IMG/VR virus record: IMGVR_UViG_3300032229_000533
Coordinates: 118,340 to 182,339 of that record
Length of the DNA: 64,000 nt
Source of the DNA: a virus
Reading direction: 5' to 3' (one strand)
Below, piece after piece: positions 1 to 64,000 of this stretch. How positions within the stretch are numbered: position 1 is the stretch's first letter; each line of letters opens with the position of its first letter. The position numbers were made by a program, and so were the translations under genes. A model generated the notes under the pieces. It did no database searches, was not told the origin of the DNA, and saw only the letters and a program-made list of their open reading frames with translations.

Positions 1-1275
1 CAAACCTAATGTAAAGTTTTGTAATTCGTCTTCAAATCCCAATAAGAATAAGTGAATGATTGCAATTTTGTTTAACTCCGCAATCATACTTTTTTGAATT
101 CTGTTGATTGTACGAGCAAAACGAATATCTTGTAATGATAAATTTTTACCATCACCAACAACTTCTTCAAAACCTAAAAATGCTTTAGGTACACGAAGAG
201 CCGTTAATAATTTCTTTTGAATATATTCAATATCGGCAATCTCTGATAAGTTAGTTGCTCCTGGTAATGTTGTAATTGGGTCTGGTGCTGCAGGGTCACG
301 AACAGGAATAAAATAATCTTGGTCTACCGCCATTTGGTTAAACCTCATATCAACATTACCTGTTTTAGCATCCACAACTTGTTCTCTCTTGAACTTGTTG
401 GCAACACGGTTTACATATGCTTCAACGTCGTCATCGTTCATGTTTCCAACAAACACCTTAAACATTCTTCGTTCAGGTGCTCTTGACGTACGATAGATTA
501 ACATCGCATCTTCAGATAACAATAATTGTTTCCAAATACGTCTTGCCTTTTCTAACATGGAAGTACCGTACGGAAGTTTTCGGTCATCACCTAATAATCT
601 AAAGTGAGCTATTTCCCATGATTGGAATTCCATATTTCTATTTTTCCAAGTAAAATGAAGAGCCTTTTTATTCTCATCTTTTTCTTGTGTAATATCCACA
701 GTAATTTTGGCAGATACTCCAACCTCATGACGTTCAATTTCAATTGTTGGTAATTGTTGACAACCAATAATACCTTTTTCAGGGTCTAATTTAAGGTAAA
801 CAAAGTTATCACCATACTTACAAGTGTTTCTTGTCCACATTGGTAAGTTGGTGTTAATATCAAGTGCATTATTAAATAAATCCGCTAATACAGATTTAAT
901 ACGTTTTGATTCAGAATAAATTTGAAGGATAAAGCCATCTTCGTTTGTTGTTGTAGATTCTTCAGAATAAATGTCTAACGCCGCTGAAATTTCAGGAGTG
1001 TATTCCATTGATTCATAATCATACTGAGCGGATAATCTTGATGGTTCATAATAAATCGCTTGAGAGTATAAATTGTTTTCAACTTTAGCCCATTGATTTG
1101 TTAAATAAAATGTTTGTTGCGCTTGGAGTTTTTCTCTTTCGTAATCATCGCGATTTGGAGTACGCAAAAGTTCTTTTTTATCAAACTTAAAAGTTGGATA
1201 ATCTTGTTTTAATAAAGAGTTTGGTCCAAATGTTTTGGACAACCTCTGCCATACCGTTAAATTATTATCACTCAT
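1..1275 (-). CDS. Portal (head-tail connector) protein, gp20-like, C-terminus off-window
   Basis: The frame is open from an ATG at 1275 to the left edge, so about 425 N-terminal residues are present and the C-terminus is missing. The protein forms the dodecameric ring through which DNA enters the head. T4 gp20-type features are readable: a segment 'ISAALDIYSEE' near residue 95, 'LLGDDRKLPYGTSMLEKARRIW' further on (split here by my reading), then 'YRTSRAPERRMFKVFVGN' and 'QDYFIPVRD'. It lies directly downstream of the large terminase on the same strand, the usual order in packaging modules. A TATTTATA element lies 28 bases upstream (1304-1311). Assignment rests on motifs and context. Confidence 0.85.
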   Translation of the reverse strand, partial: MSDNNLTVWQRLSKTFGPNSLLKQDYPTFKFDKKELLRTPNRDDYEREKLQAQQTFYLTNQWAKVENNLYSQAIYYEPSRLSAQYDYESMEYTPEISAALDIYSEESTTTNEDGFILQIYSESKRIKSVLADLFNNALDINTNLPMWTRNTCKYGDNFVYLKLDPEKGIIGCQQLPTIEIERHEVGVSAKITVDITQEKDENKKALHFTWKNRNMEFQSWEIAHFRLLGDDRKLPYGTSMLEKARRIWKQLLLSEDAMLIYRTSRAPERRMFKVFVGNMNDDDVEAYVNRVANKFKREQVVDAKTGNVDMRFNQMAVDQDYFIPVRDPAAPDPITTLPGATNLSEIADIEYIQKKLLTALRVPKAFLGFEEVVGDGKNLSLQDIRFARTINRIQKSMIAELNKIAIIHLFLLGFEDELQNFTLGL

Positions 1276-1312
1276 AGTTTAAATTTACTAATTACCTTGA
1301 TAATATAAATAG

Positions 1313-3076
1313 TTAGCGCGAACCAAATAACCATCCATATTTTTGGTAATCAGCCTTGGTGGCCTCACCTTGATTATTCATACCATTACCCCTACCCATT
1401 TGTGGAACCATTGGGTTAAAGAAATCAGAAGAGTTTTTATTTTCATTAACCGTGGTTGCCCATGAGTTAATCATTGCTTTAGTATGATTAGTTACTTTCT
1501 CTAAAGATTGAAACGATTTTTCCGCAACATACAACGCCATGGAAACACCCATAATACAGTCATCATGATGACCTTTTTGGTGGTCAGGTCTACCGTTGAT
1601 ATATACAAACGTATTCATTTCATTGTATAATCTATTTGAATATACTTTAAATCCATGCCTAACACCTTCTTCAAATGATGCAATAATCTGAACCCTTTTA
1701 GAGTTAAAATTAATACCAGGAATTTTTTCGTTAATTTTTGGGTCCCATTTCCACTTATTACTTGTATCAACGTTATCAATATATAAACCACCCTGATAGT
1801 TTAATTCTTGTAATTTTCTCGCAGTAGAAATACCCATACCCCCTGTGATATCAATTACACAGTAAGCATTATACATTGTCCCCCATTTATATGCTATTTC
1901 AGCCAATACATCAGGTGGAATTTTTGCAACGTATTCTAATACTTGTTCTCTTTCATCAAAATCAATAATTTGGATACACGAAAAGTCCTCAGAATCACCA
2001 CGAGATACATCCACACCCATAACGTATTTGTGACCGTTTACAGGTTCTTTAAATATCCACAATGAACCACCCATAAGTTTAGCTTGTGGTTCACGTAAAG
2101 TATTTTTAGCAATACCTTGCATTAATTCAGATTCAAATACGTTATCACCTGAACCTAAGAAGTTACATTCCAACTCTTGAGCTACTTTTCTTCGGTCAAA
2201 CTTTAACTTTTTAACCATACTTTCAAACCACGCAGAACATGGTTTATATCCTTGGGAGATGTAATCAGTTACAACAGAATGGTCTCTGTCGTATGGATTT
2301 TCCATAGACAAATCAACAATATCTTTATCAGAATATTCTTCTCGGTTTAACAAATAGTGAACCAAATCATTAGTTTTAACCATATACAAATCTTTTGTAT
2401 ATCTTGGGTCACGATACCAAAACATCTCAGATATTTTGAAATCGTTCATGTTTCTTAATGACTGGTCATAGATTTCATAGTAGATTGGGTCATATCCGTT
2501 TGGAGTGGATACAACAATAACTTTACCCCCTGTAGATAGGGACGCCATACACGCAGACCAGAAATCTGAATCCGCTTCAATAAACGCCGCCTCGTCAAAT
2601 ACAAGGATAGTAGGGGTATAACCCCTCAAAGCATCCTTTGACGTTGCAACCGCTTTTACTTCACAGTCGTTACTTAATTTGAAATGTCTTTGGGAATTTT
2701 TTTCTTTTGAAAAAGTAACTCCGACCCATGCAGGCCATTGTTCTGTAAACCCTCTCACCTTGTTAGCCATCTCCATTGAGGTATCTAACTTGTTTGCAAT
2801 TATAAGGATTTTTTCAGGTTTGTTCTTTTTGGCAAATACTAATCTTTTAGATATCCATGCCGCAGTTACGGTGGATACACCTGCCTGACGATACTTCAAT
2901 GCAATATTTTCATTGTAGTTATCGTAATCTTCAATTAAACTAACTTGGTCGGGAAATAAGTCCAATGGGACATATTTGGATACGGTATTATCGTATGTTT
3001 GTAAGTAAGTACGAAGTGCGTAAGGAGTATTCCTCATACACTTCGTAACTTCAATAATCAGTTGTTCTCTATTCAC
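1313..3076 (-). CDS. terL: Terminase large subunit (DNA-packaging ATPase/nuclease)
   Basis: This is the motor that pumps DNA into the prohead and cuts the concatemer. The 587-residue length suits T4 gp17. The ATPase half has a variant Walker A at residues 61-69 (KYRQAGVST), a Walker B ending in D161-E162 (ILVFDEAAF) and a coupling motif around 189-194 (VSTPNG). The RNase H-like nuclease half has D356 (MGVDVSRGD), D409 (VIDITGG) and D505/D506 (GHHDDCIMG), so both activities look intact. It lies between the portal gene and a series of acidic head-module genes transcribed in the same direction, and starts seven bases after the preceding gene ends. Confidence 0.95.
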   Translation of the reverse strand: MNREQLIIEVTKCMRNTPYALRTYLQTYDNTVSKYVPLDLFPDQVSLIEDYDNYNENIALKYRQAGVSTVTAAWISKRLVFAKKNKPEKILIIANKLDTSMEMANKVRGFTEQWPAWVGVTFSKEKNSQRHFKLSNDCEVKAVATSKDALRGYTPTILVFDEAAFIEADSDFWSACMASLSTGGKVIVVSTPNGYDPIYYEIYDQSLRNMNDFKISEMFWYRDPRYTKDLYMVKTNDLVHYLLNREEYSDKDIVDLSMENPYDRDHSVVTDYISQGYKPCSAWFESMVKKLKFDRRKVAQELECNFLGSGDNVFESELMQGIAKNTLREPQAKLMGGSLWIFKEPVNGHKYVMGVDVSRGDSEDFSCIQIIDFDEREQVLEYVAKIPPDVLAEIAYKWGTMYNAYCVIDITGGMGISTARKLQELNYQGGLYIDNVDTSNKWKWDPKINEKIPGINFNSKRVQIIASFEEGVRHGFKVYSNRLYNEMNTFVYINGRPDHQKGHHDDCIMGVSMALYVAEKSFQSLEKVTNHTKAMINSWATTVNENKNSSDFFNPMVPQMGRGNGMNNQGEATKADYQKYGWLFGSR

Positions 3077-3082
3077 AAAATG

Positions 3083-4369
3083 TTATTTAGGTAGTGTTAT
3101 ACCTAAACCACTTAAAAAGTCATCTAAACCATCATCGTCATCCTCATCTGAATCAATATTTTCTTCTTCTTTGTAGTTTTCAAATTCTTCTTTCATTTGA
3201 ATCGCTTCTTTCATGATTTCTTTAAATCTTGAGGTGGCTTTTTTAACTTTTGAAGAATCTTCAGAGATGGCATTTCCAATAATTTCTAAAAACTCTTGTG
3301 CTGGTATTTGATATAACAATATATGGAACCAGTTTATTAGTCCTTTATTATCTTGGTCATACATTTCATCGGGTAATGCAAATCTAATTTTTTCAACAAT
3401 TTCAGGACCAATTCTTAATTGCATTGGTTCATTAGATAAAATGTCTGTTTGACCTTGTACTTTTTGACGAAGACTTGGTTCTTTTGGTAATCCGTGTCTA
3501 CCTTTAGCTTCTTCTAATCCTTTAATAATTTCATGACAAAGAATCGGGAAAATCATACCTGTAGCCATGATTTTTGTGTCAGGTTGTGATTCACCTTCTT
3601 CTCCACCTTCATCTTCATCGGCATCACCTAATTCTACTTTACCTGCAACACCTTGACCTGTTTGACTCATCATTTCAATCATTTGTTCCATACTAAAATA
3701 CAAGAAATCATTGATTGCCATAATACCCAAATAATCTCTATAAAGAGACGGGTCAATAGCATCTAATCTTGCTTTAACTTCAGGTTTTTGAAAAAGATAA
3801 TGTCCTTTTTTTGCAGCACCTTGGATAATTGCGTTAATAATATTTCTTTTGTGTTTTTCTAACTCTAAAATTTCTTCGTCGGTTAAATCTTCAATATCAA
3901 AAGATGGGAATTCCAAAGATTCTTCCTTTTCTTCTTCATCCTCTTTATCATCTTCAGGTTCAAATCTAAAATTACCAGTATCTGGCATACCTAAAGTAGC
4001 TTCAATTTGATACCAATCTGCAGGAACTTCGGCCTCATCTAAAGACGCTTCTTTTGCTAAATCAATAAGTTCATCCCTATTAGCTGCTTCTATTCTCATA
4101 ATATTAGGAAGCTTTCTCATCATTTCTTGGTAAATCATACCTTGAACTTGTTTAGAACTAAGGTCTTCTATTCCAGTTACTTGTCTTAATTTATTAGCAA
4201 CTTTTTGAAATCTACTACTAACTAATCTTTGAACATCTTGGGTTCCTCTTTGTAGTGCAGGATTACTTGCGTAAATATTTTCAGGACTTCCCAATTTTCT
4301 TTCCAAATTTGGGTCCATTCTTTCAGGTCTATTACCGTAATCTATTTGTTCGTTAAATTTCTTTGCCAT
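3083..4369 (-). CDS. Acidic phage protein of the head/packaging module, unknown function
   Basis: I do not recognise the family. The 428 residues include a charged stretch around 140-160 (EDDKEDEEEKEE), a second acidic stretch around 250-260, and an acidic C-terminus (DSDEDDDDGLDDFLSGLG). There is no signal peptide or membrane segment. It sits three bases downstream of the 287-residue gene and seven bases upstream of terL on the same strand, so it is probably co-transcribed with the packaging genes. A virion, scaffold or packaging-accessory role is an inference from position only. Confidence 0.8.
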   Translation of the reverse strand: MAKKFNEQIDYGNRPERMDPNLERKLGSPENIYASNPALQRGTQDVQRLVSSRFQKVANKLRQVTGIEDLSSKQVQGMIYQEMMRKLPNIMRIEAANRDELIDLAKEASLDEAEVPADWYQIEATLGMPDTGNFRFEPEDDKEDEEEKEESLEFPSFDIEDLTDEEILELEKHKRNIINAIIQGAAKKGHYLFQKPEVKARLDAIDPSLYRDYLGIMAINDFLYFSMEQMIEMMSQTGQGVAGKVELGDADEDEGGEEGESQPDTKIMATGMIFPILCHEIIKGLEEAKGRHGLPKEPSLRQKVQGQTDILSNEPMQLRIGPEIVEKIRFALPDEMYDQDNKGLINWFHILLYQIPAQEFLEIIGNAISEDSSKVKKATSRFKEIMKEAIQMKEEFENYKEEENIDSDEDDDDGLDDFLSGLGITLPK

Positions 4370-4372
4370 AAA

Positions 4373-5236
4373 TTATTTCTTTAATAAGTTCATTATCACA
4401 TCAATCACTTTGTCTTTAGCCTGTTCAGGTGAAACTTTTGTCGCTTTTGGTGCGGGATTTTCACCAGGGTTTGGGTTTTTACCAGGATGAGCAGGTCTAC
4501 TTGGTTTTGTAGTTGGTTTTGTTGTTGGTTTTGTTGTAGGTGCGGGTGCAGTTTGTTGTTCTTTTGTTTCACTTTTTTTTGCCTTTGGAGCAGGATTCTC
4601 TCCAGGGTTTGGGTTTTTACCAGGATGTGCAGGTCTTGTTGTAGGTCTTGTTGTAGGTTTTGTTTTTGGTTTTGTTGGTGCAACCGCTGGTTCTGATTCT
4701 GAAAGAACCTTCATTAAATCGCCTTTTGTAATTCTTGGGGGTATATGTTTTTCCACTATTCTTTCTATTTGAGTTTCCAAGAACAAAGATACAGGATTTT
4801 TCCCTTCTTTCAATTGTTTTTTTACTTCTCTTACACATCTCTCCCACTTTCTTGATTTTTTAGGTCCGACTTGTGAATGACAAATAGCCCAAGGATTTGG
4901 ACCATCTTTTTCTTCCATCATTCCCATACCATCTGTTTCATCACCAAATCCATCATCAGATGAAGGGCCTACTTGATGAGGGTCTTGAGTTTCAGTATCT
5001 TTATTTGGGTCTAAAGTTACTTCTTCTTCTTCATCAAGTTCTTTTTCATAAACTTGAAATGGTTTTTTTTCACTTTTTAACTTATTAATTGTTGCGGAAT
5101 CTGTTTTTGACACCATTGTTTGTTCAACAAATAATTTTTTATGTAAAGTATCAATTTGTGACTCAGTTAATCTACTAACTGTTTTAGACGATAAACCTTT
5201 ATCAATCAATTCAAGGGCTTTTTTATTAACTTTCAT
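4373..5236 (-). CDS. Proline/threonine/lysine-rich repeat protein of the head module
   Basis: Unknown function. The N-terminal 45 residues are helical and contain 'SRLTESQ', an [I/L]-x-E motif of the kind cleaved by T4-type prohead proteases. The C-terminal third is low complexity: a block AHPGKNPNPGENPAPKA occurs twice, at about residues 198-214 and 247-263, separated and preceded by TKPTTKPTT/RPTTRP runs. The C-terminal tail (KVSPEQAKDKVIDVIMNLL) is a likely helix. The gene overlaps the upstream 131-residue gene by 11 bases. The linker-like repeats suggest an extended virion or scaffold protein; this is inference. Confidence 0.8.
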   Translation of the reverse strand: MKVNKKALELIDKGLSSKTVSRLTESQIDTLHKKLFVEQTMVSKTDSATINKLKSEKKPFQVYEKELDEEEEVTLDPNKDTETQDPHQVGPSSDDGFGDETDGMGMMEEKDGPNPWAICHSQVGPKKSRKWERCVREVKKQLKEGKNPVSLFLETQIERIVEKHIPPRITKGDLMKVLSESEPAVAPTKPKTKPTTRPTTRPAHPGKNPNPGENPAPKAKKSETKEQQTAPAPTTKPTTKPTTKPSRPAHPGKNPNPGENPAPKATKVSPEQAKDKVIDVIMNLLKK

Positions 5237-5621
5237 ATACTAATTTTTTTTCAAATTCTAAAATTAAGTCTCTTTCATAGAGTTTATCTTTAATTTCCTG
5301 TTCAGAACTACCAAATCTAAAAACCATTCTTTTTTGTCCTTCAGATTCTTCTTGTTCCCAGGCTAACGCAACAACGTCATCCATTGCGTCTATCATACAA
5401 AAAAAATCGGAGTTCTGAATCAATTCCAATTTTAAATCAGTATTTCTCAGAACTCCTACTTTCTTAATATATTGTAATTCAGGTGGAGTTGGATAACCGT
5501 TGGAAGGTTTACTTTCCCAAGATTCTCCCCAAACGTCCAAACTATCTGAAAATATAAATTCGTATAAATTATCTCCCTTATAGTTAGGACCTAGTCCGTT
5601 AACATAAGTTAAATAGCTCAT
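5226..5621 (-). CDS. Conserved-looking small phage protein, unknown function
   Basis: A 131-residue soluble protein without signal peptide or membrane helix, fairly rich in aromatic residues (MSYLTYVNGLGPNYKGDNLYEF at the start is shown here only in part: 'GLGPNYKGDNLYEFIFS'). I do not recognise a family. It overlaps its upstream neighbour (5618-6862) by four bases, ATGA-type, and its downstream neighbour by 11 bases. This tight coupling argues that the start at 5621 is right and that the gene belongs to the head-module operon. Confidence 0.75.
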   Translation of the reverse strand: MSYLTYVNGLGPNYKGDNLYEFIFSDSLDVWGESWESKPSNGYPTPPELQYIKKVGVLRNTDLKLELIQNSDFFCMIDAMDDVVALAWEQEESEGQKRMVFRFGSSEQEIKDKLYERDLILEFEKKLVYES

Positions 5622-6862
5622 ATCAAATCTCCGTTTGGTGTAATTCTTACTTGACCTGTTTTAGTTTCAAAAACTAAATTCTTTTTGTTTGTGATTCCAA
5701 CAAATTTAGAATTTAAATTTTCTTTTACAAATTTCTTAGCTGCTAATTCTTGTTCAATAGTTTCAGTCATTTTAACAACTGATTCCATAATCTGATTAAC
5801 TATTGATTTTTTCTTCGCAGTTTCTTGGATTTGTTTTTCTTTACCTTCTCTAATTTCTTTTTTAGAAACCTCAAAATATTTTGAAATTACTTTGTCTACT
5901 TTTGATTCACTAAAAATACTATCAAAGATTGCTCCATTACCATAATCTTCTTCTTCCATTTCATACCCCTCAACAGGAATATCCATATCAGCTTGAATAT
6001 CTTCAACTTCAGTATCGTCAGTCATATCTTCACCGTCCATATCATCTTCTTGACCAAAATCTTCAGTTTCATCTTCTTCAAATTTAGACATGATGTCTTC
6101 CTTATCTTCCTCTGATAATGATTTTAAATCTAATGAAGATAATACCATATTAATTACATACTTAATATCTTCAGAAGTCATTCCTTCTTGAGAATCAAGG
6201 GTTCTAATTTTTTGAGTTAATTTACCTGTAAGTTTTTGAATTGTTTTAAACGTAACTTGTCCTTCATTTTCTTCTCCACCTTCTTCAGCGTTAACGTCAA
6301 CATCAATGTCAACATCATCTACTTCAGGTGCGTCATCTACTTCAGGTGCATCATCTACTTCAGGTGCATCTTCCATTCCCATGTCTTCACCTCCACCCAT
6401 TGGTGATGGTGGTAATTCAGGTGATGGTACTGCTGGTGGTGCCGCTGGTGGTGCAATAGGTGCCTCAGCTGCAGGTTCAGGTTTTGGGGTTTTTAATGTG
6501 AATTTTTTTTGTTCACCATACAATGAAACACCTTCTTCGTTTTCATTAATTCTGTTTAATTCTCCCGCAACAAGATTTAATCTTTTAAACGCTTGCGAAT
6601 ATGAAGAATAGTATTTTCTATTTTTCATAGGTTCAATATATTCAGTTTCAGATTCAGAAATAGTTTTCTTAATAATATATCCTTGTCTTTCTCTTACAAT
6701 TTCATACTTGTTTCCGTCGGCAAGAGACACTGAATATTCAGATTTTGCAGTTTCATTAATTGATTTTGGCATCACTTCTTTGAAACGAGCGATTTCCATA
6801 ATTCTACTTATTTTGTCTTGGCCTGTTAGTTTTTCACTACCAATTGGTTTTAAGTCTGCCAT
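5618..6862 (-). CDS. Highly acidic protein with APEVDD repeats, scaffold/core-like
   Basis: Unknown family, 414 residues. A proline/alanine-rich segment near 125-155 is followed by three tandem APEVDD repeats (about 165-185) and long Asp/Glu-rich tracts to residue 290. The C-terminal 120 residues are basic and helical and end with a short beta-like segment (VFETKTGQVRITPNGDLI). Near residue 35 is 'SINETAKSE', an [I/L]-x-E motif. Acidic, repeat-bearing proteins next to terminase and portal are often prohead core or scaffold components, but this is inference from composition and position. Confidence 0.8.
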   Translation of the reverse strand: MADLKPIGSEKLTGQDKISRIMEIARFKEVMPKSINETAKSEYSVSLADGNKYEIVRERQGYIIKKTISESETEYIEPMKNRKYYSSYSQAFKRLNLVAGELNRINENEEGVSLYGEQKKFTLKTPKPEPAAEAPIAPPAAPPAVPSPELPPSPMGGGEDMGMEDAPEVDDAPEVDDAPEVDDVDIDVDVNAEEGGEENEGQVTFKTIQKLTGKLTQKIRTLDSQEGMTSEDIKYVINMVLSSLDLKSLSEEDKEDIMSKFEEDETEDFGQEDDMDGEDMTDDTEVEDIQADMDIPVEGYEMEEEDYGNGAIFDSIFSESKVDKVISKYFEVSKKEIREGKEKQIQETAKKKSIVNQIMESVVKMTETIEQELAAKKFVKENLNSKFVGITNKKNLVFETKTGQVRITPNGDLI

Positions 6863-6881
6863 ATTTTCTTATTTTATATTT

Positions 6882-7076
6882 TTAATTATTTAATCCGTTA
6901 AACCCACCTAAGGTTATCGCGTTTAGTTGTATGATTGGTTCATTGTCTGCGTTAGAAAATACGGGGTGAGGAGCAACCCCATTAGCAGGACCTCCCTCTG
7001 TTATTGAACCACCACTAAAATTACCTAAAATTCCAACGGTATACTCGTATTGTGTATTTGCAGAATATGTTGCCAT
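6882..7076 (-). CDS. Small glycine/asparagine-rich protein
   Basis: A 64-residue protein beginning MATYSANTQYEYTVG, rich in Gly, Asn, Thr and Ala, with no membrane segment. It lies 19 bases upstream of the acidic core-like gene on the same strand. An ATATTTATT element about 25 bases before the ATG matches the putative late-promoter element seen elsewhere in the window. The composition resembles small decoration or fibre-associated virion proteins, but no family is recognised. Confidence 0.65.
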   Translation of the reverse strand: MATYSANTQYEYTVGILGNFSGGSITEGGPANGVAPHPVFSNADNEPIIQLNAITLGGFNGLNN

Positions 7077-7123
7077 GTGTTTTAATTTTCTTAATAAATA
7101 TACGACCGATACAAATAATTTAA

Positions 7124-7849
7124 CTATTCTTGAATTGTTCTTTCAATAGACAACTCTTTATCCGTCTCTTTATTTACGGTATCAAATAATTTTTCTATGT
7201 GACCCGACCTTCTTAAAAATTTAAAAACCAAATTTTCATAAGATAATTCACCATCTTTTTCTAATCCAGACTTTCTATAATCTTTAAGTTTAGTCTTAAT
7301 TGTTTCTAAATTTTTATCCTCGTCAATCGCGGTATCAATCTTTTCTGTCCAAGATTTTATCTTTTTTTCAAGAACTGATTTGTCAATTTCGTTTTTGAAT
7401 TTTTTTGGTTTGCTAACCCATTCATCATTCATAACAGAATATACCCCTGAACTATAATGTGGTTCTTCTGCATCTTGTGCATATAACTCAACATCGTAAC
7501 CAAAAATTTTGATATTATGTTTGTCGTTAAAAACTTGTTTTTTTAAATTGAATAATTCTTTATATAAGTCACTTTGTTTTTCATATTGTTTTAAATCAAC
7601 AATTACATGTAAATCAAAGTCTGAAAATTCTGACCAATTAAAATTTGCTAATGAACCTGTAAGATGAATATCGTCAACAAAAACATCATCACCTAAATAA
7701 TCAATAAACTCTTCTGAAATACGCATAAGAGCTTTTCTAACCTTTGGTATCATTACCGATTTGTTAGGTTCTTTCGGATTTTCCCAAATTTTTGGGTTTA
7801 GTGTATCCTTAATTGAAAAGCTATCAAGAATTTTTTGGAAATTATTCAT
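7124..7849 (-). CDS. Nucleotidyltransferase-fold protein
   Basis: The 241-residue protein has, around residues 55-85, the signature 'LTGSLANFNWSEFSDFDLHV'. This is the GS...DxD pattern of the DNA polymerase beta-like nucleotidyltransferase fold, in which the two aspartates bind metal. The third carboxylate may lie in 'GYDVELYAQD' about 40 residues later. The substrate cannot be read from sequence; tRNA, protein AMPylation or small-molecule nucleotidylation are all possible. A TATTTATA element (7854-7861) ends four bases before the ATG, suggesting a leaderless late transcript. Confidence 0.65.
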   Translation of the reverse strand: MNNFQKILDSFSIKDTLNPKIWENPKEPNKSVMIPKVRKALMRISEEFIDYLGDDVFVDDIHLTGSLANFNWSEFSDFDLHVIVDLKQYEKQSDLYKELFNLKKQVFNDKHNIKIFGYDVELYAQDAEEPHYSSGVYSVMNDEWVSKPKKFKNEIDKSVLEKKIKSWTEKIDTAIDEDKNLETIKTKLKDYRKSGLEKDGELSYENLVFKFLRRSGHIEKLFDTVNKETDKELSIERTIQE

Positions 7850-7853
7850 CCTA

Positions 7854-7861
7854 TATAAATA
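7854..7861 (-). promoter_or_regulatory. TATTTATA element, putative phage late promoter
   Basis: TATTTATA on the coding strand ends four bases before the ATG at 7849. Confidence 0.45.
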
Positions 7862-7870
7862 GTAAGAATA

Positions 7871-8113
7871 TTAAAGTTTTTTATATGGGTATTTTTTTGC
7901 GATATCTGTGGTAAAGAATTTACCTTGAGATTCGGCTAATCTAAGTTTTGTGTAAACTTGGTGTGGGACACCATCGTATTTGTATTTTGCTCCGTTATTA
8001 AATTCAACAACTAAATCTTTTGTTTCAGTGTCATATTCAGTTGATTTAATGTTTGACGATTTGATTTCGTTTTTAATCTTCGTCCCAATTATCTCCTCTT
8101 TTATTATAGCCAT
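7871..8113 (-). CDS. KTSC-domain protein
   Basis: An 80-residue protein matching the KTSC domain, named after the C-terminus of some lysyl-tRNA synthetases. The readable hallmarks are 'SSNIKSTEYDTETKDLVVEFNNG' (given in part), 'YKYDGVPHQVYTKL' and 'SQGKFFTTDIAKKYPYKKL'. The domain is a small beta-rich fold common in phages and thought to bind RNA, but its function is not settled. The gene overlaps the upstream 110-residue gene by 41 bases in another frame, so translation is probably coupled. Confidence 0.75.
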   Translation of the reverse strand: MAIIKEEIIGTKIKNEIKSSNIKSTEYDTETKDLVVEFNNGAKYKYDGVPHQVYTKLRLAESQGKFFTTDIAKKYPYKKL

Positions 8114-8405
8114 TTTTACTTAGTGGGGTTAAATCGTTTATTTTTTCCATTAATGGTTTCATGTAGTTCACTAACTCAGTAAATGTAATATCAAAACCAT
8201 AATCTTTAACTTGATTAAATAAAGCCTTTTGAGTATCCCCAAATTTGTGAAATAGTTCCATCATCATTGGTGAATATGTTGGTGGTTTTTCCAAATCATT
8301 TTCACTAAATCCCAATCTTTGGAATTCCTGTCTTAATTCAAGATAAGTCTCAAGTAATTCTTTGGTCCCTAACGTATCATTTAAAAATTTTTCAAATGGC
8401 TTCAT
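8073..8405 (-). CDS. Small protein of unknown function
   Basis: A 110-residue, mostly helical, soluble protein beginning MKPFEKFLNDTLGTKELLETY. It contains an [I/L]-x-E motif (LLE) near residue 18. No family recognised. It overlaps the KTSC gene by 41 bases. The ATG is preceded at three bases by TATTTATA (8409-8416). Confidence 0.65.
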   Translation of the reverse strand: MKPFEKFLNDTLGTKELLETYLELRQEFQRLGFSENDLEKPPTYSPMMMELFHKFGDTQKALFNQVKDYGFDITFTELVNYMKPLMEKINDLTPLSKNGYNKRGDNWDED

Positions 8406-8408
8406 GTA

Positions 8409-8416
8409 TATAAATA
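8409..8416 (-). promoter_or_regulatory. TATTTATA element, putative phage late promoter
   Basis: The element ends three bases before the ATG at 8405 on the minus strand. Confidence 0.45.
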
Positions 8417-8444
8417 CGAAACCCCCACTAAATGTGAGGGTTTA
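8417..8444 (-). terminator. Hairpin downstream of the UVR-motif gene
   Basis: AACCCNCAC and GTGNGGGTT arms flank a five-base loop directly after the stop of the 8447-8881 gene. The A-rich left flank gives only a weak T tract on the minus strand. Confidence 0.4.
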
Positions 8445-8446
8445 AT

Positions 8447-8881
8447 TTAAGACTTCAATTTTTTCAACTCATCTCTAATCTCAATTGATTTTTCAAAATT
8501 TTGTTCTTCAATTGATTTTTTTAATTCTAATTCAAGTTTTTTAATTGAATCTTGATTTGTTTCATAGTTTTTAATTTCATCTCTGAGTTTTACCGCTTCT
8601 TCAAAGTTTTCATCTTCAATAGCAATTTGAAGTTTTTTCTTTAAAGCATTTAAACCAGAACTTTTATTGGTGCCATTAGAACTATTGGTTCTAACAAAGT
8701 TGGTTATGTAAATGCTACCGTCTGGTGATGAATAGGTCTCTTTTGTCCAATCACCTAATTCGTCATTTCCTTTTTCACTTTTACTATCATTTGGCATCCC
8801 ACCAAACATAGAATCGAATTGACTAAAAATTGCGTCAAAGTCTCCAAAGATGTCGTTAATGTTTTTTCTTCTTCTAAACAT
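8447..8881 (-). CDS. UVR-motif protein, possible ClpC partner
   Basis: A 144-residue protein whose C-terminal half carries two copies of the UVR (UvrB/UvrC) motif: 'LQIAIEDENFEEAVKLRDEI' and 'LKKSIEEQNFEKSIEIRDEL'. The N-terminal 60 residues are Ser/Asn/Asp-rich with no recognised domain. UVR motifs occur in UvrB/UvrC, in ClpC-type ATPases and in the ClpC adaptor McsA. The divergently transcribed neighbour (start at 9082) is a ClpC-like ATPase that has a UVR motif in its own linker. A role as an adaptor for that ATPase is an attractive inference, not shown. The zinc-finger cysteines of McsA are absent. Confidence 0.7.
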   Translation of the reverse strand: MFRRRKNINDIFGDFDAIFSQFDSMFGGMPNDSKSEKGNDELGDWTKETYSSPDGSIYITNFVRTNSSNGTNKSSGLNALKKKLQIAIEDENFEEAVKLRDEIKNYETNQDSIKKLELELKKSIEEQNFEKSIEIRDELKKLKS

Positions 8882-9030
8882 GTTTCTTTTGTTTTTTTAA
8901 TTTTATTTTATATCTTTGTAATATCAAATTTTATTCCGATGATAAATATACGTCATTTTTTCAGATAAGACAAATATTATCTGACATTATGACATACTAA
9001 AAAAATATTTATGACAATTTGTCAAATTAT

Positions 9031-9061
9031 TTGGAGATGAACAAAATTTGTACTTACTTTG
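9031..9061 (+). promoter_or_regulatory. Promoter of the ClpC-like gene (Bacteroidota type)
   Basis: TTG at 9031 and TTACTTTG at 9054-9061, 20 bases apart, approximate the TTG / TAnnTTTG pair of Bacteroidota with one mismatch. The start codon follows 20 bases later. Confidence 0.45.
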
Positions 9062-9081
9062 TAAACCAAAATATATAAAAT

Positions 9082-11097
9082 ATGAACGACTTAATGGACG
9101 ATGACGACAAAATGATGAGTAAAAAATCAAAATCATCAACAGATACAAACACACCTGTATTAGACAACTTCAGTAGAGACTTAAATAGCTTAGCTGAGGA
9201 AGGTAAACTTGACCCTGTTATTGGTCGTGACCGAGAGATTTTGAGAATCGCTCAGATTTTATCTCGTAGAAAGAAAAACAACCCAATTATCCTTGGTGAA
9301 CCTGGTTGTGGTAAAACCGCTCTTGTTGAAGGTTTGGCGATTAAAATTGTAAACGGGGAATGTCCTCGTAACTTGGTCGACAAACGTATTGTTAACCTTG
9401 ACCTGACTTCAGTTGTTGCTGGTACAAAGTACCGTGGACAATTTGAAGAACGTATGAAAGTTATCATTGAAGAACTTCAGGCAAACCCTAACATCATCGT
9501 ATTCATTGATGAGATTCACACATTGGTTGGTTCAGGGAATTCTTCAGGTTCAATGGATGGTTCAAACATATTCAAACCAGCACTTTCTCGTGGTGAACTT
9601 CAATGTATTGGAGCAACTACATTGGATGAATTCCGTAAGAACATTGAGAAAGATGGGGCATTGGAACGTAGATTCCAAAAAGTAATTGTTGAACCATCCT
9701 CAGTTGAAGAAACAATCCAAATCCTTAAGAATGTTCGTAACAAATACGAAAACTTTCACAAGGTAAACTATAGTGATGAAGTTATTGAAACTTGTGTAAA
9801 GTTGGCTGACCGTTACATTACTGACCGTGAATTCCCTGACAAAGCGTTTGACATCTTGGATGAGGTTGGAGCAAGAATGCAAACTGACCTAAAAGTTCCT
9901 GACATCATTGAAGAACTTAAAAAGAAAGCGGCGGACATCAAACAACAAAAAATTGATGTGGTTAAAAAACAAAACTATGAGCAGGCGGCTGAACTTCGTG
10001 ATAAAGAGAAGAAATTGTTGACCAAACTTGACCAAGAAAAAATTAAGTTTGAAGAACAATTGGCTAAAGAGAAACAAACCATCCTATTGGAACACGTATA
10101 CGATGTTGTTTCAAACATGACCAAAATCCCTGTTAGCAAAATGAGTGTTGATGACACCAAAGCTTTATTGGATTTGGACAAGAACTTGATTGACAAAGTT
10201 ATCGGTCAAAACAACGCGGTTGTTAAGATTGCAAAATCAATCAAAAGAAACCGTTTGGGTATTAAAGACCCTAACCGTCCAATTGGTTCATTTGTATTCT
10301 TGGGTTCAACAGGTGTTGGTAAAACATACTTGGCAAAACAATTGGCTAAGGAGATGTTTGGTTCTGAAGATTCACTTATCCGTGTGGATATGTCTGAATA
10401 CCAAGAAAAACATACCGTATCTAAATTGGTTGGGGCTCCTCCAGGTTATGTTGGATACGAAGAAGGTGGATTGTTAACTGAGAAAGTTAAAAACAAACCA
10501 TATTCAGTTATCTTGTTTGACGAGGTGGAAAAGGCACACAAAGATGTATTCACCATCTTACTTCAAATCTTGGATGATGGTCACGTTACGGATAGTTTGG
10601 GTCGTAAAATCAACTTCAAAAACACGTTGATTATCTTGACATCAAACTTGGGTGTTAAAAAACTACAGGACTTTGGAACAGGTATTGGTTTCTCTTCTAA
10701 CTCTTATAGTAACGAAGAGGCTAAGAAACAAATGTTGATGAAGGAAATGAAGAATTTCTTCTCCCCTGAGTTCTTAAACCGTATTGATGATACGATTGTA
10801 TTTAATTCATTGTCTCAAGAAGATATTAAAAAAATTACAGATATTGAATTGAAGAAATTGGTGTCTCGTCTTGTTGATATGAAATACAACATTACTTATG
10901 ATGAATCATTGGTTGAGTATTTGTCTAAGATTGGATTTGACGAATTGTACGGAGCTCGTCCATTGAAAAGAGCTATTCAAGATAAGGTTGAAGACCTATT
11001 GTCTGAAGAAGTTCTAACAGGTAAGATGATTGAGGGTAAAACCTATCTTATCAAAGTGGTGGATGAAAATGTGGTGGTCCAAAAGAAAGGACGATAA
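9082..11097 (+). CDS. ClpC/ClpA-type AAA+ unfoldase without N-domain
   Basis: A 671-residue two-ring Clp ATPase that unfolds proteins, normally for degradation by ClpP. Ring 1 has Walker A at 72-80 (GEPGCGKTA) and Walker B at 139-144 (IVFIDE). Ring 2 has Walker A at 408-415 (GSTGVGKT) and Walker B at 477-482 (VILFDE). Between them (about 286-314) is a UVR-type motif 'QQKIDVVKKQNYEQAAELRD', typical of ClpC. A GIGF tetrapeptide at 534-537 sits where ClpA/ClpC carry their ClpP-docking IGL/VGF loop. The usual N-terminal Clp_N repeats (about 150 residues) are missing; the first 25 residues are acidic and disordered-looking. A phage ClpP is encoded at 35686 and a UVR protein divergently at 8447. 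A short leader follows a Bacteroidota-like promoter. Confidence 0.92.
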   Translation: MNDLMDDDDKMMSKKSKSSTDTNTPVLDNFSRDLNSLAEEGKLDPVIGRDREILRIAQILSRRKKNNPIILGEPGCGKTALVEGLAIKIVNGECPRNLVDKRIVNLDLTSVVAGTKYRGQFEERMKVIIEELQANPNIIVFIDEIHTLVGSGNSSGSMDGSNIFKPALSRGELQCIGATTLDEFRKNIEKDGALERRFQKVIVEPSSVEETIQILKNVRNKYENFHKVNYSDEVIETCVKLADRYITDREFPDKAFDILDEVGARMQTDLKVPDIIEELKKKAADIKQQKIDVVKKQNYEQAAELRDKEKKLLTKLDQEKIKFEEQLAKEKQTILLEHVYDVVSNMTKIPVSKMSVDDTKALLDLDKNLIDKVIGQNNAVVKIAKSIKRNRLGIKDPNRPIGSFVFLGSTGVGKTYLAKQLAKEMFGSEDSLIRVDMSEYQEKHTVSKLVGAPPGYVGYEEGGLLTEKVKNKPYSVILFDEVEKAHKDVFTILLQILDDGHVTDSLGRKINFKNTLIILTSNLGVKKLQDFGTGIGFSSNSYSNEEAKKQMLMKEMKNFFSPEFLNRIDDTIVFNSLSQEDIKKITDIELKKLVSRLVDMKYNITYDESLVEYLSKIGFDELYGARPLKRAIQDKVEDLLSEEVLTGKMIEGKTYLIKVVDENVVVQKKGR

Positions 11098-11099
11098 TT

Positions 11100-11128
11100 A
11101 AAGGGGGATTTATTCCCCCTTTTTTTAT
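11100..11128 (+). terminator. Rho-independent terminator after the ClpC-like gene
   Basis: AAGGGGGA, a short loop and TCCCCCTT followed by seven T, starting three bases after the stop codon. Confidence 0.8.
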
Positions 11129-11135
11129 ATTTATT
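11128..11135 (+). promoter_or_regulatory. TATTTATT element, putative phage late promoter
   Basis: The element ends five bases before the ATG at 11141 and follows directly on the terminator of the preceding gene, so the next gene has its own start signal. Confidence 0.45.
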
Positions 11136-11140
11136 ATTTG

Positions 11141-11905
11141 ATGAAAGAACTAATCAGAAAAATATTGTTAGAAGCTGTTAAAGACGGTAAGGTTATCTGT
11201 GATAAATGTGGATGGTCTTGGGACATTTCTGATGGTGGTGATGACCTATATATGTGTCATAAGTGTGGTCATGATAACACACCCAAATCTCAATCTAACT
11301 TAAATAGATTATTGGAAAAATTCAAAATGAATTTTCCTGAAGAGTTAAGACCAAAGGTTGATATTATAGAAAAATTTGTGGTCAATTATATTCAGGACCA
11401 TAATTTTACAGTTAAGTTTCTTAACTCATGTTCTACAGGGTTTGCTGGTGTTAGAACAAAAGAACAAATCATTATTTGTTCACCAAATTCAATGTCAACT
11501 CTTGGTGATTTTATTTACACCATATTCCATGAAATAAGGCATGAGGAACAAATAGATAAAAATAGAATGGGATTAGATAATCCATTAACCGATTACGATT
11601 TAGATGATTTTGAAACATTATCTCAAAAATATTGGGAGTTAGAACTGGATGCCGACAGATTTGGAAAAGAAATGATTGCCAAACTTATTATTAAACTTGG
11701 GTTACCTATGGAAGTCGCAAAACAAAATTTAAGTTTATCTCAATATATTCAAAATTATCCTTTGGCGTCAAAAATGATTATGATGTCTTTACAACAAATT
11801 GTTAACGGAATTAAAGACATAAAAAAATCGGGTGGAGAATTTTCTGATATTCAAGACCACCCGATTGTTAAAAGACATTTAGATAAGTTGGAAAACTTGA
11901 TTTAA
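11141..11905 (+). CDS. Zinc-ribbon plus HEXXH metallopeptidase-like protein, capsid-targeting-like N-terminus
   Basis: About 254 residues from the ATG at 11141; an in-frame TTG three bases earlier is less likely. The start MKELIRKILLEAVKDG contains LLE before A, like T4 internal-protein leaders. Next comes a four-cysteine zinc-ribbon (CDKCGW ... CHKCGHD, about residues 20-45). The C-terminal domain has 'TIFHEIRHEEQ' (HEXXH) and, about 35 residues on, 'ELELDADRFG', which can supply the third zinc ligand as in gluzincin-like peptidases. It could be a virion-packaged protease acting on the host after injection or a maturation enzyme; the substrate is unknown. Confidence 0.75.
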   Translation: MKELIRKILLEAVKDGKVICDKCGWSWDISDGGDDLYMCHKCGHDNTPKSQSNLNRLLEKFKMNFPEELRPKVDIIEKFVVNYIQDHNFTVKFLNSCSTGFAGVRTKEQIIICSPNSMSTLGDFIYTIFHEIRHEEQIDKNRMGLDNPLTDYDLDDFETLSQKYWELELDADRFGKEMIAKLIIKLGLPMEVAKQNLSLSQYIQNYPLASKMIMMSLQQIVNGIKDIKKSGGEFSDIQDHPIVKRHLDKLENLI

Positions 11906-12741
11906 AAAACACTTCTTGTTCTCCAATCGTATTGCATTGACTTTTTGTAGTGTAATTTGTTTCCAAGATTTTCAATCATTTTTTTACCCATATCAATTCC
12001 GTTAAAAACATCTTCAACAACCACATACTCATGTTTTGTATGATAGTGGTAATATCCAATTGAAATATTGATACAAGAGAAGTTAAACTTACCTCTTAAA
12101 GCGTATACGTCAGTATAAGGATGAACCATGTATTCCATGTAGTTTTGGTCCATTCCTTCAGTCAATACTTTATCACAAGACTCAAAGAATTCTGAATCTC
12201 TGTCAAATAAAACTTGACCAAAACATCTTTCTGTTACCATCCAATTCTCAGGTGCGTCAAATTGAATTCCATACCCAACATTTGTAAAGAATTCTTCACT
12301 TGCTTTAAGTGAACCATGACAACCTGTTTCTTCAGATACGAAAAAGGCTGCTTTAACATTTGGTAATTCTTGTAGTAAAGTTAAACAAGCGAAAACACCG
12401 CATTTATCATCACCACCAATACCAGTTGGGTTTCCTTGGTCGTTATACGCTTTGTAAGATAGTTTTTTCTCTCCTTGAGCATTATCCAACATTTCTTCAC
12501 TAATGTTAATTGTGTCAATGTTGTGAACTGTGTCGGTATGGGAAATAACACATGGAAAATAAAAATCTTCAGGTAATTCTGATGATTCTTGTTTTGTTGC
12601 GTAAACGTTATTGTATTCATCAACAAAATGTGGAATATTATTTTCGGTTAACCAATTAACCAAAAACGCAACCATTCTTTCTTCTTGATATGTCTTAGTT
12701 GGAACGCTTAATACGTCCTTTAGTAGTTGTAAATTATTCAT
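11902..12741 (-). CDS. M20/M42-type zinc aminopeptidase-like protein
   Basis: A 279-residue co-catalytic zinc peptidase. The metal motifs are visible in order: H68-x-D70 (ISHTDTV), 'GIGGDDKCG' with D111/D112, the catalytic pair E137-E138 (FVSEETGCHGS), 'FDAPE' and a late histidine in 'YYHYHTKHEYV'. Family members trim peptides or deacylate amino acids in the cytoplasm; it might recycle peptides made by the phage or host Clp proteases, which is inference. It converges on the HEXXH gene with a four-base overlap. TATATTTG (12746-12753) lies four bases before the ATG, giving a predicted leaderless transcript. Confidence 0.85.
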   Translation of the reverse strand: MNNLQLLKDVLSVPTKTYQEERMVAFLVNWLTENNIPHFVDEYNNVYATKQESSELPEDFYFPCVISHTDTVHNIDTINISEEMLDNAQGEKKLSYKAYNDQGNPTGIGGDDKCGVFACLTLLQELPNVKAAFFVSEETGCHGSLKASEEFFTNVGYGIQFDAPENWMVTERCFGQVLFDRDSEFFESCDKVLTEGMDQNYMEYMVHPYTDVYALRGKFNFSCINISIGYYHYHTKHEYVVVEDVFNGIDMGKKMIENLGNKLHYKKSMQYDWRTRSVF

Positions 12742-12745
12742 GAAG

Positions 12746-12753
12746 CAAATATA
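12746..12753 (-). promoter_or_regulatory. TATATTTG promoter element
   Basis: Exact TAnnTTTG match, four bases from the ATG at 12741. Confidence 0.65.
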
Positions 12754-12765
12754 AGAAATTTATTC

Positions 12766-14580
12766 TTAAACTTCAAACAAATCAAATAATTGTGGTGAAT
12801 ATAATAAATTGTTGAAATTTTCTTCGGACAATTTTAATCTACGCATACCCTTGGATTGCTTTTCAAGCATAATAGTAAGTTTCATATCTTCTCGGTCAAA
12901 TCCTTCAACTTTAAATGAAACATTCTTATCAATAGGTAATTTATTCCATCTATTTAATCCAAATTTTTTAACAATTCTATTTCTAAACGCTAAAAACTCT
13001 TTAATTTTTTCTCCGCCAGCATCTTCATCCTCATCAAGTTTTTCTAAAATTTTTTCAAATCGTCTTTCAACAACATTATTGAATGCATTTGAATCAAAAT
13101 TATCATAATCTTGGTATTCATATGAATTTTCTTGCCAACCACCTAATCGTCCTGTACCTGAATATTCAACAATTTGATTAAACAAAGAGATTGCATCTAT
13201 TTTTGGTAATTGTAATCTTGTTGACCACATTAATAAGTTGGCTGCGGTTGTTGCAATTTGGTCATAATCTCTAACAAGTGTAAACCCAATTGACTCTAAA
13301 AAATTGTTAACTTCGTTCTCAATTGAATTTCTTGCGGTTGTTAACATCTCACTATTCTTTTCGGATGCATAATCACCAAGAATCCAATCCATTTCATCTT
13401 CAAATAAACTTAATAATGTTTCTGATAATTTAACTTTATAATCATCATTATCTAAATTAAATTCTTTTTCAGGTAATATTAATTCGGCAATTTCTTTTAA
13501 CTTTTCCTTATTTTCTTCATTAAGCTCACCATAGACTACATAACCTTGTTTAAAATCATCTTCAACAGTATATGAATCCATAAATTCATAACTACCATAA
13601 GTTGAATTAATGGCATTTAAAAACCATTGGTCATCTTCAGATATATCTAAAGTTTTAAAAAACTTGTCGTCTTCATCAAAATCAATTACAATAGTACTTT
13701 GACCTAATGGGTCTGAAGGTTTAACTTTAAGTATGGCATCGTCAGAATCCTCCAATTCACGATAATCAATTTTACCTCTGGTAAATGCTCTAAGGGCTTT
13801 AATAAATTCACCTGAACCTATTAATTCATCAATTAAGTCATTTTGATTTGGGAACGTTTCTCTTAAGTCTTCCAAAGAGACCAATCTATCTTGAGCGTTA
13901 TAAACTTCGGTTTTTCTATCTTCCGTGTTTCTATACAACGCCATTTTGGTATTTTCTTTTTTCTTAATGAAATAATATAACAAACCTGTTTTAATGTATT
14001 TTTCAAAATACCCTGAACTACCAGAACTAGCGGTACACCATTTGGTGTTTGCGCCATAATAACAAGATGCCGCATGAGATTTTGGTCTAATAACCAAAAC
14101 GTCATCATCTTCATATAATCTTTCTGCTTGAGATTTTAACTCTCTTTCTTTTTCTCTTTCAGTTTTCTTACTATCAACAACCTCCATCAAAGTTCTAATA
14201 AACTCAGGATTTTCATATTGGTTAATATCTTTAAATGACTTGGCAATTCCCACAATGTTTGGAACTACCACGTTTCTTTCCCTAAAAATTGTTTCAGCTT
14301 TCCAAATATCGTCTTCAGTTATTCTATTAACATTATTGTGGAACCATGGAATAACCATACTCAAAATGTCTCTAATTGCATCTTGTTGTGTGATATTAAG
14401 ACCACCTCTTTGTCCTGCAAGTTGCGGGATAATCTTTTCTAATTGTTTACCAATATAGTCAACGTATTTGTATCCTGTTGGGTCTACAGATAGCATACGG
14501 TCAATAAATGTACCATCATACTCAAACCTCTGTTTTAGACGTTTTGCAACATCTTCTTTTCTACCTTCTATTATTATCAC
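12766..14580 (-). CDS. WCT-family phage protein (large paralog)
   Basis: A 604-residue protein of unknown function, read here from a GTG at 14580. The N-terminus IIIEGRKEDVAKRL contains IIE before G and resembles the start of the 15597 paralog. The diagnostic block is at about 156-205: 'YEDDDVLVIRPKSHAASC', then YGANTKWCT (W181-C182-T183) and a hydrophobic 'GLLYYFI'. The same block occurs in the 15597 and 57199 genes. The C-terminal 370 residues are acidic and helical. Putative cysteine-based chemistry (C173, C182) is possible but unproven. A TATTTATA element is found about 20 bases upstream. Confidence 0.85.
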   Translation of the reverse strand: MIIIEGRKEDVAKRLKQRFEYDGTFIDRMLSVDPTGYKYVDYIGKQLEKIIPQLAGQRGGLNITQQDAIRDILSMVIPWFHNNVNRITEDDIWKAETIFRERNVVVPNIVGIAKSFKDINQYENPEFIRTLMEVVDSKKTEREKERELKSQAERLYEDDDVLVIRPKSHAASCYYGANTKWCTASSGSSGYFEKYIKTGLLYYFIKKKENTKMALYRNTEDRKTEVYNAQDRLVSLEDLRETFPNQNDLIDELIGSGEFIKALRAFTRGKIDYRELEDSDDAILKVKPSDPLGQSTIVIDFDEDDKFFKTLDISEDDQWFLNAINSTYGSYEFMDSYTVEDDFKQGYVVYGELNEENKEKLKEIAELILPEKEFNLDNDDYKVKLSETLLSLFEDEMDWILGDYASEKNSEMLTTARNSIENEVNNFLESIGFTLVRDYDQIATTAANLLMWSTRLQLPKIDAISLFNQIVEYSGTGRLGGWQENSYEYQDYDNFDSNAFNNVVERRFEKILEKLDEDEDAGGEKIKEFLAFRNRIVKKFGLNRWNKLPIDKNVSFKVEGFDREDMKLTIMLEKQSKGMRRLKLSEENFNNLLYSPQLFDLFEV

Positions 14581-14611
14581 CGTTGATTTTTATTATAAAT
14601 ACCAATTTTGT

Positions 14612-14641
14612 TTGGAATTTCCATATTTATTCTTACCTTTG
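14612..14641 (+). promoter_or_regulatory. Promoter of the phage tmRNA
   Basis: TTG (14612-14614), exactly 19 bases, then TACCTTTG (14634-14641), a full match to the flavobacterial TTG-N19-TAnnTTTG promoter. It implies a primary transcript starting about 100 bases before the mature tmRNA 5' end, so 5' processing is needed. Confidence 0.8.
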
Positions 14642-14747
14642 TATAAGAAATCACGGGTGACTCCCTTAATAGTTAAGGCTGACCTTAAGCATCTGACGTA
14701 TGTCTATACAGGGGGTGAAAGTGATTTTTTATCGTTCTTAAAATTAT

Positions 14748-15129
14748 GGGGGTGCATGGTATTGATTGGCATTGTTGGGGATAAGTGGCACGTCGGAGCT
14801 GAATTAACTTCGTTATCAACTGGTTTAAACAATCAAATGGCAATACTTTTGCTAAGCTTGCGGCTTTAGGTCTTACTAAAGAAGAAGCTGTTGTTACTAT
14901 CTAAGATAGGGAACAACAACGGGGTCGGTGAACATTAACCTAGCAACAGAAGTTCTTACAAAGGTGGAAAAATGACTAAACCCAAAATTGAGTCGTCCAT
15001 TGGTTATTAGTTTACGATGGTGAAGAACAAACTGAATATTTTGGAACATTAGAAAATGTTATCCTAAACGTGTAGTCATTTATTGTCAAAATGAGCAAGA
15101 CGAGGGTTCGAATCCCTCCACCTCCACCA
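14748..15129 (+). ncRNA. ssrA: Transfer-messenger RNA (tmRNA) with an atypical long tag
   Basis: One-piece tmRNA of 382 bases. The acceptor stem GGGGGTG (14748-14754) pairs fully with CACCTCC (15119-15125), followed by A and an encoded CCA. The T arm GAGGG-TTCGAAT-CCCTC matches the tmRNA consensus, and the 5' region (GTGGCACGTCGGAGC, CTTCGTTATCAACTGG) matches conserved tmRNA helices. The most likely tag frame resumes at GGC 14839 and ends at TAA 14902: it starts GNTFAKLAA, ends KEEAVVTI and is 21 residues long. It lacks the common ALAA end seen by ClpXP. A second GGGGGTG at 14711 lies in the leader. The RNA rescues stalled ribosomes and tags their products. Confidence 0.9.
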
Positions 15130-15133
15130 AATT

Positions 15134-15161
15134 AAGGGTTCCAAAACGGAACCCTTTTTTT
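15134..15161 (+). terminator. Terminator of the tmRNA gene
   Basis: AGGGTTCC, a short loop, GGAACCCT and seven T immediately after the encoded CCA. Confidence 0.85.
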
Positions 15162-15188
15162 ATTTATATTCTTTTATATATTTTAAAA

Positions 15189-15572
15189 ATGGGAACAAAT
15201 TGTAATATATGTAGTACTAATTGTTTTGGTAGAGAAGGTTACCATGGTAGTTGTTGTACTTTAGAAGATAGAGATTGGATTATAGGTCCTCACAACGACA
15301 CTAAAGAATTTACTGAAAGATTATCATCAAAATTAGGTAGAGAAATTCAAGAAGAAGAAATCTTTATAAATTACGATGAAGGGAGTAAATTATTTCCAAA
15401 TAAATCAACTTGGCAAAATCCTAAATCTTACCCTGCATTGAGAGTGGATTTTTTTCACCCAAGACTCCCATGTATTTTTTACAACACAAAAATCAAAGCA
15501 TGTACAATGTATGATATTCGTCCTAATACTTGTGAAAGATACGAATGTGATTACTTGGCAAATAATACATAA
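15189..15572 (+). CDS. YkgJ-type cysteine-cluster protein
   Basis: A 127-residue protein with a conserved cysteine pattern: CxxC-x3-C near the start (CNICSTNC), 'GSCC', and 'ACTMYDIRPNTCERYEC' near the C-terminus. This is the zinc/iron-chelating pattern of the YkgJ (UPF0153) family, whose biochemical role is poorly known. It starts 59 bases after the tmRNA and has a TATTTATA element in the leader. The distance from metabolic partners gives no clue to its role. Confidence 0.7.
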   Translation: MGTNCNICSTNCFGREGYHGSCCTLEDRDWIIGPHNDTKEFTERLSSKLGREIQEEEIFINYDEGSKLFPNKSTWQNPKSYPALRVDFFHPRLPCIFYNTKIKACTMYDIRPNTCERYECDYLANNT

Positions 15573-15585
15573 CCAATTACCAATA

Positions 15586-15593
15586 TATTTATT
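15586..15593 (+). promoter_or_regulatory. TATTTATT element, putative phage late promoter
   Basis: Three bases before the ATG at 15597. Confidence 0.45.
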
Positions 15594-15596
15594 TGT

Positions 15597-17105
15597 ATGA
15601 GATTAGCGCCAATCCTTATACAAGAGGGTCGTAAAGAAGATTTACGTAAAAAATACACTGAAAAATTCAAAGAATATCCAGAAAACTTGGATTTTATTTT
15701 AGGTATTGCCGATTTAGCCGATACTAATTTTAAGTACGGTGATTTTGTATTAAAAAATACACATCCAAATGCATCACCAGAAGAAGTTGAACACATTATA
15801 GACCTTGTTAAAGATTTTGACAGATTTCAACAAGCCTTAGAAGTTAAAGATATAAACAAGTATAATCTTTATCAGTTATCAAACGCATTAGACAAACACA
15901 AAGACACTTCAAAGTCACAACAAAAAAAATCATTTGACACATCAGGCGCCAAAAAAATATTTGAAGATAAAAATATTTTAATTGTTAGACCTTTAACTTA
16001 CGAAGCATCTTGTAAATATGGTTCAGGGACTAGATGGTGTACCACAATGGCGGGTCAACCATCTTATTTCAAAAATCATACCTCAGAAGACCAAGCATTA
16101 TATTACATTATTCTTAAAAACTTTAACCGAGACAACAAGTTTTACAAAATAGCAATACATAAGACACCAAATACTGAAACTTGGTATGATTCTTCAGATG
16201 AAAGAATGTCGGAAAGAGAAAAAGAAGTTTTTAACTTAGGTGCTCCAAAAGTAATTGAAACCATTAAAAACGATTATTCAGAATACATTAAAGAAAGAGG
16301 GCAATCATTTTTCAAAAAACTATTTGATTTTAATAATTACAAATTTGAAGATGTATCGTCGGCATTCAAAGGAACAAAAAATAAAATCGGTCTTGAGTTT
16401 CAAAAACCAGATATAGTTCCTGATATGCCAGGCCACGCAACAATGGAATTGAATATTTCTGTGGATGAGGAAAATATAGACCAATATTTAGTTATGATTA
16501 CTTATGATGTTGGTAATAAAATCAATTTTGATATTGGATATTCAGGTGATAATTTTGAAATTGAGCCTGAATTTGATTTTGGTATAGAAAACGTATCAAC
16601 TCGTTTCCAAATACCTGTAGGGTTTTTAACCAATCCATCTAATGAAAACATTAAATCATTCTTCAATGAACTTTGTTGGACAATCTCAAAACAAATTGTT
16701 TATAGAATGAAAAACAATAGTGAGTTCATGTCATCTATTCACGGTGGAAACGCTGTATGGTTACCAAATAGAATGAGTTATGGGTACACTTTCAAAAGAA
16801 AAGATTCTGGTTTAATTAAAAAACTTGTTGATTATTTAGATTCTAATAAAAAAGGAACAAAATTAGATTTTTTAGTTGATATCGGTTCTTTAGAAAAGAA
16901 AGATATTAACGGAAAACCGTTCTTTTCAAGAAAAAATGCAAATGATTGGCAGATACCGTCAGCTTATAGAGGTCAATATAGCGGTCTGTTTAATTCAGCA
17001 AAACTTGCAGGTATATTAGATTACGACAAAAAAGGTAATCAGTTTTATTTGAAAAAAGGTCCGAATTTTGAAGCGTTTAAGTCAGGACAATTAAGTGCAC
17101 TTTAA
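15597..17105 (+). CDS. WCT-family phage protein
   Basis: A 502-residue paralog of the 12766 and 57199 proteins. The N-terminus MRLAPILIQEGRKEDLRKKY has IQE before G and shares EGRKED with the 12766 product. The signature block lies at about 121-165: 'FEDKNILIVRPLTYEASC', YGSGTRWCT (W147-C148-T149) and 'ALYYIIL'. The C-terminal 250 residues show beta-rich segments (IGLEFQKPDIVPDMPG in part) without a recognised family. Function unknown; the leader-like start and late-type promoter suggest a virion protein. It ends in a four-base convergent overlap with the next gene. Confidence 0.85.
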   Translation: MRLAPILIQEGRKEDLRKKYTEKFKEYPENLDFILGIADLADTNFKYGDFVLKNTHPNASPEEVEHIIDLVKDFDRFQQALEVKDINKYNLYQLSNALDKHKDTSKSQQKKSFDTSGAKKIFEDKNILIVRPLTYEASCKYGSGTRWCTTMAGQPSYFKNHTSEDQALYYIILKNFNRDNKFYKIAIHKTPNTETWYDSSDERMSEREKEVFNLGAPKVIETIKNDYSEYIKERGQSFFKKLFDFNNYKFEDVSSAFKGTKNKIGLEFQKPDIVPDMPGHATMELNISVDEENIDQYLVMITYDVGNKINFDIGYSGDNFEIEPEFDFGIENVSTRFQIPVGFLTNPSNENIKSFFNELCWTISKQIVYRMKNNSEFMSSIHGGNAVWLPNRMSYGYTFKRKDSGLIKKLVDYLDSNKKGTKLDFLVDIGSLEKKDINGKPFFSRKNANDWQIPSAYRGQYSGLFNSAKLAGILDYDKKGNQFYLKKGPNFEAFKSGQLSAL

Positions 17106-17326
17106 GCTTTTTTAGATAATCTGCGAAAGTAGATATATAATCCAAAAAATACTGCCGCAACACAATACAACACGAAGTTGGCTTTCCATAAACTTCCTGT
17201 CCATAATATTAGTCCATACTGAACAGCATCGAACCCAAAAGGATTGAAGAATAGAGCTATCATTAAAAATAGTTGGGATAAGTTGTCTTGGAATATTCTT
17301 CTCCAAGTTCTGTTTTCTACTGTCAT
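17102..17326 (-). CDS. Small two-helix membrane protein
   Basis: A 74-residue protein with two predicted membrane helices, about 17-40 (FLMIALFFNPFGFDAVQYG) and 49-67 (ANFVLYCVAAVFFGLYIYF), and a positively charged C-terminus (RRLSKKA). No family recognised. An overlapping minus-strand frame of similar length exists, but this one has the more coherent membrane topology. Confidence 0.55.
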   Translation of the reverse strand: MTVENRTWRRIFQDNLSQLFLMIALFFNPFGFDAVQYGLILWTGSLWKANFVLYCVAAVFFGLYIYFRRLSKKA

Positions 17327-17389
17327 CTTCCATATATTACCGTTAAAAGTTTATGCCCAATGGACTTGGTAATCCATAATAAATATACT

Positions 17390-17397
17390 ATATTTGC
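17390..17397 (+). promoter_or_regulatory. TATATTTG promoter element
   Basis: Exact match, three bases before the ATG at 17401; leaderless transcript predicted. Confidence 0.65.
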
Positions 17398-17400
17398 GTA

Positions 17401-17991
17401 ATGAAAGTTATATTTTTGGACCATGATGGAGTAATTTGTCTATCCACAGAGTGGGGAGGTCGTTACAAAAAAAGAGATAAGTGGGGAGGTGCTAAATTAT
17501 CTATGTCACCAACGTCAATGCCTGTTGAATACCGTTTTGACAATTTCAATCAAAAGGCAATTAAAGTACTTAATGAAATTCTAGAAGAAACAGGTGCCGA
17601 AATTGTAGTATCATCTGATTGGAAACGTTGGGCAACCGTTGAGGAAATGGGTGAGTATTACGAATCAAAAGGTATTAGTAAAAAACCAATTGCGTTTACA
17701 CCCGATTTAGGTCAATGTACTTGGCATAATGAAAATGTTTGGGTTTGGTCAAAAGAATGGGATTTAGAAATGTGTCGTGTGATTGAAATTAAACAATACT
17801 TACACGACCATCCTGAAATCACCCATTGGGTTTCAATTGACGACCTTGATATGGGCAAAACAGGTAAAAAATGGGGTATAGAGTTTGAACATGACTGGGC
17901 TTTAGATAATTTTGTCTTAACGCCAAGAGGTAACGAAGGAATTAAACAATCAGGAATAAAAGAAAAAATATTTAAATTTTTAAATGACTAA
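17401..17991 (+). CDS. HAD-superfamily protein of the RNA-repair (Swiss-army-knife) type
   Basis: A 196-residue protein opening with the HAD nucleophile motif 'FLDHDGVI' (D7, D9). The second motif is 'VVSSDWKRW' (S/T of motif II) and an acidic motif lies in 'HWVSIDDLDMG'. This arrangement resembles the HAD domain found in 'Swiss army knife' RNA-repair proteins, where it would remove or process terminal phosphates. Cytoplasmic. Genes for an RNA ligase (49628), a P-loop kinase (48908) and a cyclic-phosphate receiver-like protein (32459) occur elsewhere in the window. It overlaps the next gene by eight bases. Confidence 0.7.
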   Translation: MKVIFLDHDGVICLSTEWGGRYKKRDKWGGAKLSMSPTSMPVEYRFDNFNQKAIKVLNEILEETGAEIVVSSDWKRWATVEEMGEYYESKGISKKPIAFTPDLGQCTWHNENVWVWSKEWDLEMCRVIEIKQYLHDHPEITHWVSIDDLDMGKTGKKWGIEFEHDWALDNFVLTPRGNEGIKQSGIKEKIFKFLND

Positions 17992-18169
17992 TATTAAAGA
18001 AATTTTGGAAAAAGAAGGACCGATGTTAAAATTATCTAATGTTGCCCCTGAAGGGTTTGTTTTGGTCCATGAAAAAACAATAGAGGATTTAAAAGATTTT
18101 GATACTTGGAAATCTTGGAAAAATAATGATATAACTATTAAAGAACTAAACAATAAAAACTTTGAATAA
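17984..18169 (+). CDS. Small protein of unknown function
   Basis: A 61-residue charged protein with no recognised domain. It overlaps the HAD gene by eight bases and ends three bases before the PspC gene, so it belongs to the same short operon. Confidence 0.6.
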   Translation: MTNIKEILEKEGPMLKLSNVAPEGFVLVHEKTIEDLKDFDTWKSWKNNDITIKELNNKNFE

Positions 18170-18172
18170 AGT

Positions 18173-18355
18173 ATGAGTAAATTATATAGAACTAAATCAT
18201 CTGTAATTGCTGGTGTATGTAAAGGATTAGGGGATTATTTTAATATTGATGAATCACTAATTAGGATTTTATTTGTCATATTGTTATTTACACCATTTCC
18301 AATCATTTTAACATATTTATTACTATGGATATCATTTCCTGAAAAAGAAATATGA
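18173..18355 (+). CDS. PspC-domain membrane protein
   Basis: A 60-residue protein that is essentially one PspC domain: 'LYRTKSSVIAGVCKGLGDYF' followed by 'DESLIRILFVILLF' and a hydrophobic helix to 'LLLWISFPEKE'. In bacteria PspC domains sense or relay envelope stress at the inner membrane. A phage copy could dampen the host's envelope-stress response, which is inference. It overlaps the following short gene through ATGA. Confidence 0.85.
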   Translation: MSKLYRTKSSVIAGVCKGLGDYFNIDESLIRILFVILLFTPFPIILTYLLLWISFPEKEI

Positions 18356-18486
18356 GAAAAATAAAAGAACTATTTGTAAATTTTTTTAAATTAATTTTTA
18401 AAATCAAAACAAAAAAAATTAAAGTAGACGAAATTATTGAACCTGAGGTTAAAAGATTAACTTATACAAAGAGAACCGACAATTAG
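18352..18486 (+). CDS. Short basic protein, last gene of the HAD-PspC operon
   Basis: A 44-residue protein beginning MRKIKELFVNFFKLIFKIK, an amphipathic basic helix that may lie on the membrane, followed by a charged tail. Its ATG overlaps the TGA of the PspC gene (ATGA) and a terminator follows directly on its stop codon. This supports a real, translationally coupled gene despite its size. Confidence 0.6.
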   Translation: MRKIKELFVNFFKLIFKIKTKKIKVDEIIEPEVKRLTYTKRTDN

Positions 18487-18499
18487 TCGGTTTTTTTTA
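18473..18499 (+). terminator. Terminator of the HAD-PspC operon
   Basis: AACCGAC, four bases, GTCGGTT and an uninterrupted T tract; the stem contains the last codons and the stop of the preceding gene. Confidence 0.8.
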
Positions 18500-18511
18500 T
18501 TTACCTCAAAC

Positions 18512-18519
18512 TATTTATA
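18512..18519 (+). promoter_or_regulatory. TATTTATA element, putative phage late promoter
   Basis: Four bases before the ATG at 18524, just after a terminator. Confidence 0.5.
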
Positions 18520-18523
18520 TTAC

Positions 18524-19693
18524 ATGAGTAGTCAAACAAAATTAATTAAAGATATATTATCAATTTACGATACAATTCTTGAAAACAAGAATATATCTGA
18601 AGCCAGCGACGTATACGACAACGTAGATTTTGAAAATATTGGTCATGGTAATCCTTCATCTGATAATATTAATACAGCTCTTTTACAGGACGTTCAAACA
18701 GCTGCAAAGTCCGCTGGTCTTAAAGTAGATATTACAACTGCAGTAAGTGGTCATGGTACAAAAACTAAAAGTGGTAATACGAGTAGACACCCATCAGGAA
18801 ACGCTGTTGATATTGCAAAAATTAATGATAAGGCAGTAAGTTTATCTAATCGTGCTGATGCAGATAAATTAGTCGCTGCGTTAGTATCAATGGGTTACAC
18901 CAAAAATTCCGAAGGACCAAGTAACCCTAAGGCGGTTTTAACTTTTGGAGTTCAAGGTCATGACGACCACGTTCACGTATCAAATACTACTTCATCTACA
19001 AGTCAGGCTCCAAAAACGTCTTCAAATACAACAACTTCAAGTGATGATACCTCATCAAGTGAAGCAACATCATCAAGTGAAACATCAACGACAACTAAGA
19101 ATAGTAAAGGTAATTCATTTGCAAGGGAAATTGGAAAGTCTATATTAAACGCAGTTGGAATTAACGAAGAAAAAGTATATTCAAGTTTTGGAGATAATAT
19201 ACAATCAAGATATGGTACAATTGTAATACCAAAAGAAAATAATACAAAGATTAAAAGTCCTGTAGAGGGTGTAATAACAAGTTATTATACTTCAGATTGT
19301 GATAATCAAATTGTTATTAAATTTGATAATGGTGGTAATATAGGATATTTGGAATACTGTGGTATCTCAACAATTTTAGTTCGTGATGGACAAACTGTTA
19401 GTAAAGGAACAATAATTGGTAAAACAGATTCAGATGTTAGAGTTACCTTATACGATTTAAATAAAAAAAGAGAAAATATTAATACAGATAAAGAAAAAAA
19501 ATTAAAAGATAAAGACAAGGATAAAGATAAGGATAAAGACAAAAATAAGAGTAAAGAACGTGATTTATACGGTAAAAACGAATATTCAAAACTTTTTATT
19601 AATTCATACAGAAATTTAAAAAAATCTTTTAAACCAAAAGACACCAAAAAAATAGAAGAAAATATAAATAGAATTAAAGGTCTATTAAAATAA
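18524..19693 (+). CDS. Peptidoglycan-hydrolase-like protein: M15-type domain plus degenerate M23-like domain
   Basis: A 389-residue protein. Residues 1-30 form a helical leader containing 'NISEA' (ISE before A). Residues about 45-155 resemble an M15-type peptidase: H89-x6-D96 (RHPSGNAVDIA) and H149-x-H151 (HDDHVHV) fit the zinc ligands. A Ser/Thr linker follows. Residues about 225-310 resemble an M23/LytM beta fold (SPVEGVITSYY, DNGGNIGYLEYCG, VSKGTIIGKTDS), but the normal HxH zinc ligands are replaced (YLEYCG). A KDKDKDKD repeat lies near 330-345. Probably a virion-borne or lytic wall enzyme. Confidence 0.7.
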   Translation: MSSQTKLIKDILSIYDTILENKNISEASDVYDNVDFENIGHGNPSSDNINTALLQDVQTAAKSAGLKVDITTAVSGHGTKTKSGNTSRHPSGNAVDIAKINDKAVSLSNRADADKLVAALVSMGYTKNSEGPSNPKAVLTFGVQGHDDHVHVSNTTSSTSQAPKTSSNTTTSSDDTSSSEATSSSETSTTTKNSKGNSFAREIGKSILNAVGINEEKVYSSFGDNIQSRYGTIVIPKENNTKIKSPVEGVITSYYTSDCDNQIVIKFDNGGNIGYLEYCGISTILVRDGQTVSKGTIIGKTDSDVRVTLYDLNKKRENINTDKEKKLKDKDKDKDKDKDKNKSKERDLYGKNEYSKLFINSYRNLKKSFKPKDTKKIEENINRIKGLLK

Positions 19694-19721
19694 AAAAACC
19701 CACCGATTGGTGGGTTTTTTG
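19692..19721. terminator. Bidirectional terminator between convergent genes
   Basis: AAAAAAACCCACC, a four-base loop and GGTGGGTTTTTT serve both the 18524 gene and the small lipoprotein gene opposite. Confidence 0.8.
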
Positions 19722-19738
19722 TTTCAGTTAAAATCTAA

Positions 19739-19909
19739 TTACTTAGTTTCAACTTTAGCGGTATCAACTACAGTTGCAGTTGAATCAACTACCATTGTTG
19801 AATCAACGGCTACTACTGTAGAATCTGTTGATTTAACTTCAGTTGTTGATGTTCCGTTTTCGCAAGATGCTAATGCCACGATTGCGAATAATGCTACGAT
19901 TTGTTTCAT
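19739..19909 (-). CDS. Small Bacteroidota-type lipoprotein
   Basis: A 56-residue protein starting MKQIVALFAIVALASCENG, a clear type II signal peptide with lipobox ALASC. The mature part is almost entirely Thr, Ser, Val and Asp (TDSTVVAVDSTMVVDSTATVV), a pattern seen in small surface lipoproteins of flavobacteria. It was likely acquired from a host; a role in altering the infected cell surface is possible. The terminator at 19692-19721 follows its stop codon. Confidence 0.75.
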   Translation of the reverse strand: MKQIVALFAIVALASCENGTSTTEVKSTDSTVVAVDSTMVVDSTATVVDTAKVETK

Positions 19910-20014
19910 AATTGTTTGTTTTGTTTTATTTATAAATTATTTTAATTGTTTCGTTATTGATTTAATAAGTATAGGTAAAGGTGAGATAATTGTCAATTAT
20001 TGGTAATTAATTTT

Positions 20015-21280
20015 TTAAATCATCCAAGAACTAACTTCTTCTAATGACTTGTAAGTTAATTCATTAAGAGAATTTAAAATTTCCTCAACGTTATTTGGGT
20101 CTACACCACCAATTGACATTCTAAACCATCCTTTATTTTCTTTTGAACCAAAATATTCAAAAGGTACTAACCCAATACCACATCTATTAATTAAAAATTT
20201 GGTATAACTTTCAATATTTGTAAATGATAAAGACTCACCCAAATAAATTGAAATATAGATTCCACCTTCAGGTCTTTGGTAATCAATACGGAATCCTTTA
20301 TCTTTTAATTCTTGGATTTTATCACATATTTTGTTTGAAATATCTGAATATTGTTTTGTTTTTGACTTAACAAATTCAACCATATCCTCATAATCATTTA
20401 GATATTTTGCAACAGCGTTTTGTTCTGGTTTAGGTGCCCAAGCTCCAATGTGCGAGAAAACTTCTGTCATCTTACCTATGATGTCCTGTGGACCAAACAT
20501 CCAACCAACTCTAATACCTGTTGCACATAATGATTTAGAAATACCATCCACACAAATCAAATAGTCACGGACTTCAGGACATAATGTTAATGGGTGAACA
20601 AATGAACCCTCAACAGTTAAGTCAGAGTATATTTGGTCAAAGAACAAATACAACGGTCTTGAACCTACCTGTGATTCTCTAATCTTATTCTCGTTTACTA
20701 CCAATTCACAGATACTCTTTAATACCTCAGGATTGATTACACGACCTGTTGGGTTTTGAGGAGAACAAATACAAATTAAAGATGTTTTGTCATTAATTGC
20801 CGTGTCAATATCTGACGCTGTTGGAAAAAACGAGTTCTCAGGTTTACATTCAATTTCTTGTTTAACCGCCCCATGTAAAAAACTATAGTGGTTGTTGTTC
20901 CAAGATGGAACAGGATAGATAACTCCATCACCGTCATTAACCAACGCTTTATAAACCGTATAGATTAACGGACGAACTCCACCACCAACTAATATCTCAT
21001 TTTCGGTATAATCAATACCTTGTCTTTTCTTTAGGTATTCACTAACCGATTGTCGTAAATTTAATTGACCTGCAGACAATGGATAATTGGTTAGGTTTTC
21101 ATTATAAGAATCAACAATGTAATTTTTTAGTTTTTCTGGGATTGGATTTATACTTGAATCAAAATCACCAATTGTTAAATTTTGGACTTTTTTTGTTTTT
21201 GAAATCTCTTTGATTTGTTGAGAGATTTTGATGATTTCAGAACCTACAATGTTGTTTCCTACGTGCGATAATTTTTTCAT
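20015..21280 (-). CDS. Class I/II PLP-dependent aminotransferase
   Basis: A 421-residue fold-type I aminotransferase. Readable motifs are 'ICICSPQNPTGRVI' (substrate Asn), 'YLFFDQIYSDL' (PLP Asp/Tyr) and the PLP lysine in 'VDGISKSLCATGIRVGW' near residue 250, followed by the C-terminal arginine in 'GWFRMSIGG'. The family transfers amino groups between amino acids and 2-oxo acids; the substrate cannot be told, though aspartate/aromatic types are nearest in style. This is unusual cargo for a phage and suggests amino-acid metabolism is adjusted. A TACATTTG element four bases before the ATG predicts leaderless early-type expression. Confidence 0.9.
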   Translation of the reverse strand: MKKLSHVGNNIVGSEIIKISQQIKEISKTKKVQNLTIGDFDSSINPIPEKLKNYIVDSYNENLTNYPLSAGQLNLRQSVSEYLKKRQGIDYTENEILVGGGVRPLIYTVYKALVNDGDGVIYPVPSWNNNHYSFLHGAVKQEIECKPENSFFPTASDIDTAINDKTSLICICSPQNPTGRVINPEVLKSICELVVNENKIRESQVGSRPLYLFFDQIYSDLTVEGSFVHPLTLCPEVRDYLICVDGISKSLCATGIRVGWMFGPQDIIGKMTEVFSHIGAWAPKPEQNAVAKYLNDYEDMVEFVKSKTKQYSDISNKICDKIQELKDKGFRIDYQRPEGGIYISIYLGESLSFTNIESYTKFLINRCGIGLVPFEYFGSKENKGWFRMSIGGVDPNNVEEILNSLNELTYKSLEEVSSWMI

Positions 21281-21284
21281 GTTG

Positions 21285-21292
21285 CAAATGTA
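21285..21292 (-). promoter_or_regulatory. TACATTTG promoter element
   Basis: Exact TAnnTTTG match, four bases from the ATG at 21280. Confidence 0.65.
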
Positions 21293-21319
21293 ATACTTTA
21301 TTTTTGTTTTTCAAAATTT

Positions 21320-21408
21320 TGGCGGAAGGTGAGGGGCTCGAACCCTCGCGACTTTTACATCCTATCAGTTTAGCAAACTGACCCCTTCACCAACTTGGGT
21401 AACCTTCC
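21320..21408 (-). tRNA. tRNA-Ser (GCT)
   Basis: Acceptor GGAAGGT/ACCTTCC with discriminator G and encoded CCA; anticodon arm TCAGT-TTGCTAA-ACTGA; long variable arm as expected for serine. Reads AGC/AGU. First (3'-most) member of the minus-strand array. Confidence 0.92.
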
Positions 21409-21409
21409 A

Positions 21410-21730
21410 TTATTTTATTAACTCCAATAGAACATAAGTTAATTTATATCCTGTAAATGCCCCAAGAGCAGATGGGATTGGAAACACAATCATCTTACCT
21501 AAATCGGTAACATACTTTGGTCTGTTAACAATCTTACCCATAAAAAAATAATAGGTGATATATCCTAACAATACCGCCAAATCTGTCTTGGTTGCAATGA
21601 ATACAACTAATGTTGCACCTATAAATCCAAAGACAAAATTATCTCTAACTCCTTCCCATATTTCGTATGGGGTGGCATCTTTATACTCTTTAACAATTTT
21701 TTGAAATGATTTTCTATTTCTCTTAAACAT
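21410..21730 (-). CDS. Membrane protein of unknown function
   Basis: A 106-residue protein with a basic N-terminus (MFKRNRKSFQKIVKEYK), hydrophobic segments at about 32-46 (FVFGFIGATLVVFIA), 51-66 and 80-103 (FPIPSALGAFTGYKLTY), suggesting two or three membrane helices. It is wedged between two tRNAs; its stop codon lies one base before the 5' end of tRNA-Ser(GCT). No family recognised. Confidence 0.6.
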   Translation of the reverse strand: MFKRNRKSFQKIVKEYKDATPYEIWEGVRDNFVFGFIGATLVVFIATKTDLAVLLGYITYYFFMGKIVNRPKYVTDLGKMIVFPIPSALGAFTGYKLTYVLLELIK

Positions 21731-21745
21731 ACTCTAATTTTTTTG

Positions 21746-21819
21746 TCGGAATGGGTGGAATTGAACCACCGACCATTTGCGTATAAGGCAACCGCTTCTC
21801 ACCACTGAGCTACATTCCG
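21746..21819 (-). tRNA. tRNA-Ile, anticodon probably TAT
   Basis: Acceptor CGGAATG/CATTCCG is perfect and the T arm GGTGG-TTCAATT-CCACC is canonical. The anticodon arm reads TTGC-CTTATAC-GCAA with a G-A mismatch at 27-43, giving UAU (AUA codon). UAU is rare because bacteria usually use lysidine-modified CAU for AUA. No CCA encoded. Confidence 0.65.
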
Positions 21820-21835
21820 TATCATACAAATATAA

Positions 21836-21872
21836 AAAAAATCCCTCTGAATTTCAAACTCAGAGGGATAAA
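21836..21872 (-). terminator. Terminator after the ferritin-like-protein gene
   Basis: ATCCCTCTGA, loop, TCAGAGGGAT with a run of A on the left, giving a T tract on the minus strand. Confidence 0.75.
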
Positions 21873-21894
21873 TTATTTTTAATAAAAAATTATT

Positions 21895-22365
21895 TTATTT
21901 TAAGAATCTCAATTTATAAATAGTACTGTAAATTAATTCTTGAACAGTATCAATTTGATTTTGAATAAAAGACTCTTTAACTGACTTTCTATTTTTTTCA
22001 ATATTTTCATCTAACCCTTTAAAGTAAGTTATTAGTTGCTCTGTTGATTTATAATCAACCATTTTAATTGTTTTATATCCTGTTAACAAATCGTTTTTAC
22101 CTTGGTAGCTCTCAACAATTCCGTCAATTAGTTCAACAATCCCATCGTAATACGTACCTAATGCAGTATGTTCAGCAAATGATGATTGTGATTTTGTTTG
22201 CCAATGAAATACATGTGCCTGACTTCTTGAATGAAGTAATGTTGAAATCATATCAACAATATCCCCATCCTCAGCAATATCATCAGCAGTTTCTTTTTTT
22301 TCGGCTTCACTCAACTGTATTACTTTATACAATTGTTCTTTTGTCAATGTTACTCTTTTTTCCAT
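21895..22365 (-). CDS. Dps/ferritin-like helical phage protein
   Basis: 156 residues from the ATG at 22365; a longer frame would run through the neighbouring tRNA and is rejected. The N-terminus carries 'VIQLSEAEKKE' (LSE before A), a capsid-targeting-like motif. The core (about 40-90) reads 'LLHSRSQAHVFHWQTKS', 'SSFAEHTALGTYYDGIVELIDGIVE', the His/Asp/Glu helix pattern of Dps-like four-helix proteins. Whether it binds iron is unknown. TATTTATA lies three bases before the ATG. Confidence 0.65.
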   Translation of the reverse strand: MEKRVTLTKEQLYKVIQLSEAEKKETADDIAEDGDIVDMISTLLHSRSQAHVFHWQTKSQSSFAEHTALGTYYDGIVELIDGIVESYQGKNDLLTGYKTIKMVDYKSTEQLITYFKGLDENIEKNRKSVKESFIQNQIDTVQELIYSTIYKLRFLK

Positions 22366-22368
22366 ACA

Positions 22369-22376
22369 TATAAATA
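22369..22376 (-). promoter_or_regulatory. TATTTATA element, putative phage late promoter
   Basis: Three bases before the ATG at 22365; it decides the start over the longer frame. Confidence 0.45.
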
Positions 22377-22403
22377 CCTTGCCATTTGGAAAAAAATTAT
22401 TTG

Positions 22404-22475
22404 TACCGATGGGAAGAATTGAACTTCCGACAACTTGGATATGAATCAAGTGCTCTACCACTGAACTACATCGGC
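22404..22475 (-). tRNA. tRNA-Met (CAT), first copy
   Basis: Acceptor GCCGATG/CATCGGT with a G-U first pair; anticodon arm CTTGA-TTCATAT-CCAAG; T arm GGAAG-TTCAATT-CTTCC. It lacks the three G-C pairs of initiator tRNA, so it is an elongator or a lysidine-type Ile. Confidence 0.85.
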
Positions 22476-22480
22476 ATTAG

Positions 22481-22555
22481 TGGTTTCATAGGGACTCGAA
22501 CCCCAACGTCTTTTCGTCCGTAGCGAAATGTTTTATCCAATTAAACTATAAAACC
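22481..22555 (-). tRNA. tRNA-Arg (ACG)
   Basis: Acceptor GGTTTTA/TGAAACC, anticodon arm TTTCG-CTACGGA-CGAAA. Reads CGN after A34-to-inosine editing. Its first 15 bases contain the stop codon of the adjacent HNH gene. Confidence 0.9.
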
Positions 22556-23218
22556 ATTGTTGTATTTTTGATAATATTTAACCCATTTTCTAATTGCATT
22601 ATCACTAACATTATATTTTTTACCTGTCCCAACGTAACCAAACTTTTCAATCTCATCTATCAAATTGTTGTAGTCAGGTCTTTCTGTTTTTCGTCTATCT
22701 TTATAATATTCTTCTTTCTCCTTAGTAAAAATTTTTCTCATATCTTCTTTATATGTTTTACTTTTTGTGTTTTTACCACAGTGAGTTGGTAGAGTTGCAT
22801 TACAGTTTGGACAAACTATTCTTAAATTCTCAATCCTATTATCATTCCAAACCCCATTGATATGGTCAATAATTAACGACATCTTTTTTCCCATCCATTC
22901 CTCACCTTGACCACATAATTCGCAATTTCTTTTTTTGATACCTGTTTCATATAACCTTTCCTTCAATCGGCTCCTATTATATGAGGACCCTTCAGTTAGA
23001 ATATCATCTAATTGAATGGTTTTTTCTTTGGTTGATTGATTTAATTTTTCAATTCTAACTTCGTCAGGATTAAAGTGGTCTACATTTATATTATATTTTT
23101 TCAAATATTTTTTTAAGGTATTAAAATTACCTCCTGCAGCTCTTAACCCAAGTTTATGTAAACACTCTGTTTGTGTTTTAGAATTTTTAACAATTTCATC
23201 TAATTTAATTTTATCCAT
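22541..23218 (-). CDS. HNH homing-type endonuclease
   Basis: A 225-residue protein. The HNH core is at about 100-150: 'NCELCGQGEEWMGKKMSLI', 'IDHINGVWNDNRIENLRIVC' and 'PNCNATLPTHCG', with two CxxC zinc knuckles and H-N-H catalytic residues. The C-terminus (FGYVGTGKKYNVSDNAIRKW) is a small DNA-binding helix-turn-helix typical of such nucleases. The stop codon lies inside the 5' end of tRNA-Arg(ACG). An ATATTTATAA element is found about 25 bases upstream. Confidence 0.9.
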   Translation of the reverse strand: MDKIKLDEIVKNSKTQTECLHKLGLRAAGGNFNTLKKYLKKYNINVDHFNPDEVRIEKLNQSTKEKTIQLDDILTEGSSYNRSRLKERLYETGIKKRNCELCGQGEEWMGKKMSLIIDHINGVWNDNRIENLRIVCPNCNATLPTHCGKNTKSKTYKEDMRKIFTKEKEEYYKDRRKTERPDYNNLIDEIEKFGYVGTGKKYNVSDNAIRKWVKYYQKYNNGFIV

Positions 23219-23281
23219 AATTCGAACCTTTAATTATAAATATGTCGAACCATGTAAAAATTTATAGTAGAAATAAAAAAA

Positions 23282-23354
23282 GTTGTCCCTGGAGGATTCG
23301 AACCTCCACAATTTCCGTCAAAGGGAAATGTCCTGCCATTAGACGAAAGGACAA
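23282..23354 (-). tRNA. tRNA-Gln (TTG)
   Basis: Acceptor TTGTCCT/GGGACAA, anticodon arm TTTCC-CTTTGAC-GGAAA, T arm GGAGG-TTCGAAT-CCTCC. Confidence 0.92.
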
Positions 23355-23360
23355 TTTGTG

Positions 23361-23442
23361 TGGGAGTAGTAGGACTCGAACCTACGAACTCAAAAGAGGT
23401 TTGATTTACAGTCAAATGCAGTTGCCGCTGTGCCATACTCCC
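23361..23442 (-). tRNA. tRNA-Tyr (GTA)
   Basis: Acceptor GGGAGTA/TACTCCC, anticodon arm TTTGA-CTGTAAA-TCAAA, long variable arm as in bacterial tyrosine tRNAs. Confidence 0.93.
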
Positions 23443-23447
23443 ATTAG

Positions 23448-23519
23448 CACGGATGGAGAATTACGATATCCCGACACCTAGTTTTGGAGACTAGTGCTCT
23501 GCCCCTGAGCTACATCCGT
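23448..23519 (-). tRNA. tRNA-Trp (CCA)
   Basis: Acceptor ACGGATG/CATCCGT, discriminator G, anticodon arm CTAGT-CTCCAAA-ACTAG. The T loop reads ATCGTAA instead of the usual TTCGAAT/TTCAAAT, with a weak closing pair. Confidence 0.88.
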
Positions 23520-23530
23520 ATTTTTTTTTT

Positions 23531-23603
23531 GAGGTCGGTATAGGATTTGAACCTATGTAAGCGGTTTTGCAGACCGACGCCTAACCACTCGGCCAACCGA
23601 CCT
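23531..23603 (-). tRNA. tRNA-Cys (GCA)
   Basis: Acceptor AGGTCGG/CCGACCT, anticodon arm CGGT-CTGCAAA-ACCG. The discriminator is C rather than the usual U for cysteine. Confidence 0.88.
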
Positions 23604-23608
23604 TTTAG

Positions 23609-23683
23609 TGTCCCCGATGGGACTCGAACCCATGACTCCTTCATTAAAAGTGAAGTGCTCTAAACCAACTGAGCTACGAAGAC
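23609..23683 (-). tRNA. tRNA-Lys (TTT)
   Basis: Acceptor GTCTTCG/CGGGGAC with two G-U pairs, anticodon arm CTTCA-CTTTTAA-TGAAG, T arm ATGGG-TTCGAGT-CCCAT. Confidence 0.92.
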
Positions 23684-23689
23684 ATTAAG

Positions 23690-23761
23690 TTGTCACGATA
23701 GGATTTGAACCTATGACCGCTTCCGTATCAGAGAAGAACTCTACCACTGAGTTACGTGACA
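23690..23761 (-). tRNA. tRNA-Ile (GAT)
   Basis: Acceptor TGTCACG/CGTGACA, anticodon arm CTTCT-CTGATAC-GGAAG, T arm ATAGG-TTCAAAT-CCTAT. Confidence 0.9.
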
Positions 23762-23768
23762 ATAAAAT

Positions 23769-24101
23769 TTATTGTGGTAAAAAAAACATGTTAACAATTA
23801 CATCCCAAAACCAATTTCTTGGAATTTCTTCACATTCAATTCTACCATTTTGAAAATACGTTGTTTTATAATACATTGTCGGTGACTTTTGAATTAAAAC
23901 CCTGTGTTTTGGAGTAAACAACATTGTTTCGGTTAATGATTCATATTCTTTGTCCCATTTTGCAAACACCTCATGCTCCGAACCTTCAATTATTATTTTT
24001 CCTATCTTACCTGTCTTCCATTCAACAATTTCAGTTTTTAATTCAAATCTCTGTGAATGTGATAATATTGGTAATAAAAGGAACAGAACAATTATTTTCA
24101 T
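23769..24101 (-). CDS. Small exported protein
   Basis: A 110-residue protein with a signal peptide (MKIIVLFLLLPILSHSQ) and probable cleavage after S15 or Q17. The mature part is soluble and charged (FELKTEIVEWKTGKIGKI). No cysteine follows the signal, so it is periplasmic or secreted, not a lipoprotein. It sits between tRNA-Ile and tRNA-Ser, its stop eight bases from the tRNA-Ile 5' end. Resembles small exported proteins of flavobacteria; function unknown. Confidence 0.65.
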   Translation of the reverse strand: MKIIVLFLLLPILSHSQRFELKTEIVEWKTGKIGKIIIEGSEHEVFAKWDKEYESLTETMLFTPKHRVLIQKSPTMYYKTTYFQNGRIECEEIPRNWFWDVIVNMFFLPQ

Positions 24102-24131
24102 TTTTTTATTTTTTTAATTTAAATAATATTG

Positions 24132-24214
24132 CGGAGGATGAGGGAATCGAACCCCCAAGGCTTTTACACCCAGCTGATTTCAAGTCAGTGTCCTCGTCCA
24201 TTCGGGCACCCTCC
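24132..24214 (-). tRNA. tRNA-Ser (TGA)
   Basis: Acceptor GGAGGGT/ATCCTCC, discriminator G, anticodon arm CTGA-CTTGAAA-TCAG, long variable arm. Reads UCN. Confidence 0.92.
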
Positions 24215-24250
24215 GTATAACCGACCTAGCTCGGTAAACACATCGGATGG

Positions 24251-24326
24251 GGTGACTAACGGGAGTCGAACCCGCGACCTCTTGAACCACAATCAAGCGC
24301 TCTAAACCAACTGAGCTATAGCCAAC
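24251..24326 (-). tRNA. tRNA-His (GTG)
   Basis: Anticodon arm CTTGA-TTGTGGT-TCAAG and T arm GCGGG-TTCGACT-CCCGT. An extra 5' G faces C73 as histidine requires; the first acceptor pair is a T-C mismatch. Confidence 0.85.
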
Positions 24327-24474
24327 ATGTAAAAGGTAGGGTTGACTTTATCAGGAATCCAGTCTCACGACTTCACACACCATTAGAGAGTTGGGTATTA
24401 CTACCTATCCTTAGTGTGTACCCTTGCGTCACGTCTCTCCACGATTATCAACCTACGCATTTTACTACCATTTG
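24327..24474. other. Structured spacer in the tRNA array
   Basis: No open frame or complete tRNA. On the minus strand TACACAC and GTGTGTG can close a long stem, and GGTAGTAATACC forms a hairpin within it. May be a processing signal, a decayed tRNA or a small RNA. Confidence 0.35.
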
Positions 24475-24574
24475 TAGTCAGGACAGGATTCGAACCTGTA
24501 ATGGTATTATACATTCCCATTTCCCCTATGATTGGGAGTGCCAATGGTTTATAAGCCAATTCCACCACCTGACT
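24475..24574 (-). tRNA. Atypical 100-base tRNA-like element, anticodon uncertain
   Basis: The acceptor AGTCAGG/CCTGACT and T arm ACAGG-TTCGAAT-CCTGT are perfect, and AATGG/CCATT can form a long variable arm. The interior is about 10-14 bases too long. A D arm GTGG/CCAT would have a 14-base loop, and the 17 bases before the variable arm read TCCC-AATCATAG-GGGA, which does not give a normal U33-anticodon loop. The sequence would allow TCA or CAT. The 5' end overlaps the stop codon of the adjacent HEXXH gene. Confidence 0.5.
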
Positions 24575-24965
24575 ATTTTATTAACCCCCACACCTCTTTA
24601 CAATACTTCTCATTCTCAACCGCCTCAATCTCCATCGGGTGATTCTCATACCCATACTTTTTCAACATCTTATAGTACTTGCTCGCCACAGGTTGTAATG
24701 TGTGAGTGTATTCGTGTAATGTTGTTGTAATCAAATCACTAACATTTTTACAATTATTTTTAAACACTATAATTGTATGAGTGTCGGGACGATATTCACC
24801 ATACTTCAAAAAGTCATCGTTTTTACTCTGAGATTTCACAATCGCTTTACAAAAACCTTTTCTTTTATTCACCCCAAACATAACCTCACAAATACCAATT
24901 GTTTTATCAACAATTTGTCTAATCTCTTTGTGTGTTAAAGTCTTCAAATTAGTGTTTATTCTCAT
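24573..24965 (-). CDS. HEXXH zincin-like protein
   Basis: 130 residues from MRINTNLKTLTHKEI (ATG at 24965); a start 45 bases further upstream is less likely because it adds an unrelated tail. The motif 'TTLHEYTHTLQ' is HEXXH, followed about 30 residues later by 'HPMEIEAVENEKYC', whose Glu/His could complete the zinc site, as in SprT- or ImmA-like small peptidases. Located within the tRNA array; the final TAG shares two bases with the next tRNA-like element. Substrate unknown. Confidence 0.7.
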   Translation of the reverse strand: MRINTNLKTLTHKEIRQIVDKTIGICEVMFGVNKRKGFCKAIVKSQSKNDDFLKYGEYRPDTHTIIVFKNNCKNVSDLITTTLHEYTHTLQPVASKYYKMLKKYGYENHPMEIEAVENEKYCKEVWGLIK

Positions 24966-25029
24966 ATTATATCCCCGTTTTGTTACACAAAGATACGGAA
25001 TATTCCCCAAATCACCAAAAAAAGTTTTG

Positions 25030-25162
25030 TAGTCAAGGTCGGACTCGAACCGAATACCGTTCTTGACGGATTAGACAACCTTATAACGTCTCGCGTCCAA
25101 ATGGTTATGGACCGTGGTGTTTTTCGGACTTGGGTACCTTCCCGCATTACGCCCACTTGACT
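25030..25162 (-). tRNA. tRNA-like element with a long insertion, class II-like
   Basis: Acceptor AGTCAAG/CTTGACT is perfect over seven pairs, and the T arm reads TCGG-TTCGAGT-CCGA. CCGT/ACGG forms a variable arm and AGACG...TTGTCT an anticodon-like arm whose loop contains TTATAAG. The element is 133 bases; about 40-50 bases are extra between the D region and the anticodon-like arm, including a GTCC/GGAC hairpin. It may be a tRNA with an intervening sequence, a decayed gene or a tRNA-shaped RNA with another role. Confidence 0.45.
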
Positions 25163-25367
25163 AACCCCAGTTGTTCGTTCATCTCGGAGATGGGTGCTCC
25201 TGCACGTGTTTCCACCCACGGGATGGTAGCTTTTCTCCTCGGTATTGTAGGACCGAGTGCCTGTTGAGCAACCATTGGCTACTAATGGTTTTGTTTACCC
25301 CCTTCACCAGCTTAATGGACTGGCTGCCATATCGGAAGTGGGGGTTTCCTGTTATTTCAGGACTTCG
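25163..25367. other. Hairpin-rich spacer in the tRNA array
   Basis: Contains at least four clear inverted repeats: CATCTC/GAGATG, CTCGGT/ACCGAG, AACCATT/AATGGTT and ACCCCCTTC/GAAGTGGGGGT. Less AT-rich than the surroundings. No gene seen; short open frames here have no coding character. Confidence 0.45.
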
Positions 25368-25440
25368 TGGTAAGGGTTGGAATCGAACCAACGGCACAGG
25401 GATTTTCAGTCCCTTGCTCTACCTACTGAGCTACCATACC
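25368..25440 (-). tRNA. tRNA-Phe (GAA)
   Basis: Acceptor GGTATGG/CCTTACC, anticodon arm AGGGA-CTGAAAA-TCCCT, T arm GTTGG-TTCGATT-CCAAC. Confidence 0.93.
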
Positions 25441-25758
25441 AAATTTGAGGTTGAGACCCTCTGTGTTGTAGTGTACGATTATGTTTTCCATAATTCAAGT
25501 AATGTCACTCATCTTTATATCTCCTTTCTCAAGGGAACAACACAATATTGTTGATAATGATGGAGTACCCGTCTCGCTCCAATCTTAAGTGCTTCTTCAG
25601 TTTTACGAGGTCCTCGGCACTGTCCTTTTCAGGGGGTGATGAATTCCAATTCCATTCTGAAGAGTCGACCTTCGTTGAATGGGGAAAACCATTATCAATT
25701 CCTTTCGTCGGGGGAGTAGGTCACCAACTTCTTTAACCCCTACTCCCCCACATTATTG
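25441..25758. other. Structured 318-base spacer in the tRNA array
   Basis: No gene recognised. GTGTTGT (about 25463) can pair with ACAACAC (about 25530), and an 11-base perfect stem GGGGGAGTAGG/CCTACTCCCCC closes an 18-base loop at about 25711-25750. Possible processing signal or small RNA. Confidence 0.45.
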
Positions 25759-25830
25759 TAGTCGGTACGGGAATCGAACCCGTCTTTTATCCGTGAAAGG
25801 GATATGTCCTAACCGATAGACTAACCGACC
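25759..25830 (-). tRNA. tRNA-Glu (TTC)
   Basis: Acceptor GGTCGGT/ACCGACT, anticodon arm TATCC-CTTTCAC-GGATA, T arm GACGGG-type with TTCGATT loop. Confidence 0.92.
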
Positions 25831-25837
25831 AATTGTG

Positions 25838-25910
25838 TAGTCCCTGTAGGACTCGAACCTACGACTGCTTGCATGTAAGGCAAGAGCTCTACCAACTGAG
25901 CTAAAGGACT
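25838..25910 (-). tRNA. tRNA-Val (TAC)
   Basis: Acceptor AGTCCTT/AGGGACT, anticodon arm CTTGC-CTTACAT-GCAAG, T arm GTAGG-TTCGAGT-CCTAC. Confidence 0.93.
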
Positions 25911-25995
25911 ATTTTTTTCCAACATGTCAAAGACCTATTTTGTTTTTCAACGATACAAAGGTAATACATTTTTTTTAAAGTTTTGGACTAAAAAC

Positions 25996-26034
25996 AAAAA
26001 ACCCCAAACTTTTTTTCAAAGTTCGGGGTTTTAA
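25996..26034. terminator. Terminator-like hairpin inside the tRNA array
   Basis: ACCCCAAACTTT and AAAGTTCGGGGT form a long stem flanked by A and T runs. A related hairpin lies at 29316-29350, so it is a repeated module, each time downstream of a candidate mini-gene. Confidence 0.6.
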
Positions 26035-26083
26035 TATCTTGTTATTTCTAACTTGTTATTAACGTACTACCTTATATCCGAAC

Positions 26084-26167
26084 TCAATTTTGCATATGAC
26101 GATACCAGCTACAGAATACCTCTTGTTGCTTAATAACCGACGACATATGTTTAATTGATGTTCTCAT
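26084..26167 (-). CDS. Candidate 27-residue small ORF
   Basis: ATG at 26167, product MRTSIKHMSSVIKQQEVFC followed by SWYRHMQN. It lies between a promoter/operator-like site (26188-26207) and a terminator hairpin, the arrangement of a small transcription unit. It may instead be a non-coding RNA. The rest of the 25911-26230 gap holds nothing else I can support. Confidence 0.3.
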   Translation of the reverse strand: MRTSIKHMSSVIKQQEVFCSWYRHMQN

Positions 26168-26187
26168 TGTTTTATAATTATTACAAT

Positions 26188-26207
26188 AATACGAAAAGTT
26201 TCGTATT
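26188..26207. promoter_or_regulatory. Perfect inverted repeat, candidate operator
   Basis: AATACGAAA and TTTCGTATT separated by AG, 9-base arms. On the minus strand it lies between TTGACA and a TATTATTG element, the place where a repressor would block a promoter. Confidence 0.5.
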
Positions 26208-26230
26208 TGTCAAATATTTTTTTGTTTTAG

Positions 26231-26303
26231 TACCCCAAGAGGGATTCGAACCCTCAAAAACTTGTTCCTAAGACAAGCGTGTATACCGTTCCACCATCGG
26301 GGT
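26231..26303 (-). tRNA. tRNA-Leu (TAG) with a short variable loop
   Basis: Acceptor ACCCCGA/TTGGGGT, anticodon arm CTTGT-CTTAGGA-ACAAG, T arm GAGGG-TTCGAAT-CCCTC. The variable region is only TTTTT, whereas bacterial leucine tRNAs have a long variable arm. The anticodon reads CUA/CUN. Confidence 0.85.
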
Positions 26304-26403
26304 GTTCATCACATCGTACAGGCATTCTACTCCCAGCTCCGAGGAATTGTATCTAACTTAGCCCTTCTCCACCGCTGTATGGGTACCTGAGGATATGATT
26401 TTG

Positions 26404-26477
26404 TATCCCCGATTGGATTCGAACCAATGACCCACAGCTTAGAAGGCTGTTGCTCTATCCAACTGAGCTACGGAGAC
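26404..26477 (-). tRNA. tRNA-Arg (TCT)
   Basis: Acceptor GTCTCCG/CGGGGAT, anticodon arm ACAGC-CTTCTAA-GCTGT. Reads AGA/AGG. Confidence 0.92.
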
Positions 26478-26486
26478 ATATTTTTG

Positions 26487-26574
26487 TGGTACCGAGAGCG
26501 GGACTCGAACCCGCACGAACATTACTGTCCAAGGGATTTTAAGTCCCTCGTGTCTACCTTTTCACCACCTCGGC
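26487..26574 (-). tRNA. tRNA-Leu (TAA)
   Basis: Acceptor GCCGAGG/TCTCGGT, encoded CCA, anticodon arm AGGGA-CTTAAAA-TCCCT, long variable arm. Reads UUA/UUG. Confidence 0.93.
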
Positions 26575-26622
26575 GTCTTGTTTTGTTGTACAAATATAGG
26601 AAATAAAATTGGATACTACAAC

Positions 26623-27342
26623 TTATAGAGAAAAATTTTCTTCAAATAATGTATTTGAATCATTTTCTTCTGTGTTGTAAGTGTGTTCTAATTCAACGGT
26701 TGAATTGTTGAAATTAAAGATGAATCGTCCGTCAGAACCTTCGTTGATTTCCCAACCACCGAAATGACTTTCAAGTTGACTATAACACCAATCTTCAATT
26801 GAGGCAGGAACTGCATCACTTGTTTCATCAAATGAACTTTCAATATAACCAGAATCTCCACCACCATTGTAACTTAGAGTTAGGATACCATCACTTGGAA
26901 CTTCAACATCTTGCATGTCTTCTTCCATCCACTTATCAAATCTTGATTTATCCTCGTCAGAATCATACTCAACTGTATTACCATCACCTCTATCGTAATA
27001 TGAATAATTGTGAGTTACGGTAAGTTCTTTTCTCTTACAATCAATTTCAATATCAATGTTTTGATAACTCATTGTATCCATATCAGGAGATTCATATGCA
27101 CCCTCAGAAATAACATGATTCATTACTTTTTTAAGAATTGGTGTCAATCCGTCAGGTAACTCTGCTCTATAGTTATTTTCAAAATGTTGTATACGTCTCC
27201 AATCAATGTCATCATGTGACAAGTCATATTGGTCTGAATCCAATTCAATACTAATTACTCCTTCTGTCATACCCAATGACGCAAGATAGTTACAAGTTCT
27301 GTTTAAGTATTTTTTTTCGTCTGGGGTTAAAATTTCTGCCAT
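26623..27342 (-). CDS. Acidic protein of unknown function
   Basis: 239 residues from MAEILTPDEKKYLNR (ATG at 27342); an upstream in-frame start would place the TATTTATT element inside the gene. Very acidic throughout, with Tyr/Asp-rich stretches (NYSYYDRGDGNTVEYDSDED) and beta-like C-terminal half ending in 'LEHTYNTEENDSN'. No family recognised. It ends 48 bases before the 5' end of tRNA-Leu(TAA) and lies 11 bases downstream of the DUF6915-like gene, so the two form a small operon within the array. Confidence 0.7.
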   Translation of the reverse strand: MAEILTPDEKKYLNRTCNYLASLGMTEGVISIELDSDQYDLSHDDIDWRRIQHFENNYRAELPDGLTPILKKVMNHVISEGAYESPDMDTMSYQNIDIEIDCKRKELTVTHNYSYYDRGDGNTVEYDSDEDKSRFDKWMEEDMQDVEVPSDGILTLSYNGGGDSGYIESSFDETSDAVPASIEDWCYSQLESHFGGWEINEGSDGRFIFNFNNSTVELEHTYNTEENDSNTLFEENFSL

Positions 27343-27345
27343 ATT

Positions 27346-27353
27346 AATAAATA
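27346..27353 (-). promoter_or_regulatory. TATTTATT element, putative phage late promoter
   Basis: Three bases before the ATG at 27342; it overlaps the end region of the 27354 gene. Confidence 0.4.
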
Positions 27354-27701
27354 TCAATCTTCTATTTTAAGTGTCCTCAACATCCATTGAGGTCGTTTAT
27401 TTTCTAAAATATTGTTCATCCATTCTTTTGCTGATGGTAAATAATTGTTACAATCTTCTTTTACGTGTTGTTCTCCAACATAACGAGTGTAAACTATTTT
27501 TCCATCACTATTAATGAATTCTGGTCCAAACCTTTTTTCCATTTCAAAAATCCCTTCGCTATGATGTCTGAACATTCTATGTAAAGAATCTCCCATCCAA
27601 CCTTTGGTTTCATCTAACCATTCGTGTAAATGAATATAATCTTCAGGTTTACCACCAAACTTTTTTGCGGAACTTTTTGCATGTATATTAGGATGTGCCA
27701 T
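27354..27701 (-). CDS. DUF6915-like protein
   Basis: A 115-residue protein whose layout fits a widespread bacterial and phage family: 'HAKSSAKKFGGKPEDYIHLHEWLDET' (in part), 'DSLHRMFRHHSEGIFEMEKRFG', 'NSDGKIVYTRYVGEQHVKEDC'. Conserved His pairs suggest metal binding, but no activity is established for the family. Located between tRNA-Ala(TGC) and the acidic 26623 gene. Confidence 0.7.
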   Translation of the reverse strand: MAHPNIHAKSSAKKFGGKPEDYIHLHEWLDETKGWMGDSLHRMFRHHSEGIFEMEKRFGPEFINSDGKIVYTRYVGEQHVKEDCNNYLPSAKEWMNNILENKRPQWMLRTLKIED

Positions 27702-27719
27702 ATTTTATTTATTTATTTG

Positions 27720-27793
27720 TGGAGAAGGAGGGACTCGAACCCGCGACTTCTTGAATGCAAATCAAGCGCTCTAGCCAACTGAGCTACATCCCC
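27720..27793 (-). tRNA. tRNA-Ala (TGC)
   Basis: Acceptor GGGGATG/CTTCTCC with one T-T mismatch, anticodon arm CTTGA-TTTGCAT-TCAAG, T arm GCGGG-TTCGAGT-CCCTC with one mismatch. Confidence 0.85.
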
Positions 27794-27801
27794 AAACACT
27801 T

Positions 27802-27918
27802 TTAGTATAAACCATCTGTAATTGATTTATAGATAAGTACAACCATTCCGATTGCCCACGCACTTACCGCTAATATAATTACGGTGTCTTTCAGTGTAAT
27901 TTTCTTTAACAACTTCAT
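27802..27918 (-). CDS. Single-pass membrane mini-protein
   Basis: A 38-residue protein, MKLLKKITLKDTVII then a hydrophobic helix (LAVSAWAIGMVVLIY) and a short tail KSITDGLY. The basic N-terminus, clean helix and placement exactly between two tRNAs support a real small gene. Function unknown. Confidence 0.55.
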   Translation of the reverse strand: MKLLKKITLKDTVIILAVSAWAIGMVVLIYKSITDGLY

Positions 27919-27991
27919 AATGTTTTTTTAATGGTTTTCAAAATAGGTTACAAAGATAAATAAAAAGGTTTAATTACCAAAAATATTTTTG

Positions 27992-28065
27992 AGCCTCCTG
28001 TCGGATTCGAACCAACGACATTCGCATTACAAGTGCGACGCTCTGGCCAACTGAGCTAAGGAGGC
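27992..28065 (-). tRNA. tRNA-Thr (TGT)
   Basis: Acceptor GCCTCCT/AGGAGGC, anticodon arm TCGCA-CTTGTAA-TGCGA, T arm GTTGG-TTCGAAT-CCGAC. Confidence 0.93.
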
Positions 28066-28157
28066 GTTTTCGGTAAAGAATAGTCACGACCACCTCTGTT
28101 TCTCTTTACCTGTTATTCAATCGTGGCACAATGTGGTACGACCCTAACTGAATCTTG

Positions 28158-28231
28158 CGGTTCGGACGGGACTCGAACCCGCGACCTCCTGCGTGACAGG
28201 CAGGCATTCTAACCAGCTGAACTACCGAACC
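28158..28231 (-). tRNA. tRNA-Asp (GTC)
   Basis: Acceptor GGTTCGG/CCGAACC, discriminator G, anticodon arm CCTGC-CTGTCAC-GCAGG. Confidence 0.93.
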
Positions 28232-28445
28232 AAAATTCCCCACCTGAGATTCCAGTGAGTGGATTTTTCTTCTGTTTTCCTATTGAAAACACGAGACGGT
28301 CTTACCCGCACATAAACGTCAAACATACTCGGTGGGTTTGTTACGCCCAGGCTCCGACGAACCCCCTCTCTAAAGTCGTGGAAGGCTACAACTATACCAT
28401 TATTAAGAAACGGTACCAAATCTATTGGGTATCTCTTACCCCTTG
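28232..28445. other. Structured spacer in the tRNA array
   Basis: 214 bases without a convincing gene. ACCC/GGGT and GGTACC/GGGTATC pairings can be drawn. Short open frames on both strands lack a recognisable product. Confidence 0.35.
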
Positions 28446-28518
28446 AGCGGTAGACAGGTCTCGAACCTGCGACTTCGTACTTGGAAGGAACGCGCTCTAC
28501 CAACTGAGCTACTACCGC
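28446..28518 (-). tRNA. tRNA-Gly (TCC)
   Basis: Acceptor GCGGTAG/CTACCGC, anticodon arm CGTTC-CTTCCAA-GTACG with one T-T mismatch. Its first seven bases contain the stop codon (TAG) of the adjacent HNH gene. Confidence 0.9.
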
Positions 28519-29048
28519 ATTATTAAATTGTCATGTATTTCAAAATGACAATTTGAACAAACTAACATACACTTATCAACTTCATTTTTTAAGTTTTCAA
28601 AACTAAGACTTTTTCCTGATATCTGAAAATCTTTTTCTTTTGGGGTTTTATGATGAAATTGTAATGCTCTATCACATTTATTATACCCACATATTTCACA
28701 TTTTCCACCCTTATATTCTATCAATTCACGTTTTTTTCTTTTTCTCCACGATATTACATTTTCTGAATTTGTTTTAGGAATTTTATCTCTTGTAATAACG
28801 TATTTTTTAACTGTTTCAAATGCATGTCCCTTAAGTTTTGCAACTTTTTTCAAAGAACCAATTTCATCATACAAAACTTGTAACTCTTTCTTTTCCTCGT
28901 CACTCAAAGACACATCCTCACCTCCAAGTTTATGTAAGTTACAATGATAAGATACAGTTGACATAGCACAATTCAATTCGTTACAAATTTCTTTATACGT
29001 TTTACCTGATTTTCTTAATTCTATAATTTTTTCGGAGTATCTACCCAT
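28512..29048 (-). CDS. HTH-HNH homing-type endonuclease
   Basis: A 178-residue protein: an N-terminal resolvase-like helix-turn-helix (about 1-32, 'SEKIIELRKSGKTYKEICNE') and a C-terminal HNH core 'CEICGYNKCDRALQFHHKTP' to 'CMLVCSNCHFEIH', with paired CxxC knuckles. Not closely similar to the 22541 nuclease, yet it too ends inside the 5' end of a tRNA, here Gly(TCC). ATATTTATTAA lies in the leader. Confidence 0.88.
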   Translation of the reverse strand: MGRYSEKIIELRKSGKTYKEICNELNCAMSTVSYHCNLHKLGGEDVSLSDEEKKELQVLYDEIGSLKKVAKLKGHAFETVKKYVITRDKIPKTNSENVISWRKRKKRELIEYKGGKCEICGYNKCDRALQFHHKTPKEKDFQISGKSLSFENLKNEVDKCMLVCSNCHFEIHDNLIMR

Positions 29049-29093
29049 AATTAATATTTTAATTAATAAATATTAGACACTTCGTAAAAAATG

Positions 29094-29177
29094 CTGGTAC
29101 GGTAGGATTCGAACCTACGATGTGGTCACCCAGTCAGGTTAACAGCCTGATGCTCTCGGCCTCTAAGCGACGTACCA
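29094..29177 (-). tRNA. tRNA-Asn (GTT) with a long variable arm
   Basis: Acceptor TGGTACG/CGTACCA, discriminator G, anticodon arm TCAGG-CTGTTAA-CCTGA. The variable region has 15 bases and can form TGG-GTGA-CCA, whereas asparagine tRNAs normally have a five-base loop. Confidence 0.88.
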
Positions 29178-29183
29178 ATTATG

Positions 29184-29256
29184 TAGAGTAGACAGGGGTC
29201 GAACCTGCACGCACTTGCTCCCAAAGCAAGGGACCTACCAATTGGTCAACTACTCT
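29184..29256 (-). tRNA. tRNA-Pro (TGG)
   Basis: Acceptor AGAGTAG/CTACTCT, anticodon arm CTTGC-TTTGGGA-GCAAG. Confidence 0.93.
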
Positions 29257-29315
29257 ATTTTATTTCCCACATGTCAAAGAACACTACAAATATACAAAAG
29301 AAAACCTTTAAAAAC

Positions 29316-29352
29316 AAAAAACCCCGAACTTTTTATGTTCAGGGTTTTTAAA
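29316..29352. terminator. Terminator-like hairpin at the head of the tRNA array
   Basis: ACCCCGAAC, six bases, GTTCAGGGT flanked by A and T runs; related to the hairpin at 25996-26034. Confidence 0.6.
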
Positions 29353-29373
29353 TTTTGGCTTCTTAGTATTCCA

Positions 29374-29463
29374 TTATTTAAAGTCTGAACATGAGCATAG
29401 AGTGCCTAACCCGTCATTTGTCGGTGTTAAATTCGCTCTATCAAGTGTGTTCAAATTTTTCAT
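29374..29463 (-). CDS. Candidate 29-residue small ORF
   Basis: ATG at 29463, product MKNLNTLDRANLTPTNDG then LGTLCSCSDFK. A TATATTTATAG element lies about 12 bases upstream and a terminator hairpin follows. Could equally be a small RNA; the sequence has no homology I recognise. Confidence 0.3.
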   Translation of the reverse strand: MKNLNTLDRANLTPTNDGLGTLCSCSDFK

Positions 29464-29505
29464 AATGTTTCTATAAATATAGTCAAAAATTTAAAAAATC
29501 AACCC

Positions 29506-29766
29506 CTACAGGTATTTTTTGAATAAATCTTCCAAAGTTTTTTCATCTTCTTGTGAAAGACGGTAATATTTTTCTTTCAATAGGTCCATTTTCTCAATGA
29601 AAACTCCCTCTAAAACTCCAATGTTTTTTTCAGTATCTTCTACTGCGGATGGACTAATATGTCCTCCCTCAATTAGAGCTTCAATAAGTTCTTTAATGTC
29701 TCGTTTGTTACATGCTGATACAAACTCATCGGCATCAACGTCTACGTATGTGTCAAATTCTGGCAT
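29506..29766 (-). CDS. Small acidic protein of unknown function
   Basis: 86 residues from MPEFDTYVDVDADEF (ATG at 29766). A longer frame upstream is rejected because it runs over the promoter TATATTTG at 29796-29803. The N-terminal 'DVDADEFVSACNKRDIKELIE' pattern (in part) with a C-terminal helix recurs in small phage proteins, but the function is unknown. Confidence 0.65.
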   Translation of the reverse strand: MPEFDTYVDVDADEFVSACNKRDIKELIEALIEGGHISPSAVEDTEKNIGVLEGVFIEKMDLLKEKYYRLSQEDEKTLEDLFKKYL

Positions 29767-29795
29767 GATATGTTTTTTTTTTAAATTGTACAATG

Positions 29796-29803
29796 CAAAT
29801 ATA
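29796..29803 (-). promoter_or_regulatory. TATATTTG promoter element
   Basis: Exact match, 29 bases upstream of the ATG at 29766. Confidence 0.6.
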
Positions 29804-29851
29804 AGGACTATTTTGGAACATTCCAACTATTTATTAAGATAAATTATTGAA

Positions 29852-31018
29852 ATGAAGTTAAACAGAAAAAACATATTAAAAGAGGGTTTATTTACAAATT
29901 TACTTAAAACTTCAGTTAAAACATTACCATCAACTTTCAAATATCTTGATGATATTACAAGATTAATGACCCCTGAAGTCAAAGCAATCGCCAACACAAC
30001 TACACCAGCAATTCTGAATGTAAGTGAAGGAACTGCAAAAAGATTTTATAAAGATTTTTTTCTATCAACAAACCAATTGTCAAGAAATGCTACTAAAGTT
30101 TCAATGGAAGGGTTAACTCAAAAAGGTATTCAAAATTTAATAGGATTGAAAAAAAATATATCTGACTTATTAAACTTGACTAATGTGTCTCCTGGTGCAA
30201 AAATAGATGCAAAAAACCTAATAAATGTTGTACATAGTACAAAGAATGGGGTTGATAATTTAGTTAATGAGTTGAAATTAGTTAAACCAAATAGTGCGGA
30301 TTTAACAGTTGCAAAAGAAATGCAGACACAAATTGATGATGTTATTTCTAAAAATAATACAATTTTTAAAAATGCGACCATGGGGACATCTACATCAACT
30401 AACCCAAAACCAGTTGTTAAACCAAAAGTCGAGCCAAAATCACTAACTAAACCAAAAGTTGAACCTAAACCAATAGTTAAACCAAAAGTTGAGCCAAAAC
30501 CAACGGTTAAAACAAAAGTTGAACCAAAAGTTAAATCATCATCGCCTAAAGTTAAAATACCTGTGGGAAACTTCAACGAAGTCCAAATTATAAGAGGTTC
30601 GTATAACCTTCCAACACAAAAATCTGCACGTTTTGTTGACCAACTGCTTGAAAAATCTTTCTATGAGGGGTTTGGAAAACGTCACGATATGTGGTCAGAT
30701 GAAATTATAAATCAATTAACCCCTGAAACAAAAAGTTATTTGTTACAATTGAAAAAAAATCTTGAAAAAGAAGGTTTGTTGTATACAAATGGATTTACAC
30801 AAGAATTTAAAAGGTTACCAAAAACGGCAGATGAAGAAATAAAATTACTTTCTGGAAATCATTGGGGTGGACTTGGAAGAAGAATGGGTGCACAAAATTC
30901 AATCAAATCTTTACCTATCCCAAGCAATAGTGTAATTCAAAATTTATTAGACAAGACAATGCAATCATCCAAGAAAGAAGAGATTTTGCAACTTTATAAA
31001 ACTTTGTTTAATAAGTAA
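29852..31018 (+). CDS. Virion-protein candidate with KPKVEPK repeats
   Basis: A 388-residue protein. The leader MKLNRKNILKEGLF has LKE before G. Residues about 15-175 are helical. Residues 190-235 are a low-complexity linker of at least five KPKVEPK-type units. The C-terminal 150 residues are soluble, with 'HWGGLGRRMGAQNS' near 355. No family recognised. TATTTATT lies 16 bases upstream. It overlaps the end of a convergent small gene by 11 bases. Confidence 0.75.
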   Translation: MKLNRKNILKEGLFTNLLKTSVKTLPSTFKYLDDITRLMTPEVKAIANTTTPAILNVSEGTAKRFYKDFFLSTNQLSRNATKVSMEGLTQKGIQNLIGLKKNISDLLNLTNVSPGAKIDAKNLINVVHSTKNGVDNLVNELKLVKPNSADLTVAKEMQTQIDDVISKNNTIFKNATMGTSTSTNPKPVVKPKVEPKSLTKPKVEPKPIVKPKVEPKPTVKTKVEPKVKSSSPKVKIPVGNFNEVQIIRGSYNLPTQKSARFVDQLLEKSFYEGFGKRHDMWSDEIINQLTPETKSYLLQLKKNLEKEGLLYTNGFTQEFKRLPKTADEEIKLLSGNHWGGLGRRMGAQNSIKSLPIPSNSVIQNLLDKTMQSSKKEEILQLYKTLFNK

Positions 31019-31175
31019 ATTTAATTGTATCCCCTTCTGAATAACGAATACCTGAGAAAATAACACCTGTTTGTGTTGTGTCACCCAAAGACTTAACTTC
31101 GTACTTGTATTGTCCGTTGTCTACTGTTTGACAACACAATACCAAAAATAGTTTAATTCCAATTATTGTTTTCAT
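31008..31175 (-). CDS. Small exported protein
   Basis: 55 residues: MKTIIGIKLFLVLCCQTVDNG, a short signal/lipoprotein-like start, then a beta-rich mature part (YKYEVKSLGDTTQTGVIFSG). Its ATG overlaps the TGA of the upstream 99-residue gene (ATGA), which supports translational coupling. Lipid attachment at C14 or C15 is possible. Confidence 0.6.
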   Translation of the reverse strand: MKTIIGIKLFLVLCCQTVDNGQYKYEVKSLGDTTQTGVIFSGIRYSEGDTIKFTY

Positions 31176-31471
31176 TTTGTCAATAACATTAAAATTTTCT
31201 CTTTTGCTTCTTCAGTTGTGGAGTTATTTCGTCCACCAATATTCCACTCAATTTCTTCATCCATCCCAATTACTCGGCGATATTTCCAATCATAAACGGT
31301 AATGACTTCAGCGTTATCCAATTCTCTAATCCATTCCATTGTAACTTTTCCGTCACTACTTCTACCATTGGTCATTTCACCCAATGATTTGATTAATTGA
31401 TTTGGTGTCGCTTTAAATGTGCTTCCGTGAAAACTCGTTCCGTTTGCGCTTGCTGTTGGCATGTGTAACAT
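31172..31471 (-). CDS. Conserved phage protein of unknown function
   Basis: A 99-residue protein with 'FKATPNQLIKSLGE' and 'KVTMEWIRELDN...VITVYDWKYRR', a layout I have seen in unrelated phages without an assigned function. Start at 31471 or nine bases further in (MPTASANG). TATCTTTG (31493-31500) supplies the promoter, about 22 bases upstream. It is coupled to the next small gene by ATGA. Confidence 0.7.
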   Translation of the reverse strand: MLHMPTASANGTSFHGSTFKATPNQLIKSLGEMTNGRSSDGKVTMEWIRELDNAEVITVYDWKYRRVIGMDEEIEWNIGGRNNSTTEEAKEKILMLLTK

Positions 31472-31492
31472 AATTTGTTTTTATTAAGGATA

Positions 31493-31500
31493 CAAAGATA
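31493..31500 (-). promoter_or_regulatory. TATCTTTG promoter element
   Basis: Exact TAnnTTTG match upstream of the 31172-31471 gene. Confidence 0.6.
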
Positions 31501-31510
31501 ATATTTTTTT

Positions 31511-31897
31511 CTAACTTGCCAACTCCTGATTTAACTTTTTTTCCAAACCTGAAATAATATATGATGCCGTCATGTAGTTGGTTGCAAGTGGTGTGTTATA
31601 TACATTACAAATCCTTAACAACATATTCACATCAACTTGGTGGGGATGAACCTCCAATGGGTCAATAAAGAACACAACCCCTGAGATTTCACCATCGGCA
31701 ATCATTGATGCAATTTGGGCGTCACCACCAAGTGGTCCTGACTTCATACATTCAACATCCAATCCCGCGTGTTCAATATGTTTTCCTGTGGTACCTGTCG
31801 CAATAACCTCAACCCTTTTGAAAAAATCCAACCTTTTCATAACAAAGGCAACCATGTCAGCCTTCTTTCCATCGTGAGCAATAACAGCAATTTTCAT
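31511..31897 (-). CDS. mgsA: Methylglyoxal synthase
   Basis: The enzyme converts dihydroxyacetone phosphate to methylglyoxal and phosphate. The 128-residue product matches MgsA along its length: 'IAVIAHDGKKADMV' (H8, K12), the phosphate-binding 'ATGTTGKHIE' (34-41), 'SGPLGGDAQIASMI' with the catalytic D59, 'FFIDPLEVHPHQVDV' (D79, H86, D89) and 'PLATNYMTASYII'. All key residues are present, so it should be active. Cytoplasmic, homohexameric in known cases. It sits between the 99-residue gene and a small lipoprotein gene. Why a phage would carry it is unclear; phosphate release or metabolic shunting are possibilities. Confidence 0.93.
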   Translation of the reverse strand: MKIAVIAHDGKKADMVAFVMKRLDFFKRVEVIATGTTGKHIEHAGLDVECMKSGPLGGDAQIASMIADGEISGVVFFIDPLEVHPHQVDVNMLLRICNVYNTPLATNYMTASYIISGLEKKLNQELAS

Positions 31898-31899
31898 AA

Positions 31900-32205
31900 T
31901 TATTTTTGTTTTTCGTGAATTGAATTCTTACAATTTCCTTTGTGAGTCCCCCAAGTAAAATGACTATTTCCTGGTGAAACTACAATATATTCACATCCTT
32001 CTAAAGTGTAAATTTGGTAATATCTATCGTATGGTTCTGTAGAGGTACCAAGTTGTTTAATTTCAACAGGTTGTGATACCGTGTTTGGTTCAGGTTCCTT
32101 TTTAATATTAAAGTTACAACCTGATAATACTGTCATTAAAATCATTGATAGGATGATTATCAATATTCCTGCGGACAATCGTTTCATTACTTTTTCGTTA
32201 TACAT
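31900..32205 (-). CDS. Small lipoprotein
   Basis: About 101 residues; a start at the second Met (MKRLSAGILII) is equally good. A hydrophobic signal ends in a lipobox 'TVLSGC'. The mature domain reads 'DRYYQIYTLEGCEYIVVSPG' and 'THKGNCKNS', a small cysteine-containing beta domain met in other phage proteins. Likely anchored in the host envelope. It precedes mgsA by two bases. Confidence 0.7.
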   Translation of the reverse strand: MYNEKVMKRLSAGILIIILSMILMTVLSGCNFNIKKEPEPNTVSQPVEIKQLGTSTEPYDRYYQIYTLEGCEYIVVSPGNSHFTWGTHKGNCKNSIHEKQK

Positions 32206-32220
32206 ATTTTAAAATTTTTG

Positions 32221-32294
32221 TGGACCCTGCAGGATTTGAACCTGCGACCATCACATTATGAGTGTGCCGCTCTGACCGTCTGAGCTAAGGGTCC
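32221..32294 (-). tRNA. tRNA-Met (CAT), second copy
   Basis: Acceptor GGACCCT/AGGGTCC, anticodon arm CACA-CTCATAA-TGTG, T arm GCAGG-TTCAAAT-CCTGC. Not initiator-like; one of the two CAT tRNAs may be a lysidine-type Ile. Last (5'-most) tRNA of the array, 3 kb from its neighbour. Confidence 0.9.
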
Positions 32295-32304
32295 ATTGGA
32301 ATGT

Positions 32305-32421
32305 TTAGAATAACACCAAATCTCCGTTGATGTTATCCCAATCATCTGAAACTGGTGACATTACAACAATGGTTGTATCTTCAGTTTCTTCTTGGGTTTT
32401 GATTGTTGGTTCGTTTTTCAT
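32305..32421 (-). CDS. Acidic 38-residue mini-protein
   Basis: Product MKNEPTIKTQEETEDTTIV then VMSPVSDDWDNINGDLVLF. TATATTTG (32426-32433) lies exactly four bases before the ATG, the same spacing as at other leaderless genes here, which is the main argument that it is real. Function unknown. Confidence 0.55.
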   Translation of the reverse strand: MKNEPTIKTQEETEDTTIVVMSPVSDDWDNINGDLVLF

Positions 32422-32425
32422 GTTG

Positions 32426-32433
32426 CAAATATA
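32426..32433 (-). promoter_or_regulatory. TATATTTG promoter element
   Basis: Exact match, four bases before the ATG at 32421; would also drive tRNA-Met. Confidence 0.6.
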
Positions 32434-32458
32434 TAACATTTAAATATATCACACAAAT

Positions 32459-32872
32459 TTATTCTACGGTGTGTTCCCATTGAACTCTAACACAATTTTG
32501 AGGTAACCTATGAATGTGTCTGTAATTGTTAATATACCCCATCATATTAGCACTTCCAATTGCATTTGCTGAGTGTACAACAACATCAACAACAGGACTT
32601 CCATCCATCCATTTTTCAACCAACCATTTGGTACAATCCATACCAGTTTTTTCGGTGATGTTGTCGTAGTTCAATTCGTAATTGTGGTAAACATTCTTAT
32701 GCCATTCAACCATTGCACTATGACCCAAGTCATGGTCCAAAGAAATTAATTCAATATTTTCCAAACCAATTTCATTAATTTTATCTACGAATTGCTCGTA
32801 GTCTCTAACAACAACCCAATTCTCCACATCAACTGGAGTTCTTACGTCATCTAAGTAAATTCTTTTTTTCAT
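32459..32872 (-). CDS. Cyclic-phosphate-processing receiver-like (cREC) protein
   Basis: 137 residues from MKKRIYLDDVRTPVD (ATG at 32872). Receiver-like fold with 'YLDDVRTP' (paired Asp), 'ELISLDHDLG' and 'VVVHSANAIGSANMMGYIN', the His-Ser-Ala-Asn motif of the receiver-derived domain associated with RNA-repair operons and thought to process cyclic phosphate ends. Cytoplasmic. Fits with the HAD (17401), kinase (48908) and RNA ligase (49628) genes. TATATTTG four bases before the ATG supports the start. Confidence 0.75.
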   Translation of the reverse strand: MKKRIYLDDVRTPVDVENWVVVRDYEQFVDKINEIGLENIELISLDHDLGHSAMVEWHKNVYHNYELNYDNITEKTGMDCTKWLVEKWMDGSPVVDVVVHSANAIGSANMMGYINNYRHIHRLPQNCVRVQWEHTVE

Positions 32873-32876
32873 AACA

Positions 32877-32884
32877 CAAATATA
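32877..32884 (-). promoter_or_regulatory. TATATTTG promoter element
   Basis: Exact match, four bases before the ATG at 32872. Confidence 0.65.
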
Positions 32885-32939
32885 AAATAAAATTTGGAGT
32901 TTCAAAACTCTTTTAAGATATTTATAGTTATGATGACAA

Positions 32940-33080
32940 ACAAAACCTCAGTGGTCTTTTGGAATTGAAGTCATATAATGAGAACTTAGGTGTAAAGAGG
33001 ATTGGAAATCTCTAACCATAAACAATCTAAATCAATACAATATTCAAAAGGGGTGAAAAATTTTTCATCCCTTTTTTGTT
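32940..33080 (+). ncRNA. Candidate small RNA ending in a terminator
   Basis: No open frame. An internal hairpin (AGAG-GATTGGAAAT-CTCT region, 32997-33013) and a terminal AAAAGGGGTGAAAAATTTTTCATCCC stem (split by the loop) followed by TTTTTT at 33047-33078. No clear promoter element upstream. Could be a decayed gene end instead. Confidence 0.3.
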
Positions 33081-33121
33081 TTTTGTATGAAAATAACTTA
33101 TTCTTTTAAAAAACTATAAAA

Positions 33122-33610
33122 ATGAGCGGAGTATTAGTGCTGAATTATGATTATACCCCATTGAATATAACTTCAACAAGGAGGGGGTTTGTACTTGTAG
33201 ATAAAGGTAAAGCGGAGATTGTAAAATCTGACGAGAACCCTATTATTGCAGGTTTTAACACCTATGTTAGACCTTTAATTATTAGACTATTAAGTTATAT
33301 TAAACATAATACAAGGAATATTAGGGTTAACAGAACAAGGATTTATAAAAGGGACAATCATGAATGTGTTTATTGCGGGTCAAAAAAACAATTAACTTTA
33401 GACCACGTAATACCTAAATCAAGAGGAGGACGTAATGAATGGACTAATTTGGTGACATGTTGTTTTAAATGTAACCTTAGAAAAGGAAACAAGACTCCTG
33501 AAGAAGCAAAAATGACAATGAACGTAAAACCATATGTTCCGTCATTGTTAAATGAAAATGGATTATTAAATAAAGTGTGGAATGATTATCAACAATCCTT
33601 TGTTTATTAG
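33122..33610 (+). CDS. HNH endonuclease, Bacteroidota type
   Basis: A 162-residue protein. After an N-terminal domain starting MSGVLVLNYDYTPLNI, the HNH core reads 'RDNHECVYCGSKKQLTLDHV', 'IPKSRGGRNEWTNLVTCCFKCN', with two CxxC knuckles and H-N-H residues. It resembles the stand-alone HNH proteins very common in Bacteroidota genomes. Role as mobile nuclease or DNA-packaging helper cannot be told. Upstream is the terminator of the candidate small RNA. Confidence 0.88.
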   Translation: MSGVLVLNYDYTPLNITSTRRGFVLVDKGKAEIVKSDENPIIAGFNTYVRPLIIRLLSYIKHNTRNIRVNRTRIYKRDNHECVYCGSKKQLTLDHVIPKSRGGRNEWTNLVTCCFKCNLRKGNKTPEEAKMTMNVKPYVPSLLNENGLLNKVWNDYQQSFVY

Positions 33611-33648
33611 AAAAAATTACTAAAATTATAAAAAAGAAAAATTAAAAA

Positions 33649-33945
33649 ATGGAAAATTACACAAACCCAGAACAAACAGGGCAAGAACAAAACCCTCAAG
33701 ATTTACTAAACGCATCAATGTTGTTTGCAAGAGCATTAGGTCTTATTTTTAAAGAAGACGAAGGTATTGTTGTTGATGTTAATGGAGATGTTAAGTTGGG
33801 AGACGATGTTAAAAAAGTAATCGTATTCAGACAAAACAACCAAATTCACATTTTCAAATGTGATGAAGACGTTGAAGAAGGTATGGCAGTTAATTTAGGT
33901 CCAAACCCTGAAGAAGCACAAGAACCTGAAACAACACAAGAATAA
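33649..33945 (+). CDS. Small acidic protein of unknown function
   Basis: A 98-residue protein with Gln/Glu-rich ends and a central beta-like segment (VDVNGDVKLGDDVKKVIVFRQ). No family recognised. Not overlapping its neighbours; the carbamoyltransferase gene starts 23 bases downstream. Confidence 0.6.
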   Translation: MENYTNPEQTGQEQNPQDLLNASMLFARALGLIFKEDEGIVVDVNGDVKLGDDVKKVIVFRQNNQIHIFKCDEDVEEGMAVNLGPNPEEAQEPETTQE

Positions 33946-33968
33946 AATTTAAACTTTAGTATTATTGA

Positions 33969-35633
33969 ATGAGGACATTAGGATTTTCTGTTGGCCACGA
34001 TAAAGGTGCTGTAATAATTGAAAACGGTAAAGTTGTTGTTGGTATAACTCAAGAAAGATTATCAAGAATTAAACATGATGGGGCATATCAAGGTGGTGCA
34101 TTACCTTATGAGTCCATCTTATATTGCCTAAATTATTTAGGTATTACAATTAAAGATATAAATTCTATTGTCTATAGTACTACAGAGATTATTGATAATG
34201 TTGAGGAACAGTTTAAAAAATATTTTGGTATTTCTGTTTCTCTTACATTTATCCCTCATCACTTGGCACATGCATATTCATCATTCTTCAGTTCAGGATT
34301 TGAAGATGCAGCAGTAATTGTTGCAGATGCGTCAGGAAGTATTTTAAATCATTTAAATAAGTTACCCAATTGGTACCCAAATGTTACAAAAGAAGGATTA
34401 AATCCTGAAGAAGATTGGGCAGAAGGTATTTCAATTTATCATTTAACTAGAAATACAAATAAAGAAGTTTATAAAAAATGGATAAAATATCCCGTCCCAT
34501 TAGAAACTGACGATGATGTTTCAGTTGGTACATTATATTCTGAAGGTTCACTACAATTAATATATGAACCAAATAACCACACTTGGCCTGCAGGTAAATT
34601 AATGGGGTTAGCATCTTATGCTAATCAAGATATTGTAAATGAGGCACCATATTATATTGTGGAAAAAGATGGTGATATTTTTATTCCAAACAAAAGGATT
34701 TATCCAAAAGTAACATACAGTTCAGATTTTTATTCTAAGGCATGTGTCGCTGGAATTTATCAGAGAGAACAAGAAAGAGTGTCAATTATGTTGGCAAATA
34801 AAGCCAAAGAATTAACAGACTCTAATAATGTTTGCGTCGCTGGAGGGTCATTTTTAAATTGTAATTCAAATGAAAAAATATTAAACTCAGGTCTTTTTGA
34901 GAATTCATATTTTGTTCCACCTGCAGATGATAGTGGTATTCCATTAGGATGTGCATGGTTTGCATATCAAGAATTATTAGACATTAAAGAAACTGAAATG
35001 TTTAGTCCATATATTGGTAAAACATATTCAAGACTAGAAGTTATTGAAGCAATCAATAAACACAAAATTTTGAATTTTAAAGAATACGACAATATGGAAG
35101 AACTAAACAATGATGTCTCAAACTTATTGGTTGAGAATAGAGTTATTGGTTGGTTCCAAGGTGGTTCAGAAATAGGTCCAAGAGCTTTGGGTAACCGTTC
35201 AATTTTGGCGTCACCAATTAATCCTTGGATGTCAGGTCATATTAATGCCGATATTAAAAAACGAGAATGGTACAGACCATTCGCACCTGCAGTATTGTTT
35301 GAATATCAAAAAGATATTTTTGAATCTGATGTTTATTCACCATACATGATGGTAACAACTTCAGTTAAAGAGAATTGGAGAAATAGAATACCCGCAGTGA
35401 CCCATATTGATTATTCTGCAAGACATCAATCAGTCACCGAATCAAGTAACAACAAATTCTATAATTTAATTAATAGTTTTTACAATAAGACGGGAGTTCC
35501 AGTGTTACTTAACACAAGTTTCAATGGTCCTAAAGAACCTATAGTTGAAAGTCCTTATGATGCAATTAGAACGTTTTTAGAAACAGGATTAGACCATGTT
35601 GTTATCAACAATTTCATGATTAGTAAAAATTAA
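33969..35633 (+). CDS. NodU/CmcH/TobZ-type carbamoyltransferase
   Basis: A 554-residue enzyme of the family that moves a carbamoyl group from carbamoyl phosphate, through carbamoyl-AMP, onto a hydroxyl. The N-terminal Kae1-like domain has 'FSVGHDKGAVIIENGKVV', the metal-binding 'IPHHLAHAYSSFF' (H97, H98, H101) and 'AVIVADASGS'. The C-terminal domain has 'GSEIGPRALGNRSILASP' and 'RPFAPAVL'. In bacteria the targets are sugars or antibiotics. In a phage the acceptor could be a hypermodified base or a capsular sugar, which is inference. Cytoplasmic. Full length, no sign of decay. Confidence 0.9.
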   Translation: MRTLGFSVGHDKGAVIIENGKVVVGITQERLSRIKHDGAYQGGALPYESILYCLNYLGITIKDINSIVYSTTEIIDNVEEQFKKYFGISVSLTFIPHHLAHAYSSFFSSGFEDAAVIVADASGSILNHLNKLPNWYPNVTKEGLNPEEDWAEGISIYHLTRNTNKEVYKKWIKYPVPLETDDDVSVGTLYSEGSLQLIYEPNNHTWPAGKLMGLASYANQDIVNEAPYYIVEKDGDIFIPNKRIYPKVTYSSDFYSKACVAGIYQREQERVSIMLANKAKELTDSNNVCVAGGSFLNCNSNEKILNSGLFENSYFVPPADDSGIPLGCAWFAYQELLDIKETEMFSPYIGKTYSRLEVIEAINKHKILNFKEYDNMEELNNDVSNLLVENRVIGWFQGGSEIGPRALGNRSILASPINPWMSGHINADIKKREWYRPFAPAVLFEYQKDIFESDVYSPYMMVTTSVKENWRNRIPAVTHIDYSARHQSVTESSNNKFYNLINSFYNKTGVPVLLNTSFNGPKEPIVESPYDAIRTFLETGLDHVVINNFMISKN

Positions 35634-35657
35634 TTTTGCACTTTAATTCTTTTTACT

Positions 35658-35665
35658 TACATTTG
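35658..35665 (+). promoter_or_regulatory. TACATTTG promoter element of clpP
   Basis: Exact TAnnTTTG match, 20 bases before the ATG at 35686. Confidence 0.65.
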
Positions 35666-35685
35666 CATAAACAAATAGATAGAAT

Positions 35686-36366
35686 ATGAATTACGGACAA
35701 GAATTTCAATCGTACTACACGAAACATTTAGGTAAACCATCATCACATTTGGATTACTTTGCTCAACACGTTGAGTCATCAATGACCCCCTACATTTTGG
35801 AAGAAAGAGAGATGAGGGTAACCCAAATGGATATCTTTTCTCGTTTGATGAGAGACCGTTTATTGTGGGTTGCGGGTCCTGTTAACGACCACATGTCAAC
35901 AATTGTTCAAGCTCAATTGATGTTCTTGGATTCAACAGACAAAGCGGATATTACAATGCATATTGATTCTCCTGGTGGAAGTGTTAAATCAGGATTATCT
36001 ATGGTAGATGTTATGGAATATATTTCTTGTGACATTAGAACTGTAAATACAGGTATGGCAGCATCTATGGGTTCAGTATTATTAGGTGCGGGTACAAAAG
36101 GTAAACGTTCATCACTTCGTTTTTCAAGAACAATGTTACACCAATCTTCAGGTGGTGCAGGAGGAAACATTCAAGACGCTCGTATCAACATGATTGAGTG
36201 GGAAAAAGTTAACAACATCTTATTTGATTTGTTGGGAAAATACTGTGGTAAACCTGCAGAACAAGTTATGAATGACGCAACTCGTGATTTATGGTTAAGT
36301 GCCGAAGAAGCTCTTGAGTACGGTATTATTGACGAAATCGTTAAAACAAAAAAGAAGGGTAATTAA
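35686..36366 (+). CDS. clpP: ClpP-type serine protease
   Basis: A 226-residue ClpP homologue that degrades unfolded proteins inside a barrel. The triad is complete: S127 (NTGMAASMGS), H152 (RTMLHQSSGG) and D201 (ATRDLWLSAEEA), and the oxyanion glycines are in 'HIDSPGGSV'. About 30 extra N-terminal residues precede the mature-type start. Its own TAnnTTTG promoter suggests early expression. It is probably served by the phage ClpC-like ATPase (9082), which keeps a GIGF docking loop, or by host ClpX/ClpC. Confidence 0.93.
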   Translation: MNYGQEFQSYYTKHLGKPSSHLDYFAQHVESSMTPYILEEREMRVTQMDIFSRLMRDRLLWVAGPVNDHMSTIVQAQLMFLDSTDKADITMHIDSPGGSVKSGLSMVDVMEYISCDIRTVNTGMAASMGSVLLGAGTKGKRSSLRFSRTMLHQSSGGAGGNIQDARINMIEWEKVNNILFDLLGKYCGKPAEQVMNDATRDLWLSAEEALEYGIIDEIVKTKKKGN

Positions 36367-36374
36367 CCCTTCTT
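36352..36374 (+). other. Hairpin spanning the clpP stop codon
   Basis: AAGAAGGGT, five-base loop, ACCCTTCTT. No T tract follows, so it is more likely an mRNA-stabilising or attenuating element. Confidence 0.5.
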
Positions 36375-36449
36375 CTCTGAGATTTTGGAACACCCCCTTC
36401 GTTTTAGTTCTCATTTATATTCAAGAGCTTTCACTCTTTGAATGCCTTT

Positions 36450-36477
36450 ACCCCGTGGTTAACTAACTGCGGGGTTT
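36450..36477 (+). terminator. Terminator-like hairpin downstream of clpP
   Basis: ACCCCG, a loop with GGTTAACTAAC, CGGGGT, then a T-rich tract; it overlaps the last codons of the convergent gene. Confidence 0.5.
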
Positions 36478-37202
36478 ACTTTATTTTTTACGGTATTTAC
36501 CGCTGTTTGAACATTATCAGTAACATTAGTTGCTGCAGTTTTAACAGTATCTGAAGTATCATCTTTTACTTTTTCAACTACCTTTTTTGCGTTATCACTA
36601 AATTTACCAAGTATACCACAAACTGTGTTTCCAAGACCTTTTTCAATACCTTGAATAAATTCGCTTCCTTCCAATACATCACCCATAGTATTTCTAATAA
36701 AACTATATCCAGAACCTGTTAAACCTTTACTTGTTTGAATTTGCATAACAATTGCTTCAGAAATACCTTCTGCAACTAACTTTGTCATTAATTTACAATC
36801 ATTAAAAGATTTTATAACATCTGAAGGTCTTGATGTTAGGTATGCTGTTAAAAAATTAGTAAAAAATCCCTCACCAAATAATGGAGTTAATATTTTTTTG
36901 AACATTGGTTCAAAAATTGTTTGGGTTAAATTACCAAACCACCCACCGAATAGTTGTGACATTAGTGAACCTAAATTTTGTTCAGTAATTAAACCATTTT
37001 CTTGTAAGAAAGTAACTTCCTGAATAAACTTTAAACTTAACTTAAGTTGTTTTTCTTCAGATAAAGATTTAAAATCTTTTTCACTTTCAATACCTTCAAA
37101 TATAATTGAAATTCTATTTTTGATTAAAGATTCTTCAATTAAACGTTTTTCTTTTCTTTCTTTAGTTTCAAGTAAAGATTTTCTAACTTTTTTCTCTAAC
37201 AT
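36459..37202 (-). CDS. Virion-protein candidate, helical
   Basis: A 247-residue protein with a charged helical start (MLEKKVRKSLLETKERK) holding several [I/L]-x-E sites, e.g. 'IIFEGIE' near residue 35. The middle has hydrophobic segments (FGGWFGNLTQTIFEPMF). The last 60 residues form a repeating amphipathic helix (VKTAATNVTDNVQTAVNTV). No family recognised. It is the last of a five-gene minus-strand block (36459-41171) in which four of the five products have leader-like N-termini. Confidence 0.7.
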   Translation of the reverse strand: MLEKKVRKSLLETKERKEKRLIEESLIKNRISIIFEGIESEKDFKSLSEEKQLKLSLKFIQEVTFLQENGLITEQNLGSLMSQLFGGWFGNLTQTIFEPMFKKILTPLFGEGFFTNFLTAYLTSRPSDVIKSFNDCKLMTKLVAEGISEAIVMQIQTSKGLTGSGYSFIRNTMGDVLEGSEFIQGIEKGLGNTVCGILGKFSDNAKKVVEKVKDDTSDTVKTAATNVTDNVQTAVNTVKNKVNPAVS

Positions 37203-37209
37203 AAATTTA

Positions 37210-38253
37210 TTAGTTTAATCTCCATTTAGCGTCGTCACCAGCTCTTGATGGACCACCGATTCCACCACTCATAATTTCTAAGTAGTTATCCATTCTACGT
37301 CCACCTGACAATATTCCCCAATCTCCACCATATTCATTTTTACATGCTTGAGTTTTAGCCTTTAACGCTTCAAATTCATTAGGTTCTAATGGTCTTTTCT
37401 TTTTGAATGCTAAGTAATACGCTTCAATAGTTTTTTTACAATCTTTTGAGTTTGTAGGAATTCTATTTTGAAGTGATTGTTGTATTGTTGTTGTAATTGT
37501 TTCGTCCTTAACGGTAACTGTAGGGTCAAAATACATTATTAAATCTTGTGAAAAATATCCTTCAGATGCTGGACTAACAACTCTTGAAACCCAAGTTTTT
37601 GCTTGTTCAGGGTCTAAGTCTTTTCTTAATTTAGCACCTTGTGATGTCCATTTTGTAATAATATCTTTTTGGTCTTTAGTTAAAGCTTCCCCAATACCTG
37701 AAGAGGCAACTCTTCTATAAAGTGTGGTACCATTAAAATCTTTTTTCTCATACATAACAGGGTTTTCAATATTCTGTTCTGTATCAGTTTTTAGTAAATC
37801 TTCTTTTGTTTTCCAATCACCTTCTTTTTTTGTTTTATCAACATTTGTTTTTGCCGCGGCTTCAGCATCTGCGGTCATAGCAGGACATGCCCATTTTTTA
37901 TTAGAAGCTGATAATGTTTTTTTACCTGTAGCGTCAGTTGATACAACGTCAAAAGTATAATCGTCTTTTATATATAATTCATCACCTTTCTTAAAATATT
38001 TATTTGCAGAATCATAATCAGCAACTTTATATAAAACACTTGGTTTACCAGGAGCACTTTTAATTACACCGCCAACCGCAATTTTACATTTCTTGTCTCT
38101 TGCCGCTTTTAAAAATTCAACACCTGTTAGTTGAGTTGCTTGCTCATTCACCATAAGTCTTGTAACTTTAGACTGAAGAGCTTTTTTAAATAAATTATGT
38201 TGCTCAAGAATTTCTCTTTTTTCTTGTTCGTTAGCTTCAAATATTAGTTTCAT
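37210..38253 (-). CDS. Virion-protein candidate with IFE-A leader
   Basis: A 347-residue protein starting MKLIFEANEQEKREILEQHN, where IFE precedes A at residue 6-7, followed by a second site 'LMVNEQ' near 37. The EK-x2-IL-x-QH pattern recurs at the start of the 44857 product. The rest is soluble, with Lys/Asp-rich central region and 'TNSKDCKKTIEAYYLAFKKK' near 275. No family recognised. Spacing to the next gene is seven bases. Confidence 0.75.
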   Translation of the reverse strand: MKLIFEANEQEKREILEQHNLFKKALQSKVTRLMVNEQATQLTGVEFLKAARDKKCKIAVGGVIKSAPGKPSVLYKVADYDSANKYFKKGDELYIKDDYTFDVVSTDATGKKTLSASNKKWACPAMTADAEAAAKTNVDKTKKEGDWKTKEDLLKTDTEQNIENPVMYEKKDFNGTTLYRRVASSGIGEALTKDQKDIITKWTSQGAKLRKDLDPEQAKTWVSRVVSPASEGYFSQDLIMYFDPTVTVKDETITTTIQQSLQNRIPTNSKDCKKTIEAYYLAFKKKRPLEPNEFEALKAKTQACKNEYGGDWGILSGGRRMDNYLEIMSGGIGGPSRAGDDAKWRLN

Positions 38254-38276
38254 ATTGTTGTTTTTTATTTTAATTA

Positions 38277-39359
38277 TTATTGTTCAACCGCTGGTTCAGA
38301 CGCTGGTGATGTCGGTTCATCTACCGAAGTTTCAATTTCATCTGTAGTATAATCTTCATAACCTGTAACGCCAGTTGTTGCAGTACCTGTTGTTGTAGTA
38401 TCAGTTGTTGTAGTACCAGTTGTTGCAGTACTACCAGTTGTTGCTGATACACCTGAATCACCACATACCGCAATAATTGTTTCAGTTGTAATTACTGTCC
38501 CGTCTTGACTTCTACTTTCTAAATATTCTTGTGTGATTGGCCCAAAATTACCTGTTTGATATCTTGTCGGCATTTTTAAACAAGCTTGAACTTTTCTAAT
38601 AGTTTCGTTTTTACAATATTGTTTGATTGGTAATGTTTCAGGACATGAAGTGTATTTACCTCCACCAGTTCCACCACTACCTCCATCAGCATTGGAGTTA
38701 TCTGCAGGAATATCCGATGGTGCTTCAGCATTGCTATCATGGTAATACCACCATAACGCAAGTGCACCAATACCAAGTGGAACACCCCATTTTTTAACTC
38801 TCGCCCAATTCCATCCTTTTTTAGTTACACCTTCAACTAATTCTTGTTGTTCTTTAGCAGTAATTTTTGCCAAATCTTTTTGAACTTGAGGTGTTTTTGC
38901 TATAGTAGGTTTTAGTTCTTTTGTACTTCCACCAAACAATTTTTTAGTTTTAGCTACGACATTTTTAACACCTGTTGAAGCTTTAGCCGCTATTTTTGTT
39001 AATACATTTTTTTCTTGTTTTAAAATGTTCAAACCCTCAGCCCTTATCGTTTTTGCAATTTCAACTCTAAGGGCAGACTTTTCAGGGTTAGTTAATGCTC
39101 TGCCTAACTTTCCGTAAATATCTTTATAAAGTTGGGCCATGTTTACTAAGTCACCTTTTTTAACTGACGCTTCAACCGCCTCATAACCTTGTTTCTTTAC
39201 CATTTGTTTAATTGAATTACTAACTTGTTGACGGGTAACTTTTGCAAGTTCCGCTCTAGCAATACCTTTAATAATATCATCGGGTTGCTCATTAATTGAC
39301 ATCAGTTCAGATATCCTTCTAATTTCTGTTAAGATTTCTTTATTTATATTTGAATTCAT
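38277..39359 (-). CDS. Virion-protein candidate with a membrane helix and peptidoglycan-binding-like segment
   Basis: A 360-residue protein. The leader MNSNINKEILTEIRRISELM ends in 'SINEQ'. A helical region is followed by one hydrophobic helix at about 197-212 (VPLGIGALALWWYY). Then comes a Gly/Asn linker and a segment with three cysteines, 'CKNETIRKVQACLKM' and 'TGNFGPITQEYLESR', resembling the PG_binding_1 repeat. A Thr-rich tail (TTGTTTTDTTTTG) closes the protein. It may contact the host wall during entry. Confidence 0.7.
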   Translation of the reverse strand: MNSNINKEILTEIRRISELMSINEQPDDIIKGIARAELAKVTRQQVSNSIKQMVKKQGYEAVEASVKKGDLVNMAQLYKDIYGKLGRALTNPEKSALRVEIAKTIRAEGLNILKQEKNVLTKIAAKASTGVKNVVAKTKKLFGGSTKELKPTIAKTPQVQKDLAKITAKEQQELVEGVTKKGWNWARVKKWGVPLGIGALALWWYYHDSNAEAPSDIPADNSNADGGSGGTGGGKYTSCPETLPIKQYCKNETIRKVQACLKMPTRYQTGNFGPITQEYLESRSQDGTVITTETIIAVCGDSGVSATTGSTATTGTTTTDTTTTGTATTGVTGYEDYTTDEIETSVDEPTSPASEPAVEQ

Positions 39360-39392
39360 TTTTTTTTTCTTTTTCTATAAATATGTTTATTT

Positions 39393-40898
39393 TTATAATC
39401 CACTTTGCATTTGTTCTATTTTTTTAATTTCTTCCTTATCCCTTGCACTTTTGGCAATTAATTTTGAAGCACTAAGTAGTGTTGACATAATTTTTTCTTT
39501 TGCCCTTTGAGGTATTAATTTCATTACACCACTTTCATCCATAGTTACTCCTATTGCACTAAGTTGCGCACCATCAACAACACCTATTTCTTTTACTTTT
39601 ACTCCCTGTTTAGCAAAACATGCTTGAAGTATTTTAACAGCGTTTAATGTATTTTCATTAAATGTATTACCACCATCAATAGTTTTTGGGTCAATTTTTT
39701 GACATTTAAGTTCTCCTGTTGTAAAAGCGGCATTATATAACCCACTTTTAAAAAAATCATTAAGTAATCCAACATCAGTTCCTGTACTTCCTTTACTTAA
39801 CGTTCTTTGTTTTGCCACCCAACCAGCGACAAGTCCAGTTGCGGTTGCTGCGGCACCTTGTTTACTGAAAAGTTGTGAAATAAATTTTTCAACAGTAATG
39901 AAAATATTATCAATGAACCCAAGAACAGAATCTATAACAGGTTTAGCCTTTGGAATATATTTTATAATTAAGTCACCAAAACTTTTTATAGTACTCTTTA
40001 ACCATGGCATTTTTTCTAATAAAGCCTTCAACATTTTAACCGTTGAGGACGGGGCTTTTTTAATCCCTTGCTTCAATCCAGCTTTAGTTGCGGAACCTGC
40101 CGCGGCAGTAAATGCTAAAGATATTAAGTCTGTTACTAAAAACATGTAAGGATTTGATGCTCTATCAGGGTCTTCAGGGTCATAATTTTTGTTTTTAATT
40201 TCCCACATATCCAAAATAACAATCATTACCCAAACTAATTTATTTGCGCCTGTAGTCACAGGTATCATGGCAGTAACAACATCAACAACGGTACCAATTG
40301 CGGTCATTGAATTTCTTCTAATCCATCTTAACGCAGGTACAAACGCACCCATTAATAATTTATTGGCATATTCCTTACCAAGACTTAAAGCTTTATTCCC
40401 AAGTTCTTTTGTTTTATCAACAACTTTGGAACCTATTTTTGATGCGTTTTTAGTAGACCAAAAATCTTTATTAAATGGATTGTAAGTTTGTTCTAAGATA
40501 ACACCACTTGTGTGATATTCTTTTATGATTTGTGATACAGTTTCTTTTGTCCATTCAATACCTTCTAAAACAAATTCAACTGTTCTTGAAGCCTCTTCAC
40601 GTAACATATCAACAGGTGCCGTTAACATTAAAGATTCTTTAATAATTTCAGTAATAACCCAAGTATTTTCCCATATATTACCAATTAGTTTTCCACCTGA
40701 AAACACCTCATCCATGTAAATAACATATTTTTTATTTTCTGTTATTACAAAATCAAAGACATAGTTGTTTAATTCAACCGAGGTTGATTGTGGCTTTAAG
40801 ACATTTAAATTCTCATTCAAAGTTTTTGATGAATCGTAACTCATCCTTAACTTAATTGCTTGTAATGCCTCTTCTGGTGAATATTTTGGTTGTATCAT
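39393..40898 (-). CDS. Virion-protein candidate with hydrophobic centre
   Basis: A 501-residue protein. Near residue 28 is 'TLNENLNVL' (LNE before N). Hydrophobic stretches at about 200-235 (IGTVVDVVTAMIPVTTG, LVWVMIVILDMW) and 255-275 (YMFLVTDLISLAFTAAAG) could be membrane-penetrating. The C-terminal part 'STGTDVGLLNDFFKSGLYN' with 'NTLNAVKILQACF' again resembles peptidoglycan-binding repeats. ATATTTATAA lies about ten bases before the ATG. A role in genome ejection is possible but inferred. Confidence 0.7.
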   Translation of the reverse strand: MIQPKYSPEEALQAIKLRMSYDSSKTLNENLNVLKPQSTSVELNNYVFDFVITENKKYVIYMDEVFSGGKLIGNIWENTWVITEIIKESLMLTAPVDMLREEASRTVEFVLEGIEWTKETVSQIIKEYHTSGVILEQTYNPFNKDFWSTKNASKIGSKVVDKTKELGNKALSLGKEYANKLLMGAFVPALRWIRRNSMTAIGTVVDVVTAMIPVTTGANKLVWVMIVILDMWEIKNKNYDPEDPDRASNPYMFLVTDLISLAFTAAAGSATKAGLKQGIKKAPSSTVKMLKALLEKMPWLKSTIKSFGDLIIKYIPKAKPVIDSVLGFIDNIFITVEKFISQLFSKQGAAATATGLVAGWVAKQRTLSKGSTGTDVGLLNDFFKSGLYNAAFTTGELKCQKIDPKTIDGGNTFNENTLNAVKILQACFAKQGVKVKEIGVVDGAQLSAIGVTMDESGVMKLIPQRAKEKIMSTLLSASKLIAKSARDKEEIKKIEQMQSGL

Positions 40899-40922
40899 TG
40901 TATTATTATAAATATATTAAGG

Positions 40923-41171
40923 TTACCAAATTTGGTTCGCACTACCTCTAGTTAATCCTGTCTCCCATTTTTCACCGCCTTTACCTAACATATTAGCTTT
41001 ACCTCTTTTTGTTTGATATGAATCTGACCATTTAGGAACACTACCTCCACCTCCTCCTGATGATGGTGATGATGGTGCCGCTGCGGCTTCTTGTTCTCCC
41101 ATTTCTTCTTTAGAATCCTTACCTGAATACTTGTTGAAGAAGTCTATTAAAAAATCTACGTCTAAATTCAT
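40923..41171 (-). CDS. Small glycine-rich protein
   Basis: 82 residues with a helical start (MNLDVDFLIDFFNKYSGK), an Ala/Ser/Gly linker (AAAAPSSPSSGGGGGS) and a basic tail. No family recognised. TATTTATT lies three bases before the ATG, which makes it the first gene of the 36459-41171 block. Confidence 0.65.
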   Translation of the reverse strand: MNLDVDFLIDFFNKYSGKDSKEEMGEQEAAAAPSSPSSGGGGGSVPKWSDSYQTKRGKANMLGKGGEKWETGLTRGSANQIW

Positions 41172-41174
41172 AGT

Positions 41175-41182
41175 AATAAATA
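41175..41182 (-). promoter_or_regulatory. TATTTATT element, putative phage late promoter
   Basis: Three bases before the ATG at 41171; back to back with the host-type promoter at 41207 on the other strand. Confidence 0.5.
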
Positions 41183-41206
41183 TTTTTGTTATTAGAAAAA
41201 ATTTAT

Positions 41207-41214
41207 TATATTTG
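41207..41214 (+). promoter_or_regulatory. TATATTTG promoter element
   Basis: Exact match, four bases before the ATG at 41219, which fixes the start of the lipoprotein gene. Confidence 0.7.
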
Positions 41215-41218
41215 CCCT

Positions 41219-41752
41219 ATGGGAAAATTATATCTTATATTAGTTTTATTCTTACTGACATCTTGTGAAAAGTTTGTACTTGAAACAAGTGATGTGACTT
41301 TAAGCGGTAAGTATGTTGTGTCAAAGTTGGACATTACTAGTGTTGACCAAAATACAAGTTATGATTCGTTATATACTGTTGGGGATACGTATGTTAATCC
41401 TATATTACCTGACCCAATAGACTCAATTGTAGTTAATAGGTTTTATTTACACTTTGATTATTCAACTGTTAGAATGAATCAGTTAGGTGTTAATCCTACA
41501 GGTAGAGACCTTTGGCAATATGGTTCATCACCAAATGAAATATTCTACAGAATATTATCTAACAATTCTTATAATAGAGGGTTTTTACAATTTGATTACG
41601 TTACTGTAGATGGTTCAGCAAGGACCCTAACCTTTTTAATTGAAGATGATGGGTTTGAATCACTACAATTAAAAAGTGCTGGTGCATGGTTTAAAGGCAA
41701 GTTTGGTGAAAAACAAGTTATGACACTATACTTGACAAGAGTTGGTCCTTAA
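41219..41752 (+). CDS. Lipoprotein of unknown function
   Basis: 177 residues from MGKLYLILVLFLLTSCEKF, a textbook type II signal peptide with lipobox LLTSC. A start 33 bases upstream is rejected because it would bury the promoter and signal peptide. The mature part is beta-rich (VTLSGKYVVSKLDITSV, FYLHFDYSTVRMN, TLTFLIEDDG). No family recognised; likely an envelope-exposed protein made early, e.g. for superinfection exclusion, which is inference. Convergent four-base overlap with the next gene. Confidence 0.8.
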   Translation: MGKLYLILVLFLLTSCEKFVLETSDVTLSGKYVVSKLDITSVDQNTSYDSLYTVGDTYVNPILPDPIDSIVVNRFYLHFDYSTVRMNQLGVNPTGRDLWQYGSSPNEIFYRILSNNSYNRGFLQFDYVTVDGSARTLTFLIEDDGFESLQLKSAGAWFKGKFGEKQVMTLYLTRVGP

Positions 41753-42054
41753 TATAACTCAGCCTTTGGTAATGATTTTGGATTTATTTCGTAATATTCA
41801 TTTAAAAACGAAATAAGTTCATCTTCATCCAATTCAATTTTTGATTCTTCTTCAAACAAATCTTCTTCGTTAAATTCATCATCATAAAATCCAAAAGTAT
41901 CTGACTCAAGTACAAACCCGTACTCTTCGGTTATTGAATAATCAATGTTATCAGTTCTTAGAACATCATCTTCATCGTCAATAGTTCTGAAAGATACTTC
42001 CAAGATGTTTGACTCTACACTTAAAAAATATGACACAATTTCTTTAATTTCCAT
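41749..42054 (-). CDS. Small, extremely acidic protein
   Basis: 101 residues from MEIKEIVSYFLSVESN (ATG at 42054); a longer frame adds an unlikely basic N-terminus. Asp/Glu make up a very large share, concentrated in 'DDEFNEEDLFEEESKIELDEDE' (shown in part). The charge pattern would suit a DNA mimic such as anti-restriction proteins, but no family signature is visible. Confidence 0.65.
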   Translation of the reverse strand: MEIKEIVSYFLSVESNILEVSFRTIDDEDDVLRTDNIDYSITEEYGFVLESDTFGFYDDEFNEEDLFEEESKIELDEDELISFLNEYYEINPKSLPKAELY

Positions 42055-42172
42055 AATTAAAACTTTTTTATAATGAAATATTATAAAAAAGACCAAAAGT
42101 CAAATATTAATTTAAGAAAAGAGTTTTTTTTCTATTTTTAAATTTTATATTTAAGTAGAAACAAACAGTAAT

Positions 42173-42754
42173 ATGAGATTTAATTCGTTAACAATAGACA
42201 ATTTTTACGCTAACCCTATGGATGTTCGTGAGTTTGCACTTAAACAAGAATTTAAGGTCAGAGGTAACTATCCAGGTCAAAGAACTGAATCATTTTTAAC
42301 GGATGCAACCAGAAAGACATTAAGAGATATTCTTTATCCTTTTGCTGGTGAAATTACGAATTGGGGTGGGGAATATACAGGTTCGTTTCAGTACACCACC
42401 GCAACAGACAGGTCTTGGATTCACTCTGATTCAACAACTGATTGGGCCGCAGTTTGTTATTTAACCCCTGACGCACCTGTAACTGCAGGAACAGGTATTT
42501 TTAGACACAAACAAACGGGCTGGATGAATTTTGATTACAAAAGAGAACATGATGAAGAATACATGAGACAAGCTCCTCCAGGTCATGATTCACAAGATTA
42601 TACTAAATGGGAAATGGTTGATAGAGTTGGTAATGTATTTAACAGATTAATCATGTATAGAGCAGATAATTACCATGTATCTTTAGATTACTTTGGAAAA
42701 GATATGTATGACGGTAGATTATTCCAAGTATTCTTTTTTAATACCGAACGTTAA
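42173..42754 (+). CDS. Fe(II)/2-oxoglutarate oxygenase-like protein (DUF6445-like)
   Basis: A 193-residue protein with 'DRSWIHSDSTTDWAAVCYLT' (H84-x-D86), the metal-binding HxD of 2-oxoglutarate oxygenases, followed by 'GTGIFRHKQTG' and a later His/Arg region near 'ADNYHVSLDYFG' that may close the site. The family is common in marine and T4-like phages; the substrate is unknown. A TATATTTAAG sequence lies in the leader. A four-base convergent overlap joins it to the next gene. Confidence 0.7.
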   Translation: MRFNSLTIDNFYANPMDVREFALKQEFKVRGNYPGQRTESFLTDATRKTLRDILYPFAGEITNWGGEYTGSFQYTTATDRSWIHSDSTTDWAAVCYLTPDAPVTAGTGIFRHKQTGWMNFDYKREHDEEYMRQAPPGHDSQDYTKWEMVDRVGNVFNRLIMYRADNYHVSLDYFGKDMYDGRLFQVFFFNTER

Positions 42755-43161
42755 TCTAAATTAATTCGTTCAATAAAATCAGGATTTAATTCATAAATTA
42801 TTTCTGAAATACCTTCAATACACAAACAATGTCCATGTAATGTTGAAGTAACCATTCTTCGTTTATTAAATCCTAAGACAAAACTATTAAATTGTTTGTC
42901 ATTTTTATTCCAAATCCAACTTAATGGTATTATGTTATCCATGAAATTAATACTATCCTCAATGTAGGATTCAAAATATGGGATATCACATATTTCTAAA
43001 AAAGTTTTTAACTTGTTTGGTCTATTATGGTTGGTTTCATCAAATATTGAATATATCGCTCTTGGCCCCATGTTAGTTTTCCTAACAAAGTGCCAAATGT
43101 AATATTCATTTTCACTACTTATTCTTTCGTAGTCTTTAACCGTAATTTTTTCTCTAATCAT
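42751..43161 (-). CDS. Protein of unknown function coupled to the oxygenase gene
   Basis: 136 residues from MIREKITVKDYERIS. The start is set by a TAATG overlap with the stop codon of the upstream oxygenase gene. It has a compact mixed alpha/beta look, with 'SIFDETNHNRPNKLKTFLEI' near 45 and 'TSTLHGHCLCIEGI' near 112. No family recognised. Confidence 0.65.
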   Translation of the reverse strand: MIREKITVKDYERISSENEYYIWHFVRKTNMGPRAIYSIFDETNHNRPNKLKTFLEICDIPYFESYIEDSINFMDNIIPLSWIWNKNDKQFNSFVLGFNKRRMVTSTLHGHCLCIEGISEIIYELNPDFIERINLD

Positions 43162-43754
43162 TATCTTAAGTTTGCACCGCAAAGCCAAGTAACCAAAGAT
43201 GTTCTAACACCTGAAGTTAATGGTGTTACTCTATGTAATAAAAAAGATGGGAAGAAACATATTAAACCTAATTCTTTAGGTACTGTCAAAATACTACCAC
43301 CAATGTTCATTTGTAATTCACCACCTTCATATTCTCCTGGGTCTGAAAGTTGTAATACCACTGATAGTTTTCTATTTGAAAGACCTGGTCCTAAGTCTGC
43401 ATGCCAATCATAATGTCCACCGTTACCGTAGTATTTTGTATATTGTAAACTGTCTTGATAACCCCAAATGTCAAAATTCCACATTTCTTTGTTTGCGATT
43501 TTTGCATAATCTGAAATCTTTGAGTATAACCATGCGTTATCTTTACTATCAGGTATCCAAGATATTTCACTTTTACGATAGTCTGTTACTTCGTTAGTGT
43601 CTCCACCACCTACTGCGGCTTGTTGTTTTGGTAAATTATCACCAATTTCTCTAATTTTGATTAATTCACTTGGAGTGAACGCTGATACAAAATAATAGTA
43701 ATTTAAGTGGTTTACGTTATTTCTTTGGTCTTGAATAAAATAGTGTGATGACAT
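43161..43754 (-). CDS. PKHD-type Fe(II)/2-oxoglutarate-dependent hydroxylase
   Basis: A 197-residue prolyl-hydroxylase-like enzyme. Iron ligands H118-x-D120 (HYDWHADLG) and H174 (FLLHRVTPL), with R184 (SGVRTSLVTW) as the 2-oxoglutarate anchor; strand 'RKLSVVLQLSDPGEYEGGEL' lies between them. All catalytic residues are present. Targets of phage homologues are unknown and may be phage structural proteins or bases. Cytoplasmic. Coupled to the following gene by TAATG. Confidence 0.88.
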   Translation of the reverse strand: MSSHYFIQDQRNNVNHLNYYYFVSAFTPSELIKIREIGDNLPKQQAAVGGGDTNEVTDYRKSEISWIPDSKDNAWLYSKISDYAKIANKEMWNFDIWGYQDSLQYTKYYGNGGHYDWHADLGPGLSNRKLSVVLQLSDPGEYEGGELQMNIGGSILTVPKELGLICFFPSFLLHRVTPLTSGVRTSLVTWLCGANLR

Positions 43755-43821
43755 TTGTATAAAATTTATTACTATAATTATAAGATATTAAACTTATCAA
43801 TTCAATATTTAAATTGTCGTT

Positions 43822-44826
43822 ATGATTAAAAAAAATAAAACTTTTGATTCGTTCATGTTTAGGGGTGAATTAGATTTATTAGAGTTCAGGTTAACCGAAT
43901 TAGACCCATTTGTTGATGTTTTTATAATTGCGGAATTTGATTCAAATAAAAAAAATTCAATCTTTATTCAAAACAAATCAAGATTTGACAAATGGAAAAA
44001 GAAAATACGTCACATTTTTGTAACAGAAGAATCTTGTTTGAATAAAATCACTGCGGAGTTTGTAAACCATGACCCAGATTTTGACGATATTCTATTGGTT
44101 TCGGAAATAAATGAGGTTCCTGATTTACGTAAAAAAGATGAAATAACTAAAGAATTAAAATACGGTTCAATCTTACTACAACATCAGAATTTTGTTTGGA
44201 ATATAGACCATATTGATAACTTATTTATTGATGGAACTTTTATGATTGCATTTAATTCTATCTTAGTCGCTAAAGAAATTTTAAAGAAAACATACTCTAA
44301 AAAACACAACTTAAAAAGCGGAGGTATTCAAAGAATTAAAAATGGGTGGAAATTTTCCAACTTTAAACTTGATGATGAATTTAAACAACAGATAGAAGAC
44401 AAATTACCACCTGTTGAGGTTAACCCAATAACAACATACATGTTGGTTGAACATAATGGAAAAATTGAATTACCTGTTAATACAAAGTTATTACCTTATA
44501 ATCAAATAGGTAGATACACCCCAAAAAAACATTTGTTTCTTGTTGAATCTGATGAACCAGAATCTTTGGAAATATTAGAAAACCAATATAGTACGGTTAC
44601 TATAATAAATTTTAGTAATAATTTAAACGAAATAATTGGTGAGAAAATAACAGATAAAACAACAAGAAATGTTCTTTATTTACCTGAAACTATTTTATAT
44701 AATAATGAACAACATAAGTTTCAATCTCAATATAAAATGAACGAAGTTAAACGAATGTTTAGTACGGTTTTCCTTCAAAAACAAGACACAACCAAAATAA
44801 TATATAATAACTCTATTATATTATAA
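43822..44826 (+). CDS. GT17-like glycosyltransferase
   Basis: 334 residues. The first 200 match the family-17 (beta-1,4-GlcNAc transferase-like) pattern: 'TFDSFMFRGELDLLEFRLTEL', 'DPFVDVFIIAEFDS' and 'RFDKWKKKIRHIFV', then 'DDILLVSEINEVPDL' as the nucleotide-sugar region. The C-terminal third is unrecognised. It may glycosylate phage proteins, or host surface sugars; the neighbouring oxygenases hint at a modification cluster. A strong terminator follows. Confidence 0.75.
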   Translation: MIKKNKTFDSFMFRGELDLLEFRLTELDPFVDVFIIAEFDSNKKNSIFIQNKSRFDKWKKKIRHIFVTEESCLNKITAEFVNHDPDFDDILLVSEINEVPDLRKKDEITKELKYGSILLQHQNFVWNIDHIDNLFIDGTFMIAFNSILVAKEILKKTYSKKHNLKSGGIQRIKNGWKFSNFKLDDEFKQQIEDKLPPVEVNPITTYMLVEHNGKIELPVNTKLLPYNQIGRYTPKKHLFLVESDEPESLEILENQYSTVTIINFSNNLNEIIGEKITDKTTRNVLYLPETILYNNEQHKFQSQYKMNEVKRMFSTVFLQKQDTTKIIYNNSIIL

Positions 44827-44858
44827 AAAAACCCCTCTTTTTAGGAGGGGTTTTTTTT
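44824..44858. terminator. Bidirectional terminator
   Basis: AAAAAAACCCCTC, four bases, GAGGGGTTTTTTTT between convergent genes. Confidence 0.85.
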
Positions 44859-46344
44859 AATTATATTTTTTAAATCTATTAAACATTTCGTTAATTTTAT
44901 TTTTTTGAATTAAAAAAGATTCTTTTAAATCTTCATCAACCTCTTCAAAATCATCTTCTTCGTCTAATTCACTTTCGTAAGAGAATTCTTGATATGGTCC
45001 TGCTTTACCAGGCCCGTCACTATCAAAATCATATGCTTTTTTCATTGCCCCGTAAATTCCTTGGACTCCTGAAATATCAGGTTGTTCATCTAATTCTCCT
45101 TCATCGTCAGCCCATGCAGATTCCATTGTTTCGTAATCTTTTTCTGGGTCATATCCATACATATCGTCTTCAAAAATAGGGTATCCGCTATTTGGACCAC
45201 CTGATTCAAAATCAAACGCTGGTGTTTCTGGTTCTTCACCATCATCCTCAACCTCAAGGTCGTCAAATGATTTTTGAAATTGGTCTGGTCCGTCAGATTC
45301 AAAATCATAACCTGGGTCAATATTACTTAAATCCATGTCAGGTGCATTTCCACCGCCAGTAAATCCTTGTTCATAAAGTTCTTCATCTTCGTCATCTAAA
45401 CTATCAATAAAATCTTCAACACTTCTTTTACCTAATGAATATCCTGTATCACCACCTTTAAATCCGTACATGTTCTCACCATCGTGATATTCATGTTCAT
45501 CACCGAATTCAACATCCGCTTGATGTGAGGGTGATTTATATCTGTATTTTCTTCCTTTAACTAAATCTTTAACATCAATTTCATACATTTCACCATCAGT
45601 TACTTCAGATGCATTTATATCCTCAAATCCGTCATCTTCATTATCTGTATCGTCAACACCATCTTGAGTATATGATGATTCATAATCTTGGAAATCATAC
45701 TCGTTTTGTTCTTTATAAAGGTTTTTGTGCATTTTTTCAAAAGTATCTACATCATTTGATGAACCCTCAATGTAATCAAATCCCGCACTTGGATTTAAAT
45801 CTTCTTCATCATAAATGTCATCTAAGTGTCCAGTCTCTTCTTCCATGGCGCCGTAACCACATTCGTTACACATACCTTCATACATTTCACCACCACATTC
45901 ACACATATTACCTTCTTCAAGATATGATTCTTCCATATGACCGTAATTACATTCGGTACACATACCATCCATAATCATTGCTCCACAATCATCACAAACT
46001 TCTTTGAGTTTAGTTTTACCTCCAAGTACATCAATAACGACCATATCTTTTTCTTCGTTTCTATCTTTTCTTAAGTTTTTTAATTTATCAGTAGTTTTAC
46101 CACCAAGTACATCATCAATAACGATTTGTTCGTTGATTCCCATATTGGTGTATTTTTTAACCTCACCTTTATTGTTAACAACCATACCATCTTTATCTCC
46201 AGCAAAGTCATATACCGTTAATGGTTGTGTATTAGATACCTGCGGTTGCATTGTTTGGTATCCGTTATATAAACTCTTGTGTTGGTTCAAAATATCTGAT
46301 TTCTCAGATGCAGATAATTGACCTAATCCAAAATATCCTCTCAT
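44857..46344 (-). CDS. Large acidic virion-protein candidate with zinc-ribbon pairs and DFDSDGP repeats
   Basis: A 495-residue protein beginning MRGYFGLGQLSASEKSDILN, whose EK-x2-IL-x-QH segment matches the 37210 product. 'NEQIVIDDVLGGKT' and 'DMVVIDVLGGKT' form an internal repeat around 75-115. Two to four CxxC ribbons follow at about 118-165 (CDDCGAM, CTECNYG, CECGG, CNECGYG). The C-terminal half is Asp/Glu-rich with at least three copies of a Y/F-DF-x-S-x-GP motif. No family recognised. GTATTTATAAA is in the leader. Confidence 0.75.
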   Translation of the reverse strand: MRGYFGLGQLSASEKSDILNQHKSLYNGYQTMQPQVSNTQPLTVYDFAGDKDGMVVNNKGEVKKYTNMGINEQIVIDDVLGGKTTDKLKNLRKDRNEEKDMVVIDVLGGKTKLKEVCDDCGAMIMDGMCTECNYGHMEESYLEEGNMCECGGEMYEGMCNECGYGAMEEETGHLDDIYDEEDLNPSAGFDYIEGSSNDVDTFEKMHKNLYKEQNEYDFQDYESSYTQDGVDDTDNEDDGFEDINASEVTDGEMYEIDVKDLVKGRKYRYKSPSHQADVEFGDEHEYHDGENMYGFKGGDTGYSLGKRSVEDFIDSLDDEDEELYEQGFTGGGNAPDMDLSNIDPGYDFESDGPDQFQKSFDDLEVEDDGEEPETPAFDFESGGPNSGYPIFEDDMYGYDPEKDYETMESAWADDEGELDEQPDISGVQGIYGAMKKAYDFDSDGPGKAGPYQEFSYESELDEEDDFEEVDEDLKESFLIQKNKINEMFNRFKKYN

Positions 46345-46420
46345 AATTTTTTTTATTTATAAATACCTACAAAAACTCAATTTTTGTTTGACTATAATAA
46401 AAGTTAGATTTATAATTATG

Positions 46421-46503
46421 TGAGACGGGAAGAGTTAATATTTTTTTGATAGTATCTTGGTACTTTACTTTCGCCTAATTAAAGCTCTCCCGTCTTTTTA
46501 TTC
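46421..46503 (+). ncRNA. Candidate structured small RNA or leader
   Basis: AGACGGGA-AGAG-TTAAT and ATTAA-AGCTC-TCCCGTCT enclose about 45 bases that contain an AGTA-TCTTGG-TACT hairpin, and the 3' side runs into TTTTT. This is either an 80-base small RNA with its own terminator or a regulatory leader of the 46521 gene. No coding frame. Confidence 0.45.
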
Positions 46504-46520
46504 ACTTAATTTATTTTAAC

Positions 46521-46778
46521 ATGAGTATTGAAGATTACAACGTTGACGAATTTGCTGAAGGGGCAATAAAACTTGATGGGTTTGATGACGCAATTGTCGG
46601 TATTGTAGAACAATTTGGAAGTGGTGGTCCACAAATCTTATATTCCAAAAACAAAATTATCTACACATTACAAGAAAGAGACGGGATGACCTGGTCAGAA
46701 GCTGAAGAGTTTTATGACTACAATATTTTGGGTCTTTATGCTAGTGACCAAAATCCAGTTTTTTTAATTACAGAATAA
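46521..46778 (+). CDS. Small conserved-type phage protein
   Basis: 85 residues with 'FDDAIVGIVEQFGSGGPQIL' and 'MTWSEAEEFYDYNILGLYA'. This layout (predicted site, 'MTxxEAxEyxxyN') recurs in many phages but has no assigned function. First gene of a plus-strand operon that runs to 53745. Confidence 0.75.
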   Translation: MSIEDYNVDEFAEGAIKLDGFDDAIVGIVEQFGSGGPQILYSKNKIIYTLQERDGMTWSEAEEFYDYNILGLYASDQNPVFLITE

Positions 46779-46782
46779 TTTG

Positions 46783-46790
46783 TATCTTTG
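46783..46790 (+). promoter_or_regulatory. TATCTTTG promoter element
   Basis: Exact TAnnTTTG match, 19 bases upstream of the ATG at 46810. Confidence 0.65.
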
Positions 46791-46809
46791 TCGTCTTAAA
46801 CGATAACAG

Positions 46810-47307
46810 ATGAATATATTCATATTAGACCTTGATGTTAAAAAATGCGCCCAATATCATGTTGATAAACATGTTGTTAAAATGATATTGGAAACCGCCC
46901 AACTTTTGTGCGGTGTTCACCATGTATCTGATGGTAATATCACAAGTGTCCCATACAAACTATCCCATAAAAATCACCCATGTTCTATTTGGTGTCGTGA
47001 GTCATTGTCAAATTATTTGTATTTGTGTGAGTTAGGTTTGGAATTGTGTTATGAATACACATACCGATATGGAAAACGTCATAAATCACAAGATGTAATT
47101 GAATGGTGTTTAGTCAATAAACCAAATATACCTGATGTCGGATTTACGGAACCCGCAAAGGCAATGCCTGATGAGTTTAAAGTAAAATCAGTGGTTCAAT
47201 CATATAGAAATTATTACATGGGGGCAAAATCGGGATTTGCTGTTTGGAAAAATAGAGAAAAACCTTCTTGGTTTAAAGAAAATGTGTTAGATTTGCAGTA
47301 TGATTAA
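46810..47307 (+). CDS. Pyrimidine-dimer DNA glycosylase-like phage protein
   Basis: 165 residues with 'VDKHVVKMILETAQLLCGVHH', 'HKNHPCSIWCRESLSNYLYL' and 'VVQSYRNYYMGAK', a pattern found in many phage proteins annotated as pyrimidine-dimer glycosylase/excision-like. Activity has not been shown for most of them. If real, it would repair UV damage in phage DNA. It overlaps the phosphoesterase gene by eight bases. Confidence 0.7.
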   Translation: MNIFILDLDVKKCAQYHVDKHVVKMILETAQLLCGVHHVSDGNITSVPYKLSHKNHPCSIWCRESLSNYLYLCELGLELCYEYTYRYGKRHKSQDVIEWCLVNKPNIPDVGFTEPAKAMPDEFKVKSVVQSYRNYYMGAKSGFAVWKNREKPSWFKENVLDLQYD

Positions 47308-47962
47308 GATAGACAAAGATTTTAAAGGTAATGTGTGGATTTTTTCTGACCCACACTACAATCACAAAAATATATGTCGTGGTACGACAAACTGGCGTAT
47401 GCCAGATGGTTCAATTCCGATTGAGCAAACTCGTGATTTCCAAACATTGGAAAAAATGAATGCTGAAATCGTCAATAATATAAATGAGAACGTAATGCAA
47501 GACGACATTTTAATTTGTCTTGGAGATTGGAGTTTTGGTGGGTTTGAATCTATCAAAGAATTTTGGGACCGAATTGTTTGTAAAAACATTCACCTTGTTC
47601 TTGGTAACCACGACCACCACATTGAGAATAACAGAGAGGGATGTCAAGGTTATTTCAAAAGTGTTGCACATTACAACACTTTGAAGATTGACGAACACAC
47701 ATTCCGTATGATGCACTACCCAATCAGTTCTTGGGATGGTCTTAACAAAGGAGTTATGCACCTTCACGGTCACTGCCACCTCCCAACCAATTTAAGGTTT
47801 GGTAAAGGTCAAAGAATGGATGTTGGAATGGATGGTCACCCTGAATTCCGTCCATACAATATTAGACGTGAAGTTGTACCTTTGTTAAGACACAGACCTA
47901 AAGTATCCGAAATGGATAATGACCACCACACAGATGAAATAGTAAATAAAGACCAAGGATGA
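47300..47962 (+). CDS. Calcineurin-like metallophosphoesterase
   Basis: 220 residues with all metal motifs: 'FSDPHYNHKN' (DxH), 'ILICLGDWSFGG' (GD), 'HLVLGNHDHH' (GNHD), 'MMHYPISSW' (H) and 'HLHGHCH' (GHxH). Such enzymes hydrolyse phosphomonoesters or diesters, including 2',3'-cyclic ends. The presence of RNA kinase and ligase genes downstream suggests RNA end processing. It overlaps both neighbours, so it is part of an operon. Confidence 0.9.
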   Translation: MIKIDKDFKGNVWIFSDPHYNHKNICRGTTNWRMPDGSIPIEQTRDFQTLEKMNAEIVNNINENVMQDDILICLGDWSFGGFESIKEFWDRIVCKNIHLVLGNHDHHIENNREGCQGYFKSVAHYNTLKIDEHTFRMMHYPISSWDGLNKGVMHLHGHCHLPTNLRFGKGQRMDVGMDGHPEFRPYNIRREVVPLLRHRPKVSEMDNDHHTDEIVNKDQG

Positions 47963-48306
47963 TTGATATCAAATATTATTATAAACAACCAAAACAAGAA
48001 TATTTTGACGAGTTAAAATTGGCATGTATTAAGTTTTGGGGGGCATTTGACAACCAATTCGGTTATGCAACTGAAAAAATTAATAGTATCAAGGATTTAG
48101 AGAACAACTCAACAAATTATATGATGATGGTTAAAATGTTTCACCAATTAAATTGGGAAGTTCTTGCAGAATTACTATCTTTGGAGGTAAGAAACGACAT
48201 CAGCATTCGGTTGAATGCTGGTGTTGAATCGGTGGAGACAGATTTTTTTAATATTTGGGGGACAAACAAAGCAAAAGAACAATATGGAAGCGATTTTAAA
48301 ATTTAA
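47959..48306 (+). CDS. Protein of unknown function
   Basis: 115 residues, mixed helical, with aromatic-rich start MIDIKYYYKQPKQEYF. Four-base overlap (ATGA) with the phosphoesterase gene and 23-base overlap with the next gene. No family recognised. Confidence 0.7.
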   Translation: MIDIKYYYKQPKQEYFDELKLACIKFWGAFDNQFGYATEKINSIKDLENNSTNYMMMVKMFHQLNWEVLAELLSLEVRNDISIRLNAGVESVETDFFNIWGTNKAKEQYGSDFKI

Positions 48307-48511
48307 TTTACCTGAAGAAAGGCGTGAGTTTGAATTAACAGTTGACGCAGCTAAATGGTATTCGGTATGTTGGGACATGGACCAATATTTGAGAGCGCAA
48401 ACAAAATACGCTCCTGATGATATGCCTGAGGAAGTGTATAAAACTCTTAACAAAACAAGGGATAGGCTACATCAACTTTTATCAGAAAACAGTGTTGATT
48501 TCAATGACTAA
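48284..48511 (+). CDS. Small conserved-type phage protein
   Basis: 75 residues from MEAILKFNLPEERREFELTV (ATG at 48284). 'DAAKWYSVCWDMDQYLRAQ' and 'RDRLHQLLSE' give a two-helix protein like small hypothetical proteins in T4-type phages. Function unknown. Overlaps the next gene by eight bases. Confidence 0.7.
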   Translation: MEAILKFNLPEERREFELTVDAAKWYSVCWDMDQYLRAQTKYAPDDMPEEVYKTLNKTRDRLHQLLSENSVDFND

Positions 48512-48731
48512 CAAAACTTGTAAAGAATGCCCATGGAGGGTTAAAAATAATCATAATGATATGATTGTGGGGTTTTCCAAAAAAATGGACAAACCTCACA
48601 ACTGTCATATGAAAACTGAAGGAAAAGAACTTTGGAATGCAACAGAAAAAACTAAATGTAATGGAAGAAAAGAATACGAGAAAAACCGTGATACACGAGG
48701 AACTCAACGAGAAACAACAGGAAATGTATAA
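48504..48731 (+). CDS. Small cysteine/histidine protein, zinc-binding-like
   Basis: 75 residues from MTNKTCKECPWRVKNNH. CxxC at the start, 'KPHNCHM' and a later Cys (KCNG) suggest one zinc site; the CPWR segment resembles a family of small phage/bacterial proteins (DUF6283-like). Its C-terminal 70 bases overlap the following frame. Confidence 0.6.
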   Translation: MTNKTCKECPWRVKNNHNDMIVGFSKKMDKPHNCHMKTEGKELWNATEKTKCNGRKEYEKNRDTRGTQRETTGNV

Positions 48732-48879
48732 TGAATGGTTGTCTCACATTAAAGCAATCTATGGTGAGTATGGAACATTTACTTGGAAAATAACACCTAC
48801 AGGAATTGGTAATGGAATTGTGGTATATAGTCACCATACAAAAACAGAATTAGATTTAACTGACGTAGATAGTTGGTAA
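48661..48879 (+). CDS. Small protein of unknown function
   Basis: 72 residues from MEEKNTRKTVIHEELNEKQQ (ATG at 48661), overlapping the previous gene by 71 bases in another frame. The C-terminal part 'GTFTWKITPTGIGNGIVVYS' looks like a real folded domain, which is why both overlapping frames are kept. Confidence 0.55.
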   Translation: MEEKNTRKTVIHEELNEKQQEMYNEWLSHIKAIYGEYGTFTWKITPTGIGNGIVVYSHHTKTELDLTDVDSW

Positions 48880-48895
48880 TTCAAAATAAAACTCT

Positions 48896-48903
48896 TATAT
48901 TTG
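48896..48903 (+). promoter_or_regulatory. TATATTTG promoter element
   Basis: Exact match, four bases before the ATG at 48908. Confidence 0.65.
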
Positions 48904-48907
48904 CTCT

Positions 48908-49312
48908 ATGAAAAATTTATATCTACTTCGTGGTCTTCCTGGTTCAGGTAAATCCACATTAGCAGAACAATTAGGAGGTTCTCATTTTGAAACCGACTCA
49001 TATTTTATGTCTCCTGACAAAAACTACAACTTTGACCCTTCAAAATTAAAAGAAGCACATCAATGGTGTCAGGACTTGGTTGCAAATGCAATGCTTCTTA
49101 ATTATACTACAGGAAACAATGAGACCATTGTTGTTTCCAATACATTCACCCAAGAATGGGAAATGAAACCATATATGGATATGGCGAAAGAATGGGGTTA
49201 TAGAGTTTTTACTATTATTGTTGAAAACCGACATGGTGGTGTGAATCAACACGGAGTACCAGATGAAAAACTTCAACAAATGAACGACAGATTTGAAATT
49301 AAATTAAAATAA
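48908..49312 (+). CDS. P-loop kinase, polynucleotide-kinase-like
   Basis: 134 residues with Walker A 'LLRGLPGSGKSTLAEQLGG' at 6-16 and 'HFETDSYFM' (substrate Asp) about 18 residues later, a short lid with 'VENRHGGVNQHGVPDE' at the end. This is the layout of small 5'-polynucleotide or nucleoside kinases (AAA_33 type). An RNA 5'-kinase role would match the ligase gene 300 bases downstream. It has its own promoter. Substrate unproven. Confidence 0.8.
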   Translation: MKNLYLLRGLPGSGKSTLAEQLGGSHFETDSYFMSPDKNYNFDPSKLKEAHQWCQDLVANAMLLNYTTGNNETIVVSNTFTQEWEMKPYMDMAKEWGYRVFTIIVENRHGGVNQHGVPDEKLQQMNDRFEIKLK

Positions 49313-49319
49313 CATACAT

Positions 49320-49538
49320 ATGCAAACACTTACATTCAACACAACAACAAAACAAGTCCAACTATTAGATGGTCCAAGAGGGTCTTCGCTCACATTAGAA
49401 ATTTTTGATAACATATCAACAGTTAAAGTTAATGTCGCTCATTATGAGGTAATGCAAAAAATTAATGATGATACAAGTTCAGCAATTCCTGTTATGAGAG
49501 TTCCAATTTCTAATACAAACATGATTATCATAAAATAA
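49320..49538 (+). CDS. Small beta-rich protein
   Basis: 72 residues, 'TLTFNTTTKQVQLLDGPRGS' then alternating hydrophobic strands (STVKVNVAHYEVMQK). No family recognised. It starts seven bases after the kinase gene and is followed by a terminator. Confidence 0.65.
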   Translation: MQTLTFNTTTKQVQLLDGPRGSSLTLEIFDNISTVKVNVAHYEVMQKINDDTSSAIPVMRVPISNTNMIIIK

Positions 49539-49566
49539 TTAAACAAAACAACTAAAACCATGAAAA

Positions 49567-49601
49567 AATCCTCATCTTAATCGGTGAGGGTTTTTTTTAT
49601 T
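49567..49601 (+). terminator. Terminator before the RNA ligase gene
   Basis: CCTCA, ten bases, TGAGGG followed by eight T. Confidence 0.65.
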
Positions 49602-49615
49602 TCCAAAAAATTTAC

Positions 49616-49623
49616 TATCTTTG
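49616..49623 (+). promoter_or_regulatory. TATCTTTG promoter element
   Basis: Exact match, four bases before the ATG at 49628. Confidence 0.65.
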
Positions 49624-49627
49624 TCAG

Positions 49628-50668
49628 ATGAATCAATTTTTATACACATTAGAGCAATACTCAAGGACTGGTCACCTGTTTAAACAGGTTCACCGTACTT
49701 TACCATTGTCTATATGGAACTACACACCTGAAGTTCAATATGGTCAGTCGTGGGATGAGATTACTTTGCAATGTCGTGGATTGGTTACGGATAATGAGGG
49801 TAACGTAGTTGCAAGACCATTTAAAAAATTCTTCAATATAGAAGAAGGAAAACACACTCCAACTGAAGAGTTTGAAGTTTTTGAAAAAATGGATGGTTCT
49901 TTAGGTATTGTATTCAAATACAATGGCGAAGTAATCTACGCAACTCGTGGTTCATTCTCATCAGACCAAGCAAAATGGATGGCAAATTATGGTAATGAAA
50001 ATAATTTCAAAGACATTTTAGTTGAAGGTTTTACTTATCTATTTGAAATAATCTATCCTGAAAACAGAATCGTTGTTGATTACGGTGGTGAAGAAAAATT
50101 GGTATTACTTGGTATTATCAACACTGAAACTGGTGAAGAAGTACCACACAATGATTTGTTTGAAGGGTTTGATGTTGTCAAAAAATATGATGGTATTAAG
50201 GACTACTCAACATTAAAAGTTTTAGTTGGTAATAACGCCGAAGGATTTGTTGTTCGTTTCTCAAATGGAGACCGAATGAAAATCAAAGGTGAAGAATACT
50301 TACGTCTTCATAAAATAATGACAAACATATCAACAACTGGTGTTTGGGAAATGTTATCAAATGGTAAAGACATAAATGAAGTATTAAAAGATGTTCCTGA
50401 CGAATTTTACAAAAAAGTTAAGGAATATGCCGATAGACTAAATTACGGTTATTACCAAGTTTCAGAACAATGTGGTAAATCTCATGACTATTTCCGTTAT
50501 GGAAAATATGGAGACCGTGAAGTTGAACCGACAAAAAAAGAATATGCTGAGCATGTTATGAAATATTCTCATCCACCTTATCGTTCAGTAATGTTCGCAA
50601 TGTGGGATGGAAAACCATACGATAAATTAATATGGAATATACTTAAACCTGAATTTAAAAAACTTTAA
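49628..50668 (+). CDS. T4 Rnl1-type RNA ligase
   Basis: 346 residues. It seals 5'-phosphate and 3'-hydroxyl RNA ends using ATP. Adenylation motif I is K87-MDGS (FEKMDGSLGIVF), preceded by 'LQCRGLVTDNEGNVVARPFKKFFN' (given in part) and followed by motif III 'YLFEIIYPENRIVVDY', motif IV 'EGFVVRFSNGDRMKIKGEEY'. The C-terminal domain is Rnl1-like in length. T4 Rnl1 repairs tRNAs cut by host anticodon nucleases; with a 25-tRNA array to protect, the same role is likely. Own leaderless promoter. Confidence 0.92.
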   Translation: MNQFLYTLEQYSRTGHLFKQVHRTLPLSIWNYTPEVQYGQSWDEITLQCRGLVTDNEGNVVARPFKKFFNIEEGKHTPTEEFEVFEKMDGSLGIVFKYNGEVIYATRGSFSSDQAKWMANYGNENNFKDILVEGFTYLFEIIYPENRIVVDYGGEEKLVLLGIINTETGEEVPHNDLFEGFDVVKKYDGIKDYSTLKVLVGNNAEGFVVRFSNGDRMKIKGEEYLRLHKIMTNISTTGVWEMLSNGKDINEVLKDVPDEFYKKVKEYADRLNYGYYQVSEQCGKSHDYFRYGKYGDREVEPTKKEYAEHVMKYSHPPYRSVMFAMWDGKPYDKLIWNILKPEFKKL

Positions 50669-50670
50669 CC

Positions 50671-50874
50671 ATGGAACAAAAACTAAAAGAAATCTATGAA
50701 AAAAACATAAGCAATAGTTTTGTATTGGATAAAGATGGTGTAATAAAATCTATGGAAGAGTCGTATGAGTTGGGGTCTAAAGAAGTTTTAGATTGGTTAT
50801 CTAAAATGGACTATTTATCCGATAACATAAATTACATAATTGATGAATGGAATAACAGAAAGAAAAAGTCATGA
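50671..50874 (+). CDS. Small charged protein
   Basis: 67 residues, helical, MEQKLKEIYEKNISNSFVLD at the start. Two bases after the ligase gene and overlapping the next gene by four bases. Unknown family. Confidence 0.65.
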   Translation: MEQKLKEIYEKNISNSFVLDKDGVIKSMEESYELGSKEVLDWLSKMDYLSDNINYIIDEWNNRKKKS

Positions 50875-51053
50875 CAAACGAAGAACACGTAGAGGAAATA
50901 TTAATTGAAGCTTATAAATTGGGTCTTACTTCTAAAGTATTTGAAATAGTTAAATCTCTATCCAAAGAGCATAAAGGTAGTAGAGCTGATATATATGAAC
51001 TTGCATTAAAAATTGTAAAAAATAATGAAAAACTGGTTTATAGCACAGAATAG
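50871..51053 (+). CDS. Small helical protein
   Basis: 60 residues, MTNEEHVEEILIEAYKLGLT at the start. ATGA overlap with the previous gene; 29-base overlap with the next frame. Unknown family. Confidence 0.65.
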   Translation: MTNEEHVEEILIEAYKLGLTSKVFEIVKSLSKEHKGSRADIYELALKIVKNNEKLVYSTE

Positions 51054-51213
51054 TTTCGTATATTTTAAAGGAAGGGTTTGGTTCATACCTTGTATTAGTA
51101 TTTGGTATGATAAAAACACCTTTTTAGAAACAGGTGTAACTACGCCAGCGTTTGGACTACAGATTGCCTGGTTGGGTTGGACCTACGGATTTATGATACA
51201 AAAAGGATATTAA
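51025..51213 (+). CDS. Small aromatic-rich hydrophobic protein
   Basis: 62 residues rich in Trp, Phe and Tyr (FKGRVWFIPCISIWYDKN, FGLQIAWLGWTYGF), probably membrane-associated. Overlaps the preceding gene by 29 bases and ends two bases before the thioesterase start. Moderately supported by its regular hydrophobic pattern. Confidence 0.55.
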   Translation: MKNWFIAQNSFVYFKGRVWFIPCISIWYDKNTFLETGVTTPAFGLQIAWLGWTYGFMIQKGY

Positions 51214-51215
51214 TT

Positions 51216-51617
51216 ATGGAATTATTAGTTACACACCCAGTAAAAAAATCGGATTTAGGGTTTCACGGAAATTTGTTCGGGGGGAAATTATTGTCTTGGA
51301 TTGACGCCGCACTTGCAGCTTATGCAATGGAAAAATGTCATACACAGAATATGATTACAGTTTCAATTGATGAATGTGTATTTAAAAAACCTGCAAAAGA
51401 AAAACAATTAGTTAAAATCTATGCCGAGATAATAAAAATCGGGAATACCTCCGCAAAATTTAAAATAGAAGCTAGAGCATTCAATGTGTTCAGAGGAGAT
51501 GAAGTTGTTATATTAGCAACAAACATGACATTTGTTAGAGTAGATGAAGAAGGAGTTCCAATTCCTATTTCAGAACAAGTAAAAAGATTATTTTATACAC
51601 CAGACGACAGATTATGA
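51216..51617 (+). CDS. Hotdog-fold acyl-CoA thioesterase
   Basis: 133 residues from MELLVTHPVKKSDLGF (ATG at 51216); an earlier in-frame ATG overlaps the preceding gene and lacks homology. YciA/acot-type motifs: 'HGNLFGGKLLSWIDAALAAYA' (given in part) and 'VSIDECVFKKPAK', then the 'NTSAKFKIEARAF' strand. It would hydrolyse acyl-CoA in the cytoplasm. In a phage it could tune membrane lipid supply. Four-base overlap (ATGA) with thyA. Confidence 0.85.
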   Translation: MELLVTHPVKKSDLGFHGNLFGGKLLSWIDAALAAYAMEKCHTQNMITVSIDECVFKKPAKEKQLVKIYAEIIKIGNTSAKFKIEARAFNVFRGDEVVILATNMTFVRVDEEGVPIPISEQVKRLFYTPDDRL

Positions 51618-52924
51618 ATAATATAGATAAACAATACCAAGAATTACTCCAATCTATTTTAGATTACGGGGTTGAAAAGAAAGACAGGACAGGTACAGGA
51701 ACCAAAAGTATTTTTGGTTATACCATTCGTCATAATATGAAAGATGGGTTTCCACTTCTTACAACCAAGAAAATGGCTTGGAAAACTATGGTAACTGAGT
51801 TACTATGGTTCTTACGTGGTGATACAAACATTAAGTTCCTGGTTGATAATGGTTGTCATATTTGGGATGGTGATTGTTTCTCTAATTACCAAAAACAAAT
51901 GCATAAGATAATGATGAATAATATCAAATATGAAAAAGGGTTTGATACAACGGTATTGAATGAAAGAACAGATGGTTTTTGGTCTTATGAAGAATTCATA
52001 AACAAAATAAAAACAGATGATGAGTTTGCTAAAAAGTGGGGGTCACTCGGTCCCGTGTATGGTAAGCAATGGAGAAGCTGGACTAAAAAGAAAATGTATC
52101 TATCAACCGATGGTTCATATGAGAACATCTATGATGAGGCAGACCAAACTGTTATTGACCAAATATCAATCCTAATCAACGACCTTAAAACAAATCCAGA
52201 CTCAAGACGATTAATGGTTAATGCTTGGAATGTAGGTGAATTAGACCAAATGGTTCTTCCACCTTGTCATTATGGATTTCAAGTTTATACAAGAGAGTTG
52301 AGTGATGATGAGAGAATAAAGCTATTTACTAAAATAACAAATCCAAAAGGATATGAAGGTAAAATTGAAAATACAGTTCAAGAACTACTAACAATGAATA
52401 ACATACCAACCAGAGCAATCTCTTTAATGTGGAATCAACGTTCAGTAGATACATTCTTAGGTTTACCATTCAACATTGCAAGTTATGGATTATTACTTGA
52501 AATCATTGCTAAGGAAGTAAATATGGTTCCTGATGAATTGATTGGTAACTTGGGTGATACACATTTGTATCTAAATCATATTGAACAGGCTAAGGAACAA
52601 ATTGGTAGAGATTATACATTAGAGGAACGACTTAATATGGTTTCTGAGGAAATACAAAATGAATTTAGTAGTGGTATAGTTAATTTACCTAATTTTCCAA
52701 ACACTCCAGTTTGGAGTGATGATGGTAAAATGTCCTGTTTAGATGATTTTGGAGTACCTCGTAGAACAAGAGAACCATATCCATTACCAACACTAAACAT
52801 TTTTGAACCAGCAATTGGTAAAAAAATATCTATACTTGATAATTTACATATATGGTCACCTAATTGTTTTATTATAGAAAACTATCAATCACACCCAACA
52901 ATTAAAGCGCCTCTATCTAATTAA
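51614..52924 (+). CDS. thyA: Thymidylate synthase with insertions
   Basis: Makes dTMP from dUMP with methylene-tetrahydrofolate. 436 residues, far above the usual 264: inserted segments lie at about 85-143, 226-266 and 335-405. Core motifs are intact: 'KKDRTGTGTKSIFG' (phosphate Arg), 'LGPVYGKQWRSW', 'DSRRLMVNAWNV', catalytic C218 (LPPCHYGF), 'QRSVDTFLGLPFNIASYG' with N287 favouring dUMP over dCMP, and 'IKAPLSN' at the C-terminus. A dUMP-hydroxymethylase role cannot be fully excluded but nothing points to it. Confidence 0.92.
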   Translation: MNNIDKQYQELLQSILDYGVEKKDRTGTGTKSIFGYTIRHNMKDGFPLLTTKKMAWKTMVTELLWFLRGDTNIKFLVDNGCHIWDGDCFSNYQKQMHKIMMNNIKYEKGFDTTVLNERTDGFWSYEEFINKIKTDDEFAKKWGSLGPVYGKQWRSWTKKKMYLSTDGSYENIYDEADQTVIDQISILINDLKTNPDSRRLMVNAWNVGELDQMVLPPCHYGFQVYTRELSDDERIKLFTKITNPKGYEGKIENTVQELLTMNNIPTRAISLMWNQRSVDTFLGLPFNIASYGLLLEIIAKEVNMVPDELIGNLGDTHLYLNHIEQAKEQIGRDYTLEERLNMVSEEIQNEFSSGIVNLPNFPNTPVWSDDGKMSCLDDFGVPRRTREPYPLPTLNIFEPAIGKKISILDNLHIWSPNCFIIENYQSHPTIKAPLSN

Positions 52925-52927
52925 ATT

Positions 52928-53545
52928 ATGAAATTAAACTCAAATATTCCGTCTTTTAAAGGACTTGTTAAAAAATCTTATTTTACTAAAAACATTGAAG
53001 ACGATAAAGAGTTTTATAACGTTTATGTTTTTGGTATTCAATCTTGTGGTGGTCAAATACTTACTTTTCACGTTATGACAGATAATGGTATGTTGAGAAG
53101 TAGAGTACCTCTGTCGGAAATTTATACTAAAATTCCGACAAATGATATCCCCTTCAATTTTAAACAATTGTGGGATTGTTTTAGTGAGAACGTTTCTGTA
53201 ATTGAGTATGATTTTTTAGCGTTTCACAGGGCTCAAATTGTTTTAAGAGACGGAACAAAAGTTTGGGGTACATATATGTTTACAGTTGATTGGTATAGTA
53301 ATCCATATAGTGATGAACCATCTGATTATAAATGTGGACATATATTTGAGTCAGATGAGGGGTATTTATTATGTCAACCAAACAATAGACTTTTTTGGAG
53401 GGATAGTAATTGGGTTACCAAATCACTTCCTGAAGATTTAAAACAATTTAAAGTTGATACAGAGTCAATATCAGTTGAAAACCAATCAGATAGATGGGTG
53501 ACTGAAGATAGTAATTCATTTTACTACGATATCAAAGAAAAATAA
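52928..53545 (+). CDS. Protein of unknown function
   Basis: 205 residues, beta-rich, with 'RSRVPLSEIYTKIPTNDI' near 57, 'VIEYDFLAFHRAQIVLRDG' near 97 and several Trp residues. Not recognised. Three bases after thyA and one-base overlap with the next gene. Confidence 0.7.
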   Translation: MKLNSNIPSFKGLVKKSYFTKNIEDDKEFYNVYVFGIQSCGGQILTFHVMTDNGMLRSRVPLSEIYTKIPTNDIPFNFKQLWDCFSENVSVIEYDFLAFHRAQIVLRDGTKVWGTYMFTVDWYSNPYSDEPSDYKCGHIFESDEGYLLCQPNNRLFWRDSNWVTKSLPEDLKQFKVDTESISVENQSDRWVTEDSNSFYYDIKEK

Positions 53546-53745
53546 TGATTAGAATTTTAACTTTATTAGTATTACTTATGATGAGCTCGTGTAAGAAAGA
53601 CGAGCTTATTCCTAGTAATACCATCACAACACCTAAAGTTATTGAAATAAAAAAGGAGGGAAAAGTCCCTCCAAAAAAAAGAAAATTTAGACTCTTTAAA
53701 AGAAAGAGATGTAAAGTTGTAAAATCTTGCTCGCAAACTGTCTAA
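53545..53745 (+). CDS. Small basic lipoprotein
   Basis: 66 residues: MIRILTLLVLLMMSSCKKDE with lipobox MMSSC; the mature part ends in a Lys/Arg-rich stretch (KKRKFRLFKRKRCKVVK). The last 50 bases overlap the convergent gene on the minus strand. Function unknown. Confidence 0.7.
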   Translation: MIRILTLLVLLMMSSCKKDELIPSNTITTPKVIEIKKEGKVPPKKRKFRLFKRKRCKVVKSCSQTV

Positions 53746-54304
53746 TCAAACGATTAACTTTATCTAATTCAATTTCAATTCCTTCAGATTCCATATATTT
53801 TAAGACACCTTGAATCATTTTATTTTTAGATTCATCCGCCATTTCTAAAACTTCTTGAAAATCTTCATTGTCTTCTTGGTTTTCACCATAATATCTATCA
53901 ATCCATTCTCTACCTGAATATAAAAATGGTTGGGATTGTAACATATTAACAGGACTTGCGTTTCTTAATTTTTTTAAGAACTCTCTTAAAAATCTCCAGT
54001 CAAAGTTATCAAATACTTCAGGATTTTTACTAAAATATTCATATTCAGAAGTACCAACTTGTTCTTCAAGAGTTTCTTGAGCAATTTTAACCCAAGTGTC
54101 AGATGCACTAACTAGCGCTAAGGAACTACCATTATCCCATCTAACCTGAATCAATTCATTATCTCGTTCAAATGGGTCTATACCAACATTACCTACGGTT
54201 CCTGTAGTTCCCATCGGTACTGAGGTCTCACCTTCCATATGAAGACACATGATTCTATCACCTTTAATTAATTTTGGGTTTAACTCTTTGTTTGATTTAC
54301 TCAT
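53696..54304 (-). CDS. DUF4314-like SH3-type protein
   Basis: 202 residues. The N-terminal 70 residues, 'LIKGDRIMCLHMEGETSVPM', 'GTTGTVGNVGIDPF' and 'LIQVRWDNGSSLALV', match the small barrel of DUF4314, which is common in phages without an assigned role. The C-terminal 100 residues are helical (DFQEVLEMADESKNKMIQG). TATTTATT three bases before the ATG. Confidence 0.7.
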   Translation of the reverse strand: MSKSNKELNPKLIKGDRIMCLHMEGETSVPMGTTGTVGNVGIDPFERDNELIQVRWDNGSSLALVSASDTWVKIAQETLEEQVGTSEYEYFSKNPEVFDNFDWRFLREFLKKLRNASPVNMLQSQPFLYSGREWIDRYYGENQEDNEDFQEVLEMADESKNKMIQGVLKYMESEGIEIELDKVNRLIRQFASKILQLYISFF

Positions 54305-54307
54305 AAC

Positions 54308-54315
54308 AATAAATA
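54308..54315 (-). promoter_or_regulatory. TATTTATT element, putative phage late promoter
   Basis: Three bases before the ATG at 54304, ten bases from the divergent element at 54325. Confidence 0.5.
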
Positions 54316-54324
54316 TCTTTAGTA

Positions 54325-54332
54325 TATTTATA
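54325..54332 (+). promoter_or_regulatory. TATTTATA element, putative phage late promoter
   Basis: Five bases before the ATG at 54338; with 54308-54315 it forms a divergent pair. Confidence 0.5.
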
Positions 54333-54337
54333 ATTAT

Positions 54338-54958
54338 ATGGATTTTTTAATTAACGAATCTCAACTGAGAGTTATTTTACAAGAACAAGACCAATCAAAG
54401 ATGAGTGATTACATGAAAGAATTGTATTCATTCACAAGCAATCTTGTTAACAAAGCTAAAAAAACTTATGGGTTAAATCTAAAGTTACTTTTAACTTGGG
54501 GAGCGTCTGTTGGTGGTTTAGTTATGCCATTAGATAGTTTTATAAGAACAGGTAGATTTGAATTAACAGATGAACAAGCAACCTTAATCTTAATTGGTGT
54601 TGCATGTACATATTTCTACGATAACGTAAAAACTCTTAAAACAATATTAACTAAAATTAAAGAAGAAGGTTTAGAAGATACGTTTAAAGAAGTATTGGTT
54701 AAATCAAGAAATTTAAAAAATTCATTTTCTAAATTTTTAGAATCCGCTAATGTAACTTTAGGGTCAACATTAGACTTAGTTACGTATTCATTTTTAATTC
54801 CAATTATTGGAGATATTCAATCGGCAATTATGGAAGGGGCGGACTTACAAACAACTTCTATGACAATCGCTAAAAGATTAGTTGCGTCAGGTGTTGTACT
54901 TGTTGGTCAGATTGTTCTAACAGACACAATCAAAAAAATTCTTAAGAAATTTCAATAA
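54338..54958 (+). CDS. Membrane-associated virion candidate
   Basis: 206 residues. The start MDFLINESQLRVILQEQDQS has INE before S and LQE before Q. Hydrophobic segments at about 48-63 (LLLTWGASVGGLVMPL), 77-92 (ATLILIGVACTYFY), 145-160 and 180-195 could be membrane helices or buried. No holin family signature. It ends in a 17-base convergent overlap with the next gene. Confidence 0.65.
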   Translation: MDFLINESQLRVILQEQDQSKMSDYMKELYSFTSNLVNKAKKTYGLNLKLLLTWGASVGGLVMPLDSFIRTGRFELTDEQATLILIGVACTYFYDNVKTLKTILTKIKEEGLEDTFKEVLVKSRNLKNSFSKFLESANVTLGSTLDLVTYSFLIPIIGDIQSAIMEGADLQTTSMTIAKRLVASGVVLVGQIVLTDTIKKILKKFQ

Positions 54959-55697
54959 ACATTTCAGGTTTAAAATCGTAACTGGTACTATTACCATCAG
55001 CCAGAACTTCCATACCATCTATTTTGTTTATCCAATATTGTGCATTGATAAAAACCTCAATGTTTTCAATTTTTATACTTGGTTCCAAAACAGTATAAAT
55101 AATATCTTGTATCTTATCTCTAAATCTATTTGACTCTTGAAGTTTTTCGTTAAATACTTCTCCAAATTCATCAAACCTTTTTTCGTTTATACGTACAGGT
55201 GTACCATTATATTCAATTCTACCAATATTGTATATTAAATAAAAATCTATGTATTGATGGGAGTCCATTAAATAAAATTTTTTCCTATCTTTATTACGAG
55301 AAAATGAAATTACTGTACGAACCTCTGAAACATCGTGAGAGTTAGATAATGTTACCTGTTTAACATTCTCATTTAATGAACGCATTATTTCATCACAATC
55401 TTCTTCATTTATATACAAACCATTTTCAGGGATAGGTTTACCCTCAACTAAAATGTTTTCTGTATAAGAAATTCCTTCACCAATATATTTTGAGGCATTT
55501 TCTATAATACCACTAATGTCGTAACTAAATTTTTCTACAACAAAAGATTGACCTTTTTTAGGTAATAAGACATTTACCGTAAATTTAATCGCCCAATCAC
55601 TATCAGGTTCTACCGATATAAATTGATATTCAAAACCATTTTCAAAAAATGGTTGGGACATTAAAAATTTTTTGACAATAGGTGCAACTCTATTCAT
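54942..55697 (-). CDS. Protein of unknown function
   Basis: 251 residues, alternating strands and helices (WAIKFTVNVLLPKKGQSF, FYLMDSHQYIDFYLIYNIG). Not recognised. It abuts the HELEH gene upstream with a one-base overlap and its N-terminus resembles that protein's start (RLNEFFKDHSFVIQN versus PIVKKFLMSQPFFEN), so the two may share a domain. Confidence 0.65.
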   Translation of the reverse strand: MNRVAPIVKKFLMSQPFFENGFEYQFISVEPDSDWAIKFTVNVLLPKKGQSFVVEKFSYDISGIIENASKYIGEGISYTENILVEGKPIPENGLYINEEDCDEIMRSLNENVKQVTLSNSHDVSEVRTVISFSRNKDRKKFYLMDSHQYIDFYLIYNIGRIEYNGTPVRINEKRFDEFGEVFNEKLQESNRFRDKIQDIIYTVLEPSIKIENIEVFINAQYWINKIDGMEVLADGNSTSYDFKPEMFIEIS

Positions 55698-56692
55698 TAC
55701 GCTAACTCAAGAATTCGGTTTATTACAACCTCAACATTTTTTGGGGATAATCTGTGTTTTAATTGGTTCTTGTTAAACCAACTTCTAATCACATCTTCTA
55801 AAGGTTTTCTTTCTTTTTTGGCTCTTCTTTTAAAACCAGCAATTTGAGCTTCTAACTCATGTTTTTGAGTGTAATATTTTAAAGGTTGTTTTGGTTCTTT
55901 GGTTGGTATATCATCTCCTCTTTCATATTGAATAATATGTTCCAACTCATGTCTAATTAATTCATTAAGTTCAAAATGAAGTTCTTCCAGTATTTCTCTA
56001 TCAAGATTTGGATTAGTTACAATTAAAATTTCTATGACATCCTCATCAGGGTAATATGCTCCGTCAACATCAACGGTTTCAACTTCATCACTAACTTTTA
56101 ATGATAACTCAATAGTAAATTCAGATTCTATTTGCGGGAATTTATACGCCATACCTTGACTAACATCTTCAGGTAATTCAAATTCACCTTCTTTTTGATA
56201 CTTTATAGTACCTAAAACATCTCTAACAAGTTGTTTAACAATACTATCGTATTTACCCTCTGTAATCAAACTTTCTGTCATATACTTTGGGTCAATTTTA
56301 ACAACGTTATTTACAACTCTTGTACAAGTAACATAATTGTCTATATCCCAATACTTCAAGAAATTACGTAAAACATCGTTTACCTTAACAGTTAATAAAT
56401 AAAATGTTGTATCCGTATTTGATAATTTATAATCGTGTGTTTTTAAAGCAGCAAATTGATAACCATATATTCCACGACCAAAATTACTATCAATATCTTC
56501 TAAAAATAAAGTGTATTCAATAAAGTCTTTCCATTCCCCAACTGAAATCATTGGTTTAACACCCGTTAATTGTAATTTAACGGTAAGATTCATTTCTTCA
56601 TTTAATCCATCACCAAAAGGGTTTTGGATTACAAATGAATGGTCTTTAAAAAACTCATTTAATCTTTCTATTGGGAAATCTATTGGTGTCAT
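55697..56692 (-). CDS. HEXXH metallopeptidase-like phage protein
   Basis: 331 residues. The N-terminal 170 residues are beta-rich and unrecognised. 'ESLITEGKYDSIVKQLVRDV' near 155-175 contains an internal ITE-G site. The C-terminal zincin domain has 'ELIRHELEHIIQYERGDD' (HEXXH) and about 25 residues on 'YYTQKHELEAQIAGF', which can provide the third ligand. Similar domains occur in virion proteins of T4-like phages. TATTTATA four bases before the ATG. Confidence 0.7.
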   Translation of the reverse strand: MTPIDFPIERLNEFFKDHSFVIQNPFGDGLNEEMNLTVKLQLTGVKPMISVGEWKDFIEYTLFLEDIDSNFGRGIYGYQFAALKTHDYKLSNTDTTFYLLTVKVNDVLRNFLKYWDIDNYVTCTRVVNNVVKIDPKYMTESLITEGKYDSIVKQLVRDVLGTIKYQKEGEFELPEDVSQGMAYKFPQIESEFTIELSLKVSDEVETVDVDGAYYPDEDVIEILIVTNPNLDREILEELHFELNELIRHELEHIIQYERGDDIPTKEPKQPLKYYTQKHELEAQIAGFKRRAKKERKPLEDVIRSWFNKNQLKHRLSPKNVEVVINRILELA

Positions 56693-56696
56693 TAGT

Positions 56697-56704
56697 TATA
56701 AATA
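56697..56704 (-). promoter_or_regulatory. TATTTATA element, putative phage late promoter
   Basis: Four bases before the ATG at 56692; overlaps the stop region of the upstream gene at 56707. Confidence 0.45.
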
Positions 56705-56706
56705 CT

Positions 56707-57129
56707 TCAAAATGGAAATGATAACCCGACTCCATATCTAAAACCGTTAGAATAATTTAACCCAAGTGAAAAATCTAAACTTTTTTTATCTTTGGTTATC
56801 ATTCGTATTGGATAAATTTTAACCCAAACATCTGGAATCATATCAATATTGTCATAATATGATTCTAAAAAAGCACCAGCCATAATACTATATGTGTTGT
56901 CTTTGTTAACATAAGTCAACCCAATTCTATTCATCATTGACATTGGTGTTGTATAGATATATGGTTGAGGTAGGGTTGTCATATAGTAACCTCCAACATA
57001 TACACCGACTTGTTTAAAATTATATGACCCAACTAAACTGTTTTGGTCAGGAATATAAAGTATATCTGTTTGTTGTGCCTTCGCAGGCAATGTCAAAAGT
57101 AGGAATACGATAATTGTTAATTTTTTCAT
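56707..57129 (-). CDS. Exported beta-rich protein
   Basis: 140 residues with signal peptide MKKLTIIVFLLLTLPAKAQQ, cleaved near AKA. The mature part alternates aromatic and polar residues (YNFKQVGVYVGGYYMTTL, LDFSLGLNYSNGFRYGVGL) and ends in F, like small outer-membrane barrels of Bacteroidota. TATATTTG four bases before the ATG. Probably placed in the host outer membrane early in infection, which is inference. Confidence 0.7.
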   Translation of the reverse strand: MKKLTIIVFLLLTLPAKAQQTDILYIPDQNSLVGSYNFKQVGVYVGGYYMTTLPQPYIYTTPMSMMNRIGLTYVNKDNTYSIMAGAFLESYYDNIDMIPDVWVKIYPIRMITKDKKSLDFSLGLNYSNGFRYGVGLSFPF

Positions 57130-57133
57130 GCAA

Positions 57134-57141
57134 CAAATATA
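57134..57141 (-). promoter_or_regulatory. TATATTTG promoter element
   Basis: Exact match, four bases before the ATG at 57129. Confidence 0.65.
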
Positions 57142-57198
57142 CTTAAAATATTTGATTCTTGAAAAAGAATATTCTATCTTTTAAAAAATTTAAAGCAC

Positions 57199-58176
57199 AT
57201 GTCTAAGATTGAAGAGCTAAAAAAACAAAACCCTACATTGGTTGTTGATGTGATTGGTATTATTGACCAACTATTTGATAAATCAAAGTATACTGAGATG
57301 GCAGTTAATTTGATTAAAAATAAAATCTCAAATCAAAATCCACACATTGAAGATATTGTCAATGAATTGACTCGTGAATACGGGTTTAAAAAAGAAGATT
57401 TAAAATTAAAATCTAATCAAGAAATTCTTAACATATTTAAAGTTATTTCTGATTATTTTGGTTATAATAATTTTAATGTTATTAAAAAATTTATTGAACT
57501 TAATGAGAGAAAATTAATTGTTAATAACGATTTAACCTCTTATAAAACATTTGATGAATTAGAACTTCAAATGTCTTTAGCATCTTTAAAGTTAATTGAC
57601 AAAGAGATGGAGAAACAAGTCCAAAAATTATATGAAACTGATGAATGGTTGGTAATTAAACCTTTATCATTTTTGGCTTCTAAAAAATATGGCTCGAACA
57701 CTAAATGGTGTACAACTAATGAGAACAATCCTGAATATTATTTAAAGTATTCAAGAAGAGGGATTTTAATTTATTGTATTAATAAAATTAGTGGAGATAA
57801 AGTCGCAGCATTTAAAAGTCTTGATGACTCATATGAAAAAGAAACCTCATTTTGGAATTTAGTTGACCAAAGAATTGATTCGTTAGAGTCAGGGTTGCCC
57901 AATGAAGTGATGATTTTAATTAAAAATGAATTCACTAACACAAAACAATCAAATTGGGATATTTTATCGGATGATGAGAAAAATAATCAAGTTTTATGGT
58001 TAGAAAACGAATATTATAGTAAAAAATCATCATACGATAATGAGGCAGTTATGGAAGAACCAATGATTTATGAGACGGAAGGACCAAGATTGGAAGAAGG
58101 TAATAGAACTAGACGAGCAAGAATTGTACCAATGGTTGCACCAAGATTTGATGATATACCAACACAAGCTGGTTAA
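57199..58176 (+). CDS. WCT-family phage protein (third paralog)
   Basis: 325 residues. The signature block lies at about 145-195: 'YETDEWLVIKPLSFLAS', YGSNTKWCT (W170-C171-T172), 'YLKYSRRGILIYCIN'. Unlike the 12766 and 15597 paralogs it lacks an EGRKED leader and the first of the two conserved cysteines (ASKK instead of ASCY/ASCK). A basic, Arg-rich tail (GNRTRRARIVPMVAPR) ends the protein. Function unknown. Four-base convergent overlap with the next gene. Confidence 0.8.
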   Translation: MSKIEELKKQNPTLVVDVIGIIDQLFDKSKYTEMAVNLIKNKISNQNPHIEDIVNELTREYGFKKEDLKLKSNQEILNIFKVISDYFGYNNFNVIKKFIELNERKLIVNNDLTSYKTFDELELQMSLASLKLIDKEMEKQVQKLYETDEWLVIKPLSFLASKKYGSNTKWCTTNENNPEYYLKYSRRGILIYCINKISGDKVAAFKSLDDSYEKETSFWNLVDQRIDSLESGLPNEVMILIKNEFTNTKQSNWDILSDDEKNNQVLWLENEYYSKKSSYDNEAVMEEPMIYETEGPRLEEGNRTRRARIVPMVAPRFDDIPTQAG

Positions 58177-58442
58177 TCAAACTCTTCAATTTCAACTACT
58201 AATCTATCATCTCCTTTAATAACACGATGCCAAGCAAATTTCGGAATGAATATTTGTTTGGCATTTTCTAATTTGTTTGGCAATTCGTTTTCCATTTGGA
58301 ATGACCATCCATTACCCTCAATAACTGTAACTTTTCGGTCTTTAAGGTCTTGATGCCATTTTAATTCATCTTCCTCAACATCAGGACTAAATGTCCTAAC
58401 TATTTTACCTTCTTTTTCTATCTGTTCAAATGGGAAATCCAT
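58173..58442 (-). CDS. Small cupin-like protein
   Basis: 89 residues from MDFPFEQIEKEGKIVRTFSP (ATG at 58442). 'DRKVTVIEGNGWSFQMENEL' and 'IFIPKFAWHRVIKGDDRLVV' (W-H-R before a final strand) resemble the end of a cupin barrel. Two-base gap to the upstream gene. Function unknown. Confidence 0.6.
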   Translation of the reverse strand: MDFPFEQIEKEGKIVRTFSPDVEEDELKWHQDLKDRKVTVIEGNGWSFQMENELPNKLENAKQIFIPKFAWHRVIKGDDRLVVEIEEFD

Positions 58443-58443
58443 A

Positions 58444-58737
58444 TTAAAATAACGGTCTTTTATTCCAATAAATGTGTAGATTCTTGTCAACACCTAACAT
58501 TCTAAAAAAACTTGATATATCAGAATTAATTTTATGAGTAAAACTTCCTTTAGACCAATCTGGGTCCATATCTAAAAAAAAGTTTATTCTGTTCGGATTT
58601 GCTTCACCATAATTTATTTTATATATGGTAACATTTATTGGTTCGTCATCTTCACCAACTAATTCATTATTAAGTTCTGGAATTATAACATCATCAAGAT
58701 ATACTTGTAAGTATTTTTTAATTTTATCTATTTCCAT
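58444..58737 (-). CDS. Small protein of unknown function
   Basis: 97 residues from MEIDKIKKYLQVYLDDVIIP; the start overlaps the stop of the upstream gene (TAATG), which makes it preferable to an ATG six bases earlier. No family recognised. Confidence 0.65.
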   Translation of the reverse strand: MEIDKIKKYLQVYLDDVIIPELNNELVGEDDEPINVTIYKINYGEANPNRINFFLDMDPDWSKGSFTHKINSDISSFFRMLGVDKNLHIYWNKRPLF

Positions 58738-59360
58738 TACCAAGAATTTGAAGATGATAGTCCTAATTGTTTTGCATAACGACCAACGTTACAAGACCAA
58801 TATCCTGCAGTAGTTCTGTCTTTTTTATCTTTACAATTATGTCTAGCTCTAAATGATTTTGCGGCTTTCTTATTGGCATTCTTAACTCTTAAACCAGGGT
58901 CACCAAATGTTACTTTTTTAATTCCACCGCCTGGTTTTCTTACATATACTGCGAATTTTTTAGGACCACCAGGTGTTCTGAATGGTTTACCAACATTAAC
59001 TTTTTTTCCACGGTGCTCAGCCTCAGCTAAAATATCTTCCTCAGTTTCTGTTTCATAGATGTAAGGGGCGTCTAAATAGATATACTCTTTACCAATTTTA
59101 ACTTTTTTACCTAAATCAGATTCAACCATCAAACGGTCTTCTTCATTTAAGTCAATTTTACCTTTATTGTAAAGTTCTCTAACTTCATTAACCAAATCAA
59201 AATAACTTTCAGAATAAACTCTGAAAACATTATCAGTTAATGACATACCATTATCAATATGATATTTTAATGCATCAGACACCTCAACATTTTCTTTCAA
59301 TAACAAAGTTTTATCTAATTGTGTCTCTAAAGCCTCTTTAATTAATTCACGTAAATTCAT
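58737..59360 (-). CDS. Virion-protein candidate with IKE-A leader and basic C-terminal motif
   Basis: 207 residues. The start MNLRELIKEALETQLDK has IKE before A, close to T4 internal-protein leaders, and 'LLLKENVE' follows. The C-terminal 85 residues are basic and contain 'RTPGGPKKFAVYVRKPGGG', 'KKAAKSFRARHNC' and 'TTAGYWSCNVGRYAKQLGL', a motif I have seen at the ends of unrelated phage structural and protease-like proteins. Two cysteines there may bind metal. Function unknown. CTATTTATT lies in the leader. Confidence 0.75.
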   Translation of the reverse strand: MNLRELIKEALETQLDKTLLLKENVEVSDALKYHIDNGMSLTDNVFRVYSESYFDLVNEVRELYNKGKIDLNEEDRLMVESDLGKKVKIGKEYIYLDAPYIYETETEEDILAEAEHRGKKVNVGKPFRTPGGPKKFAVYVRKPGGGIKKVTFGDPGLRVKNANKKAAKSFRARHNCKDKKDRTTAGYWSCNVGRYAKQLGLSSSNSW

Positions 59361-59387
59361 TATCTTTTTCTTTTAAAATAAATAGTT

Positions 59388-59395
59388 TATATTTG
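59388..59395 (+). promoter_or_regulatory. TATATTTG promoter element
   Basis: Exact match, four bases before the ATG at 59400; opposite in direction to the late-type leader of the 59360 gene. Confidence 0.65.
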
Positions 59396-59399
59396 CAGT

Positions 59400-59597
59400 A
59401 TGAAAATACTATTAGGAATTTTTTTAATTATAATACGAATTGTTGTTGCCATCAAAATAATATCTTGGATGATTCAAGAATATAACTACCCTGAACTACA
59501 TTCAATATCTGAGGTGGAGTTTTATTTGGTATTTTTGATTTTTGATACTTGGATTTCAATATCAAATAGTGGTATTGAAATCACTAACAAAAATTAA
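59400..59597 (+). CDS. Small membrane protein
   Basis: 65 residues, with an N-terminal membrane helix MKILLGIFLIIIRIVVAIK and a second hydrophobic stretch (EVEFYLVFLIFDTWISI). Leaderless promoter. Convergent four-base overlap with the PPK2 gene. Function unknown. Confidence 0.65.
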   Translation: MKILLGIFLIIIRIVVAIKIISWMIQEYNYPELHSISEVEFYLVFLIFDTWISISNSGIEITNKN

Positions 59598-60691
59598 GGT
59601 TTTAAAACTGCAATAACTTCAGGATAATCTTTATCCAATACTTGTTCATTTTTACCTTCATAAGGTATATTTTGAAGCACGTATCTAATTGCGTTTAACC
59701 CTGAAACTCTTTTGTCTTCCGCATCAACAATAACCCATGGGTTATTAACGGTTGATGTCTTATCAAATAATTTTTCTTTGAACTCTGTGAATCTATCCCA
59801 CAGGTCTTGCATTTTAGAATCGTTTGGTGAATATTTCCAATATTTTAATGGAGATTGTTGTCTAATATCAAATCTTCTTTTTTGAGTGTCTTTGTCAATT
59901 GAAAACCATAATTTAAATAGGTAATCACCTTCTTTAACCAAATCGTTTTCAAAGTTTTCAACATTTTCCATAAAATCTTCGTACTCTTCGGGTGAACCAT
60001 AACCCATTACAGGTTCAATTAAACCTCTATTGTACCAACTTCTATCAAATAAGTTAATCATACCAGGTTTAATTTGGTTTCTATATCTTCCCCACCAATC
60101 GGCTCTGTCTTCAGGTGTAGGTACACCTAATGCAATAATATTATAGTATCTTGGATTTAAATTTTCAACAAATTTTTTGATTGTTGAACCTTTGCCCGCT
60201 GAATCTCTACCTTCAAAAACAATAATAACTGTTTTACCTGTTTGCTTTAACCATTCTTGAAGTTTTAATAATTCAACTTGCATTTCATAAAGTTCTTTCT
60301 TAAAAACTTTCTTTGGGACAATGGATGGCTCCTCAATTTCAAACTCATAGTCTTCACTTTCAGGCTCCGAACCGTATCCACTACGTTCTCTATATTTTAA
60401 TGATGTAATTATTTTTCCAAAGTAATCTTGAGCATTTTTTCGTTTATCACCTTTTTTTAATAAAATTTTTCTTAATCCTCTTTCAAGTAATCCAAAATCA
60501 ATAACTTGGTTATTAGCAATGTAACTAATCTCCATTAACATATTTTCAATTGTTTTATTATATAATTTCAAATATCTTAAAATATCAACAGTTTGTTTTA
60601 AGTTGACATTCATTTGTTTTTTGGTCTCTTCGGCTTCTTTGATGATTCCCATCACAGATTGAATTCTTTCTATTTCACTTAATAACCTCAT
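59594..60691 (-). CDS. PPK2-type polyphosphate kinase with leader-like N-terminal extension
   Basis: 365 residues. PPK2 enzymes move phosphate between polyphosphate and nucleotides. The kinase domain (about 131-355) has Walker A 'FEGRDSAGKGSTI' at 159-171, 'VPTPEDRADWWGRYRNQI', 'INLFDRSWYNRGLIEPVMG' and 'DIRQQSPLKYWKYSPND', all hallmarks of PPK2. The first 130 residues are extra: a start MRLLSEIERIQSVMGIIKEA with IKE before A, then a helical and acidic linker. This suggests packaging into the head with leader removal. TATTTATA 11 bases upstream. Confidence 0.92.
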   Translation of the reverse strand: MRLLSEIERIQSVMGIIKEAEETKKQMNVNLKQTVDILRYLKLYNKTIENMLMEISYIANNQVIDFGLLERGLRKILLKKGDKRKNAQDYFGKIITSLKYRERSGYGSEPESEDYEFEIEEPSIVPKKVFKKELYEMQVELLKLQEWLKQTGKTVIIVFEGRDSAGKGSTIKKFVENLNPRYYNIIALGVPTPEDRADWWGRYRNQIKPGMINLFDRSWYNRGLIEPVMGYGSPEEYEDFMENVENFENDLVKEGDYLFKLWFSIDKDTQKRRFDIRQQSPLKYWKYSPNDSKMQDLWDRFTEFKEKLFDKTSTVNNPWVIVDAEDKRVSGLNAIRYVLQNIPYEGKNEQVLDKDYPEVIAVLKP

Positions 60692-60702
60692 TTAATTTTT
60701 AT

Positions 60703-60710
60703 TATAAATA
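60703..60710 (-). promoter_or_regulatory. TATTTATA element, putative phage late promoter
   Basis: Eleven bases before the ATG at 60691, between the stop of the lectin-like gene and PPK2. Confidence 0.4.
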
Positions 60711-60712
60711 CT

Positions 60713-63010
60713 TTATTGTGAAGAAGATGATAGGTCTGTGTCACCTAAAACAATATATTTGATGTTTAGTGTGACTGAAGACGTTATAAAATTAACAGTA
60801 AAATTTGACGAAGGTGTTATTGTGTTAAAATTACTTAATGTCATTGTAGAATAATCTGACGCAGTAAACCAATAAATTGTATTAAAAGTAATCATTCCTG
60901 ATAAATTTGTTGATAACAAATATCCATCATCAATGTACACCTTACCATCACCATTAATGTCACCAGCTCTCATTTTAGGACCCGTGGTTAACACCAAACC
61001 TGGTGCTAGTACTGGTGGAACACTTACATTTTTAGCTTCATCTAAAAGGATAGTTAGGTCCGTTGTTGTTAATGTTGGTGAATATGATGGAACTACTTTA
61101 TAAGTTGTATTATAACTTGTTGGGTTTAAAGTGTATGTTCCTGTAGTACCCACAGTAACGGTTTGAATCAGTGTTTCAACTCCACCAATTACTGAATAAA
61201 GTTTAACTGTTGGTCTAACCGATAGTCCCGTTGGAATTGATATTGTCCCACTAATAGTTTCAGGAATAATAGTTACAGTACCTGACGATGAATATGCAAA
61301 TCCACAAGTTCCACTTGTTAATTGAACTCTAAATAAAGTTTTAACTGTAATATTGGTGTAACTATGACTTGTAGTTGTGTTTGAAATGTCAGTCCATGTA
61401 ATACCGTCATTTGTTGAACGTTGCCATTTAACAATGGTGCCACTATGACTTGATAATGTTAATGTACCTGAATTTGTAGTACTTGAATGTGTGTTAGATG
61501 AAACGGAGCCACCAACAGGAGGTGTTCCTGATGTTACGGTAATTGTTTTTGAACTTGTGTTTACCGCGGCTCCACATCCAACAGTTTGAATCTCGGCACG
61601 ATAATAATAAGTTCCCGAAGATGCAATTGTTTCATTTAAAGTTGATGTTGTATTTGAAATATCAGTCCAAGTAATATTATTAGTTGACCTTTGCCATTTA
61701 TTAACACTTCCTTGGTTCCCCGATAGAGATAGCTCAACAAGTCCTCCAGCACAAATACTATTATTGATTGCGGTTATGTTACCTGCAATTGTTGGTCTTG
61801 CGGTTATATAAACACTTGATGAAGCCAATCCTGAACAAGTTGTTGGTGATGTTGAATTAACTATGACTCTATAATATGTTGTTTTTGTTACATTAGTTGC
61901 AGTATATGTTGGAGATGTACTTGAAATTGCAATTCCCGCGGTAAAAAAGTTATCAAACGAATATTCCCATCTAACAATACTTCCTGTATAATTTGTCAAT
62001 GTTAATGTAGTACTATTTGAGGTTGATGGGCAAACATTAACATCCCCACCTGTTATAATACCACTTGATTGACCACTAATAGAAATATTTCTTGTAAAAA
62101 TTGTTGTGTTACTTGTAATGTCACCTGTACTACCACCATATTCACAAATATATCCTGGTAAGATACTGTTTGGTAAGTCATTCCATTGACCATTATTTGA
62201 CGAATAGAATTGACCATAATGTTCATTACCTGAGTTATTTGGCTCACCACCCGCCCATTTAGCGTATTGACCTGAAACCGTTACAGGACTAAAATTCCCA
62301 TTTGAAAAAAGTGTACCCTTTTCAGGACCAGTAACCCAATGCCATTTACCTTCAACCGCCGTTTGAGATGCATAGGTTGTTGCCCCCAAAGCACCATTAA
62401 CAGCTGTGACTTCATCACACGCACCAAACCAAGCATCACTTGACATTAACTTCCATATAAAGTTATTTTCTGCTTCAGATAATATGGTTGCCAAGTATCC
62501 AACTTTACCAAAATATGACCTACCTTCTGCAGATGTTTTTGAATTAGTCCAAGTTATACTTCCTGAAACATATTCATAATAATTGTCAGTTAATGGGTTA
62601 TAAAATACTGTACCAGCAACAAATGTTATTCGTCTAAGTGCCGCATAACAAGTTGAACTTGTAGACCTAAATCTAACCGTTCTAAGTAATGTTTGCCAAT
62701 TAGACGCTGTTGTGGTACCGTTGAATACTAAAATTCCTGTAGTTGTATTAAAAGATGCGGTAATTCCTGTTGGTAATGTTCCCGTATAATCTAATACATC
62801 ACCTGAAGTATAAGTTTGAGAAATTTGAACCCTAAACCCTGTAATATTACCATTTGAAGTGATAGTTAAGTTGGGGTCAACGGTTGTTGCGGTATTATAA
62901 GTTGCCGACAAATTTGAGGAGGTACCACCTAAAGTTACGGTTGTCGCTTGTCCCACACATAAGGACGGAAATAAAAATAATGTAATTAATATTAAAAAAA
63001 AGTTTCTCAT
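60713..63010 (-). CDS. Secreted multidomain protein: C-type lectin-like, Ig-like repeats, dockerin-like end
   Basis: 765 residues with signal peptide MRNFFLILITLFLFPSLCVG. A cadherin/Ig-like segment is followed by a C-type-lectin-like domain at about 145-290: 'AENNFIWKLMSSDAWFGA', 'GKWHWVTGPE', 'WAGGEPNNSGNEHYGQF' (EPN) and 'GQWNDLPNSILPGYICEYGG' (WND). Three or more Ig-like repeats with 'KWQRSTNDGITWTDISNT' follow. A calcium-loop 'GDINGDGKVYIDDGYLL' at about 690 resembles a dockerin repeat. The architecture is that of Bacteroidota surface adhesins. The gene overlaps its upstream neighbour by four bases. Confidence 0.8.
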   Translation of the reverse strand: MRNFFLILITLFLFPSLCVGQATTVTLGGTSSNLSATYNTATTVDPNLTITSNGNITGFRVQISQTYTSGDVLDYTGTLPTGITASFNTTTGILVFNGTTTASNWQTLLRTVRFRSTSSTCYAALRRITFVAGTVFYNPLTDNYYEYVSGSITWTNSKTSAEGRSYFGKVGYLATILSEAENNFIWKLMSSDAWFGACDEVTAVNGALGATTYASQTAVEGKWHWVTGPEKGTLFSNGNFSPVTVSGQYAKWAGGEPNNSGNEHYGQFYSSNNGQWNDLPNSILPGYICEYGGSTGDITSNTTIFTRNISISGQSSGIITGGDVNVCPSTSNSTTLTLTNYTGSIVRWEYSFDNFFTAGIAISSTSPTYTATNVTKTTYYRVIVNSTSPTTCSGLASSSVYITARPTIAGNITAINNSICAGGLVELSLSGNQGSVNKWQRSTNNITWTDISNTTSTLNETIASSGTYYYRAEIQTVGCGAAVNTSSKTITVTSGTPPVGGSVSSNTHSSTTNSGTLTLSSHSGTIVKWQRSTNDGITWTDISNTTTSHSYTNITVKTLFRVQLTSGTCGFAYSSSGTVTIIPETISGTISIPTGLSVRPTVKLYSVIGGVETLIQTVTVGTTGTYTLNPTSYNTTYKVVPSYSPTLTTTDLTILLDEAKNVSVPPVLAPGLVLTTGPKMRAGDINGDGKVYIDDGYLLSTNLSGMITFNTIYWFTASDYSTMTLSNFNTITPSSNFTVNFITSSVTLNIKYIVLGDTDLSSSSQ

Positions 63011-64000
63011 AAATTAACCTTTGACCCAATTAAAAAGAATGAAAGAATTGGAAAATCGGGATTTGTACTCATGTTTAGTTTATAGTTCACGTTAACTTTA
63101 AATCTTTTTGAAATTTGATAATCAACACCTGTACCAATAAAAGCACTAAAAGTTCTATCCGAGACACTAACTTTATCAACAGATGAATATATTAAAGGAG
63201 TTGAAATAACATATAGTTCAGGTGAAAGAATCAACTTTTTTCCGACTTTAAATGGTTTTGTATAAAATGCGGTTGCGGATGGACTCATGAATAAATTTAC
63301 ATCATCTGGAGTTTTTGTTACCGCACCACTAACATTAATACCTGTAATACCGAATTTACCAGCATTTAAAATTGCACTATAACCTAAAAATCCTAATATA
63401 TTCCCATAAGAATACACGCCAGTTAAATTAACATTATGTATTAATTTTAACTTATGATTTTTACTGTAATGTATTTTAGTATATCTACCTGTTAAAGCAA
63501 ATTGTCTAAAGTTAAACCAAATCATTGAGTTAACTCCCCAACTGGAGGTACCCGTCATAGACGATTGTGACATTCCAACGTTTATAATCCCTGTGTAACT
63601 TCTGTCCAAATTTTGGGCATTTGTTAAATCTGAAGATATGATTACAGGGTTATTTCTTCCACCACCTTTCCCACCATTTTTACCGCCTTTACCACTACCA
63701 GAACTTTCAGTTCCTCTATCATTCTTAGCATCAGTTGTCATTGTAGTAGTACCTGCTACCTCCCCACCTTCAGTTTTTGTTGTATTGTCTCCACTACCTT
63801 GACCACCTGTTTGACCACCTGTTCCTCCTGTAGTACTTCCTCCTGTTGTGTTTCCACCACTTGTACTTCCTCCTGTAGTACTTCCTCCTGTTGTGTTTCC
63901 ACCACTTGTACTTCCTCCTGTTGTGTTTCCACCACTTGTACTTCCTCCTGTTGTGTTTCCACCACTTGTACTTCCTCCTGTTGTGTTTCCACCACTTGTA
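63007..64000 (-). CDS. Repeat-rich outer-membrane beta-barrel-like protein, N-terminus off-window
   Basis: The frame ending at 63007 is open to the right edge, so the true start lies beyond 64000; the ATG at 63741 is internal. From the edge to about 63750 the protein is a Gly/Ser/Thr/Asn repeat: unit TSGGNTTGGS, encoded by a 30-base DNA repeat (five full copies plus half units). A Lys/Gly linker (SGKGGKNGGKGGG) follows. The C-terminal 200 residues alternate strands (WGVNSMIWFNFRQFALTGRY, NVNYKLNMSTNPDFPI) and resemble Bacteroidota barrel proteins. It is coupled to the lectin-like gene by a four-base overlap. Confidence 0.75.
   Translation of the reverse strand, partial: TSGGNTTGGSTSGGNTTGGSTSGGNTTGGSTSGGNTTGGSTTGGSTSGGNTTGGSTTGGTGGQTGGQGSGDNTTKTEGGEVAGTTTMTTDAKNDRGTESSGSGKGGKNGGKGGGRNNPVIISSDLTNAQNLDRSYTGIINVGMSQSSMTGTSSWGVNSMIWFNFRQFALTGRYTKIHYSKNHKLKLIHNVNLTGVYSYGNILGFLGYSAILNAGKFGITGINVSGAVTKTPDDVNLFMSPSATAFYTKPFKVGKKLILSPELYVISTPLIYSSVDKVSVSDRTFSAFIGTGVDYQISKRFKVNVNYKLNMSTNPDFPILSFFLIGSKVNL
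63808..64000. repeat. 30-base tandem coding repeat
   Basis: Head-to-tail copies of a 30-base unit (CTTCCTCCTGTTGTGTTTCC plus ten bases on the plus strand), with 15-base half units between the first copies, running past the window edge. The copies near the edge look identical, suggesting recent expansion. Confidence 0.85.

Follow-up and report, generated by a model that had tools for sequence, protein, structure and literature searches.

ClpXP reads a free C-terminal LAA, and degrons of the (A)LAA type are common in tmRNA tags but not required of a tmRNA; the tag of mycobacteriophage Bxz1 is also long and is not of the ALAA type. The closest described systems fall into several groups. The one-piece tmRNAs of bacteria (RF00023, for example in Bacteroidota) share with the locus described here their architecture, the G3-U70 pair, the T arm, the CCA end, the G-N/G-E context of the resume codon and a stop codon inside helix 5. 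They differ in having tags of 9-11 residues that end in [LM]AA, against 21-22 residues without [LM]AA in the phage, where the tag also has a conserved K-[LM] and G-L core and the gene a linked ClpC. Phage-borne ssrA genes are known from mycobacteriophages Bxz1, Cali and others and from Bacillus phage G (PMC4131195), and the Methylophilales phage Melnitz has a two-piece tmRNA with a glutamine riboswitch (PMC9004378); in this group we found no similar tag sequence, and no dedicated linked unfoldase has been reported. Al-Shayeb et al. described huge phages that, likewise large, carry a tmRNA and SmpB (PMC7162821), and the text of that paper makes no mention of Clp and, in the passages found, shows no tag sequence. 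ClpP or ClpA has also been reported in phages (PMC7824862).

The locus lies in a 64,000-nucleotide stretch (the window) of a 182-kb virus contig. The virus is large, uncultured and infects bacteria, and its terminase has no close relative among deposited sequences; from the type of its promoters, its hosts are probably Bacteroidota. Neither the long-tag tmRNA family to which the locus belongs nor the link of that family to a Clp unfoldase is described in the literature that we searched, which covered few subscription journals and included PMC4131195, PMC9004378, PMC7162821 and PMC7824862.

A tmRNA gene with a 21-residue tag

The covariance search that the original prediction had named as a check gave a match to RF00023 (Rfam tmRNA) at 14748-15129 on the plus strand, with 90.5 bits (E 7e-34; cut-off 47 bits) over model positions 1-374, the full model; ARAGORN listed only tRNAs in the window and missed the tmRNA. 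As predicted, an acceptor stem, a T arm and an encoded CCA are present: the stem GGGGGUG/CACCUCC (14748-14754 with 15119-15125) forms 7/7 pairs and includes G3-U70, the element recognized by AlaRS, the T stem forms 5/5 pairs, and ACCA is encoded at 15126-15129. The predicted flavobacterial promoter with its 19-base spacer, a perfect Bacteroidetes-type TTTG-N19-TACCTTTG at 14611-14641 (+), precedes the transcript, and the predicted terminator is an intrinsic one at 15134-15163 (+), made of a 9-bp stem (15134-15156) and a T tail. Perfect promoter sites of this kind occur 8 times in the window, with 1.04 expected from shuffles, and among the relatives the tmRNA promoter is whole in 42/66 and its -7 box is kept in 59/66. 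The extent of the feature needed correction: a separate structured leader occupies 14646-14729, so the mature tmRNA is 14748-15129 and not 14612-15161. Across relatives, 31 of the 40 consensus pairs show two-sided changes. The acceptor stems covary among long-tag tmRNAs, and nearly all members keep G3-U70, despite stems as unlike as GGGGAAG/CTTCTCC, GGGCTCG/CGAGTCC and GGGGCAG/CTGCTCC. The tmRNA itself is under selection.

The tag frame runs from GGC 14839 through 21 codons to TAA 14902-14904 (14839-14904, plus strand) and reads GNTFAKLAALGLTKEEAVVTI, as had been proposed; the Rfam alignment fixes it, as does its conservation among relatives, and GNVLNKMALLGLVKQDELVEVA is a further tag sequence. 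The last tag codons pair with sequence 3′ of them in helix 5 (14889-14918, plus strand), a fold whose pairing is kept through base changes in relatives and whose 3-base loop is the stop codon UAA. Searching with a nucleotide pattern of the tag's beginning retrieved 44 other viral contigs, every one with a 21-residue tag of the same kind, and the tmRNA model exceeded its cut-off in 44 of the 45 tag-matched records, counting the window record. The comparison across related phages, another proposed check, now comprises 86 distinct tmRNA genes of the same long-tag type with 60 distinct tags, of which 49 have 21 residues and 11 have 22; the tags follow the pattern G-[NDEK]-x-Φ-x-K-[LM]-x-x-Φ-G-L-...-V-x-V-A. 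Every one of the 49 distinct 21-residue tags has G11 and L12, and G1, K6, [LM]7, V18 and A21 are dominant.

The absence of an ALAA end is borne out family-wide, as none of the 60 distinct tags ends in [LM]AA or carries an (A)LAA-type degron; the endings are VA in 33, AA in 11 and GA in 6. The further claim that the usual degron has been replaced by the window phage's own ending stands only in part. VVTI is confined to the small clade of the window phage, and in most relatives the last residues are V-x-V-A or V-A/G-A, which indicates that the tag's C terminus has been remodelled and not simply lost. When close relatives are compared pairwise, the tag frame gives a pN/pS of 0.33 and the two alternative frames give 0.83 and 1.34; synonymous changes are common at the codons of G11, L12 and L10. 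From this bias towards synonymous change, the tag peptide is under protein-level selection. Tags and bodies do not travel together: the window phage and L096 have unfoldases 95% identical, tmRNA bodies 86% identical and tags only 50% identical, and L095 and L096 share an identical tag on tmRNA bodies that are 56% identical. Judged by these identities, tags and tmRNA bodies are exchanged independently of each other.

The long-tag tmRNAs apparently form an undescribed phage tmRNA family. A tblastn search with the tag found no match among deposited phages, and another variant gave one chance-level match. Across 84,980 cellular species, each represented by a single genome, a scan with the tag pattern yielded no tmRNA with a tag of the GNTFAK form; six pattern matches in cellular genomes, mostly in ordinary reading frames and none with a tmRNA-type tag, were rejected, and two such matches among viral contigs were also set aside. 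Tag-like C termini were looked for on other phage proteins and none was found. Two long-tag tmRNA genes are hidden from the tmRNA model by group I introns in the T loop (GGTT | intron | CGATTCC), at 12871-13087 of L124 and 15130-15346 of L132. Separately, the 484-kb huge phage LR756508.1 has an unrelated tmRNA (L208, 1500-2000) with an apparent tag of ~35 residues ending ...GSERKPAAV in a putative frame, and the tmRNA of the crAss-like phage cr273_1 (L421, 544-913) looks permuted (two-piece) and has a likely 15-residue tag, GNINVVDYTGLQEAA.

Among the likely hosts, 114 of 118 Bacteroidota genomes have a tmRNA, and all 49 main tags that were read out are 9-11 residues long and finish with [LM]AA, for example GENNYALAA, ANDYSYAMAA and GNTQYAMAA. 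The phage tag starts with nine residues, GNTFAKMAA, that are similar to the last of these, a likeness that suggests that the phage tag could derive from an ancestral, host-like tag lengthened beyond its stop. One Bacteroidota genome, G206, has a second tmRNA beside its main ssrA (L401, 4001-4412; 49.3 bits), perhaps a decayed or mobile copy; it encodes the normal tag GENNYALAA and was rejected as a relative of the phage long-tag genes.

The leader RNA

Upstream of the tmRNA, the transcript carries a structured leader (model R1; 14646-14729, plus strand) of 84 bases and four helices. In the leader alignment 98.6% of cells are paired, 10 pairs have changed on both sides, and none of 500 shuffled versions was as good. 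The second GGGGGTG at 14711 is indeed present (14711-14717), but its proposed role as a folding switch that competes for the 3′ acceptor strand is not upheld. In the precursor fold the leader copy pairs with ACTCCCT at 14660, within helix P2 (14660-14666 with 14710-14716), at a probability of 0.93-0.99, and with the acceptor strand at only 0.001, while the 5′ acceptor strand of the mature tmRNA is paired at 0.97-0.99. In most relatives P2 combines GCTCCCT with AGGGGGC, a compensated change, and the copy itself reads GGGGGCG; on these pairing probabilities and the covariation of the leader's own helix, the switch is rejected.

Rfam assigns the leader to no plausible bacterial or phage family, its one overlap being a chance-level eukaryotic snoRNA match (E 3.7). 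A structured RNA likewise accompanies the tmRNA of Melnitz, but the leader described here belongs to no known riboswitch family. An exact scan with the leader core found 76 viral contigs. Most copies sit just 3′ of a TAnnTTTG box and ~20 bases 5′ of a tmRNA of the long-tag family; others precede tRNA-Glu, tRNA-Gln or Met-Gly-Glu-Asp tRNA arrays, and at L304 the leader is followed directly by a terminator. It is single-copy in the window phage and elsewhere plainly present or absent. We read the leader as a new RNA motif that heads untranslated stable-RNA transcripts of phages. It is perhaps an antitermination or processing element of the HK022 put kind. The motif was also seen at L302, L308, L319, L326, L310, L341, L358 and L304. 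At L310 and L341 a further conserved, seemingly structured stretch lies ~75-160 bases 3′ of the leader core, and L312 and L348 likewise have conserved, apparently structured stretches between leader and tRNA genes.

Linked Clp and SmpB genes

Upstream of the tmRNA, at 9082-11097 (+), the window encodes a ClpC-like double-ring AAA+ unfoldase of 671 aa with its own promoter (8888-8918). Of the features that mark a ClpC it has two AAA+ rings, pore loops (KYRG and GYVG) and a ClpP-binding loop (IGF), and a recognisable [ILV]G[FL] motif is found in 72 of the 83 unfoldase homologues compared. Its best solved relative is Staphylococcus aureus ClpC. In alignment with ClpC of S. aureus and Bacillus subtilis (PDB 6em8, 3j3s), a partner of ClpP, query residues 10-656 are covered, and both rings, the middle domain, the pore loops and the ClpP loop correspond. 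The difference lies at the N terminus: residue 10 aligns to ClpC residue 146, so the phage form is without the N-domain (the first ~145 residues), where adaptors dock, and no Clp_N domain was matched in it.

The unfoldase gene lies upstream of the tmRNA and on the same strand in nearly every relative with enough sequence. Of 43 tag-bearing contigs, 41 have it, and the other two stop short of the expected place. A second survey started from the unfoldase gene and took in 80 viral loci chosen without reference to the tmRNA; in 62 of these the tag occurs once, 2.1-5.7 kb downstream and on the strand of the unfoldase. Where the tag is missing, the sequence is in most cases cut off within ~3 kb of the unfoldase; L146, and perhaps L143, has room after the unfoldase and no tag was found there. 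L119 is an extra tag-positive locus, with the tag DATFAKMATLGLTREAVVVGA. The huge phage LR745206, whose unfoldase and ClpP are 58% and 64% identical to those of the window phage, has no tmRNA over the model cut-off, and in a negative control set, 80 viral loci that encode relatives of the LR745206 unfoldase, the tag appeared only in 3, which are this lineage's own. Tight co-evolution of tag and ClpC was considered and rejected: their identities correlate loosely (Spearman 0.31), and tag identity is only 50% between phages whose ClpC proteins are 95-96% identical. Either, then, ClpC reads only the fixed core that the tags share, or it is not the reader.

The window also encodes a ClpP peptidase of 226 aa (35686-36366, plus strand; own promoter 35635-35665), which matches the fold family PF00574 over its full length (E 1.4e-57) and has the Ser-His-Asp triad by alignment to solved ClpPs (PDB 8r04). 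Perfect promoters of the same type thus precede ClpC (8888), the tmRNA (14611) and ClpP (35635). ClpP was found in 20/43 and 10/50 contigs of the two sets, mostly long ones, and in 13 of the 15 relatives of 100 kb or more, tallied over both sets; the two without it are G079 and G087 (both >100 kb), though all records are classed as linear and may be fragments. The link of the tag to ClpC, and usually to ClpP too, is conserved. Just 5′ of the window's ClpP lie an HNH-like protein with partial IscB/Cas9 similarity (33122-33610) and a NodU-like carbamoyltransferase fragment (33969-35633), and the minus strand at 21320-32294 carries 24 tRNA genes by ARAGORN, to which Rfam adds two weaker ones.

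No SmpB was found in the 182 kb of the window phage's record, so host SmpB must serve. Three relatives have a full SmpB with its C-terminal tail; in two, 0.5-0.9 kb separates the gene from the tmRNA; the third relative, a single 309-kb contig, has ClpC, ClpP, SmpB and tmRNA together. Phage-type SmpB was seen at L368, L369 and L370 (G076, G092 and G079), in a clade with tags GN[IV]LNKMALVGLVRQDELVNVA, and in G076 and G079 it adjoins the tmRNA on the opposite strand. The SmpB of G039 was not relied on, as its neighbour resembles a cellular TonB-receptor gene and the contig may be chimeric.

Reading of the tag

The original prediction had offered that a phage-encoded Clp system might read the tag, or that the tag might protect. 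ClpC and ClpP are indeed encoded and linked to the tag across the family, and the tag may serve degradation or protection. We consider it somewhat probable that trans-translation is functional and that the tag escapes host ClpXP and goes to phage ClpC-ClpP. During infection, host alanyl-tRNA synthetase would charge the phage tmRNA, and SmpB, from the host in the window phage and phage-encoded in a few relatives, would deliver it. The tmRNA would then rescue stalled ribosomes and add its 21-residue tag, whose length would bury or remove the C-terminal [LM]AA needed by host ClpXP. Another signal would be offered in its place, made of K6-[LM]7, hydrophobic10-G11-L12 and a C-terminal V-x-V-A or, here, VVTI; the N-domain-less phage ClpC would read it and feed phage ClpP, so that the phage would control the removal of truncated chains made in the cell it infects.

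An ordinary tmRNA, whose products host ClpXP, ClpAP or Lon degrade through a small hydrophobic end while the phage Clp serves assembly or takeover, say, would fit the -VA, -AA or -GA endings of most relatives, which are near known ssrA ends, the loose correlation of tag and ClpC, and the suggestion that jumbo-phage Clp acts on host proteins or in assembly (PMC7824862). A plain C-terminal degron, however, has no need of the invariant or near-invariant internal K-[LM] and G-L core, practically all contigs of sufficient length have the unfoldase linked to the tmRNA, and the window phage's own clade ends in TI; we regard this explanation as unlikely. In E. coli, changing the LAA of the tag to DD keeps rescue and blocks degradation, a precedent for a protective or neutral tag that brings the phage ribosome rescue and spares its tagged proteins from host ClpXP, and [LM]AA is found in 0/60 phage tags as opposed to 49/49 readable Bacteroidota tags. 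Yet a neutral tag should drift, and residues 1, 6, 7, 11, 12, 18 and 21 are conserved; with a linked unfoldase and ClpP pointing to proteolysis, we think protection rather improbable.

The conservation might instead reflect RNA structure, namely helix 5 and folding, since codons 17-21 pair in that helix and the conservation of V-V could be partly structural. Codons 1-16 lie outside helix 5, pN/pS is low in the tag frame only, and the codons of G11, L12 and L10 often differ synonymously, all of which strongly disfavours this account and makes it scarcely credible. The phage tmRNA could also be a decoy that mainly titrates host SmpB or AlaRS and so stops host trans-translation, much as has been suggested for the TLD-only tmRNA of mycobacteriophage DS6A (PMC4131195); this is very improbable for an RNA that is full-length, whose tag frame is intact and under selection and whose pseudoknot region is conserved, in a family of which some members bring their own SmpB.

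Delivery of tagged chains to phage ClpC-ClpP is part of a wider picture that we hold only tentatively and with some doubt: a whole phage-owned pathway apart from ClpXP, made of a tmRNA with a private long degron, an N-domain-less ClpC, ClpP and sometimes SmpB, with tag cassettes exchanged around a fixed core and a new leader heading stable-RNA operons. In two decades of reports, the odd tags of phage tmRNAs have been little explained. Here the tag, its putative reader ClpC and often ClpP co-occur in many phages, and because the tag comes in 60 natural variants that share a fixed core, both reader and degron are directly testable. With its own tmRNA tag beside its own unfoldase and, usually, a matching protease, such a phage may run a private line of tagging and disposal. 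If this is right, it would be a case of a virus altering the address label that host protein quality control uses, and these phages would be a possible source of tag-protease pairs without cross-reaction to host proteases.
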